Positions 1 through 42,177 of a stretch of DNA of 42,177 nt are shown piece by piece (the first letter of the stretch is position 1; each line of letters begins with the position of its first letter). The stretch comes from Spirochaetales bacterium (lineage in GTDB: Bacteria; Spirochaetota; Spirochaetia; DSM-2461). The notes beneath the pieces are model-generated. The model made no database searches. It saw only the letters and a list, made by a program, of their open reading frames with translations, and had not been told where the DNA came from. The translations under genes were made by a program, and so were the position numbers. The stretch is from NCBI GenBank assembly GCA_016936555.1, contig JAFGXR010000038.1:1-42177 (forward strand), in the 5' to 3' direction.

Positions 1-87
1 GTGGAAGTCGATATCGAAGATAAAAAACAGATGGACCGTCTTTACGGTAAGTTAAAAGATATCCCCTATATTAAATACGCTATCTGA
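1..87 (+). CDS. C-terminal end of an ACT-domain protein, possibly RelA/SpoT (partial)
   Basis: Frame 1 is open from the window edge and gives 28 residues ending IPYIKYAI, followed by two adjacent TGA stops. The pattern VEVDIEDKKQMDRLYGKL then IPYIKYAI resembles the last beta-alpha-beta of an ACT domain, like the C-terminus of (p)ppGpp synthetase/hydrolase proteins, where an L-x-K-L-x-x-I-P-x-V motif precedes the end. Only the tail is visible, so another ACT-containing enzyme is equally possible. A hairpin-forming repeat begins 19 nt after the second stop and probably ends the transcript. Confidence 0.45.
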   Translation: MEVDIEDKKQMDRLYGKLKDIPYIKYAI

Positions 88-108
88 TGAGAATCTGTTT
101 TATAAAAA

Positions 109-214
109 GGGGCTGTTGCAAAAGTTGAATAATTCTATTCCGCCCCTCAACCCCGGCCCTCACAAAGGAGAGGCCGGGTGAGGGCTGTGTCGATGGATTG
201 GTGCGACAGCCCCC
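109..214. repeat. Composite inverted repeat between convergent genes, likely bidirectional terminator
   Basis: Outer arms GGGGCTGTTGCA (109-120) and TGCGACAGCCCC (202-213) pair with one G-T wobble. An inner stem pairs CCCTCA..CCCCGGCCCT (about 145-160) with AGGCCGGGTGAGGG (171-184). The left arm GGCTGTTGCAAAAG followed by TGAATAA recurs at 11255, and the outer palindrome recurs at 39833. The inner CCCCGGCCCTC/AAAGGAGAGG core recurs near 34488-34513. It lies between the 3' ends of convergent genes. Confidence 0.75.
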
Positions 215-220
215 TGTTTA

Positions 221-2437
221 TCAGTCCTTTTCGATCCGAATCAGCTCGGAATTAACCTGGTAGATAAACCCTTTGCTCATCATGTCGGGAGCCATGCCCG
301 CCAGTTTTTCCAGTGATGCGTTTTTGATCATGCCGAACATGGCGTGCTCGAACATGGGGGCCATATGCTTTTTCAGAACCGCTTCTCCCTCAGGGTTTTT
401 AAGAATGTGAGAGATCTTATCCTTTACGGAGTAACGTCCCTCGGGGAAAACCAGTTCGGGAACATCGTCGCCGTAGTCCGAAGCGAACCAGTTTTTCACT
501 TCGCCGATGGGGTTGGATTTGCTGTCGCTGCATACATAGGATGCTTCCGGTTTGGACTGTCCTGTGAAGATCGCCGTGTCGACGAGGCCGCCGCTTCTGG
601 CTACGACCACATTTGAGCCTTTTTTCAGTTTTACATCTGTGAAGAGCGCGATATTTTCAACAGCTTTAACGGTTCCCGCCGATTTGCCGTTGACGATCAG
701 CTCCACTTCCTCTCTGTTTGTGATGACAGACAGGTCTGTTCTGCCCTTGACTCTTTTCTCGTATCTTTTCGATGCGATGTGGAGGACTTCTTTATCGGAC
801 CAGTAGGACTGGTAGATGTAGAAGGAATCCTTCCGGGTCTTTCTGTCGTGGGTCACGAGCCCTTTGTTGTTCATACCCTGAACGCCGCCTTCGTCTCTCA
901 TATCCGAAGCGAAGTCGAACATGTTCCACACATAGGTTCCCCAGATCCAGGGACGGGCGTTGAAGGCTTTCAGGATTTCGTGGTGATAATAGGTCTGGTA
1001 TTCTTCCGTGTAGTCGCTCTTTTCCGGTTTATCCGTGTGATAGTCCAGAACGGCTTCGCACCCGTATTCGGTAATTCCCAGGGGAATATCGGGGTTCTCG
1101 CTGTGGAATTTGTCGAGCCAGGTTCCCATGGCGTCCGTTTCGTCGTAGTACCAGCCGTAGTATTTGTTGTATCCGATGATATCGGTGTAGCGGTTCATCG
1201 GGTCGTCATCGGGATGCTGTCCCACCTGGGCCTGGGCTGTCAGACGGTTCGGATCGAGGCTTTTTGTCAGTTCGTTGAGTTTTCTGACGGTGTTCATGAT
1301 GACTTCATCATTTCCGGCGATGGTAATCTCGTTCTGAACGCCCCACATGGCGATAGAGGGATGATTGATGTTCTGTTTGACCAGCTCCTCCATCTGGCTC
1401 AGGGCATTGGCGCCTGAGAGGTCCTCGGAGGACGGCATGCTGATATAGGGGATTTCCGCCCAGGTGATGATCCCTTCGCGGTCGCAGAGGTCGTAGAAAT
1501 ACCGGTTGTGCTGATAGTGGGCCAGTCTGATCGAATTGGCTCCCATTTCGCGGATAATGGCTATATCCTCTTCCATTTCCTTCGGTCCCAGGGCCCATCC
1601 CATGTCCTTTCTGTCCTGATGGCGGCTGACGCCCTGTAGATCAACCACTTCGCCGTTGAGAATGAATCCCCTGGCGGGATCGACGGCAACGGACCGGAGT
1701 CCCAGAGGGATTCTTCTGAAATCGCTAATTTTCCCATGGGAGAGAAGATCAATTTCAAAAGAGTACATATAAGGGTCGACCGTCCCGTTCCACAGACGGG
1801 GCGAAACAACTTCCAGGGAAATTTCATGTTCTTTCCCTGACGTTTCGGCCACAACGGTTCCCCGGTGATCGACCAGTCTCAGCTGGAGCTCATAATCATC
1901 GCTGCCGGAGACTTCCGAGGCCACTCTCAGGAGAGCGGTTTCCTCCGATACGGCATCCTGATGAACGTAAACACCTTCGGATCCGCAATCATCAAGACTG
2001 AAATGAACGGGATTGACAACCACTATATTCACATCGCGGTAGAGTCCGCCCATAAAGGTAAAGTCGGCCATCAGAGGATAGATATCCTCGTAGTGGGCGT
2101 TATCGACGCGGATTTCCAGATCGAAGGGCTTGTCTGACTGGACAATTTCCGATATCTCGAAGCGGAAAGTGGAATATCCGCCTCTGTGAACACCCAGCTT
2201 CTTTCCGTTGAAGAGAACGGTGGCTATGCTGTTGGCCCCTTCTGCTTCGACATAGACTTTCTGTCCTTTTTCGAATGAAACAGACAGACTTTTTTTGTAG
2301 GAACATTCTCCTCTATAGTAATTGTTCCCTCCGTTCTGCCCGTCAAGGCCGTTCCATGTATGGGGTAGGGTGACAATTTCAGGAGCTTCGTTCTCCTTCT
2401 GGAATGTCCAGGTGTTGTTGATATTGATTCGCTTCAT
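221..2437 (-). CDS. Glycoside hydrolase family 2 beta-galactosidase
   Basis: This 738-residue cytoplasmic enzyme (no signal peptide) has the GH2 order. A jelly-roll sugar-binding domain covers about residues 1-145, an immunoglobulin-like domain about 150-255, and a TIM barrel about 260-560. The acid/base is Glu370 in WGVQNEI and the nucleophile is Glu457 in GITEYGCEA. An Ig-like domain follows (about 565-640). The last 70 residues form an extra, probably helical module. GH2 members hydrolyse terminal beta-galactosides, but beta-glucuronidase or a related specificity cannot be excluded from sequence alone. The start has AAGGAT 8 nt upstream. The gene lies 67 nt downstream of the sugar symporter and is probably cotranscribed with it, under the divergent AraC regulator. 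Confidence 0.9.
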   Translation of the reverse strand: MKRININNTWTFQKENEAPEIVTLPHTWNGLDGQNGGNNYYRGECSYKKSLSVSFEKGQKVYVEAEGANSIATVLFNGKKLGVHRGGYSTFRFEISEIVQSDKPFDLEIRVDNAHYEDIYPLMADFTFMGGLYRDVNIVVVNPVHFSLDDCGSEGVYVHQDAVSEETALLRVASEVSGSDDYELQLRLVDHRGTVVAETSGKEHEISLEVVSPRLWNGTVDPYMYSFEIDLLSHGKISDFRRIPLGLRSVAVDPARGFILNGEVVDLQGVSRHQDRKDMGWALGPKEMEEDIAIIREMGANSIRLAHYQHNRYFYDLCDREGIITWAEIPYISMPSSEDLSGANALSQMEELVKQNINHPSIAMWGVQNEITIAGNDEVIMNTVRKLNELTKSLDPNRLTAQAQVGQHPDDDPMNRYTDIIGYNKYYGWYYDETDAMGTWLDKFHSENPDIPLGITEYGCEAVLDYHTDKPEKSDYTEEYQTYYHHEILKAFNARPWIWGTYVWNMFDFASDMRDEGGVQGMNNKGLVTHDRKTRKDSFYIYQSYWSDKEVLHIASKRYEKRVKGRTDLSVITNREEVELIVNGKSAGTVKAVENIALFTDVKLKKGSNVVVARSGGLVDTAIFTGQSKPEASYVCSDSKSNPIGEVKNWFASDYGDDVPELVFPEGRYSVKDKISHILKNPEGEAVLKKHMAPMFEHAMFGMIKNASLEKLAGMAPDMMSKGFIYQVNSELIRIEKD

Positions 2438-2504
2438 GTCATTTGATCCTTATTTAATAGAGCAGACATATTCCGGTCCGCCCGGTATGTATTTTTTTTC
2501 CTTT

Positions 2505-3878
2505 TCAGGCTTCGGCGCTGATTGCCGCGGTGACTTCAGCCTGTTTTTCCGGAGTCAGGTTCCAGATAAAAAAGTAGGCTAAAAAGGCGATCGCCATCCC
2601 TATGGCCGGAACGCCGAGAGAGAGGAATTTGATTCCCGTCAGCGTTGTCTGGCTCTGCTGAGCTGCGCCGGCTACATATCCGAAAGCGGAGATGCCCACT
2701 CCGGAGATGAATCCTGCGAAAGCCTGTCCCATTTTCCTGACAAAAGAGTAAAGCCCGTAAATGGCTCCTTCCTGCCTTGAGCCGGAAAGGTACTGGTTGT
2801 AATCGATACAGTCCGATACCATTCCCCAGACAATCATGTTGGGAATCATCATAAAGAATGAGGCCAGTAAGGTTCCCGCCAGATAGAGCCACACATTGTC
2901 GGGCAGGGCGAACAGGATGGCGAAAAGAGCCGCCGAGATCAGGCTTGATACCCATGTGACTTTTTTGACACCGAAATTCCGTACCAGTTTCGGAGCAACA
3001 GGTGAAACGAGAAGCATGGGGACGATCATCACAACGCCTGTCAGTCCCATCAGCTCAAGGGCTCCGAGGTTGTCCCTGAAGTAGTAGATGCTCACGCTTC
3101 CCTGAATGAGAAGACCGGTCAGCATGGCAATGGAAGCCAGAGAAATGGACTGGAACGGTCTGTTTTTCGTCAGAACCGCAAAGCTGTCGCTTATTTTGAA
3201 CTTCCTCTGGGCTTCCGCCTTGGTTTCGACTTTCTCCTCAACGGCCAGATAGCTGACGATATAGGAGGCGAAAGCGATAAGGCCGAGGATAATCATAATG
3301 ATGAACCACGCTTTGGCCTGTTCTTCGGCGAACTGCACCAGGAAAAGAGGTACGATAACTCTGGGGAAAATACTACCGAAAAGGCTTCCCAAACCTCTGG
3401 AAACGGAGAGCTTGGATCTTTCAATAGGATCCTGTGTCATAACGGCGGCCAGGCCTCCGTAGGGGATGTTTATAAAGGTGTAGGTCATTCCCCAGGCGAT
3501 GTAAGTGACATAAGCCCAGATCAGTTTTTGTGTCATGGTGAAATTTGCCGGAGCGATAAACATCAGTACCCCGGCGACAATGACCGGCCAGCTTCCTTTC
3601 AGAAGGTAGGGACGGAATTTTTCCGCTTTTCTGCCCGCTCCGTTGAGTTTCTTCAGCCGCTTGACGAAAGCCTTGTCGGCCAGTCCGCCCATGATCGGGT
3701 CGTTAATGGCGTCCCAGATTCTGGCAATGAGAAAAAGAGTTCCCGCCGCGGCGGCGGTTATTCCCAGGACATCGGTGTAAAAGGCGAGGAGAAAACCGGC
3801 TGACATGCCGAAAGTCAGACTGTTGGCCAGGTCTCCCATGCCATATCCGAAATAATTTTTAAAAGAGAGTTTTTTCAT
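2505..3878 (-). CDS. GPH-family (MelB-like) sugar:cation symporter
   Basis: The protein is 457 residues with about 12 hydrophobic segments. The N-terminus contains FGYGMGDLANSLTFGM, then FYTDVLGI and WDAINDPIMGGLADK. These are hallmarks of the glycoside-pentoside-hexuronide:cation symporter family, whose conserved Asp residues in helices 1-2 bind the coupling cation. It probably imports the oligosaccharide or glycoside split by the adjacent GH2 enzyme. A longer reading begins at 3908, but AGAGGA lies 6 nt before the ATG at 3878 (MKKLSFKN), so this start was chosen. It is the first gene of a two-gene operon with the beta-galactosidase and is divergent from araC. Confidence 0.9.
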   Translation of the reverse strand: MKKLSFKNYFGYGMGDLANSLTFGMSAGFLLAFYTDVLGITAAAAGTLFLIARIWDAINDPIMGGLADKAFVKRLKKLNGAGRKAEKFRPYLLKGSWPVIVAGVLMFIAPANFTMTQKLIWAYVTYIAWGMTYTFINIPYGGLAAVMTQDPIERSKLSVSRGLGSLFGSIFPRVIVPLFLVQFAEEQAKAWFIIMIILGLIAFASYIVSYLAVEEKVETKAEAQRKFKISDSFAVLTKNRPFQSISLASIAMLTGLLIQGSVSIYYFRDNLGALELMGLTGVVMIVPMLLVSPVAPKLVRNFGVKKVTWVSSLISAALFAILFALPDNVWLYLAGTLLASFFMMIPNMIVWGMVSDCIDYNQYLSGSRQEGAIYGLYSFVRKMGQAFAGFISGVGISAFGYVAGAAQQSQTTLTGIKFLSLGVPAIGMAIAFLAYFFIWNLTPEKQAEVTAAISAEA

Positions 3879-3945
3879 GAAAGTTCCTCTTATTTTCATT
3901 TTTCTCAATTACATAACAGAAATAGAGTTATCACATGGATTTTAT

Positions 3946-3975
3946 TTACCAGAATAGCACTGATTTGATTATAAT
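3946..3975 (+). promoter_or_regulatory. Promoter of the AraC regulator; leaderless-type spacing
   Basis: TTACCA (3946-3951), an 18-nt spacer and a perfect TATAAT (3970-3975) precede the ATG at 3982 by only 6 nt. A transcript starting at the usual distance would begin at the start codon itself. The only SD-like bases, AGGA at 3976-3979, are 2 nt from the ATG, which is too close for a normal SD. Not tested experimentally. Confidence 0.55.
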
Positions 3976-3981
3976 AGGACT

Positions 3982-5094
3982 ATGGATCATCAAAAAATTG
4001 ATTTTATTCATAATTTAACGGACCTGGAGGTTCGGTTTATACCACGGGACAGGATTGATGAAATCTCCGCGGTCTATCCTGGCGCGAAGCCCTACCCCGA
4101 AAACGGGAAAGTGGAACTGATCCGAGATTCCGGGGGGGTGAGGTTTATCAGTTCCGTTTACGAATCGGGTATTCTCCTCACCGGACCCTTCATCATGGAA
4201 GGCGATCCCATTCCCCGTTTTGGCGGCAGTAAACTGACCGGTATAGAACTGCCGGCGCGCTCGGAAACGAAAGTCCATTCCTATCTGACAGTCCTGAAGC
4301 TCCTGAGCCAGCAGAAGGAACTTCCCGGGGTTGATGCGGAGAGCCGGATAGAGACTCATAACCCCGTCTTCGAGGAAAGTTACCGGCCCGATTTCAGACT
4401 TATCGACGGAAGGTATGAATGGGAGAGGAAAATCAGACATTTCATAGCTCTGGGGGATCGCACATCGATAAAAAATATTCTGCCCGAACTGGAAGAGGGC
4501 TTCGATTTTACATCACGGCTGCCCCATAATCCCGTAAGGGCTTATAAAAATATGGCGATAGTCATGAATTCTATCGGGCGTTTGAGCGCGGAAAAAGGGG
4601 GGTTGCCTCCTTTTCTTCTCCACAGTCTGTCGGAAAGCATTTCCATTCAGATCGAAAAACTTTCCTCATTAAAGGAAGTTATACAGTATACGACCCGGAT
4701 CCCCCTGAAATACTGTGATGCCGTACACAACTTCGGAATAGAAAATCACAGCGCGGTCATAGTCAAAGCCTGTCACTATATTCTGGAGAATCTTCATGAA
4801 AGGATCCGGTTGGACGATCTGGCGGAACATACGGGAACAAGCAGATCCTATCTGTCGAGAAGGTTTCATCAGGAAACCGGAAAAACAGTTTCAGCGTATA
4901 TGCGGGAGAAGAGAATCCTCGAAGCTAAATGGATGCTCCGTTACAGCGGTGAATCGGTAACCGGCGTGGCTCTGTCTCTGGGATTTGAAGATATCAATTA
5001 TTTCAGCCGTCTCTTCCGTAAAGAGACGGGGATCAGTCCGAGCCGGTATAAAAGCCGGTACAGCAGTGATGATTTTGACGGACTGCCCGGCTAG
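3982..5094 (+). CDS. AraC-family transcriptional regulator
   Basis: The protein has 370 residues. The C-terminal 100 (about 260-360) are a typical AraC/XylS DNA-binding domain with two helix-turn-helix units. The first reads LDDLAEHTGTSRSYLSRRFH; the second contains VALSLGFEDINYFSRLFRKE followed by GISPSRYK. The N-terminal 250 residues are an effector or signal domain I do not recognise; GILLTGPFI near residue 70 resembles the sensor part of some Firmicutes AraC regulators. The gene is divergent from the symporter/beta-galactosidase operon and is its probable activator (inference from layout). Its stop is 5 nt from the stop of the convergent sensor kinase, with no room for a separate terminator. 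Confidence 0.9.
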   Translation: MDHQKIDFIHNLTDLEVRFIPRDRIDEISAVYPGAKPYPENGKVELIRDSGGVRFISSVYESGILLTGPFIMEGDPIPRFGGSKLTGIELPARSETKVHSYLTVLKLLSQQKELPGVDAESRIETHNPVFEESYRPDFRLIDGRYEWERKIRHFIALGDRTSIKNILPELEEGFDFTSRLPHNPVRAYKNMAIVMNSIGRLSAEKGGLPPFLLHSLSESISIQIEKLSSLKEVIQYTTRIPLKYCDAVHNFGIENHSAVIVKACHYILENLHERIRLDDLAEHTGTSRSYLSRRFHQETGKTVSAYMREKRILEAKWMLRYSGESVTGVALSLGFEDINYFSRLFRKETGISPSRYKSRYSSDDFDGLPG

Positions 5095-5099
5095 ATGAT

Positions 5100-8000
5100 C
5101 TATTTTCTCCTGTCAAGGGGAAGTGTAATGGTAAATCTGGTTCCCTGGCCCGCAGATGAATCCACTTTAATTTTCCCTTTATGGTTCTCCGTAATAATAA
5201 AGTAGGAAAGACTCAATCCCAGTCCCGTGCCCACACCGACCTGTTTTGTTGTGAAGAAAGGTTCGAATATTCTTTTCTGTACATCGGCATCCATGCCTTT
5301 TCCGTTATCTTCTATGGAAATTACGATATTTTCTTCATTTTGGTCCCTACCGATCTCTATGGTAAAGCAGGGATCCCTGTTCAGGTCGGGTTCCATAGCC
5401 TGCGCGCCGTTTTTCAATAAATTCAGGAGCACCTGTTGAATATTGGTTCTCTCGCAGAAAATCGGGGGAAGATTCTCTTCGTATGTTTTTACGATCCGTA
5501 TCTTTCTGAAATCATAGCTGTTTCCAACGTTGTAGTCAGCAGCAGCCAGAGTGAGAACGCTGTCCATAATTTCCCTCGGATCCTCTTCGGAAAATTGAGA
5601 ACTTTCCTTGCGGGCGAAAGAAAGTATATTTTTAACCAGATCGGAAATCCGCCGTCCCGCCGTATTTATCGAGTCGATAATCTCGGGAATCTTCCGTTCC
5701 TCCATATAGATCATAATCTGTTTCGGGCTTATTCCGGCTTTTTGCGCCGCTTCCTCATGGCTCTTTTTCCCTTCGCTTTTCAGCAGCCGGCTCTGAAGCA
5801 CCGATACATTCTGAATCATTCCCGCCAGAGGATTGTTAATTTCATGGGCCATTCCGGCGGCCAGTCCGCCGATGGAGAGAAGTTTTTCGCTCTGAACCAG
5901 AGCTTCCTCCAGCTGAACTTCTCTGGTTACATCATCGATCCTGATAACAGCGCTTCGGATGCCAAGTGAGATAATGGGATATATCGTTATGGTTTCGCAG
6001 CGTATCCCCTTGTCCTTTCCTTCCGTTCTCCGCGATTTGTTTATGATTTCCCCTTTCCGGATGCACTGCTTTATTTCCTTCTCCGACAGGGGAATGTCAT
6101 CGGCAATGGTGAGTATATCCCTGCCCAATGCCGCTTCCGTTTTTATACCGTAGTGTTTTTCCGTTTCCCTGTTCCACTGAGTAATCTTCCCCGAGTCGTC
6201 AATGGCCACAAAGAGAGAGGGCATGGAATTGAGTATTTCCGATAGATATGTTTCGGTTCTCTTCAGTTCCATAAGCTGCTGCCGGCGGATATGGCTGGTG
6301 CGGAGGGCAACAATCAGATAGAGAAAAGCCAGGATGACAAGCGCGTATAATACGTAAGCCCACCACTGTCTCCAGAGAGGGGGAGTAATGGTAAAATGAA
6401 GGGGTATGTCCATCTCTTTCCATTCCCTGCGGTCCATGGAAGCCTTGATTTTTAAGCTGTAACTCCCCGGCGGAATATTGGTATAAATGGCATAGCGCCG
6501 AGCCGAGGGAGCCCTCCACTCCCTGTCGAACCCTTCCAGCTTATAGGTATAGCTTATTTCCCTGCTTTCGAGATAATTCAGGGCGACAAAGTCGAAAGAG
6601 ATGTAACGGGAATCGTTATAATCCAGTTTTATATCACCGGAAACCCGGTAGGGCGAAAGCTGATCATATTTTTCACCGCCGATTTCCATAGATGTAATAT
6701 GAATCCGGGAAATGGGATTCTCTTTATCCGTCAGTGAGCTGTGGAATCTGTAAACCCTGTCCGCGGCACCGAAGTACAGCATATTGTCGGAACCCCGGAC
6801 TGCTCCGGAGGTTATTTCCGGAGATTTGAGCCCGCTATCCCTGCCTATAATATCGATTTTTCCGCTTTCTCTGTCGTATATGGACAGACCGTATTTCGTA
6901 CCGATCCATAGTTTCCCCGATTCTCCTTCGACCAGGGACATAATGAAGTTGTCCGAGAGGCCTTCATTTGTTGTAATATGGCTGAACGTTCCATCTTCAT
7001 TATACCGGTTTATTCCGCCTCCGCCTGTTCCTATCCACATTTCCCCGTTCCGGGTTTCGAGGAGAAGCCTGACATTATTGCTGTTGATGCCTTCTCTGTT
7101 CTCCCTGTCCAGCAGAAACCTTGTGATCTTTTCCGTGTTTCTGTCCAGAAGGTTCAGTCCTTTATTCGTGGCGATCCAGAACTGGCCGTTTTGCCGTTCC
7201 AGGATGTCGTAGATCAGATTATCGGAAATTGAATTCTCATCATGGGGATCCATGGAGAATAATTGAATCCTGTCATTTTGCCTGTCGTAACGGATCAAAC
7301 CTGAATTGTGGGTTCCCGCCCATATAATTCCTTCACTGTCCTCATAAACAGCGGTAAAGATAAAATACTCTGTTTCGGAAGAACCGGGCAGGAGGGCTTT
7401 CAGGTTTATACAGTGCATTTCATCTTTGAGAGGATCCCACATATTAAGGCCTTCATTGGTCGTAATCCAGATATTTCCCTTACTGTCTTCCATCATGTCG
7501 GCAATGATATTGTTTTCAATTCTGCGGTTTTCAGCAGCCGCTTCCCTGGAGAAGCGCGTTATGTTTCCATTTTGAGGATTGAACCGGTTGATTCCTTTAT
7601 TGTAAATGCTTATCCAGAAATAACCTTCCCTGTCCTCCAGCAGAGCATTGACTTTCCCCTGATCAATGGCTGGGGCTTCCGGGTTGTCGGCGGAAAGAAA
7701 GTTATAATTCTGTTTCCGCGGGTTGAGAACGCTCACGCCTCCGCCATTGGTTCCCACCCACATCTCTCCGGCGTCATCGCGGAACAGGGAGTAGATGGTA
7801 TCGGATTTCAGGGCGAGATCACTTGTGCCGCTCCGGAAAGAGACAACGGAATCGTCTGTTCTGTCGTAAATGAAGAGCCCTCCGCCCCAGGTCCCCACCC
7901 AGATTTTTCCCGAGCTGTCGACATCGATCGAATAGACGCTGTTGTCGGCAAAACTCTTATGGCTGAATGACCCTGTGCTGATGGTGAAAATCGAGAGACC

Positions 8001-8720
8001 TCCGCCCCAGGTCCCCACGAGCAGCGTATCGCTGTCCAGCTCGGTAATTTTCATAACGTATGGACTCGGGAATATATTGTAGTGGATGAAACTGTCGCTC
8101 TGTTCATCGTAGAGATCCAATCCTCCAAGAGATCCTACCCACAGGCGGCCTGATGAATCGGTGAACAGCGACCGGACGACACTATCCGCCAGGGACGCGG
8201 GATCATCTTCATCGTGAAAATATTTTGTGAACTCCCCGGAATCACTGTCCAGTCTGTTCAGTCCATCCAGTGTCGCGGCCCAGATCCGGCCGTGGCGGTC
8301 TTTTGCAACGGCGGTGACAATGCTGTTGCTGATGGAATTCTCAGAGTCTGTTTCATAGGAATAATTGGTAAATGTTCCATCGAGAGGACTGAACCGGGAA
8401 AGGCCGTTGTAGGTTCCTATCCAGAGAATATCCTCTTCATCGATATAGAGAGACTGGACGAGCTCGTGGGGGAGCGTGTTGGAATTAAAAGCGTCATGGC
8501 TCCACTTTTCGAAATTATATCCGTCATAGCGAAGAAGGCCGCTTTGTGTGCCGAACCAGAGAAAACCCCTGCTGTCCTGCTGGATCGAAGAGACTGAAGA
8601 ATTGGGCAGTCCTTCCTCTCTCGAAATTGTATCAAAAAAATAGGCTTTCCCGGATCCATCCGCAAGAAGGGGGAAAGATATAACAACAACTGTGAGCAAA
8701 AGGAAAGATATTTTTCTCAT
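5100..8720 (-). CDS. Membrane sensor histidine kinase with two-component propeller repeats
   Basis: The protein has 1206 residues. A signal peptide (about 1-20) is followed by some 650 residues of beta-propeller repeats of the type D-x-x-G-x-(I/L)-W-(I/V)-G-T-x-x-G-L, enough for about two seven-bladed propellers. A Y_Y_Y domain comes next (about 700-770), then one transmembrane helix (about 786-808). The cytoplasmic part has PAS (about 826-930), HisKA with His959 in GMAHEINNPL, and HATPase_c with N box LLNLLKNGAQAM, IEDNGKGMD, IFEPFFTTK and GTGLGLSLSY. The architecture matches the sensory half of Bacteroides-type hybrid sugar sensors, but here the protein stops after the ATPase, with no receiver or HTH. 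No response regulator gene is present in the window, so its partner is elsewhere or unknown. It may sense oligosaccharides, given the neighbouring sugar genes (inference). Confidence 0.92.
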   Translation of the reverse strand: MRKISFLLLTVVVISFPLLADGSGKAYFFDTISREEGLPNSSVSSIQQDSRGFLWFGTQSGLLRYDGYNFEKWSHDAFNSNTLPHELVQSLYIDEEDILWIGTYNGLSRFSPLDGTFTNYSYETDSENSISNSIVTAVAKDRHGRIWAATLDGLNRLDSDSGEFTKYFHDEDDPASLADSVVRSLFTDSSGRLWVGSLGGLDLYDEQSDSFIHYNIFPSPYVMKITELDSDTLLVGTWGGGLSIFTISTGSFSHKSFADNSVYSIDVDSSGKIWVGTWGGGLFIYDRTDDSVVSFRSGTSDLALKSDTIYSLFRDDAGEMWVGTNGGGVSVLNPRKQNYNFLSADNPEAPAIDQGKVNALLEDREGYFWISIYNKGINRFNPQNGNITRFSREAAAENRRIENNIIADMMEDSKGNIWITTNEGLNMWDPLKDEMHCINLKALLPGSSETEYFIFTAVYEDSEGIIWAGTHNSGLIRYDRQNDRIQLFSMDPHDENSISDNLIYDILERQNGQFWIATNKGLNLLDRNTEKITRFLLDRENREGINSNNVRLLLETRNGEMWIGTGGGGINRYNEDGTFSHITTNEGLSDNFIMSLVEGESGKLWIGTKYGLSIYDRESGKIDIIGRDSGLKSPEITSGAVRGSDNMLYFGAADRVYRFHSSLTDKENPISRIHITSMEIGGEKYDQLSPYRVSGDIKLDYNDSRYISFDFVALNYLESREISYTYKLEGFDREWRAPSARRYAIYTNIPPGSYSLKIKASMDRREWKEMDIPLHFTITPPLWRQWWAYVLYALVILAFLYLIVALRTSHIRRQQLMELKRTETYLSEILNSMPSLFVAIDDSGKITQWNRETEKHYGIKTEAALGRDILTIADDIPLSEKEIKQCIRKGEIINKSRRTEGKDKGIRCETITIYPIISLGIRSAVIRIDDVTREVQLEEALVQSEKLLSIGGLAAGMAHEINNPLAGMIQNVSVLQSRLLKSEGKKSHEEAAQKAGISPKQIMIYMEERKIPEIIDSINTAGRRISDLVKNILSFARKESSQFSEEDPREIMDSVLTLAAADYNVGNSYDFRKIRIVKTYEENLPPIFCERTNIQQVLLNLLKNGAQAMEPDLNRDPCFTIEIGRDQNEENIVISIEDNGKGMDADVQKRIFEPFFTTKQVGVGTGLGLSLSYFIITENHKGKIKVDSSAGQGTRFTITLPLDRRK

Positions 8721-8726
8721 ATTTGA

Positions 8727-8755
8727 ATTATATAATATTATCTGCAGTTTTTGGA
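8727..8755 (-). promoter_or_regulatory. Promoter of the sensor kinase; leaderless-type spacing
   Basis: On the minus strand a perfect TATAAT (8732 to 8727) ends 6 nt before the ATG at 8720, and there is no Shine-Dalgarno. A weak -35 match (TCCAAA) lies 17 nt upstream, which lowers confidence. Confidence 0.45.
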
Positions 8756-8771
8756 TCTTCGAGAGAAAAAA

Positions 8772-9362
8772 TCAGTCTTCGATAATGATTCCCAGCGGAC
8801 TGAGCAGATTGACCACATCGGGATAGGAGAATTTCGCCCCCTTTACTTTATTCTCTCCCGGATGGAAGGCGTAACCGGATGCCCCTTTGAAATTGGCTTT
8901 CTCCAGATTACAGCTGCTGAATTTTGTATCTTTAAACGTACAGTCTGAAAAATCCGCTTCATACAACCGGGTATGGGCGAATTCGCAGTCGTTGATTGTG
9001 CACTTCCGGAAACTCTTCCCCGCCAGATCCTGATCGCTGAAGAAGCTGTGGGCGATTACCGTCTCTTCGAAATCGGGATTGAACTGATAGCGGTTGCAGT
9101 CGTGAAAGTTGATCCCCTGGAACCGGCAGTCCTTGAAAAGGCAGTTCGAAAACCCGGTGCCTTCGACTTTCACCAGGGAAAAATCGCAATTTTCAAAACG
9201 GCAGTTCCGGAAAACGGTACCGGTGAAGGTGCTGTCGCTGAAACGGCAGAAGCGGAAAATACAGTCGCTGAATGTCATTTCATCGAGTTCCACTGAAAAG
9301 AGAGTCTGTTTATCGAAGATTTCCTCTTCGAAATCGGTCATAAGTGTAGATGCTAAATCCAT
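8772..9362 (-). CDS. Pentapeptide-repeat protein
   Basis: Across about residues 25-170 of 196, every fifth residue is Phe or Leu with small or polar residues between (for example FSDCIFRFCRFSDSTF and DFSDCTFKDTKF). This gives the right-handed quadrilateral beta-helix of pentapeptide-repeat proteins. The C-terminal LLSPLGIIIED resembles a common family ending also seen in Qnr/YjbI-like members. Two tandem blocks are separated by a non-repeat segment around HDCNRYQFNPDFEE. Cys is unusually frequent. The function is unknown; gyrase mimicry is only one option for this fold. There is no SD, and the start lies 3 nt after the stop of the HD-GYP stump, so it was probably once translated by coupling to that gene. 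Confidence 0.85.
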   Translation of the reverse strand: MDLASTLMTDFEEEIFDKQTLFSVELDEMTFSDCIFRFCRFSDSTFTGTVFRNCRFENCDFSLVKVEGTGFSNCLFKDCRFQGINFHDCNRYQFNPDFEETVIAHSFFSDQDLAGKSFRKCTINDCEFAHTRLYEADFSDCTFKDTKFSSCNLEKANFKGASGYAFHPGENKVKGAKFSYPDVVNLLSPLGIIIED

Positions 9363-9365
9363 GGA

Positions 9366-9542
9366 TCAAGAATAGACAGATTCGCGGGACTGAGCAAGAC
9401 TGTTCAGTCTGATAAAATCCTCTTCCTTATGCAAAAAAACATCCACTATGAGGGGATCGAAATGTTTGCCTGCCTGGGAAATAATAATCTCCCTCGCCTG
9501 TTCATGGGGATAGGCCTTCTTGTAGGGACGATCCCAAGTCAA
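9366..9542 (-). pseudogene. Truncated 3' remnant of an HD-GYP domain gene
   Basis: The minus-strand frame ending with TGA at 9368-9366 reads LTWDRPYKKAYPHEQA and then GKHFDPLIVDVFLHKEEDF, about 58 codons in all. This is the C-terminal end of an HD-GYP cyclic-di-GMP phosphodiesterase domain, whose conserved DALTSDRPYK and G-x-x-F-D-P motifs are plainly matched. Upstream of codon LT the frame soon meets a stop (complement of 9549-9551) and similarity ends. The HD and GYP motifs are absent and there is no start codon, so the enzyme is dead. The stump sits 3 nt before the pentapeptide-repeat gene and next to the pyrG promoter region, marking an old deletion or rearrangement junction. Confidence 0.8.
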
Positions 9543-9567
9543 TAACCTTTACTATGAATAAATTTAG

Positions 9568-9589
9568 TTGAATTCCACCGGGAATTCAA
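9568..9589. repeat. Perfect 9-bp inverted repeat upstream of pyrG
   Basis: TTGAATTCC (9568-9576) and GGAATTCAA (9581-9589) are perfect arms around ACCG. The palindrome lies 59-80 bases upstream of the pyrG ATG and upstream of its -35, so if pyrG is leaderless it acts as DNA (operator or activator site) and not as an mRNA hairpin. The binding protein is unknown. A looser relative (TTGAATA/TATTCAA) occurs at 11404-11422. Confidence 0.5.
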
Positions 9590-9609
9590 ATTATCTCTGC
9601 GGGGAAGAA

Positions 9610-9639
9610 TTGACAGCGCAAAGGCTTACGGGAGATAAT
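9610..9639 (+). promoter_or_regulatory. pyrG promoter
   Basis: Consensus TTGACA (9610-9615), an 18-nt spacer and GATAAT (9634-9639) end 8 nt before the pyrG ATG. The same TTGACA-18-GATAAT arrangement drives gdhA. The only GGGAG sequence overlaps the -10 and would not be transcribed, so the message appears to be leaderless or to have a leader of a few bases. Confidence 0.65.
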
Positions 9640-9647
9640 GAAATCCC

Positions 9648-11243
9648 ATGAAGAAGTATATATTTGTTACGGGCGGAGTGTGCTCCAGTCTCGGTAAAGG
9701 TATTGCCGCTGCTTCTCTTGGGAGCCTCCTTGAGACTCGCGGCCTGCGGGTTTGTATGATCAAAGTCGATCCATATCTCAATGTCGATGCCGGCACAATG
9801 AGTCCCTTCCAGCACGGAGAAGTCTATGTAACCGATGACGGTGCGGAAACGGATCTCGATCTGGGAAATTACGGGCGGTTTACCTCCTCCCGGCTCAGTA
9901 AAGCCCATTCCATTACAACCGGTCAGATCTACCAGTCTGTCATTAATAAGGAAAGGGAAGGGAAGTATCTGGGAAAATGCGTCCAGGTCGTGCCCCATAT
10001 TACCGATGAGATCAAGAGCCGGATCTATAAACTGGGCGAAGCGGAAGATGTGGATGTCACAATCGTCGAGATCGGGGGAACCGTCGGAGATATCGAGTCC
10101 ATACCCTATCTCGAGGCTGTCAGACAGGTCATACACGAAAAAGGGAAAACCCATACGCTATCGGTCCATCTGACCCTGGTTCCCGAAGTCACGGGGGGAG
10201 AGGTCAAGACCAAGCCGACCCAGCACTCGGTCAAGGAGATGAGAGAGATCGGTATCCAGCCCGATGTCCTTCTCTGCCGCTGTAAAAACGAGCTCGGCGA
10301 TGATCTGAAGAAAAAAATCTCGCTTTTTACCAATATCGATTTCGACTGTGTTCTCTCGGCACATGATGTTAATACGACTATTTACGAGATTCCCGTCATT
10401 TATAACCAGCAGGGGCTATGCGAAGTCGTTGTCCGTAAACTGGGACTGAAAACCGGAAAGGCCAGACTCGGGGAATGGCAGAAAGTCGCCGATTCCTATA
10501 AAAACGCGGAGAAAACCGTCAATATCGCCATGGTCGGTAAATACATCGAACTGGCCGATGCCTACAAATCCATTGACGAAGCGGTGGTGCACGGTGCCCT
10601 TGCCAACGGCGTCAAAGTCAATATTATAAAAATCGACTCGGAGAAACTGGAAAACGGCCTTACGCCCGATGAGCTTCTGGCCGGTGTCGACGGCATCCTC
10701 GTGCCCGGCGGATTCGGAGAGCGGGGTATAAACGGTATGGTTCTGGCGGCGAAATTCGCCAGAGAGAACAAAATACCCTATCTGGGGATCTGCCTGGGCC
10801 TTCAGATTATGGTTATCGAGTACAGCCGCCATGTCCTGGGACTGGAAAAAGCCAACAGCTCCGAATTCAAGCCCGACGGAGAGCACAGCGTCGTCACACT
10901 GCTGGAAGAGCAGGTCGATGTAACGGCTTTCGGCGGGACCATGAGGCTGGGACTCAGCAAATCCAAGCTGGAGAAGGGCACGAGAATTGAAAAAGCCTAC
11001 GGATCATCCGAAGCCTGGGAAAGACACCGCCACCGTTATGAAGTGAATAACAAATACAAGCAGCAGCTGATGGATGCCGGACTTGTTATTTCGGGATACA
11101 CGCCCGACGGTTCTCTTGTCGAAGCTGTGGAATGGTCCGATCACCCCTGGGGCGTCGCCGTTCAGTTTCATCCCGAATTCACATCCAAGCCCGTTAAGGC
11201 CGGACCGCTCTTCAAGGATTTTGTGAAAGCGGCAGCCCGGTAG
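9648..11243 (+). CDS. pyrG: CTP synthase
   Basis: This 531-residue cytosolic enzyme converts UTP to CTP using ATP and the amide of glutamine, in pyrimidine nucleotide synthesis. The N-terminal amidoligase domain (about 1-266) begins KKYIFVTGGVCSSLGKGI and includes the family motifs KVDPYLNVDAGTMSPFQHGE and VEIGGTVGDIES. The class I glutaminase domain follows, with nucleophile Cys382 in GICLGLQ and the His508/Glu510 pair in HPEF. Length and motifs are standard, so it should be fully active. A strong stem-loop with a T tract begins 10 nt after the stop, so it appears to be monocistronic. Start choice is firm because the conserved N-terminus begins at this ATG. Confidence 0.98.
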   Translation: MKKYIFVTGGVCSSLGKGIAAASLGSLLETRGLRVCMIKVDPYLNVDAGTMSPFQHGEVYVTDDGAETDLDLGNYGRFTSSRLSKAHSITTGQIYQSVINKEREGKYLGKCVQVVPHITDEIKSRIYKLGEAEDVDVTIVEIGGTVGDIESIPYLEAVRQVIHEKGKTHTLSVHLTLVPEVTGGEVKTKPTQHSVKEMREIGIQPDVLLCRCKNELGDDLKKKISLFTNIDFDCVLSAHDVNTTIYEIPVIYNQQGLCEVVVRKLGLKTGKARLGEWQKVADSYKNAEKTVNIAMVGKYIELADAYKSIDEAVVHGALANGVKVNIIKIDSEKLENGLTPDELLAGVDGILVPGGFGERGINGMVLAAKFARENKIPYLGICLGLQIMVIEYSRHVLGLEKANSSEFKPDGEHSVVTLLEEQVDVTAFGGTMRLGLSKSKLEKGTRIEKAYGSSEAWERHRHRYEVNNKYKQQLMDAGLVISGYTPDGSLVEAVEWSDHPWGVAVQFHPEFTSKPVKAGPLFKDFVKAAAR

Positions 11244-11253
11244 AATCAGGATA

Positions 11254-11305
11254 AGGCTGTTGCAAAAGGCTGAATAACGGACTTTTGCAACAGCTCCTTT
11301 TTTTT
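11254..11305 (+). terminator. Rho-independent terminator of pyrG built from the dispersed repeat
   Basis: The 13-bp perfect stem GCTGTTGCAAAAG (11256-11268) / CTTTTGCAACAGC (11282-11294) has a 13-nt loop and is followed by CTCC and eight T. The left arm matches the left arm of the 109-214 repeat through GGCTGTTGCAAAAG. Confidence 0.9.
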
Positions 11306-11532
11306 ATTTTGATGCGGATTTCGTACTTGATTCCATAATAATATTGTTTTCTTAAATAAACCCTTTGTTTTTATACCTGAAATATTTCCATAACTCCATC
11401 TGGTTGAATAATACGTATTCAAAAATCAGGTAAAAAAAGGTGATAATATTAAAAGAATCAACTTTAAATCTATAAATATACAATAATATCTAAAAAAATG
11501 ATTTTGTATTGTTATGTAGAAACGAATAATCA
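11306..11532. other. AT-rich intergenic region without a gene
   Basis: About 230 bases of AT-rich DNA lie between the pyrG terminator and the gdhA promoter. The only structure seen is an inverted repeat TTGAATA (11404-11410) / TATTCAA (11416-11422) around ATACG. It lies about 110 bases upstream of the gdhA -35 and may be a regulator site. Short minus-strand readings here are low-complexity and lack family features. Confidence 0.5.
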
Positions 11533-11562
11533 TTGACATAGTGTGAATATCGAAATGATAAT
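11533..11562 (+). promoter_or_regulatory. gdhA promoter
   Basis: TTGACA (11533-11538), an 18-nt spacer and GATAAT (11557-11562). The ATG is 39 nt further on and is preceded by GTGGAGGAG, so this mRNA has an ordinary leader with an SD, unlike the pyrG message. Confidence 0.7.
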
Positions 11563-11577
11563 GTCTCATCTTACTAA

Positions 11578-15529
<3,952 letters not shown>

Positions 15530-15645
15530 GTTTCACCCCTTTCTTTCTGTTTTGTATATACCGGATTAAAGTTTAGCATATATTGATAAAACAGGATCAA
15601 CTTTCCTGAAAAAAGCTTTTTGCTTATCTGATTGGTTTTTTTGTA

Positions 15646-15661
15646 TTCTTATATATAAGAA
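15646..15661. repeat. 16-bp perfect palindrome upstream of gltB
   Basis: TTCTTATATATAAGAA is fully self-complementary and lies in the 337-bp AT-rich divergent region between the PPDK_N gene and gltB. It could be an operator for either gene. A smaller palindrome AAAAAGCTTTTT sits about 30 bases to its left. No protein-coding signal was found in the region. Confidence 0.4.
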
Positions 15662-15823
15662 CATAGTCCCATTTTTGAGACAGAAAGTCTTTTTTCTAGA
15701 ATACAATTTCCAGTTTTATATGATTATATGCTGGATTCAGTGTAATTAAATATGAATAAATACTTAATTTACTTAACAAATACTGAAAAAATTGATTTTT
15801 TCTCTTGCATTACTTTTTCGTTT

Positions 15824-15856
15824 CCTGGAAAATCTGGTAAACACTAGTTTTCCAGG
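15824..15856 (+). promoter_or_regulatory. Hairpin overlapping the gltB ribosome-binding site
   Basis: CCTGGAAAA (15824-15832) pairs perfectly with TTTTCCAGG (15848-15856) across a 15-nt loop. The right arm shares AGG with the SD AGGGG (15854-15858), so if transcribed the stem would occlude the gltB RBS. No riboswitch family is recognised. Confidence 0.5.
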
Positions 15857-15866
15857 GGATATGTCT

Positions 15867-18800
15867 ATGTTAGAGAAAAAAGGTTTATACGATCCTAAAC
15901 ACGAACACGATGCCTGCGGTGTCGGGTTTGTCGCCGATATCAGTGGAAAACGGTCTCATCGAATTGTCGAGGAAGGAGTTCAGATTCTCTGCAACCTCGA
16001 ACACAGAGGCGCCGTAGGCGGGGACATGAAAACGGGAGACGGCGCGGGAATGCTCCTGCAGATGCCTCATAAGTTTCTCTCCCGCGTTGTCGACTTTGAG
16101 CTTCCTCCCGAAGGGGAATATGGTGCGGGGATGATATTTCTTCCCGCCGATCAGAGTCAAGCCGATGAAGCCTGTCGTCTGACCGAAGAGATCGCCGCCG
16201 CTGAAGGAGCTGTTCTTCTGGGATGGCGGAATGTTCCCATTAATGCCGACTGCCTCGGGGAACAGGCCCGTTCGGTCATGCCCTCGTTTAAACAGATATT
16301 TGTCACTTTTAAAGATATTAAAAAAACCGATCTGGAGCTGAAGCTCTACATCCTGAGAAAAGCTCTCGAGAAAGCGGCCAGGGAAAAGGGGTTTGATCAG
16401 GATCTTTACTATATTCCCTCTCTCTCATCGAGGACCATGATCTACAAAGGGATGTTCGTATCCACCCAGTTCGTGACTTTTTATCCCGATCTGGCGGAAA
16501 AGGATTTCGAGAGCGCCATGTCGCTGGTTCATCAGCGGTACAGTACCAATACTTTCCCCTCATGGCCCCTGGCCCAGCCGTTCCGCTATATTGCCCATAA
16601 CGGAGAGATCAACACGCTCAGGCGGAACGCCGGCAACATGAGCGCCCGGGAATCGACACTCACGTCGGAGATTTTCGGCGAGGATATGCCCAAGCTTCTT
16701 CCCGTGACCAGCAGCATGGGAAGTGATTCGGCTGTTTTTGACAATGTTTTCGAGTTGATACACAAAGGCGGGCGGTCGATGGAGCATACCATGATGATGA
16801 TGGTTCCCGAAGCGTTCGGTACGAAATATCATATATCCGAAGACAAGAGGGCTTTCTACGAATATCACTCCGCCCTGATGGAGCCCTGGGACGGACCGGC
16901 GGCTCTGGTTTTTACAGATGGAACCAGAATCGGCGCGACGCTGGACAGAAACGGGCTCAGGCCGGGGCGCTATACCATAACGAAAAGCGGCAAGGTCGTG
17001 CTCGCATCTGAAACCGGGGTAATCGATGTGCCGGCGGAAGACGTTCTGGAAAAGGGGCGGCTGGCACCGGGGAAGATGTTCCTCGTCGATATGGAGAGAC
17101 AGCGGGTCATCCGCGACAATGAAATAAAGAATTACATTACGCGACAGCAGCCCTACCGCCGCTGGCTCGTGGAAAATAAAATTGAATTGAAAGGGCTTCT
17201 CGAAACGCCCGGCGATGTCAAATACGATTCCGACACTCTGCGTGAGAGGCTGAAGGCTTTCGGGTATTCTTTTGAAGATTTCCGTCAGATTATTACGCCC
17301 ATGGCCAACAATGCCCAGGAGCCGGTCGGTTCGATGGGGAACGACGGGGCCCTCGCCGTATTATCCGAAAGGCCCCAGCTTCTCTATGATTACTTCAAGC
17401 AGCTTTTTGCCCAGGTGACGAACCCGCCCATCGATCCCTACCGGGAACAGCTGGTTATGTCTCTCATGTCCTATATCGGCCGGGAGAGAAACCTCCTATC
17501 CGAGACACCCGAGCATTGTCATCAGCTGAAGCTGGCCCATCCCATTCTGGCCAATGACGATATCAGTTATCTCAAGCGCAACGATATGAAGGATTTTCGG
17601 GTCGCCACGGTGTCCATGCTCTTTCAGATTACCGAAACCAAGGGCATTCTGGAAAACGCCATCGAGAGGCTCTGCCGCGATGCCGAGGACAAAGTGAATG
17701 AGGGAAATTCCCTTATCATTCTGTCGGACAGGGGAATAGACAGGGAATTTACGGCTATACCGGCTCTCCTGGCTGTCGCTGCGGTCGACCAGTACCTTAT
17801 CGCCAGGGGGAAACGTCACCTCATCGGACTGGTCATCGAGACAGGGGAGGCCAGAGAGGTTCATCATTTCGCCACTCTGATCAGTTTCGGCGCCAGCGCC
17901 ATCAACCCCTATCTGGTATTTGAAACATTATCGGATCTCCAGTCCAGAGGCTATATCCGCCAGGATCTGTCGCTCTCCCATACAATAGAGCATTACATCC
18001 TGGCCGTGAAGAAGGGATTGCTCAAGGTTATGTCCAAGATGGGCGTTTCGACGATCCGAAGCTACAAGGGATCGAAGATGTATGAAGCCATCGGACTGGC
18101 CGGTGATTTCATCGATAAATACTTCAATGGCGTTACCTCTAACGTCAATGGTATCGGTATCGAACAGGTCGAATCCGATCTGATCCGCCGTCACAAAGCG
18201 GCTTACGAACCTTCCAATACCTATTCCCGCCGCTTCGAATCGGGCGGAAAATACAGCTCGAGAGTCAAAGCCGACAGGCATCTCTTTTCGGCAAAAGCCG
18301 TCGTCACCATGCAGAAGGCCGTGCGGAACAAGGATTACGGGATTTTTAAAGAGTACTCCAACGAGATAAATGATCAGAGCCGGGCGATCAACACGCTCCG
18401 CAGCCTCTTTGCCTTCAAGCCGGGTAAAAGCGTGCCCATTGATGAGGTCGAGACGGAAGATTCCATTGTCAGGAGATTCGTTTCCTCGGCCATGTCCTTC
18501 GGGTCTCTCAGCCAGGAGGCTCACGAAACCATGGCAATCGGTATGAACCGCATCGGCGGAATGAGCAACTCCGGAGAGGGGGGGGAGGACGACACGAGAT
18601 ACGAGCTGCTTCCCAACGGAGACGACAGGCGGAGCCATGTCAAGCAGGTCGCTTCGGGACGTTTCGGCGTGGACAGCAATTACCTGTACAACGCGAATGA
18701 ACTACAGATCAAAATGGCGCAGGGCGCCAAGCCGGGAGAAGGGGGGCAGCTTCCCGGTCATAAAGTTAACGAGACGATTGCCCGGGTGCGCCATTCGACG

Positions 18801-20393
18801 CCGGGCGTTATGCTCATATCTCCGCCTCCTCATCACGACATATACTCCATCGAGGACCTTTCCCAGCTTATCTTCGACCTGAAGAATGCCAACCCAGCGG
18901 CCAGGGTTTCGGTAAAACTCGTTTCCGAAGCGGGTGTCGGGACGGTTGCCGCCGGTGTCGCCAAGGGCAAAGCCGACATGGTTCTCATAAGCGGCGGAGA
19001 CGGGGGAACGGGAGCCTCTCCCTTATCATCCATCAAATATGCCGGATCCTACTGGGAAATCGGTCTCGCCGAGACTCAGCAGGTTCTGGTTATGAATAAA
19101 CTGCGGTCCCGGATCAGGATTCAGTGCGACGGGCAGATGAAAACAGGGCGCGACATAGTTATCGCAGCCATGCTCGGTGCCGAGGAATTCGGCTTCGGTT
19201 CGGCTTCCCTCGTGGCGATCGGCTGCGTTATGATGCGCAAGTGTCATACCAATGCCTGCCCCGTGGGGATCGCCACCCAGAACGGCGAACTGAGAAAGCG
19301 CTTCCCCGGAAAAGCGGAGCATCTTGAAAATTTCATGATGTTCATTGCCCGGGAGGTCCGCGAGCTGATGGCGGAACTGGGATTCCGGACCTTCGATGAG
19401 ATGGTCGGTCGGGTCGACCGGCTCGATGTATCCGAAGCTATCAATCACTACAAGAAAAAAGGCCTGGATTTCTCCAGGGTCCTGACTGTGCCGGAAGTTC
19501 CGGATGGGGAGAGCCTCTACTGCACATCAACGCAGAACCATGACTTTTCCCTCTCTCTTGATCCCGAGCTGATAAAGAAGGCCAAGGCGGCACTGGACAA
19601 TAGACAGCTGGTCAGCATCGCCATGCCGATCCGCAACTGCAACAGAACGGTAGGTGCCATGCTCAGTTCCCGCGTCACAGCCAAATACGGAGCCAAAGGG
19701 CTTCCGAACGATACGATTTCCGTCAAGTTCGACGGAAGCGCCGGGCAGAGTTTCGGAGCCTTCCTGACCAAAGGAATCACCTTCGAGCTGGAAGGGGATT
19801 CCAACGACTATCTCGGAAAGGGGCTGTCGGGAGGAAAGATTATCCTCTATCCGCCTCTTAAATCGACATTCAGCGGATTCAGAAATATCATCACCGGAAA
19901 CGTCAATCTCTTCGGAGCGACAGGCGGTGAAGTCTATATCAACGGACGGGCGGGCGAGCGTTTCGCCGTTAGAAACAGCGGTGCCAAAGCGGTCGTCGAA
20001 GGTGTCGGGGACCACGGATGCGAGTACATGACCGGGGGAACGGTTGTCATCATCGGCAAAACCGGTGTCAACTTCGCCGCCGGTATGAGCGGAGGTGTGG
20101 CCTATGTCTACGATGAAAACCAGCTCTTCGATACGAAATGTAACCTTGAGATGGTTGAAATCGAACCTGTCATCGAAGAGGAGGACAAGAAAGTCCTTTT
20201 CGAAATGATATCGAAGCACACGGAATACACCAACAGCAAGCAGGGGCTGAGGCTCCTTGAAAACTGGGAGGAATCGCTTCCCCTTTTCGTAAAAGTTATG
20301 CCCCAGGACTACAAGAAAGCCCTGGAGAAACTGATGGAAAGAGAAATGATTGAATCGGACAGCGAGACCGTAACCGAGGAGGTTTACCTGTAA
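15867..20393 (+). CDS. gltB: Glutamate synthase, large (alpha) subunit
   Basis: The protein has 1508 residues. It makes glutamate from glutamine and 2-oxoglutarate, using electrons passed from GltD. A 16-residue propeptide precedes Cys17 (HDACGVGF), the Ntn-type amidotransferase nucleophile exposed on cleavage. The glutaminase domain (to about 430) contains HQRYSTNTFPSWPLAQPFR. A linker domain follows, then the FMN barrel (about 800-1190) with SGEGGED, KPGEGGQLPG and GGDGGTGASP. Cys1120, Cys1126 and Cys1131 are the [3Fe-4S] ligands (CVMMRKCHTNACPVG). The C-terminal GXGXG helix carries GDHGCEYMTGG. An upstream reading from 15792 exists, but AGGGG is 8 nt from the ATG at 15867 (2 nt from that at 15861) and the propeptide length is normal, so 15867 is preferred. 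Confidence 0.96.
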   Translation: MLEKKGLYDPKHEHDACGVGFVADISGKRSHRIVEEGVQILCNLEHRGAVGGDMKTGDGAGMLLQMPHKFLSRVVDFELPPEGEYGAGMIFLPADQSQADEACRLTEEIAAAEGAVLLGWRNVPINADCLGEQARSVMPSFKQIFVTFKDIKKTDLELKLYILRKALEKAAREKGFDQDLYYIPSLSSRTMIYKGMFVSTQFVTFYPDLAEKDFESAMSLVHQRYSTNTFPSWPLAQPFRYIAHNGEINTLRRNAGNMSARESTLTSEIFGEDMPKLLPVTSSMGSDSAVFDNVFELIHKGGRSMEHTMMMMVPEAFGTKYHISEDKRAFYEYHSALMEPWDGPAALVFTDGTRIGATLDRNGLRPGRYTITKSGKVVLASETGVIDVPAEDVLEKGRLAPGKMFLVDMERQRVIRDNEIKNYITRQQPYRRWLVENKIELKGLLETPGDVKYDSDTLRERLKAFGYSFEDFRQIITPMANNAQEPVGSMGNDGALAVLSERPQLLYDYFKQLFAQVTNPPIDPYREQLVMSLMSYIGRERNLLSETPEHCHQLKLAHPILANDDISYLKRNDMKDFRVATVSMLFQITETKGILENAIERLCRDAEDKVNEGNSLIILSDRGIDREFTAIPALLAVAAVDQYLIARGKRHLIGLVIETGEAREVHHFATLISFGASAINPYLVFETLSDLQSRGYIRQDLSLSHTIEHYILAVKKGLLKVMSKMGVSTIRSYKGSKMYEAIGLAGDFIDKYFNGVTSNVNGIGIEQVESDLIRRHKAAYEPSNTYSRRFESGGKYSSRVKADRHLFSAKAVVTMQKAVRNKDYGIFKEYSNEINDQSRAINTLRSLFAFKPGKSVPIDEVETEDSIVRRFVSSAMSFGSLSQEAHETMAIGMNRIGGMSNSGEGGEDDTRYELLPNGDDRRSHVKQVASGRFGVDSNYLYNANELQIKMAQGAKPGEGGQLPGHKVNETIARVRHSTPGVMLISPPPHHDIYSIEDLSQLIFDLKNANPAARVSVKLVSEAGVGTVAAGVAKGKADMVLISGGDGGTGASPLSSIKYAGSYWEIGLAETQQVLVMNKLRSRIRIQCDGQMKTGRDIVIAAMLGAEEFGFGSASLVAIGCVMMRKCHTNACPVGIATQNGELRKRFPGKAEHLENFMMFIAREVRELMAELGFRTFDEMVGRVDRLDVSEAINHYKKKGLDFSRVLTVPEVPDGESLYCTSTQNHDFSLSLDPELIKKAKAALDNRQLVSIAMPIRNCNRTVGAMLSSRVTAKYGAKGLPNDTISVKFDGSAGQSFGAFLTKGITFELEGDSNDYLGKGLSGGKIILYPPLKSTFSGFRNIITGNVNLFGATGGEVYINGRAGERFAVRNSGAKAVVEGVGDHGCEYMTGGTVVIIGKTGVNFAAGMSGGVAYVYDENQLFDTKCNLEMVEIEPVIEEEDKKVLFEMISKHTEYTNSKQGLRLLENWEESLPLFVKVMPQDYKKALEKLMEREMIESDSETVTEEVYL

Positions 20394-21841
20394 TGGGAAA
20401 AACACTGGGATTTCTGGAAACAATGAGAAAAGCGCAGCAGTACAGAGATGTCTCTGAAAGGCTGCAGGATTATAAGGAAGTGGCCGTCAGCATGTCCAAT
20501 AAGGATCTTATCGATCAGGGCGGGCGGTGTATGGAATGCGGAACCCCTTTCTGCCACAATCTGGGCTGCCCCCTGGGGAACCTGATTCCCGAATGGAACG
20601 ATGCTGTCTACCGCAACCAGTGGAAGGAAGCCTGGGAGAGAATGGAGCTGACAAATAACTTCCCCGAGTTTACGGGAAGGATCTGCCCGGCTATCTGCGA
20701 AACATCCTGTACGCTTTCCATAAACGACGCGCCGGTAACCATCCGCAACATCGAATGGGAAATAGCTGAAACGGCCTGGCGGGAAGGCTGGGTGAAAGTC
20801 CGCAAGCCCAAAGTCGAAACGGGCATGAGCGTGGCTGTTATCGGAAGCGGGCCTGCGGGAATGGCGGCGGCTCAGGAACTGAGGCGCATGGGCCATAAAG
20901 TCACGCTCTTTGAAAAAAACAACAAAATCGGCGGACTGCTCCGCTACGGGATTCCCGATTTCAAGCTCGATAAATCGGTTATAGACAGAAGAGTCGAGCA
21001 GATGAGGGCCGAAGGCGTTGAGTTCGAAACGGGCGTAACCATCGGAGATGATATTTCCATCCGCTATCTGAAGAACAAATTCGATGCGGTTCTCATTACA
21101 ATCGGCGCCGGAAAGGCCAGAGATCTGCCGGTAAAGGGAAGAAATCTAAAAGGCATCCATTTTGCACTTGATTATCTTTCCCAATCCAATAAAAATGTAG
21201 CAGAAGAATCCTACGATGAACCGGTGATCAACGCCATGGGCAAAAAAGTGCTCGTTATAGGCGGCGGGGACACGGGATCGGACTGTGTGGGAACAGCCAA
21301 CAGACAGGGAGCCGTATCTGTGCATCAGTTTGAAATTATGCCCAAGCCTCTGGAATGGGACAAAAGCTACAATCCCCAGTGGCCCGACTGGCCTCAGATT
21401 CTCCGTACGTCCTCTTCCCACAAGGAAGGCTGTTTCCGCGATTGGTGTGTAACCACTAACGAGTTCATAGGAAAGAAGGGGTCTGTTACAAAAGGAACGT
21501 TCCAGAAAGTTGAATGGGTTCCCGGCGATAAGGGCCGCCCCCGGCTTAAACCTGTTGAAGGAACTGAATTCGAACTGGAAGTGGATCTCGTTCTGCTCGC
21601 TATGGGCTTCGAGCACGTAGAGCACAATGGTATCGTCAATAATAATACGGGTCTGAATCTGACCGACCGCGGCAATATTGCCGTTGACGAGAATTTCATG
21701 ACCAATATCGACGGCATTTTCGCCGCCGGTGATGCCAATGTGGGCGCTTCCCTTGTCGTACATGCGATAAATTACGGCCGGAAGGCATCGAATTGCATCC
21801 ACGATTACTTGATGAAAAGGGTTGAGGAAAAAACCTCATAA
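20393..21841 (+). CDS. gltD: Glutamate synthase, small (beta) subunit
   Basis: The protein has 482 residues. It oxidises NADPH and delivers electrons through Fe-S clusters to GltB. The N-terminal ferredoxin-like part contains CMECGTPFCHNLGCPLGN and ICPAICETSC. The first dinucleotide fold (FAD) has VAVIGSGPAGMAAAQEL at about 144-160 and the second (NADPH) has VLVIGGGDTGSDCVGTANR. The C-terminal IFAAGDANVGASLVVHAI is the usual FAD contact. Its ATG shares the A of the gltB TAA stop (TAATG), and AGGAGG lies just upstream, so translation is coupled to gltB. It is followed immediately by a strong stem-loop. Confidence 0.97.
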   Translation: MGKTLGFLETMRKAQQYRDVSERLQDYKEVAVSMSNKDLIDQGGRCMECGTPFCHNLGCPLGNLIPEWNDAVYRNQWKEAWERMELTNNFPEFTGRICPAICETSCTLSINDAPVTIRNIEWEIAETAWREGWVKVRKPKVETGMSVAVIGSGPAGMAAAQELRRMGHKVTLFEKNNKIGGLLRYGIPDFKLDKSVIDRRVEQMRAEGVEFETGVTIGDDISIRYLKNKFDAVLITIGAGKARDLPVKGRNLKGIHFALDYLSQSNKNVAEESYDEPVINAMGKKVLVIGGGDTGSDCVGTANRQGAVSVHQFEIMPKPLEWDKSYNPQWPDWPQILRTSSSHKEGCFRDWCVTTNEFIGKKGSVTKGTFQKVEWVPGDKGRPRLKPVEGTEFELEVDLVLLAMGFEHVEHNGIVNNNTGLNLTDRGNIAVDENFMTNIDGIFAAGDANVGASLVVHAINYGRKASNCIHDYLMKRVEEKTS

Positions 21842-21843
21842 AC

Positions 21844-21877
21844 AAAAAGCCGCTTTTCACCAAAGCGGCTTTTTTTA
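21844..21877 (+). terminator. Stem-loop with T tract between gltD and gatC (terminator or attenuator)
   Basis: The stem AAAAGCCGCTTT / AAAGCGGCTTTT has the 5-nt loop TCACC and ends in a run of T. It has the full form of an intrinsic terminator. Only 17 bases separate it from the gatC ATG, and those contain the gatC SD, leaving no space for a promoter. Confidence 0.88.
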
Positions 21878-21894
21878 GGTATACAGGAGTACAT

Positions 21895-22173
21895 ATGGAC
21901 AAAAACGAACTGTTTAAAACGGCAGCTCTGGCAAAACTGAAACTGGACGATGAAGAGGCGGACAAACTGGCCGCAGAAGTTTCAGCCATGCTCGACAATT
22001 TTTCCGCCATGATGGAAGCTGACGTTGAAGGGCTCGAGCCCACCACCCAAACCCTGCAGAAGGAGAACCGTACCCGGAGCGACAGCACCGGGTCCTCTAA
22101 TTTGTCCAATCAACTCCTCGATCGCGTTCCCGAAAGAGAGGACCGGTTTATCGTTATCCCCAATGTTATGTAA
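21895..22173 (+). CDS. gatC: Aspartyl/glutamyl-tRNA amidotransferase subunit C
   Basis: The 92-residue protein has the usual GatC pattern: LAKLKLDDEEADKLAAEVSAML, a central VEGLEPTTQ, then the conserved acidic/Arg-rich tail with R-x-D and a final VIPNVM. GatC wraps around GatA and GatB and stabilises the heterotrimer that amidates misacylated Glu-tRNA(Gln) or Asp-tRNA(Asn). SD AGGAG lies 6 nt upstream. It is the first gene of gatCAB-aspS, 53 bases after gltD. Confidence 0.95.
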   Translation: MDKNELFKTAALAKLKLDDEEADKLAAEVSAMLDNFSAMMEADVEGLEPTTQTLQKENRTRSDSTGSSNLSNQLLDRVPEREDRFIVIPNVM

Positions 22174-22190
22174 CAGAAAGATGAGGTTTT

Positions 22191-23576
22191 ATGAGTGATA
22201 TAAAAAGGTGGGCGAAAGCGCTGACTGAAAGCGCCGATTCCTATAAAAAATACGTGGGATCCTGGGAAGAGAAAATCGGAAGCTTCCTTCAGTTCGATCC
22301 CGAAGCCGCACAGGCTGATTCTTCCGGGCAAGGCCTTCTCGCCGTCATTCCCTTCGGTGTTAAAGATAATATTGCCGTCAAAGGCTTCAATATGACCTGC
22401 GGTTCGAAAATCCTGGAGAATTTCGACTGCCCCTATACGGCGACAGCCGTGGAAAACCTCCAGAAAGCCGGTGCTGTCCCCGTCGGAAAGATGAATATGG
22501 ACGAGTTCGGTATGGGCTCGTCGACGGACAACTCCGCCCTGGCGGAAACCCACAATCCCTGGGATACGAGCCGGGTCGCCGGCGGATCGAGCGGAGGAAG
22601 CGCCGCGGCTGTTGCGGCGGGGCAGGTTCCCTTTGCATTGGGCTCCGATACGGGCGGTTCGGTCCGTCAACCCGCTTCCTTCTGCGGCGTCTACGGACTG
22701 AAACCCACTTACGGCACGGTTTCGCGGTACGGCCTGACTGCCTATGCCTCCTCTCTGGAGACAATCGGAGTCTGCGCAGAAACGGCCGGTCTGACAAGGG
22801 ATGTCTTCAAAGCCATGCGCGGAAAAGATATCATGGATAACACAACGGTCGAGTACAAACCTTCGGGGAAAGATGATGTCGAAACTGTGGCTGTCCTGAA
22901 AGCGGGGGAGGGCGACCTCAACGTTGATGTCCTCCGTTCTTACAAAACTTCCATTGCCAGGCTGAAAGATCTGGGATATAAAACCGTTGAAGTGGAACTT
23001 CCCACACTGAAATACGTGGTTCCCGCCTATTATGTCATAGCGACAGCCGAAGCGAGCGCCAACCTGGCTCGGTTCAACGGAATCCGTTACGGCCTGGCGG
23101 CTCAGGGTGCCGAAACACCATCGGCTCTGATGGAGGAAACGCGGCACAGCGGTTTCGGCGACGAGGTGAAACTGAGAATCCTTCTGGGTACCTATGTGCT
23201 CCGGTCCGGATTTCAGGATCAGTTCTACCACCGGGCCCAGAAAATCCGGACGGCCATCCTCAATGATTTCAACAGAATCTTCGAAAGCGCCGATGCACTC
23301 ATGATGCCCGTTTTCCCGACAGCGGCTTTCCGTCACGGTTCTTCCGATCTGACCCAGCTTCAGCAGAAAGCGGCGGACCTCTACACCTGTTCCGCCAACC
23401 TGGCCGGACTTCCCGCCCTGGCCGTTCCCTCGACCATTGAAGAGGGGCTTCCCGTGGGCGTTCAGTTTATGGCTCCTGCCTTCGAAGAGGAGAGGCTGTT
23501 CAGAATCGCTGAAAAACTGGAAGCAGTCTTCCCTGCGCAAAAACCGGAAGGGTATTCACAGGAGTGGAAAGCATGA
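22191..23576 (+). CDS. gatA: Aspartyl/glutamyl-tRNA amidotransferase subunit A
   Basis: This 461-residue amidase-signature protein releases ammonia from glutamine for the GatB site. The catalytic triad is visible as Lys58 (GVKDNI), cis-Ser133 (GGSSGGS) and nucleophile Ser157 (GSDTGGSVRQPA); the 24-residue Ser-Ser spacing equals that of characterised GatA. The N-terminus is about 20 residues shorter than typical (usual length near 485) because the first helices are reduced, but the core is complete. It begins 17 bases after gatC with only a weak SD (GATGAGG). Its TGA overlaps the gatB ATG. Confidence 0.95.
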   Translation: MSDIKRWAKALTESADSYKKYVGSWEEKIGSFLQFDPEAAQADSSGQGLLAVIPFGVKDNIAVKGFNMTCGSKILENFDCPYTATAVENLQKAGAVPVGKMNMDEFGMGSSTDNSALAETHNPWDTSRVAGGSSGGSAAAVAAGQVPFALGSDTGGSVRQPASFCGVYGLKPTYGTVSRYGLTAYASSLETIGVCAETAGLTRDVFKAMRGKDIMDNTTVEYKPSGKDDVETVAVLKAGEGDLNVDVLRSYKTSIARLKDLGYKTVEVELPTLKYVVPAYYVIATAEASANLARFNGIRYGLAAQGAETPSALMEETRHSGFGDEVKLRILLGTYVLRSGFQDQFYHRAQKIRTAILNDFNRIFESADALMMPVFPTAAFRHGSSDLTQLQQKAADLYTCSANLAGLPALAVPSTIEEGLPVGVQFMAPAFEEERLFRIAEKLEAVFPAQKPEGYSQEWKA

Positions 23577-25003
23577 AATATCAATCATTCGTCGGACTGG
23601 AAATCCACATTCAGCTTATTACCGAGACAAAAGTATTCTGCAGCTGTCCCAATAACTTCGGGGATGAGCCGAATACCAATGTCTGTCCCGTCTGCATGGG
23701 CTATCCCGGAGCACTTCCCTCGCTCAACGAGGAAGCCGTTTTTAAAGCGCTGAAAGTCTCCCGAGCCCTCAATTGCCATATAAACGAAAAAGCGGTTTTC
23801 GAAAGAAAGAACTATTTTTATCCCGATATGCCCAAGAACTACCAGATCAGCCAGTTCGAATTCCCCTTCGGAATCAACGGTTATTTCGATCTGGAACTGG
23901 ATGACGGTTCGGTCAAGAGAATCCGGATTCACGATGTCCACCTGGAAGAGGATGCCGGGAAGATGATTCACGACGCCTACCAGTCGCGGCTCGACTACAA
24001 CAGGGCGGGCACGCCCCTTCTGGAAATCGTTACGGAGCCGGATCTCCTCGACGGCCGGGAAGCCGAGCTCTTCGTGCAGCAGTTCCGCCAGCTGGTACGC
24101 TATCTGGAAGTGACCGACGGCAACATGGAGGAGGGATCGCTCCGCTGCGACGCCAACACCTCCATCAACCTGCCCGGAAAAGGGCTGGGTACGAAAACGG
24201 AAGTAAAGAACCTCAACTCGTCGCGTTTCGTCAACAAGGCTCTGACCTATGAGATCAAGCGCCACGCAAAAGTTCTCGATAAAGGTGATACCATCGTTCA
24301 GGAGACCCGTCTCTGGGATGAGGGAAGCTCCACGACCAGGAGCATGCGGTCCAAAGAGGATTCCCATGACTACCGCTATTTTCCCGAACCGGATCTTCCC
24401 CCTTTCCGACCCGACGCGGCATTGATGGCCCGGGTGGAAGAGGCCATGATAGAGCTTCCCAACGACCGTAAAAAGCGTTATGAGGCGGAACTGAAGCTGA
24501 CATCTGATCAGGCGGTTTTTATTACGGCCGAAAAGAATACAGCTGACTGGTTTGAAGCCGTGCTTGCCGCCGGGGCAGATGCTTCCCAGACTGCTGCCTG
24601 GTTGTCCGGTGATATACAGAAAATTCTCAACAAAGAGGGGAAGTCCATCGAGCAATCCCCCTTTACCCCGGAAAGAATAAAAGAGCTCTTTGACCTGATC
24701 AACAGCAACAGGATCAGCAACAATATCGGAAAAGACGTGTTGCAGGCGATCTTCGATGAAGACAGGGATCCCTCAGCCATAGTCAAAGAAAAAGGACTGG
24801 AACAGGTTTCCGATACGGGAGCTGTGGAGAAAGTCGTTGAAGAGGTGCTTGCCGCCCATCGGGCCGTCGTTGACGCGATCCGGGCGGGAGAGGACAAGCA
24901 GATCGGCTTCCTGATGGGGCAGCTGATGAAGGCCACGGGAGGGAAGGTTAATCCCCAGCTGGCCAGAGAAATGATAGTAAACAAGATTAAAAGGTCGGAA
25001 TAA
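23573..25003 (+). CDS. gatB: Aspartyl/glutamyl-tRNA amidotransferase subunit B
   Basis: The 476-residue subunit binds the misacylated tRNA, activates the acyl group with ATP and transfers ammonia to it. The start MKYQSFVGLEIHIQL is the classic GatB N-terminus. Zn-binding cysteines occur in FCSCP and VCPVCMGYPG, and ERKNYFYPDMPKNYQISQ and EMNLEEGSLR-type motifs (here NMEEGSLRCDANTS) are present. The C-terminal YqeY-like tail domain (about 410-476) is complete. The ATG at 23573 forms ATGA with the gatA stop and has AGGAG 8 nt upstream. A start 9 bases earlier is possible but lacks SD support. Confidence 0.97.
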   Translation: MKYQSFVGLEIHIQLITETKVFCSCPNNFGDEPNTNVCPVCMGYPGALPSLNEEAVFKALKVSRALNCHINEKAVFERKNYFYPDMPKNYQISQFEFPFGINGYFDLELDDGSVKRIRIHDVHLEEDAGKMIHDAYQSRLDYNRAGTPLLEIVTEPDLLDGREAELFVQQFRQLVRYLEVTDGNMEEGSLRCDANTSINLPGKGLGTKTEVKNLNSSRFVNKALTYEIKRHAKVLDKGDTIVQETRLWDEGSSTTRSMRSKEDSHDYRYFPEPDLPPFRPDAALMARVEEAMIELPNDRKKRYEAELKLTSDQAVFITAEKNTADWFEAVLAAGADASQTAAWLSGDIQKILNKEGKSIEQSPFTPERIKELFDLINSNRISNNIGKDVLQAIFDEDRDPSAIVKEKGLEQVSDTGAVEKVVEEVLAAHRAVVDAIRAGEDKQIGFLMGQLMKATGGKVNPQLAREMIVNKIKRSE

Positions 25004-25023
25004 TTTCCGCGAAGGAGTTGAAC

Positions 25024-26802
25024 ATGAAATTGAAAAGAACACATAACTGCGGAGAGCTGACCAATAATAATAACGGCGAAACCGTCAGACTCAGCGGATG
25101 GGTGGAAAATTACAGAGACCACGGCGGCGTGGCTTTTATCGACCTGAACGACAGATGGGGGACGACGCAGATCGTTTTCCATCCCGATATCGCCGGAGAG
25201 CACCATAAGATCGCCCATACCCTGAGAAGCCAGGATGTGATATCCATCGAGGGGAAAGTTTCTGCAAGGCCGGAAGGGATGGCCAATGCCAGACTGGGAA
25301 CCGGAGAGATAGAGGTTTACATCAGCGATTTCGAGCTGCTCAACAAATCCAAAACACCTCCCTTCGAGATCAACCACTCGGGAGAGACCAATCAGGAAGT
25401 GCTTCTGAAGCACCGCTATCTCGATCTGAGAAGCCGGAAAATGCAGAAGAACCTCATTTTCAGAAGCGAACTGACCAATAAAATCAGAAATTACTTCAAC
25501 GATAAGCAATTCGTTGAAATCGAAACGCCCATACTGACAAGAGCGACACCGGAAGGCGCCCGGGATTACCTGGTTCCCAGCCGGACGAACCCCGGTAAAT
25601 TCTTCGCTCTGCCCCAGAGTCCCCAGCTCTTCAAGCAGGCTCTTATGGTCTCCGGTTTCGACCGCTATTTCCAGGTGGCCCGATGTTTCCGCGATGAAGA
25701 CCTGAGAGCGGACCGCCAGCCCGAGTTTACCCAGGTGGATATCGAAATGTCCTTCGTCGATCAGGAAGACGTTATGGCTGTTACGGAAGGTCTTATGGCT
25801 GTGCTGATGAAGGACATGTTCGGCAAAGAGCTGACTCTTCCCCTTCCCAGAATAACCTACGATCAGTCCATGCTGGAATACGGCTGCGACGCGCCGGATC
25901 TCCGCTTCGGACTGAAAATCAAAGATCTCAGCGATGTATTCGTTAATACGGGATTTTCCGTTTTCAAGAACGCCGTTAAAAACGGCGGGGCTGTCCGCTC
26001 CATCAATCTGAAAGGGGCCGCGGAAAAACTGAGCCGGAAAGACCTCGATGATATGACACCCTTTGCCGCCAGGTTCAAGGCGAAAGGGGTCGCCTGGATC
26101 AAGATGACAGCCGAAGGCCCCCAGTCTCCCATCGTCAAATTCTTCAGCGAAGAGGAATCAGCCGAACTCTATAAGAGAATGGATGCCGAAACCGGCGATG
26201 TTCTGATCTTCCTGGCTGATAAAGAGGAAGTGGTCTGCCAGTCTCTGGCGGCACTGAGACTTGATCTCGGGAAAAAACTGGATCTCATCGATGAGAACGA
26301 GCTGAACTTTACCTGGGTCGTCGATTTTCCCATGTTCGGGAAGGACCACAAAGCCCGGCCCACATCACTCCACCATCCCTTCACGGCTCCCAAATCGGAA
26401 GACCTGGACAGAATGGAGGACGATGTCTTCGATGTGAAAACTAATGCCTACGACCTGGTTCTCAACGGATGCGAGCTGGGCGGCGGATCGATCAGAATCC
26501 ACCGGAAAGACGTTCAGGAGCGGGTGTTCCGCATTCTCGGCATTGACGAAGAGGAAGCACGGGACAAATTCGGTTTCCTCCTCGACTCTCTGGAATACGG
26601 CGCGCCTCCCCACGGAGGACTGGCCCTCGGTCTGGACAGAATGGCCATGCTGTTCCTCAAGACGCCGTCGCTCCGTGATGTCATCGCCTTCCCGAAAACA
26701 CAGAAAGCCACCTGTATGATGACAGAGGCTCCCGGTAACGTGGAAGAGGAGCAGATGGAAGAGCTCTTCATCGCTTCGACTGTGGAAGAGGATGAGGACT
26801 GA
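25024..26802 (+). CDS. aspS: Aspartyl-tRNA synthetase, probably non-discriminating
   Basis: The 592-residue class IIb synthetase has an OB-fold anticodon domain (GWVENYRDHGGVAFIDLNDR), the motif 2 region FRDEDLRADRQPEFTQVDIEMSF, the bacterial GAD insertion and motif 3 GLALGLDRMAMLF. The anticodon domain carries His in RDHGG and Gly in RPEG. At the equivalent positions Pseudomonas aeruginosa AspRS has His31 and Gly83, residues reported to allow charging of tRNA(Asn) as well as tRNA(Asp), whereas the discriminating E. coli enzyme has Leu and Lys (recalled from the literature). This fits its place directly after gatCAB, which would convert Asp-tRNA(Asn) to Asn-tRNA(Asn). SD GGAG lies 6 nt before the ATG; an in-frame TTG 6 nt earlier is less likely. 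A terminator follows. Confidence 0.96.
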   Translation: MKLKRTHNCGELTNNNNGETVRLSGWVENYRDHGGVAFIDLNDRWGTTQIVFHPDIAGEHHKIAHTLRSQDVISIEGKVSARPEGMANARLGTGEIEVYISDFELLNKSKTPPFEINHSGETNQEVLLKHRYLDLRSRKMQKNLIFRSELTNKIRNYFNDKQFVEIETPILTRATPEGARDYLVPSRTNPGKFFALPQSPQLFKQALMVSGFDRYFQVARCFRDEDLRADRQPEFTQVDIEMSFVDQEDVMAVTEGLMAVLMKDMFGKELTLPLPRITYDQSMLEYGCDAPDLRFGLKIKDLSDVFVNTGFSVFKNAVKNGGAVRSINLKGAAEKLSRKDLDDMTPFAARFKAKGVAWIKMTAEGPQSPIVKFFSEEESAELYKRMDAETGDVLIFLADKEEVVCQSLAALRLDLGKKLDLIDENELNFTWVVDFPMFGKDHKARPTSLHHPFTAPKSEDLDRMEDDVFDVKTNAYDLVLNGCELGGGSIRIHRKDVQERVFRILGIDEEEARDKFGFLLDSLEYGAPPHGGLALGLDRMAMLFLKTPSLRDVIAFPKTQKATCMMTEAPGNVEEEQMEELFIASTVEEDED

Positions 26803-26823
26803 TATAGTCTGACAAAAATAATG

Positions 26824-26877
26824 AAAGCTGCTCATGAGTGATTTGTGAAAACTTTTCGCTTGTGTGCAGCTTTTTTT
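26824..26877 (+). terminator. Terminator after gatCAB-aspS
   Basis: AAAGCTGC (26824-26831) pairs with GCAGCTTT (26866-26873), followed by more T. An inner GTGAA/TTCGC stem can form within the 34-nt loop. It lies 21 bases after the aspS stop. Confidence 0.75.
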
Positions 26878-26945
26878 GAATACTGAAAGAATCCCGTTTC
26901 GGCATTGTTATTTCTCTTCCGCAATCTTCATATTCTGAAAATCTG

Positions 26946-26977
26946 TTGACAATTATCCTTTATCAAGGAGATATTAT
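26946..26977 (+). promoter_or_regulatory. Probable promoter of the envelope pair
   Basis: TTGACA (26946-26951) is followed by GATATT after 18 nt or TATTAT after 20 nt. The rest of the 240-bp intergenic region holds only the aspS terminator. The implied leader to the ATG at 27044 is about 60 nt. Confidence 0.45.
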
Positions 26978-27043
26978 AGTCACGGTGAGAAATTTATAAT
27001 TATCTCTATGTGAAAATATGTTAGTTCTGCAAGTGGGCTTGTT

Positions 27044-29269
27044 ATGAAGGGATTTCTTCGATTCATTCCATTTCTTTTTTTCTATGCGATCGCAAGCACT
27101 GTTCTGCTGGGAGCACAACAGAACCTGAATGATTTTTATTCCTACCCGCTATCGATAGGTGTGACATTTCAACAGCTTACTCCTGTAGGTCTCGTTGAGC
27201 GCCAGAGTAACGTCAGTGATCTATCGCTGGAGCTGAGATACCCTTTGCCGCGGTATCGGACACTTTTCCCCCTGCTCAAGATCGGGATGACGACTTTCGA
27301 TTCAGATGAGACTGCCGATCCGATAATTCTCGATGGATCACTTGACCCGGGGGCGAGTTTACCCGACTTCGATGGGAAAAACAGCTGGGATCACTATAAT
27401 TTCTGGACAGCCCTGGGAATGGGATACAGTCGGCGGCTGAGCCGTGAATTCGAGATCGGCGGTGAATTCCTCCTGGGTATTCACCGGAGTTATTACGATC
27501 GCCGTGCCGTGGATTCCGGCGGAGAGTGGTATCCTTTCGGCGAAACCGGTTTTACGGCGGGGCTCAATGGCAAAATAACTCTGAACCCTTCATTTAATCT
27601 GAGTGTCGATATAACCCCCGGTTTTTTGTATAACCGCTCCATGGGAATGCTGTACGATTTCGATGGAATATATTTCGGACTGGGGTTTGCCGCCCATTTC
27701 CGTTTCGGCAGAGACCCGGAAGCCGCCGGAAACGAAATACGCGCCCTGAAGTTTGATGTGCCGGAAGTTCCTCCGGTTTTTGCAGCCATGCAGAACGTTT
27801 ACGTCGATAGACCCTTCACAGAGATTATCATCACAAACAGCGAGAAGGTGCGGCTGGAGGATCTTTCTGTCAGTTTTTACCAGTCGGCTTACATGGATGC
27901 ACCGACTCTCTGTGCAGAGCTGGATGAACTGGCACCCGGTGAATCAGTCAGAGTCCCTCTCTTTGCGGCTTTTAACGAAAGTGTATTTCTAACGCAAGGT
28001 GAAAGACCTCTTACCGGTGAAATCAGGATCGAATATCTTTATAAGAGCCGGCCGGCGACACAGAACCGGAGTCTCGGTTTTACACTGCAGGACCGGAATT
28101 CTCTTGTCTGGGATAGCGATGAAAAAGTCGCCGCATTTATCACACCGAGGGACAGCGGCGTCCGTAATTATGCAAGTTTCATCACCGACCGATTAAGGGA
28201 ACACAATACGGACTATCTGCCCGATCCGCTGGAACAGGCCATGCAGATCTATCACGCACTGGATTCCATGGATATCGATTATCAGTCCGACCCCGCTTCT
28301 CCCTTTGCTCAGGTACAGGGTGACCGGGTCTATATCGACACCGTCAGTCTTCCCCGGGAAACCCTGGTCCGGGGGATAGGAGATTGTGATGATCTGACGG
28401 TTTTGTATAATGCTCTGCTGGAATCGATCAATGTTTCAACGGGATTTGTAACTGTTCCCGGTCATATCTATGCGGCTATTGATACAGGACTCTCTCCCCG
28501 GGAGTACAGGAAGATTCATCCGGACCGCGACATGAGTCTCGTTTTCAGTGATTCCTTATGGATTCTGATAGAAGTGACTCTTATCGGAAAGGCGGATTTT
28601 CTCGAAGCCTGGCATACAGGAATGCAGGAGTATAACCTTCTTGAAGACCGACCCGGAGACAGGCATCTCTATTCGACGCGCATCGCTCAGCAGGAATACC
28701 GGCCTGTGGGTCTTCAGGAAACCGATCTCGGGCTTCAGTATGGAGATTCTCAAGTTGTGGTGGAAGCTTTTGTCCGGGAAAGGGACCGGCTGGGCAGAGC
28801 CATTCTCGAACCGATCCGCCGGCAGGCTGAAGCCCGCAGTTCCTCCCGCAGCTGGAACACTTTCGGAGTGACAGCGGCACGGCTCAATGACTATTCCTCG
28901 GCAGAGAATGCATTCGGGCGGGCCATTGCTCTGGACCGGAAAAACCTCGGTGCTTATGCGAACCTGGGATCTCTCATGTTTCTTCAGGGAGATTTTGCGG
29001 GAGCCCTCACCGCTTACGCCGATGCCCTTAAAATCTCCGATGGGACAGATCCGGCCAGGGAGAGTTCCATACTTGTCAATATGGCCATAGCCCAGAATAC
29101 TCTGGGCAGATCGGATGCCGCGGAACAAACCCTTGGCCGAATCAGGGAAATCGATCCGGAACGTGCCGAAAAACTGAGCTATGCGGTTCTCCAGCCTTCA
29201 GAGGAAGAGGGGAGGGCATCAGGGCCTGCAGATTTTAACATTATATTCATCGAGGAAGAGAAGGAATGA
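27044..29269 (+). CDS. Envelope protein with beta-barrel-like, transglutaminase-like and TPR regions
   Basis: The protein has 741 residues. A signal peptide (about 1-23, cut near LLGAQQ) is followed by about 210 residues of alternating beta-rich sequence (GFTAGLNGKITLNPSFNLSVDI, IYFGLGFAAHFRFG) resembling an outer-membrane barrel. An Ig-like stretch follows (about 240-345). The transglutaminase-like fold has Cys448 in GIGDCDDLTVLYNALL and His474 in VPGHIYAAI, a plausible Cys-His pair with a later Asp/Glu. Two to three TPR units lie at about 610-710 (AYANLGSLMFLQGDFAGALTAY). The exact reaction is unknown; such domains often act as proteases or in envelope polymer handling. The SD is weak. Its TGA overlaps the ATG of the next gene, and the two are probably made together. 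Confidence 0.75.
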   Translation: MKGFLRFIPFLFFYAIASTVLLGAQQNLNDFYSYPLSIGVTFQQLTPVGLVERQSNVSDLSLELRYPLPRYRTLFPLLKIGMTTFDSDETADPIILDGSLDPGASLPDFDGKNSWDHYNFWTALGMGYSRRLSREFEIGGEFLLGIHRSYYDRRAVDSGGEWYPFGETGFTAGLNGKITLNPSFNLSVDITPGFLYNRSMGMLYDFDGIYFGLGFAAHFRFGRDPEAAGNEIRALKFDVPEVPPVFAAMQNVYVDRPFTEIIITNSEKVRLEDLSVSFYQSAYMDAPTLCAELDELAPGESVRVPLFAAFNESVFLTQGERPLTGEIRIEYLYKSRPATQNRSLGFTLQDRNSLVWDSDEKVAAFITPRDSGVRNYASFITDRLREHNTDYLPDPLEQAMQIYHALDSMDIDYQSDPASPFAQVQGDRVYIDTVSLPRETLVRGIGDCDDLTVLYNALLESINVSTGFVTVPGHIYAAIDTGLSPREYRKIHPDRDMSLVFSDSLWILIEVTLIGKADFLEAWHTGMQEYNLLEDRPGDRHLYSTRIAQQEYRPVGLQETDLGLQYGDSQVVVEAFVRERDRLGRAILEPIRRQAEARSSSRSWNTFGVTAARLNDYSSAENAFGRAIALDRKNLGAYANLGSLMFLQGDFAGALTAYADALKISDGTDPARESSILVNMAIAQNTLGRSDAAEQTLGRIREIDPERAEKLSYAVLQPSEEEGRASGPADFNIIFIEEEKE

Positions 29270-32190
29270 CAGGGAAAATCTTCAGAGGGAAAATACTCCT
29301 TTACATCTGCGGGGCAATCACATTCTTGTTTACAGCCTGTAATCTCCTTGACGAAGAGCTGTTACGCCAGCTCAAAGATAATGAAAGCCCTGAAATAACC
29401 ATTACCTCTCCTCTTTCCTTCAGCAGCTACGGCAGCGTGATCAGCCTTGAGGGCCATGTCAGGGACGATTCGGGTATTATTACCGGATTAAGTTATTCGA
29501 TTGAAGGGACTGCTATCAGCGGAGTTCTTACTCCGGATGTTGATGGAACATTCTCCAGGATTATTACGGCCCGGACCTCTGAAGGAGTACAAATAGTCGA
29601 TGGAAACCGGATTATTGCCGTTACTGCCACCGATCCCAGCGGCAACAGTTCGACTGTCAGTGTGGAAGTCCGCCGTATCGTCGGAGCCGGTGATATTTCC
29701 GGTTTCACCGCACTGCCTTTGAATAAGGCAGTCAGGTTGAGCTGGGACGAAATCCCCGGAGCAACCGGATATTCAGTCCGGATGCTCCAGTATGACCGGA
29801 GCATCATTGTAACGGACAATAGTGTTGTCTGGGAGAACCTTGACAACGGCAACCTCTATAGTTTTATTGTTACAGCCCAGATACCCGATGAAATCGGATC
29901 CGATGCGGTTTCCGAAACCCTTTCAGCAGTCCCTCTCAGTATTCGCACACTGGCTCCCAGGGTAAGCCGGCTGGCCTTCGGAGAAGCTCTTATCGACTGG
30001 GATCAAATTAATGCATCCGGATCCTACGTGGTGGAACGACGGATCGATGAAGGCTCCTGGTCTGTTTACAGGATCACAAGCTCTCATGAACTGTACGATA
30101 ATTCTCTCATTCCCGGCCATGTATATGAATACCGGATCAGCCCATACGGAATAGAAAGCGTTGCAAGCGACAGCATCGTTCTGCGGGCTCCGCTCTTTCC
30201 CCCAGGAGAATCAGCGCTTTTATCCAGTGTCATGATCCAGAAGGAGTTCCAGTTATCCACTGTCCTTAAAGACAATTACGCTTATACTGCCGAAGGGGAC
30301 TCGGGTATCAGGATCACCGATCTCAGAGATCCGACCAGGCCGCTTCATGCAGGTTATTGGGATATCGGACGGACAGTTCTTTCCATAGACAGCTGCGGAG
30401 ATCTTGTCAGCATTGTGAGTATGGAGACAGAGGATTACCTCGCGATTATGAATAACAGTTTCGGTGAAACTATCGATGACGTTCTTACCGTGCTGAGGAC
30501 CGATCTTGTTTCCCTCGAGAACCCGGGCTCTCCGGTTTTTAAAGGCAGCCTCATGAATTCGGGATTCCATCCCTTTATTCCCGTACCGGTGGTCAGTGCA
30601 GCCGATGATGATTTTGCGGCATTCGCCTATTTTAAGGATTATGATGCGGGGCTTGGTCAGGCCTATTCCGGACTGGATCTGTACAGCCGGGGACCGGGCG
30701 GAACGCTCGATTTTCTTGCTTCGGTTAATCTGGGCAGCGATGCAGCCAGTCTGATTGCCGGGTTGGCCATCTCTGATGGATATCTCTATGTTTATCATAA
30801 CGAGCTGGCCATGAGGGTCTATGATCTGAATGCAGATCCTTCTTCCCCGCCGGTCATAACATCTCTGCTCTATTCCGGATCTCTGCCCGATGACGGTATG
30901 CCGCTCTCCATGAGTGCGGACGGTGATCTGCTTCTCATTACGACCCTGAATGGCAATGCCCGTCTTCTCGATATCAGTTCCCCTTCCTCACCGGTTGTTC
31001 TTGATCTTTTCTCCCGTCCGGCGGAAGCTTCGGGATGGGCCATGGACGGATTTATCCGGGGGGAAAAACTCTATATTGCCTACACCAATGGATTCTACCA
31101 AACCGTTGATGCGTCGGATCCCGGGAATCTGATTTCACTGGGAACCGTAACGCTCGCCCACGATAGCAGTACACTTTCCTTCGACAGAGACTCGGTCATT
31201 ATCAGCGGAGAGGGAGGATTTTCCATGTTGGCTGTCAGTTCCGGACGGAATTTCATGTCTGAATCGGTTCTGTCCGGCATTGCAGTCGATTATGCTGTCC
31301 GGGGAAACCAGCTCTACACCAGCCTCTCCTATCCTGATACCGGTGTGGATATCCATGATATTTCCAATCCGGGATTTCCTGTGAAAACGGGACATCTGGA
31401 AACACCAGAAAATGATTATATCAGGCAGTTGTACGCAAGCGGAAATTTCCTGTTCGGTCTGGGGACCTCCGGGAGCGATGCCGTCCTGGCAGTTTTTGAC
31501 ATTACACCGGATTCTCAGCCCGGTTTGATCAGCCGAACAGTATTTTCCGAAACCTTATACAATCTTGACGTATCGGGATCCCATATTTATATCGGCAGCA
31601 GCTCAGGTATATTGATTTATGAAATCAGTGATTTGTCAGACCCCCGATACATCTATACGCTCAACCGCAATTCAATGGTACGTATCCTCCTGGTTCAGGA
31701 CAATATTCTATACGCTGATAACGGTTTCCAGGATCTCTATGCTTTTGATGTGAGCAGCCCGTCCCTGCCTGTTCTCCTGGGCGTTTATACCTATCCGGAA
31801 AGCAAGGCAATCAACAGGTTGTATTTTGACTATGACAGATTGTATGTCATCAGAGGGGATGACAACCTGTCCGGGCATCTGGTGCAATATGAGCCGGCAA
31901 GCCTGTCCGGAGGTGTTGCCAGACCCGCTCCCCTGAACGATTTAACCCTGGACATTGCACCCGATGCTCTTTATGTACAGGGCGATCTGGCAGTTCTTAC
32001 CACACACACATGGATTTCCGGTCTGACTTACGGAACGGTCCGGCTTTATGATATCAGCGACCGGGATGCTCCGGTCCTGATGGACAGTACCGGTTCATAT
32101 CCCGGCTGGCTGAGTTCTGTAACCATGGTCAAAGATCAGTTGTATGTGATGGGAAGTGCGGGATTCAGAATATTCAGTCTGAGTGAGTGA
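29266..32190 (+). CDS. Large lipoprotein with Ig-like, FN3-like and LVIVD/beta-propeller repeats
   Basis: The protein has 974 residues. The signal ends in FLFTAC, with Cys25 as the lipidation site (a spirochaete-like lipobox). After a Pro-rich linker, an Ig-like domain (about 40-135) begins SPEITITSPLSFSSYGSVISL. Two FN3-like segments follow (about 140-310). The remaining 650 residues are repeats of the LVIVD type, each with a pattern such as GDLLLITTLNGNARLLDISSPSSPVVL, which fold as beta-propeller blades. It is probably a surface or periplasmic binding protein; the ligand is unknown. It overlaps the upstream gene by ATGA. Its stop codon coincides with the point where similarity ends in the reverse-strand TspO-like fragment. 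Confidence 0.8.
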   Translation: MTGKIFRGKILLYICGAITFLFTACNLLDEELLRQLKDNESPEITITSPLSFSSYGSVISLEGHVRDDSGIITGLSYSIEGTAISGVLTPDVDGTFSRIITARTSEGVQIVDGNRIIAVTATDPSGNSSTVSVEVRRIVGAGDISGFTALPLNKAVRLSWDEIPGATGYSVRMLQYDRSIIVTDNSVVWENLDNGNLYSFIVTAQIPDEIGSDAVSETLSAVPLSIRTLAPRVSRLAFGEALIDWDQINASGSYVVERRIDEGSWSVYRITSSHELYDNSLIPGHVYEYRISPYGIESVASDSIVLRAPLFPPGESALLSSVMIQKEFQLSTVLKDNYAYTAEGDSGIRITDLRDPTRPLHAGYWDIGRTVLSIDSCGDLVSIVSMETEDYLAIMNNSFGETIDDVLTVLRTDLVSLENPGSPVFKGSLMNSGFHPFIPVPVVSAADDDFAAFAYFKDYDAGLGQAYSGLDLYSRGPGGTLDFLASVNLGSDAASLIAGLAISDGYLYVYHNELAMRVYDLNADPSSPPVITSLLYSGSLPDDGMPLSMSADGDLLLITTLNGNARLLDISSPSSPVVLDLFSRPAEASGWAMDGFIRGEKLYIAYTNGFYQTVDASDPGNLISLGTVTLAHDSSTLSFDRDSVIISGEGGFSMLAVSSGRNFMSESVLSGIAVDYAVRGNQLYTSLSYPDTGVDIHDISNPGFPVKTGHLETPENDYIRQLYASGNFLFGLGTSGSDAVLAVFDITPDSQPGLISRTVFSETLYNLDVSGSHIYIGSSSGILIYEISDLSDPRYIYTLNRNSMVRILLVQDNILYADNGFQDLYAFDVSSPSLPVLLGVYTYPESKAINRLYFDYDRLYVIRGDDNLSGHLVQYEPASLSGGVARPAPLNDLTLDIAPDALYVQGDLAVLTTHTWISGLTYGTVRLYDISDRDAPVLMDSTGSYPGWLSSVTMVKDQLYVMGSAGFRIFSLSE

Positions 32191-32313
32191 CGGGAGAGAA
32201 TCGGAGATCTCTCCGGTGGTGATCCCGTTAATGGGGAGGATATTGGCCAGGGCGTTCACAGCCATCATGACAACAAAAGACATCAGAACCAGGGCTTTAC
32301 TCAATTTAGTCAT
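32095..32313 (-). pseudogene. 5' fragment of a TspO-like (tryptophan-rich sensory protein) gene
   Basis: The minus-strand reading from ATG at 32313 has a good SD (AGGAAA, 5 nt upstream). It begins MTKLSKALVLMSFVVMM, then NALANILPINGITTGEISDS. This matches my memory of the N-terminus of TspO/MBR-type tryptophan-rich sensory proteins, which have one TM helix followed by a (L)PLNG-x-TTGEISD-like loop. Similarity stops at residue 41; from there the frame only reads the antisense of the lipoprotein gene to a stop at 32095. The remaining four helices are missing. It is either a truncated relic at a rearrangement junction or, less likely, a 72-residue single-TM protein. Confidence 0.55.
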
Positions 32314-32369
32314 ATAATTTCCTTTGCGTTGAATCTCTACGGACATTTTAATTCCAAATCCATGCAAAG

Positions 32370-32398
32370 TTGAAAAATAAACTCTTTTTTAATAGTAA
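32370..32398 (+). promoter_or_regulatory. Candidate promoter of the GNAT-ABC-DinB operon
   Basis: TTGAAA (32370-32375), a 17-nt spacer and TAGTAA (32393-32398), 29 nt before the ATG. The downstream leader contains AGCCTCAGGCT, a small palindrome. The match is moderate. Confidence 0.35.
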
Positions 32399-32427
32399 AA
32401 TCCGGAGCCTCAGGCTAATCTGGTGTA

Positions 32428-32880
32428 ATGGACTGGAAGATTGAAACATCAGGCAGGGAAGGACTCGGCATTATAAAACCCCTCTGGGAGAAGCTGAATG
32501 AAATTCACAGGCATGATTCCCGCCATTTCAAGGATTTCTACAGCGGCTTTACATTTGAAGAGCGGATGAGAAGTTTCGATGAGCTGATTGATGGCAATTT
32601 CCATCTTCAGATCGTTTACGCCGGTCATGAGGCTATGGGCTACTGTATATCCACGGCCCGTGGAAACATTGGTGAAATCGATTCGATTTATCTGGATGAA
32701 AAGGCCAGAGGTTCCGGTCTGGGATCTCTTCTGGTCGAAAACGCCATGCTCTGGATGAGAGGGAGGAAATGCAGCCGTTTCCGCGTATCGGTTGCCGACG
32801 GCCATGAGTCGGTCCTCGAGTTTTACGGGAAACTGGGATTCCTTCCCAGGCTTTCGGTGCTCGAGTATTCCGGGGATTGA
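32428..32880 (+). CDS. GNAT-family N-acetyltransferase
   Basis: The protein has 150 residues. The acetyl-CoA-binding core is clear: EIDSIYLDEKARGSGLGSLLVENAMLWM contains the beta-4 strand, the R/Q-x-x-G-x-G/A pyrophosphate loop (ARGSGLG) and helix alpha-3, followed by VADGHESVLEFYGKLGFLPR at about 120-140, the usual N-x-x-A-x-x-F/Y-Y-x-x-x-G-F motif with an S/V variation. The acceptor substrate cannot be told from sequence. No clear SD is seen. The TGA stop overlaps the TTG start of the next reading frame, so the gene heads a tightly coupled four-gene set. Confidence 0.88.
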   Translation: MDWKIETSGREGLGIIKPLWEKLNEIHRHDSRHFKDFYSGFTFEERMRSFDELIDGNFHLQIVYAGHEAMGYCISTARGNIGEIDSIYLDEKARGSGLGSLLVENAMLWMRGRKCSRFRVSVADGHESVLEFYGKLGFLPRLSVLEYSGD

Positions 32881-33221
32881 TAGCGTTGCTTTTCTTCTGC
32901 AGGCGGATATTGCGGTATAATCTCTTCATTTCATCACTTATCGTCGTCATGACCACGGCCTTTACGCTTATGTACGGAGACGTTCCCGTCACGGTTTCTC
33001 TGTTCCTGGATCAGGTTTATTCATTTTTCATATATCTGGCTTTTCCGTGCTTTTACGGAGCGATATTTCTCTTTCATATTTTCAACCGTTCAGAATGGAT
33101 GTTTTTTCTGAATTTGGGCTTTTCGAGAAGAAGATTGATATTCTCCAGTCAGGCGGTTTACGGTGGCTTCTCGGTTTTAGCGCTTATTGTGCTTCATTTG
33201 ATGCGGGGGATATTGTCATGA
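32877..33221 (+). CDS. Small three-helix membrane protein, probable ABC transporter permease partner
   Basis: The protein has 114 residues with three hydrophobic segments (about 13-32, 42-66, 88-110). Between the second and third is FFLNLGFSRRRLIF, which resembles the NLG-[IF]-S-[KR] cytoplasmic coupling loop of some ABC permeases. It starts with TTG overlapping the GNAT TGA, and its own TGA overlaps the ABC ATPase ATG (ATGA). These two 4-base overlaps are the main evidence that it is real. It probably forms, as an oligomer, the membrane part for the following ATPase. It is much smaller than normal permeases. Confidence 0.65.
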   Translation: MIALLFFCRRILRYNLFISSLIVVMTTAFTLMYGDVPVTVSLFLDQVYSFFIYLAFPCFYGAIFLFHIFNRSEWMFFLNLGFSRRRLIFSSQAVYGGFSVLALIVLHLMRGILS

Positions 33222-33889
33222 GCTCATTGAGAGTGGAAAGCCTTTCCATGTCCTATGGCAGGAACAGCGTTCTTTCAGGCGCGTATTTCAAAGTGGTGAA
33301 AGGCGAAATTACCAGCGTCGTCGGACGGAACGGATGCGGGAAATCGACTCTCATTAAGGCGATGGTCGGACTGTTTCCCGACAGCAGCGAAAGCCTTTTT
33401 ATCGATGGACAGTATATCTCCAAAAAGGAGAGGATGCTTAATTGCGCCTATCTGCCCCAGCACTCTTTTCTGCCCAAAAACATCAAGGTAAAGAAGTTGC
33501 TGAAAATATTTCTGTCGGGAAATCAGGCGGAAGCCCTGATGGCTGACAGCCGTATTTCCAGTCTTCTCGGGCAGAAGGCCGTCAGCCTTTCGGGAGGAGA
33601 GCTCCGGTACCTGGAGTTTCTGATGATCGCATCTCTCGACAGGAGAGCCTATTTGTTCGATGAGCCTTTCAGCGGAATTGAACCCATTTATATTAAATAT
33701 ATTAAAAAAAAACTTCTTGATCTGAAGAACGGGGGACGGTATATTCTCATAACGGATCACGATTTCCATTCGGTCCGCCATATCTCAGACCGTATCTGGC
33801 TTTCCCGGGCAGGACGCTTTCAAATGGCCGGCGACTCCGATCAGTTTCTGATCGATCAGGGATATCTACCCGCGGTCCGGAAGGAGTGA
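33218..33889 (+). CDS. ABC transporter ATP-binding protein
   Basis: The protein has 223 residues with all ATPase motifs: Walker A GRNGCGKST (about 36-44), Q-loop LPQHSF, signature SLSGGELRYLEFL, Walker B AYLFDEP, and His switch ITDHDFHSVRH. The DEPFSGIEPIYIKYIKK and TDHD stretches resemble LptB-type ATPases. A longer reading from 33047 is just out-of-gene extension; the ATG at 33218 has GGGGGA 7 nt upstream and overlaps the stop of the membrane gene, so it is the right start. Its only visible membrane partner is the 114-residue protein upstream. Substrate unknown. Confidence 0.92.
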   Translation: MSSLRVESLSMSYGRNSVLSGAYFKVVKGEITSVVGRNGCGKSTLIKAMVGLFPDSSESLFIDGQYISKKERMLNCAYLPQHSFLPKNIKVKKLLKIFLSGNQAEALMADSRISSLLGQKAVSLSGGELRYLEFLMIASLDRRAYLFDEPFSGIEPIYIKYIKKKLLDLKNGGRYILITDHDFHSVRHISDRIWLSRAGRFQMAGDSDQFLIDQGYLPAVRKE

Positions 33890-33891
33890 AA

Positions 33892-34371
33892 ATGACAGTA
33901 GAGGAAAAACGCCTCCATGTGGACAACATTCTGGAGGATCTTCATCTTTTTGACGATCTTATCGGACTTCCCCGGGACGTTCTGGACTTCCGCCCCTCTC
34001 CCGATCGCTGGACCATCCATGAACATCTCATTCACTGTCTCGATGTCGACGTGGCCAATTTTACCCGTTACAGGGTGGGGATCGTCCATCCCGGTTCGGA
34101 AATCATCGGCATGGATGATGACTGGACGGCGGGGCTGCTCTATGAGACCATCAGTCCGGAAGAGGCCATAGAGACAATTAAACTGATTCGGAAAATGACC
34201 CATCGCCATCTTTCCGCCGTCGTGGACGATGACTGGACGCAATACAGCATTCTCTATAAAAAATACGGAATTCTGGATTTCGAGACTTTTATTCCCGTGA
34301 TGCACAAACATCCGAAGGCTCACAGGGAGTTTATCGACAAGCTTCTCGGGGAATACAATTCAGCGGTATAG
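33892..34371 (+). CDS. DinB/YfiT-like four-helix protein
   Basis: The protein has 159 residues. It shows the DinB-like pattern of a four-helix bundle with metal-binding histidines: DRWTIHEHLIHCLDVDVANF (about residues 38-57) and VMHKHPKAHREFID near the C-terminus. Members are often thiol- or metal-dependent transferases, but most are uncharacterised. A GTG start at 33886 is possible; the ATG at 33892 is preferred because AAGGAG sits 5 nt before it. The SD overlaps the end of the ABC gene, so it is the last gene of the coupled set. Confidence 0.8.
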   Translation: MTVEEKRLHVDNILEDLHLFDDLIGLPRDVLDFRPSPDRWTIHEHLIHCLDVDVANFTRYRVGIVHPGSEIIGMDDDWTAGLLYETISPEEAIETIKLIRKMTHRHLSAVVDDDWTQYSILYKKYGILDFETFIPVMHKHPKAHREFIDKLLGEYNSAV

Positions 34372-34380
34372 AAGTTAATA

Positions 34381-34419
34381 GAGAAGGGTGGAGATTGAAA
34401 TAAGACAATCTTTATTCTC
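34381..34419 (+). terminator. Weak nested hairpin after the DinB-like gene
   Basis: GAGAA/TTCTC and AGATTG (34392-34397) / CAATCT (34406-34411) form a nested stem 10 nt after the stop. It lacks a clean T tract, so terminator function is uncertain. A second small stem CTCAG/CTGAG lies at 34451-34465. Confidence 0.35.
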
Positions 34420-34479
34420 TCTCCTTGTCAGACTTTGTCAATACTCTGGACTCAGTTTTGCTGAGGGCGCGTTCTTCCA

Positions 34480-34549
34480 AACCCTCACCCCGGCCCTCTC
34501 CCAAAGGAGAGGGAGGAAAGTTAGTTTTATACGGCGGGGGATGAGGGTT
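34480..34549. repeat. Nested inverted repeat (CCCTCACCCCGGCCCTCTCC type)
   Basis: Outer arms AACCCTCACCCC (34480-34491) and GGGGATGAGGGTT (34537-34549) pair with one bulged A. The inner stem CCCTCTCC/GGAGAGGG (34494-34501 / 34506-34513) is perfect. The left half shares CCCCGGCCCTC and AAAGGAGAGG with the inside of the 109-214 repeat. The right arm reaches into the stop codon of the MATE gene. It sits between the 3' ends of convergent genes. Confidence 0.75.
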
Positions 34550-35969
34550 ATGTGTGTCTGATTTCCCTTGTTCCGTTCAGGAGGCCCCGCATGACATATC
34601 GGACCCAGATGAGACTGACAACTGTCGATGTCACCATTCCCGTTGCCATTCCGTACCAGACACCGTGTATGCCCCAGTCGAAAACGAGGACGTAGATATA
34701 CGCCGCCGGTACGGCGATAATCAGAACTCTGAGAAGAGTTATGAAAAAAGCGGGCATGGGGTAGCCTATGGCCTGGAAGACACTCCGGTTGATGATCCCC
34801 ACTACCGCGAGGCTGAAGAAAAGTTCCACAGCATATGTCTGCTTCACTGCGTAGTTCACGACTTCATCAATATTGGAAAAGAGCGGGTAAACAAATCTGG
34901 CAATCACCATCATCAGAACGGCGAATGAGAAAACAACGGCAAATCCCGCGGCATAGCCCACTTTGACCGCATGGTCGGCTCTCTTCAGATTCCCCCTTCC
35001 GGCATTCTGTCCCACGATGGTAATCATGGCGGCAGCCAGGGCGAAGCTGGGCATCAGAACAATCTGGTCGAGCCTTCCGCAGAGGGAATAGGCCGTCATG
35101 GCCAGAGGATCGATGGAGACGACGAGACGGTTCAGCAGCAGGAAGGCTATGGACATGGTTATCTGTCCCATGGCCTGAGGCAATCCGATTACTGTGATCT
35201 TTTCTATAATTTCCAGCCGGACATTTTTAACGGACCAGCTGATGGGGACAAGGGTTTTTTTAGCGGCGAAAATGCTCAGGGCATATAAGAGAGAAATAAA
35301 CTGGGCCAGCCCCGTGGCGATGGCGGCGCCCCGGACGTCCAGATTAAGGACAAAGATGAAAACAGGGTCCAGAACGATGTTCACGACCGTACCGATGATC
35401 ATGGCCACCATCATGTGCTTCATCAGTCCCTCGCCCTGGAATATCCCGAAAAACACATTTCCCACAAAAGCGAAAAGGGCGACGGGCGTTACCCAGAGAA
35501 GGTAATTAAGGCCGTGTTTATAGTAATCGCCTTCCGCTCCCATGGCTCGGACAATCTGTGGGCCGAAGCCGTAAACCGTTCCCATACAGATTATTGAAAG
35601 GATAATGGCCATGATCAGGCCCGATTCGGCGATTTTGTTCAGAACTTCTCTGTTCTTTTCACCGATGGCCCGGGCCACTAGTGAAGACACTCCGACGGAA
35701 ACCCCCGAAGCCAGTGCCATAAAAAAGAAAATGACCGGAAAGATCAGTCCTGTCCCGCCGACATAGGAGGGGTCATTGAGGTCGATGCGGCTGACCCATA
35801 TAGTATCCACAATGTTGTAAAAAAGCTGGAAGAGCATTCCCGCCAGCACGGGAAGAGACAATCTCGCGATAAGAGGCAGAACCGGACCTTCAAACATGCC
35901 CGGCACTTCTCTCCTGGCCATTTCGCCGTGGTCGGCGTTTTGCAACTGTTCTGTATTTTCGTTATTCAT
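34548..35969 (-). CDS. MATE-family efflux transporter
   Basis: The protein has 473 residues with about 12 TM helices in two homologous halves. The first half begins VLPLIARLSLPVLAGMLFQLFYNIVDTIWVSR and continues VSSLVARAIGEKN; the second half has GLPQAMGQITMSIAFLLLNR and IVGQNAGRGNLKRA. These are the typical MATE positions. It exports cationic compounds using Na+ or H+. A start at 35978 (MGSMNNEN) is open, but that ATG overlaps the -10 element, so the second Met (35969) is preferred. It is divergent from the rlmN-like gene with a shared -35 region. No SD is evident. Confidence 0.92.
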   Translation of the reverse strand: MNNENTEQLQNADHGEMARREVPGMFEGPVLPLIARLSLPVLAGMLFQLFYNIVDTIWVSRIDLNDPSYVGGTGLIFPVIFFFMALASGVSVGVSSLVARAIGEKNREVLNKIAESGLIMAIILSIICMGTVYGFGPQIVRAMGAEGDYYKHGLNYLLWVTPVALFAFVGNVFFGIFQGEGLMKHMMVAMIIGTVVNIVLDPVFIFVLNLDVRGAAIATGLAQFISLLYALSIFAAKKTLVPISWSVKNVRLEIIEKITVIGLPQAMGQITMSIAFLLLNRLVVSIDPLAMTAYSLCGRLDQIVLMPSFALAAAMITIVGQNAGRGNLKRADHAVKVGYAAGFAVVFSFAVLMMVIARFVYPLFSNIDEVVNYAVKQTYAVELFFSLAVVGIINRSVFQAIGYPMPAFFITLLRVLIIAVPAAYIYVLVFDWGIHGVWYGMATGMVTSTVVSLIWVRYVMRGLLNGTREIRHT

Positions 35970-35976
35970 GGAGCCC

Positions 35977-36027
35977 ATTCTCGATTATGTATTTTTTATT
36001 GTCAAGAATATTACCACATGATATAAA
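35977..36027. promoter_or_regulatory. Overlapping divergent promoters for MATE and the rlmN-like gene
   Basis: Plus strand: TTGTCA (35999-36004), 17 nt, TATAAA (36022-36027), then 6 nt to the ATG at 36034. Minus strand: TTGACA (36005 to 36000), 17 nt, GAGAAT (35982-35977), then 7 nt to the ATG at 35969. The two -35 boxes occupy the same seven bases TTGTCAA. Neither gene has an SD. Confidence 0.65.
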
Positions 36028-36033
36028 AGCTTC

Positions 36034-37101
36034 ATGAATCTGCTTGGATACACCTATGAGGATATTCTCGCCCTGGTCAAGGAAAACAAAATGGGGGGGC
36101 GGGAAGAAGCTAAAAAACTCTTTAATGATTTGTATGGAGAAGGGAGATGTGAGGCTGGTCGGAAGCAAGCGTCCAGTTCGCCCATGCTGCCCGGGCCGGG
36201 TAACGGATACGTCTGCGATCTGCCTCCTGTCAGCGGTTCGATCGAGGAAGGGGGGACTATCAAGTTTCTGTTGAAACTCGAAGACGGGCTTGAGACGGAA
36301 TCAATCATCCTGCCTATGGGCGGCCGCTACAATACGCTCTGCATTTCCTCCCAGATCGGATGCCGATGGTCCTGCGCCTTCTGTGAGACGGGGAAAATGG
36401 GCCTTATCCGGAACCTGACCAAAGTGGAGATCCTCGCCCAGTTGATGACCGCCGAACTGGTATATAAAAAACCAATCCGCAATATCGTTTTCATGGGCAT
36501 GGGCGAGGCTTTTGACAATTTCGATAATGTTTTGGGGGCCATTGATATATTCACCCATCCCTGGGCCATGAACATTCCCAAAAAATCGATCTGCATTTCA
36601 ACTGTCGGCAATGTGGAGGGAATCAGACGGCTGACAGAGCTGGCCCGGAAAGAGAGAGACAAAAATTATCATAAGCTTCATCTGGCCGTGAGCCTCAACG
36701 GAGCCGATGATGCCGCAAGAAGTCATTTGATGCCCGTAAACCGCCGATGGCCTCTGGCAGAGCTGAAAGAGAGCCTGATGGAAACGGAGCAGTTCGGCAG
36801 GAAAGATCTGCTCTATTTTGAATATATCATGATCAAAGGGGTGACCGACGGCGAGGAAAACGGCCGGAAGCTTATCGATTTCGCCAAGGGGTTCCCGAAA
36901 ATTACCGTCAATCTGATCCCCTTCAACCCCGGTAGAGATAGCGGGTTCGAGAAACCGACGGCTGAGGAGCTGGAGCGTTTTCACGGACAGCTGCTCAGTG
37001 CGGGAATCCGGGTTTTTACGCGTAACAGCCAGGGCGAGCGCATCATGGCCGCCTGCGGCCAGCTGGGGAACCGCAAGTCAGAAAATACTGATAAAATGTG
37101 A
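36034..37101 (+). CDS. RlmN/Cfr-family radical-SAM RNA methyltransferase
   Basis: The protein has 355 residues. The [4Fe-4S] cysteines are Cys110, Cys114 and Cys117 (GCRWSCAFCETG). The two methyl-transfer cysteines are also present: Cys103 (TLCISSQIG) and Cys341 (MAACGQLGN), matching C118 and C355 of E. coli RlmN. VFMGMGEAFDNFDNV, AVSLNGADDAARSHLMPVNRRWPL and NLIPFNPG complete the family signature. These enzymes methylate C2 (RlmN) or C8 (Cfr) of A2503 in 23S rRNA, and RlmN also A37 of some tRNAs. The FCETGKMG loop differs from the common FC-(A/S)-T, and the N-terminal accessory domain is short, so it may be a variant subfamily; I do not assign rlmN or cfr. No SD; probably leaderless. Confidence 0.85.
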   Translation: MNLLGYTYEDILALVKENKMGGREEAKKLFNDLYGEGRCEAGRKQASSSPMLPGPGNGYVCDLPPVSGSIEEGGTIKFLLKLEDGLETESIILPMGGRYNTLCISSQIGCRWSCAFCETGKMGLIRNLTKVEILAQLMTAELVYKKPIRNIVFMGMGEAFDNFDNVLGAIDIFTHPWAMNIPKKSICISTVGNVEGIRRLTELARKERDKNYHKLHLAVSLNGADDAARSHLMPVNRRWPLAELKESLMETEQFGRKDLLYFEYIMIKGVTDGEENGRKLIDFAKGFPKITVNLIPFNPGRDSGFEKPTAEELERFHGQLLSAGIRVFTRNSQGERIMAACGQLGNRKSENTDKM

Positions 37102-37139
37102 TAAATTGGAATTACCCCCAATGAAGGAGCGTATTCCTG

Positions 37140-38162
37140 TTGTCTGAATCTAAGGGAATCCGGAAAATTTCATCAATTCTCTTACTGGGCAGCCTATCCA
37201 TGCTATTCGCTGAGGTCTTTTCCGGAGCTTCCCAATGGTGGTTCATTCAGCCATGGGGATGGCTGCTCACTTTTCCTCTCTATCTAAGCCATGTTCTGTT
37301 CTTTATGTGGATCGCCTTTAAGCTGCATAAAACCTCGTTGCTACACCTCTACCTCTTCGGGGTTCTTTTCGGACTTTATGAGTCATGGATCACGAAAGTG
37401 TTATGGGCAGGGTATATGAACGAAACGGGTCCCGGATTCGGTACTCTTTTCTCCCTTGCCATGCCTGAATTCCCTATTCTTGTTTTTTTCTGGCATCCTC
37501 TCATGTCTTTTATTCTCCCTGTTCTCGTTTATGAAGTCCTGACAAAGCAGGTTCTGAATGAACATGAATGGATTCTGCGAAAAAGAGTGAAAAAGTCAAT
37601 TATACTTTCCGTTCTTTTATTTTTGTTCAGCTCATTCCTGGCTAAGGGAAATCAGTTTGATCTCATATCCGCCAACCTTTCCTTAGGCGGTACTTTGCTG
37701 CTGATCATTCTTCTGTTTTTTATTTCAGGAAACCCGGATTCTTCAATTTTCTATTACCGGCGAAAGCCATTTATTGCGATTGTGATTTATTTGATTCTCC
37801 TCTATACGGCCTCTTTTTTCTTGCTTGTCCAGGATAGAATTCCCCTTGCGATTCTTCCTTATGTGTCGATCATAGTCTGTTATATTATCGTCTTCCTTCT
37901 GATCGGCCGCTCCAAGAGGTCCCGGAGTTCTTTCCGGCAATCAGAAAAAAACCTGTACTCACCGGTTGATTTGATCCCCTTCGCTCTGATATCAATGATT
38001 TCAATCAATTTAACCTGTCTGTTGCCTGATGTCAGCAATGTTCTGTTAATCATGAGTTACTTAGCCTTGATCCCGTCGGGTATGGCCATATTTCTCGGGA
38101 TAGCCCTTCGGATCTTTGCCGCCTCTGTTTTCAGAAAATGTAATCATTGTGATTCTAAATAA
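37140..38162 (+). CDS. Polytopic membrane protein of unknown function
   Basis: The protein has 340 residues with about eight to nine hydrophobic helices (for example ISSILLLGSLSMLFAEV, LLTFPLYLSHVLFFMWIAF, SVLLFLFSSFLA, LLIILLFFISG). A notable loop is GLYESWITKVLWAGYMNETG near residues 78-97. The C-terminus ends CNHCDSK with a Cys-x-x-Cys pair. I do not recognise a family. The first in-frame start is TTG, with AAGGAG 10 nt upstream, a rather long gap. It follows the rlmN-like gene by 38 bases on the same strand. Codon usage seems more AT-rich than its neighbours, compatible with a later arrival (impression only). Confidence 0.7.
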   Translation: MSESKGIRKISSILLLGSLSMLFAEVFSGASQWWFIQPWGWLLTFPLYLSHVLFFMWIAFKLHKTSLLHLYLFGVLFGLYESWITKVLWAGYMNETGPGFGTLFSLAMPEFPILVFFWHPLMSFILPVLVYEVLTKQVLNEHEWILRKRVKKSIILSVLLFLFSSFLAKGNQFDLISANLSLGGTLLLIILLFFISGNPDSSIFYYRRKPFIAIVIYLILLYTASFFLLVQDRIPLAILPYVSIIVCYIIVFLLIGRSKRSRSSFRQSEKNLYSPVDLIPFALISMISINLTCLLPDVSNVLLIMSYLALIPSGMAIFLGIALRIFAASVFRKCNHCDSK

Positions 38163-38168
38163 ACACAA

Positions 38169-38198
38169 TTGCGATATCTGTCAGACTCATGATATTAT
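38169..38198 (+). promoter_or_regulatory. Promoter of the acyl-CoA synthetase gene; leaderless-type spacing
   Basis: TTGCGA (38169-38174), 18 nt, TATTAT (38193-38198), and only 7 nt to the ATG at 38206; no SD. This argues against the longer upstream reading from 38116. Confidence 0.55.
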
Positions 38199-38205
38199 AC
38201 AACCT

Positions 38206-39810
38206 ATGAATATGACATTTAGCCAATTAGTGGAAAACCATAATGTCTCCGATAAGGCAAAGGCTTTTGGTTTTCTGGGGAAGGATTTCCTGACCTTCGG
38301 GGATGTGAAATCATTGATAAAATCTTTAAAAAACGAATTGATCTATAGAGGAATTGAAAAAGGCGACCGGGTGGCGCTGTTCAGCGAAAACCAGCCTCAC
38401 TGGGGCGTCGTTTATCTGGCCGTGACGTCTCTCGGCGCGGTTATCGTTCCCGTACTGCCGGAGTTCGCCTCGAAACCTGTCGCAAACATCCTGGACCACA
38501 GCGGGGCGAAAATCCTCTTCGCCTCGGAAAAACAGCGGAAAAAAATGGAAGAGGCCGGTTTGTCTCTGCCTGTTTTCAAACTGGAGGATCTTGAGCCTCT
38601 GGACGGGATCAAAGCCGACGGGATGTATTATGAGAACGATTTCGCTGTTGAACAGGACGATCTCGCGGCCATTCTCTATACATCGGGAACGACCGGCAAT
38701 TCCAAAGGGGTCATGCTCAGCCATAAGAATATTCTCTCCAATGTGGACGCGTCCTATGAAATCATCGCCATTTCCGAAGAAGACCGGTTTCTCAGTCTGC
38801 TGCCTCTGGCCCATACCTACGAATGTACTCTGGGACTGCTCTTCCCTTTTGCGAACGGTTCATCGGTAACCTATATCGAGGGAGTGCCTTCGCCCCGGAT
38901 TCTTATGGACGCCCTGGCGAAAGTCAAACCGACCATGATCCTCTCGGTTCCATTGCTGATCGAGAAAATTTACCGGTCCAAAGTCGCCGGACTCTTTCAT
39001 GCCGGAAAGATAACTTCCATCCTCTACTCTCTGCCTCCGTTCCGGTTTCTGCTGAACAAAATAGCCGGAAAGAAATTATTGAGAGCTTTCGGTGGTGAAT
39101 TGCGGTTTTTCGGAATCGGAGGAGCTCCTCTGGGACCTGATGTGGAGCGGTTTCTCAAAGACTGCCGGTTCCCATATTCCATAGGGTACGGACTGACCGA
39201 AACCGCACCGCTTCTGGCCGGAGATAATCCGGCCATCCAGCGCTTCAGGTCAACGGGAAGACCTGTTTTCAACGGCGAACTGAGAATAGGAGAAGCGGAC
39301 TCCCGGACAGGAGTGGGTGAAATCCAGGCGAAAGGCCCCAATGTCATGCTCGGCTATTACAAGGATGAAGAGCGAACGGCGGAAGTGTTCACGGAAGACG
39401 GATGGTTCCGAACGGGCGATCTGGGAAAAATGTCTCAGGATGGCCGTCTTTTTATCAAAGGCCGGAAGAAAAACCTTATACTCGGTTCCAACGGGGAGAA
39501 CATCTATCCCGAAGAGATCGAATCGCTGATCAATGAAAACGAGTACGTAGAGGAGTCGGTTATTACCCAGAAAGGAAAGGAGCTGGTGGCTTTTATTTAC
39601 CTCAATGCTGAGAAACTCACAGCCGACCTGAAGAACCTCAGGCTTCCCACAGAGAAGATAGAGGAATATAAAGCATCCCTTCTCGACAAAATCCGTCAGG
39701 AAGTGAATAAGCATCTCAATGCGGGAATCCGGCTGAGCTCTTTGATCGAGCAGAAAATTCCTTTTGAAAAGACGCCTTCTTTGAAGATTAAAAGATATTT
39801 ATATACCTGA
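38206..39810 (+). CDS. AMP-forming acyl-CoA synthetase (long-chain fatty acid:CoA ligase type)
   Basis: The protein has 534 residues. Adenylate-forming motifs in order: the P-loop-like ILYTSGTTGNSKGVMLSH (about 152-170), GIGGAPLGPDVERF, YGLTETAPLL, and GWFRTGDLGKMSQDGRLFIKG then RKKNLILGSNGENIYPEEIE. The C-terminal catalytic lysine is expected near PSLKIKRY. The overall pattern is that of long-chain acyl-CoA synthetases, which activate fatty acids to acyl-AMP and then acyl-CoA; compared with typical FadD enzymes it is a little short. A reading 30 codons longer (38116) overlaps the preceding gene and has no start support. A 20-bp palindrome lies 22 bases after the stop. Confidence 0.9.
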   Translation: MNMTFSQLVENHNVSDKAKAFGFLGKDFLTFGDVKSLIKSLKNELIYRGIEKGDRVALFSENQPHWGVVYLAVTSLGAVIVPVLPEFASKPVANILDHSGAKILFASEKQRKKMEEAGLSLPVFKLEDLEPLDGIKADGMYYENDFAVEQDDLAAILYTSGTTGNSKGVMLSHKNILSNVDASYEIIAISEEDRFLSLLPLAHTYECTLGLLFPFANGSSVTYIEGVPSPRILMDALAKVKPTMILSVPLLIEKIYRSKVAGLFHAGKITSILYSLPPFRFLLNKIAGKKLLRAFGGELRFFGIGGAPLGPDVERFLKDCRFPYSIGYGLTETAPLLAGDNPAIQRFRSTGRPVFNGELRIGEADSRTGVGEIQAKGPNVMLGYYKDEERTAEVFTEDGWFRTGDLGKMSQDGRLFIKGRKKNLILGSNGENIYPEEIESLINENEYVEESVITQKGKELVAFIYLNAEKLTADLKNLRLPTEKIEEYKASLLDKIRQEVNKHLNAGIRLSSLIEQKIPFEKTPSLKIKRYLYT

Positions 39811-39832
39811 TAGAATTTTTTCTCTCATTAAG

Positions 39833-39852
39833 GGGGCTGTTGCAACAGCCCC
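39833..39852. repeat. Perfect 20-bp palindrome, short copy of the dispersed repeat
   Basis: GGGGCTGTTGCAACAGCCCC is the two outer arms of the 109-214 repeat joined without an interior. It lies 22 bases after the acyl-CoA synthetase stop. There is no T tract beyond it, so terminator strength is doubtful. The next 140 bases hold no gene. Confidence 0.8.
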
Positions 39853-39994
39853 TATTGTTTGCCCAGGCAGTTCAATTAGAGCTGAAAACCCCTCTGTTAT
39901 GCGATTTCGGTCAGTTCCACCAGATCTATTGGTAAAAATTGCCGATTTAACCGGAATTTCTCTCCCAAGGATTAAAAAAAACGGTTTTTAAACT

Positions 39995-40011
39995 TGGCAC
40001 ACCCCTTGCAT
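39995..40011 (+). promoter_or_regulatory. Sigma-54 (RpoN) -24/-12 promoter of pspC
   Basis: TGGCAC (39995-40000), five bases and TTGCAT (40006-40011) match the sigma-54 consensus TGGCAC-N5-TTGCW, with GG and GC separated by exactly 10 bases. The start of transcription would be near 40020, giving a 30-nt leader with GAGAGG before the pspC ATG. Upstream AT-rich DNA (39971-39990) could aid bending, but no clear activator site was found. Confidence 0.85.
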
Positions 40012-40050
40012 TACAGTATTCAGAATCGAAAAAAAGAGAGGTTTTGAAAT

Positions 40051-40419
40051 ATGAAAGTATACAGATCAAGAGAAGGTAAAATATTCGGTGTTTGCCAGGG
40101 ATTGGCCGACGCCACAGGTTATTCCGTTAAATACTGGAGAATCGCCGCTGTCATAGCCGCATTCTTCACAGCCGGATGGGTCATCGCCGCCTACTTTATC
40201 GCCGCCCTGGTCATACCCGTTAAAAGACCGGAAGGCTATGATTCGAAGGGCTTCAGAGAGAACTTCGAGGATCTTCGCGACGATGCCGAAGCCTTCGTCA
40301 AAAGGGAGTACAGTGAGTTCAAGGAAGCCGGCGCCGATGCGTCGAAATCCCGGAAGGAAAGAAAAGATGCCAGAACGGCATCGGCTGAAGAATCGAAAAT
40401 CGATCCTGAAAAAGCCTGA
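40051..40419 (+). CDS. pspC: PspC-domain envelope-stress protein
   Basis: The protein has 122 residues. The PspC domain (1-57) is typical: KVYRSREGKIFGVCQGLADATGYSVKYWR, followed by one long TM segment (VIAAFFTAGWVIAAYFIAALVIPV). The 60-residue tail is charged and helical (RENFEDLRDDAEAFVKREYSEFKEA), with a Lys/Glu-rich end. In enterobacteria PspC is an inner-membrane sensor/effector of the phage-shock response, whose operon uses sigma-54 and PspF; the sigma-54 promoter here gives the same wiring. No pspA or pspF is in the window. A 54-residue gene follows in the same transcript. Confidence 0.9.
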   Translation: MKVYRSREGKIFGVCQGLADATGYSVKYWRIAAVIAAFFTAGWVIAAYFIAALVIPVKRPEGYDSKGFRENFEDLRDDAEAFVKREYSEFKEAGADASKSRKERKDARTASAEESKIDPEKA

Positions 40420-40442
40420 ATGAAAAGAGTCAGGGGTAGAGT

Positions 40443-40607
40443 ATGCTAAGCGAGTACAGTTTCGGCAATGATCAGATCATCCTGGATCAGATCAGAGAGA
40501 GAATGGCGGAATTTGAAGAAACAGCAAAAATCTACAGATTGAACCGGCTGTGTCAGAAAGGCAGAACCCGGAAGGGGGAACGCCATTCTTCAAACAAACG
40601 GGGGTAG
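40443..40607 (+). CDS. Small 54-residue protein downstream of pspC
   Basis: ATG at 40443, TAG at 40605-40607, no internal stop. AGGGG lies 7 nt upstream. The protein begins MLSEYSFGNDQIILDQIRER, continues with an acidic/amphipathic helix (MAEFEETAKIYRLNRL), and ends in a strongly basic tail (KGRTRKGERHSSNKRG). I do not recognise a family. It is 23 bases after pspC and before the terminator, so it should be cotranscribed from the sigma-54 promoter. The helix-plus-basic-tail layout suggests a binding or regulatory peptide (inference). Confidence 0.6.
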   Translation: MLSEYSFGNDQIILDQIRERMAEFEETAKIYRLNRLCQKGRTRKGERHSSNKRG

Positions 40608-40645
40608 ACCTTGAGTTTATGCCCCTGGAAGAGATAGGAATAGGG

Positions 40646-40676
40646 AAGCTGCCTTCAACCGGGCGGCTTTTCTTTT
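40646..40676 (+). terminator. Rho-independent terminator of the pspC operon
   Basis: AAGCTGCC (40646-40653) pairs with GGCGGCTT (40662-40669) with one G-T pair, followed by the T-rich stretch TTCTTTT. Confidence 0.8.
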
Positions 40677-40711
40677 GTCCGGCTCCTTGACAAGAACGGG
40701 CAAAGGATTTA

Positions 40712-42177
40712 ATGGTTTCTTATATGAAAGCAAACCAGATTTTTTATCCCAAGTTCTTTTCTCTGCTCCGTTCCGGAATGGACCGGAAGCAAATCATTCA
40801 GGATATCCTGGCCGGCGTCGTTGTCGGCATCGTGGCTCTGCCCCTTTGCATCGCTTTTGCCGTGGCTTCGGGCGTCGATCCCGGAAAAGGACTTGTTACG
40901 GGAATTCTGGCTGGATTTATTATCTCCCTTCTGGGGGGGAGCCGGGTTCAGATCGGCGGCCCGACCGGCGCTTTTGTCATCCTTATTTACGGGGTCGTGC
41001 AGACCTATGGTTTTAACGGCCTTTTCTTCTCGACGATCATAGCCGGTATTCTGCTGATTCTCTTCGGTCTTCTGAAACTGGGAAATCTTCTCAAATACAT
41101 TCCCCATCCGCTCATCACGGGGTTTACAAGCGGAATAGCCCTTGTCATTTTCTCCACACAGATCAAGGACGCCCTGGGGCTCTCTCTTGAAAAAGTTCCC
41201 GCTGATTTTCTGGAAAAATGGTCGCTTTTTCTCAGCCATGCCGGCGAACTCAATCCCTATTCCCTCGGGCTGACTTTAGCTTCAATCTCCATCATTCTTA
41301 TACTGAGAAAAGTGACGAAACGGATTCCCGGTTCTTTTATCGCCATTATTTTTCTGAGTCTGGTTGCCGCTCTTTTCCGGCTGCCCGTCGAAACGGTAGG
41401 ATCGCTATACGGTTCCATTCCCCGATCATTTCATCTGGGGATTCCCGCTCTCGATCCCGGTGCTCTGCCGGCTTATCTGCAGGCCGGACTGGCCATAGCC
41501 CTGCTGGGAGGGATGGAGTCGCTCCTGTCCGCAACGGTTGCCGACGGAATGATCAGCGGTAACCACCGCTCCAATACGGAGCTGATAGCACAGGGGATAG
41601 CCAATATCGTCTCTCCCCTTTTCGGCGGGATTCCCGCTACGGGAGCGCTTGCCCGCACAGCTGCCAATGTAAAGAACGGCGGCAGGACGCCGCTGGCGGG
41701 AATTGTACATGCTCTCACCCTTCTTTCCATCATGTTGTTTTTCGGCCCCTTCGCCGTCTATATTCCCATGGCCGCGCTGGCGGGAATACTCATCGTCGTG
41801 GCTTACGATATGAGTGAGCTCCACACGTTCAAAGCTTATCTGAAAGGGAACATGTACGACAGAATCATTCTGCTCGTTACCTTTCTTCTGACTGTTTTCG
41901 TCGATCTGGTGGCTGCCATAGAAGTGGGCATCGTTCTCTCCAGCCTGCTTTTCATGAAGAGGATGTCCGATATAGCCGAAAAGAGAATCGATAACGTTGT
42001 GGATCTCGATGTCATAGACGATTATTCATCGCTGCCCGAGTCTATCGGAATCTATGAAATCAGCGGGCCGCTTTTTTTCGCTTCGGCCAGGCGGTATATT
42101 GAGTTGATGAAAGAAGTGGGCATCAGGAAGAAAGTCATTATCATCCGCATGCGCCATGTCGCTTTTATCGATAAAAC
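40712..42177 (+). CDS. SulP-family anion transporter (3' end beyond window)
   Basis: The frame is open for 488 codons to the window edge. The N-terminal QDILAGVVVGIVALPLCIAF and VQIGGPTGAFVILIYGVVQ are SulP hallmarks, followed by PHPLITGFTSGIAL, LPAYLQAGLAIALLGGMESL, TELIAQGIANIVSPLFGGIP and GALARTAANVKNGGRTPLAG. About 11-13 TM helices are present and the cytoplasmic STAS domain begins near SIGIYEISGPLFFASARRY before the sequence ends. The family moves sulfate, bicarbonate or other anions; the substrate is not evident. ATG at 40712 has AAAGGA 4 nt upstream; the in-frame ATG at 40724 is the alternative, since a TTGACA at 40687 could place transcription start near it. Confidence 0.93.
   Translation, partial: MVSYMKANQIFYPKFFSLLRSGMDRKQIIQDILAGVVVGIVALPLCIAFAVASGVDPGKGLVTGILAGFIISLLGGSRVQIGGPTGAFVILIYGVVQTYGFNGLFFSTIIAGILLILFGLLKLGNLLKYIPHPLITGFTSGIALVIFSTQIKDALGLSLEKVPADFLEKWSLFLSHAGELNPYSLGLTLASISIILILRKVTKRIPGSFIAIIFLSLVAALFRLPVETVGSLYGSIPRSFHLGIPALDPGALPAYLQAGLAIALLGGMESLLSATVADGMISGNHRSNTELIAQGIANIVSPLFGGIPATGALARTAANVKNGGRTPLAGIVHALTLLSIMLFFGPFAVYIPMAALAGILIVVAYDMSELHTFKAYLKGNMYDRIILLVTFLLTVFVDLVAAIEVGIVLSSLLFMKRMSDIAEKRIDNVVDLDVIDDYSSLPESIGIYEISGPLFFASARRYIELMKEVGIRKKVIIIRMRHVAFIDK

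Follow-up and report, generated by a model that had tools for sequence, protein, structure and literature searches.

How the start of a membrane protein gene comes to abut the stop codon of a gene read from the opposite strand is the question raised by the window, i.e., the whole stretch of 42,177 nucleotides of Spirochaetales DNA that was analysed. On its reverse strand, the 5' part of a TspO-like gene meets the end of a lipoprotein gene of the forward strand. The initial annotation had suggested that a pair of envelope genes arrived here, or that intervening DNA was lost, by one recombination event. The features concerned are listed in Table 1.

Table 1. Features of the locus, with positions in the window
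Feature	Position	Strand	Basis or remark
aspS, resident left flank	25018..26802	+	98% identical in G011, 87% in G012 and G013
Left breakpoint interval	26796..27043	.	blastn and alignment; collinearity ends in last codons of aspS
Putative incoming gene 1 (TPR-repeat protein, 741 residues)	27044..29269	+	Pfam
Putative incoming gene 2 (lipoprotein, 974 residues, LVIVD beta-propeller repeats)	29266..32190	+	Pfam; lipobox by eye
Stump-ORF extension, 31 codons and TGA	32095..32190	-	antisense to last 96 bases of lipoprotein gene
Right collinearity breakpoint versus G011 (C3:220695/220696)	32190..32191, resolution about 32185-32194	.	blastn, change-point
Retained 5' stump, codons 1-41 of TspO-like gene	32191..32313	-	tblastn versus G011; conserved columns
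Resident right flank: GNAT acetyltransferase gene, oriented divergently to stump	32428..32880	+	same neighbour in G011

The truncated reading frame and its relatives

The minus-strand ORF of 72 residues is as initially described, with an ATG at 32313, the Shine-Dalgarno sequence AAGGAA before it, and a TGA stop at 32097-32095. Its residues 1-41 are MTKLSKALVLMSFVVMMAVNALANILPINGITTGEISDSLP and show the N-terminal helix of the TspO-like family followed by the loop N-x-L-A-N-x-L-P-I-N-G-x-x-T-G-x-x-S-D. In residues 11-41, 15 of 16 conserved columns (at least 60% among 34 homologues, ungapped) are kept, and the sole mismatch is common to the intact gene of congener G011. The remaining helices, which bear the W/H motifs FxPAGxTFSIWG, WHY, and GWISVATIAN of the family consensus, are absent after residue 41-44. 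The window ORF is a remnant and no complete member of this tryptophan-rich family, whose proteins have about 260 residues and eight long helices.

Residues 1-43 matched the genome of G011 in tblastn with 72% identity (E 1e-14), within an intact ORF of 259 residues at the same site as the stump. At E<=0.01, a match was found in 6 of 26 family genomes, the window's own among them. The five others have long open frames of 258-284 codons, 20 of the 25 other genomes have no match, and an ORF as short as the present one was seen in none of the 25. Similarity of the retained residues to TspO-like proteins is thus real, and the short ORF is not widely conserved. Congener G013 has no match to residues 1-43, and the copy of congener G012 sits in a different neighbourhood from that of G011. 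The similarity had been said to end at residue 41-42; no match to the family was found past residue 43-44, and codon 42 (Ser, TCA) is indeed complementary to the TGA at 32188-32190 that ends the lipoprotein gene.

The label 'TspO-like' is supported by the predicted fold and by public annotation, and hardly by the Pfam profile. In the model of the intact relative L090 (pLDDT 92.5), there are eight long helices, and the one transmembrane helix of the initial annotation fits the first of them. The first five appear to fold like TspO in VIA (Z 14.3, rmsd 3.7, 148/156 residues), where the best six rows are TSPO chains with Z 11.7-14.3 and the next row has 8.7, although helical bundles without kinship often reach Z about 13-14. 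By this model, intact relatives would share the five-helix fold of TspO/MBR (PF03073) and differ by three extra C-terminal helices, whereas in the window ORF nothing beyond the first helix and the loop is left. Foldseek alone placed TSPO at rank 9 (E 2.1, probability 0.77), with no match at E<=0.001. PF03073 matched 1 of 28 relatives (E 2.8e-6), the other 27 having no match at E<=1, and it did not match the intact protein of G011. No TSPO chain at E<=10 was among the matches listed in a profile search of PDB sequences. Among the plasmid records listed, 8 of 15 were named tryptophan-rich sensory protein. No description of eight-helix TspO-like proteins was among the literature matches listed.

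The stump is probably non-functional, and its Pfam and NCBIfam matches are weak and chance-like only. A role of the 72-residue ORF as a functional small membrane protein, or as the mark of a regulatory antisense RNA, is very unlikely. The start codon and AAGGAA are retained, 72 codons run without a stop, and dN/dS of the 41 codons versus G011 is 0.09, but this low value may date from before the truncation, and a 31-codon tail antisense to a coding gene may easily be this long by chance. Against function stand also the lack of an equally short ORF in the 25 other family genomes, the retention of only one of eight long helices, and the position of the sole sigma-70-like site in 32000-32500, which is on the plus strand.

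The junction and the non-collinear block

In blastn, collinearity between the window and G011 breaks off at 26795 and resumes at 32191, directly past the lipoprotein stop. The left breakpoint is placed no more closely than 26796-27043. Between these shared flanks lie non-homologous segments of 5,395 bp in the window and 3,227 bp in G011, which make a variable segment in this one genome pair. At fixed offset, nucleotide identity to G011 is 71.5% in 32191-32313 versus 27.5% in 32100-32190. A change-point model gives 32191 as the first homologous base with a posterior of 0.375, and 0.96 for 32185-32194 together. Because of this spread, the break falls at the lipoprotein stop codon to about 6 bp, the single base not being certain, and the sharp junction proposed earlier holds at that resolution.

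Repeats of at least 8 bp between 26781-26860 and 32151-32240 were not found. When the left interval was extended to 27060, it shared with the right end a single direct 8-mer and two inverted matches (8 and 10 bp); none is at the right junction, and they are possibly due to chance. These short matches point to no particular mechanism of recombination. A hairpin in 32181-32250, just past the lipoprotein stop, was equalled by 4 of 200 shuffles (z -1.79) and has no T run, its core by itself does not stand out (equalled by 31 of 200 shuffles), and no terminator-like site was found just after the stop.

A candidate break near 32184/32185, which would have the lipoprotein stop supplied by antisense DNA of the TspO-like gene, was prompted by Leu43 and Ser42 of the ORF, agreeing with 35 and 3 of 35 intact homologues examined, respectively. 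It is disfavoured because Asn42 predominates (31 Asn and 1 Asp in the rest), the three homologues with Ser42 use AGY codons and never TCA, and propeller homologues end alike. Positions 32185-32188 carry about 0.21 of the change-point posterior, which leaves some room for such a stop.

In G011, the intact TspO-like gene lies on the stretch that runs from aspS to the GNAT, ABC, and DinB genes also present in the window, which bears out the synteny expected at the outset. For the three other proteins of the G011 block, tblastn against the window gave nothing significant (best E 0.12), and the DNA of this block has no match at E<=0.001 in the window's own genome, a draft of 134 contigs with completeness 95.19. 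With the full TspO-like protein of G011, the stump was the sole match in this draft at E<=10. PF03073 did not match it either; in the control, 11 of 14 genomes matched, 5 above cut-off. As the missing codons were found neither in the window nor in the draft genome, a simple insertion splitting the TspO-like gene without loss is rejected.

Fragmentation into 134 contigs could invite the thought that unrelated contigs were joined at 32190/32191 by the assembly. Both flanks of the block adjoin in G011, however, 3.2 kb apart, so an artefact would take two independent misjoins, both at places that match exactly; the block and its flanks are also similar in overall GC, and this explanation is extremely unlikely.

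In G013, a solute-binding-protein gene (PF00497, E 7.2e-14) adjoins aspS and matches, in the same orientation, the decayed one of G011 (27.8%, E 1.5e-28), so the resident block of G011 is partly old. The GNAT flank was found in neither G012 nor G013. The gene-order search spanned the same 26 genomes as the search for the family. The ancestral state is read from one genome, G011, and from the stump, because the G012 copy has another neighbourhood, G013 has no match, and both lack the GNAT flank. The TspO-like/GNAT stretch may itself be variable within the genus.

The two envelope genes

The 741-residue protein also has a weak transglutaminase-like match, below the cut-off of Pfam. Its best match among 394 genomes of the class is in G295, a member of another family (58% over residues 16-582, the latter being where the G295 contig ends), while the best matches in its own genus reach 36-40% (G011 39%, G013 38%). 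These identities indicate that the gene was acquired horizontally. In a tree of 26 rows, with four loci (L028, L031, L033, and L048) left out, the window and G295 are grouped with 100/100 and apart from the clade of G011, G012, and G013, so that gene tree and species are in conflict. The two contigs of G295 have 66-67% GC versus 50% for the window, for which reason G295 is not the direct donor. An old paralogue with fast divergence or loss elsewhere is still conceivable instead of acquisition.

The lipoprotein has no match at E<=1e-5 in any of the three congeners; a distant propeller gene occurs elsewhere in G011 (25.8%, E 9e-15). A pattern search of contigs for the lipoprotein matched 13 stretches, none of which was confirmed. 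Its C-terminus, whose length had been thought worth comparing, was compared by eye with those of other propeller proteins; most BLAST alignments stop earlier. Eight homologues end 1-6 residues past the same kind of last strand, and the window lipoprotein ends 2 residues past it; the homologue of G068 ends directly at this strand and a 1481-residue protein of G011 9 residues past it. Proteins of 922 residues (G022) and 1191 residues (G011) match the N-terminal part of the lipoprotein only and differ at the C-terminus. Because the lipoprotein ends where propeller homologues end, its stop looks native.

GC3 of the pair is 0.53 versus 0.57-0.65 for six shared flanking genes, and it carries little weight because values of 0.54-0.55 also occur in two ORFs of another insert that only the window has. 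A pair foreign to the lineage is supported by the tree for the 741-residue gene and, for the lipoprotein, by the lack of a close relative in the genus.

History of the locus and its meaning

The locus was very probably shaped by a replacement, in which a foreign operon came in and the resident genes together with five sixths of the TspO-like gene went out. The common ancestor of the window species and G011 would have carried the TspO-like gene intact and in divergent orientation to the GNAT gene, because the stump and the G011 gene occupy the same place and G011 gives the best match. In the window lineage, or in the donor of its allele, a segment with the two-gene envelope operon would then have replaced the resident DNA that begins just past aspS and reaches into the TspO-like gene as far as about codon 41/42. 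With the right crossover at the lipoprotein's own stop codon, the C-terminus of the lipoprotein would be kept and its 3' flank lost. Everything past the first long helix and the following loop would be lost from the TspO-like gene, and presumably its function too. The block boundaries are seen directly against G011; from these we infer the direction and agency of the replacement. Arrival of the pair and loss of resident DNA, suggested at first as alternatives, would both have occurred, as the 3.2 kb block of G011 is replaced and the 741-residue gene looks horizontally acquired. A single recombination event would be the simplest reading, and illegitimate recombination, possibly with one flank homologous, seems to fit best. 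As the start codon, the Shine-Dalgarno sequence, and the divergent upstream region remain, the stump may still be transcribed, and its transcript may run antisense to the lipoprotein 3' end, with no known consequence.

Two events are a less probable history, in which the pair first entered the DNA separating aspS from the TspO-like gene, and codons 42-259 were later deleted together with the 3' flank of the lipoprotein. Selection against deletions into the lipoprotein would explain the break at its stop codon, and a stump without visible decay fits a recent deletion; the resident genes of the interval from aspS to the TspO-like gene are missing as well. However, one extra event is needed, and no intermediate was seen, the lipoprotein being absent from all three congeners at the threshold given above.

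A variant of the replacement, entertained only tentatively, has the whole segment including the stump rearranged beforehand in another species and then imported through homologous recombination in its flanks. Next to the junction, identity to G011 is low (70.7% and 73.3% in two successive bins of 300 bases), and it reaches 94% at 33991-34290; dS is 1.88 for the stump, 1.12 for GNAT, 0.58-0.71 for ABC, and 0.31 for DinB, and the window is a mosaic of segments with differing divergence. But other bins are low as well (72.3% at 34291-34719, where there are 129 gap columns, and 55.3% at 40422-40721), and the stump has only 30.5 synonymous sites. Other collinear genes (3982-5094, 5100-8720) reach a dS of 1.1-1.3, so the stump and GNAT are no outliers and their raised dS was rejected as proof of import; three spurious-looking antisense ORFs (22110-23540, 40709-41239, 41426-41824) were set aside in this comparison.

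Such a replacement belongs to the variable segments already known from bacterial genomes and is an ordinary rearrangement. Variable segments between backbone stretches of E. coli are described as mostly untied to known mobile elements, with pseudogenization of flanking genes possible and illegitimate recombination assisted by homology favoured for dimorphic loci (Touzain et al. 2010, PMC2884548). The present locus shares with them a short segment between backbone stretches and a damaged flanking gene; unlike the dimorphic loci described there, which are within a species, it concerns two species of a genus, exchanges 5.4 kb for 3.2 kb, and has its break at a stop codon that looks native. Homology-facilitated illegitimate recombination, homologous at one end and with a non-homologous joint at the other (PMC3240628), likewise brings foreign DNA in and deletes resident DNA, but the insertions and deletions reported there are of about 1 kb, usually with 3-10 bp of micro-homology, versus several kb here, and the E. 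coli test of that study gave mostly duplications. A report of this arrangement was not among the literature matches listed; we do not claim that it is unpublished.

The locus offers a nearly base-resolved segment exchange in its lineage, with flanks, displaced genes, and incoming genes that can all be named, and with a break that spares the incoming gene and destroys the resident one. It is highly improbable that the stump was kept for use, either with its remaining start and upstream region driving a transcript antisense to the lipoprotein 3' end or as a small membrane peptide with one TspO-like helix; if true, the replacement would in one step have given the newcomer operon a built-in regulator. 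The locus also poses the question of whether the TspO-like function is dispensable once the envelope operon is gained.

The gene stump and its family

The 72-residue reverse-strand ORF (Table) is of two parts: residues 1-41 match the N-terminus of a membrane-protein family with about 260 residues each, and the last 31 residues are antisense to the 3' end of the 974-residue lipoprotein gene. Residues 1-43 were matched in 6 of 26 family genomes, the window's own included (tblastn, E<=0.01). The best other match, in the congener G011, has 72% identity (E 1e-14) and lies within a 284-codon open frame; the match of the ORF to this protein ends at residue 44. Against G011, the 41 codons show dN of 0.17 and dS of 1.88 (ratio 0.09), and the adjacent GNAT gene 0.14 and 1.12 (ratio 0.12). 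Fifteen of 16 conserved columns are kept, and the single mismatch is common to G011. The stump is thus without visible decay at the sequence level, which fits a truncation recent relative to the split from G011; present selection does not follow from that. The break in a TspO-like gene beside the lipoprotein gene, as read in the initial annotation, is borne out as a real and sharp gene stump.

Neither Pfam nor NCBIfam gave a match of note for the 72-residue ORF, and the intact G011 protein matched neither PF03073 nor any NCBIfam family. PF03073 was matched by one of 28 intact relatives (E 2.8e-6). Relatives are numerous, with at least 576 confirmed stretches in genome_contigs, 80 of which were retained, and 8 of the best 15 of 40 matching plasmid records are annotated as "tryptophan-rich sensory protein". 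The protein modelled was that of Trichococcus ilyis (L090), a relative at some distance and not the G011 protein; its model is confident (pLDDT 92.5). For the first part of the model, the six best VIA rows are solved TSPO structures (4uc1_B: Z 14.3, rmsd 3.7, 148 residues) and the next row has Z 8.7, with the caveat that helical bundles may reach comparable Z by chance. Foldseek alone was weak, with TSPO at rank 9 (E 2.1). Three more long helices follow the aligned part; classical TSPO has five helices, according to the available text of PMC8243069. As regards the predicted fold and the annotation, the label TspO-like is fair. The aligned relatives of L090 form a very widespread family of a TspO-like five-helix part plus three more helices, of which PF03073 misses 27 of 28 members; the sole NCBIfam match of its first member is far under the cut-off.

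Breakpoint and resident locus in congeners

The window stays collinear with G011 as far as 26795, where aspS ends, and becomes so once more at 32191, the position directly following the lipoprotein stop. The stretch in between measures 5,395 bp in the window vs. 3,227 bp in G011. A change-point estimate with fixed offset places the start of homology most probably at 32191 (0.375), and positions 32185-32194 sum to 0.96. Misassembly at the joints is unlikely because both flanks are near neighbours in G011.

Table. Features of the locus and of related loci
Feature	Position	Strand	Description
aspS	25018-26802	+	left flank
741-residue gene	27044-29269	+	
Lipoprotein gene	29266-32190	+	974 residues
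Stump ORF	32313-32095	-	72 residues, TGA stop
GNAT gene	32428-32880	+	right flank
G011 block		-	370-residue ORF (lipobox by eye), 192-residue ORF, decayed solute-binding-protein gene, rest of TspO-like gene
Decayed solute-binding-protein gene, G011	L018:9269-9900	-	
Inverted 10-bp match	26930-26939, 32164-32173		ATATTCTGAA
Stem-loop	32181-32250		directly after lipoprotein stop
Window/G011 difference	11235-15747		445-residue and 871-residue (-) ORFs
Low-dS genes	36034-38162		two genes
741-residue relative, G295	L164:3-1844		
TspO-like relative, T. ilyis	L090:5959-6777		

In the congener G013, a solute-binding-protein gene (PF00497, E 7.2e-14), an open 255-residue frame, directly follows aspS in the same orientation as in G011 and is 27.8% identical to the decayed one (E 1.5e-28). 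This indicates that this part of the G011 arrangement is old in the genus; the G013 locus stops shortly past this gene, and the comparison covers the order up to there. In the congener G012, the TspO-like gene adjoins a different solute-binding-protein gene (PF00497), 23% identical to that of G013 and with no significant match in the G011 block; this neighbourhood has no other matches to the G011 locus. At E<=1e-10, 5 of 26 family genomes contain the GNAT gene; the window's genome and G011 are the only two of the genus among them.

The whole G011 TspO-like protein finds only the stump in the window's own genome (E<=10). At the DNA level, nothing in that genome matches the G011 block at E<=0.001; an empty search alone shows little, as the tool cautions.

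The 741-residue gene and the lipoprotein gene

Pfam shows TPR repeats in the 741-residue protein, along with a transglutaminase-like match under the threshold; the protein occurs in 49 of 394 class genomes, its own included (E<=1e-100). Residues 257-481 partially match NF058533 (anti-phage protein ProA; E 1.4e-12, 45.9 bits vs. a cut-off of 1500; NCBIfam). Its best match outside the window is in G295, a genome of another family, with 58% over residues 16-582, where the G295 contig ends, so that any downstream partner would lie beyond it; G011 and G013 reach 39% and 38%. In a tree of 26 rows the window and G295 were joined (100/100), and the proteins of G011, G012, and G013 formed a separate clade. 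Four further paralogues in the window's own genome are 28-31% identical. Since the two G295 contigs have G+C content of 66-67% (67% for that with the gene) vs. 50% in the window, G295 stands for a related lineage and is not itself the donor.

The lipoprotein has LVIVD propeller repeats (Pfam), no match in the three congeners at E<=1e-5, and matches in 7 of 394 class genomes including its own (E<=1e-25), the six others partial with 31-38% identity; a distant propeller gene of G011 is 25.8% identical (blastp). The order of the pair is as in the window in genomes G048 and G068, reversed in G150 and G026, and divergent in G295. GC3 is 0.53 in the pair vs. 0.57-0.65 in six shared flanking genes, and 0.54-0.55 in two ORFs of another window-only insert.

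C-termini were compared by eye. Eight propeller homologues whose stop lies within the loci read (three in G026, one each in G005, G048, G225, G295, and G150) end 1-6 residues past the last strand, of type GLQVINL, and the window lipoprotein (...GFRIFSLSE) ends 2 residues past it. The G068 homologue ends directly at this strand, and a 1481-residue protein of G011 extends 9 residues past it; the C-termini of two homologues that match only N-terminally are different. From these ends, the lipoprotein was apparently not cut, its stop is probably native, and the breakpoint would lie at or just behind it. The stem-loop after the stop is formed of TspO-like coding DNA, was equalled in 4 of 200 shuffles, and has no T run.

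Proposed segment replacement and rival histories

Recombination at this junction, as proposed in the initial annotation, is supported. In the reading put first, one segment replacement would have brought in the pair and removed a G011-like block with the rest of the TspO-like gene. Two separate events producing the present arrangement are rather unlikely. It is likewise rather unlikely that the allele was rearranged elsewhere and then imported from a different species, although the mosaic of synonymous divergence would allow this, with gene dS from 0.05 to 1.3 across the window (leaving out three ORF rows that are probably spurious). Either alternative leaves both stump and acquired pair in place and departs from replacement only in history; the likelihoods of the three are not mutually exclusive.

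Two other observations concern the comparison with G011. At 11235-15747 a second species-level difference comprises a glutamate-dehydrogenase-like ORF of 445 residues (named by eye) and a reverse-strand ORF of 871 residues; in their place G011 has about 300 bp. At synonymous sites the two low-dS genes are near-identical to those of G011 (dS 0.05-0.08), and the genes on either side have 0.50 and 0.77, a sign of recent exchange between the two species.

Searches of the window yielded no tRNA gene, and no Rfam family reached its gathering score. No repeat is shared between the block ends at the right joint itself; a scan over the full left interval is needed to bring up a direct 8-mer and inverted matches of 8 and 10 bp. 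The inverted 10-bp match, with one copy upstream of the pair and the other at the lipoprotein gene's end, is possibly due to chance. For dimorphic loci, homology-assisted illegitimate recombination is proposed in the available text of PMC2884548; that of PMC3240628 cites insert-sized deletions and micro-homology of 3-10 bp from earlier work and reports mostly duplications in its own E. coli test. Loci where segments are exchanged and a flanking gene is damaged have been described before. What is confirmed here is a real, sharp, and well explained gene stump adjoining an apparently acquired operon, and for specialists such a combination is ordinary.
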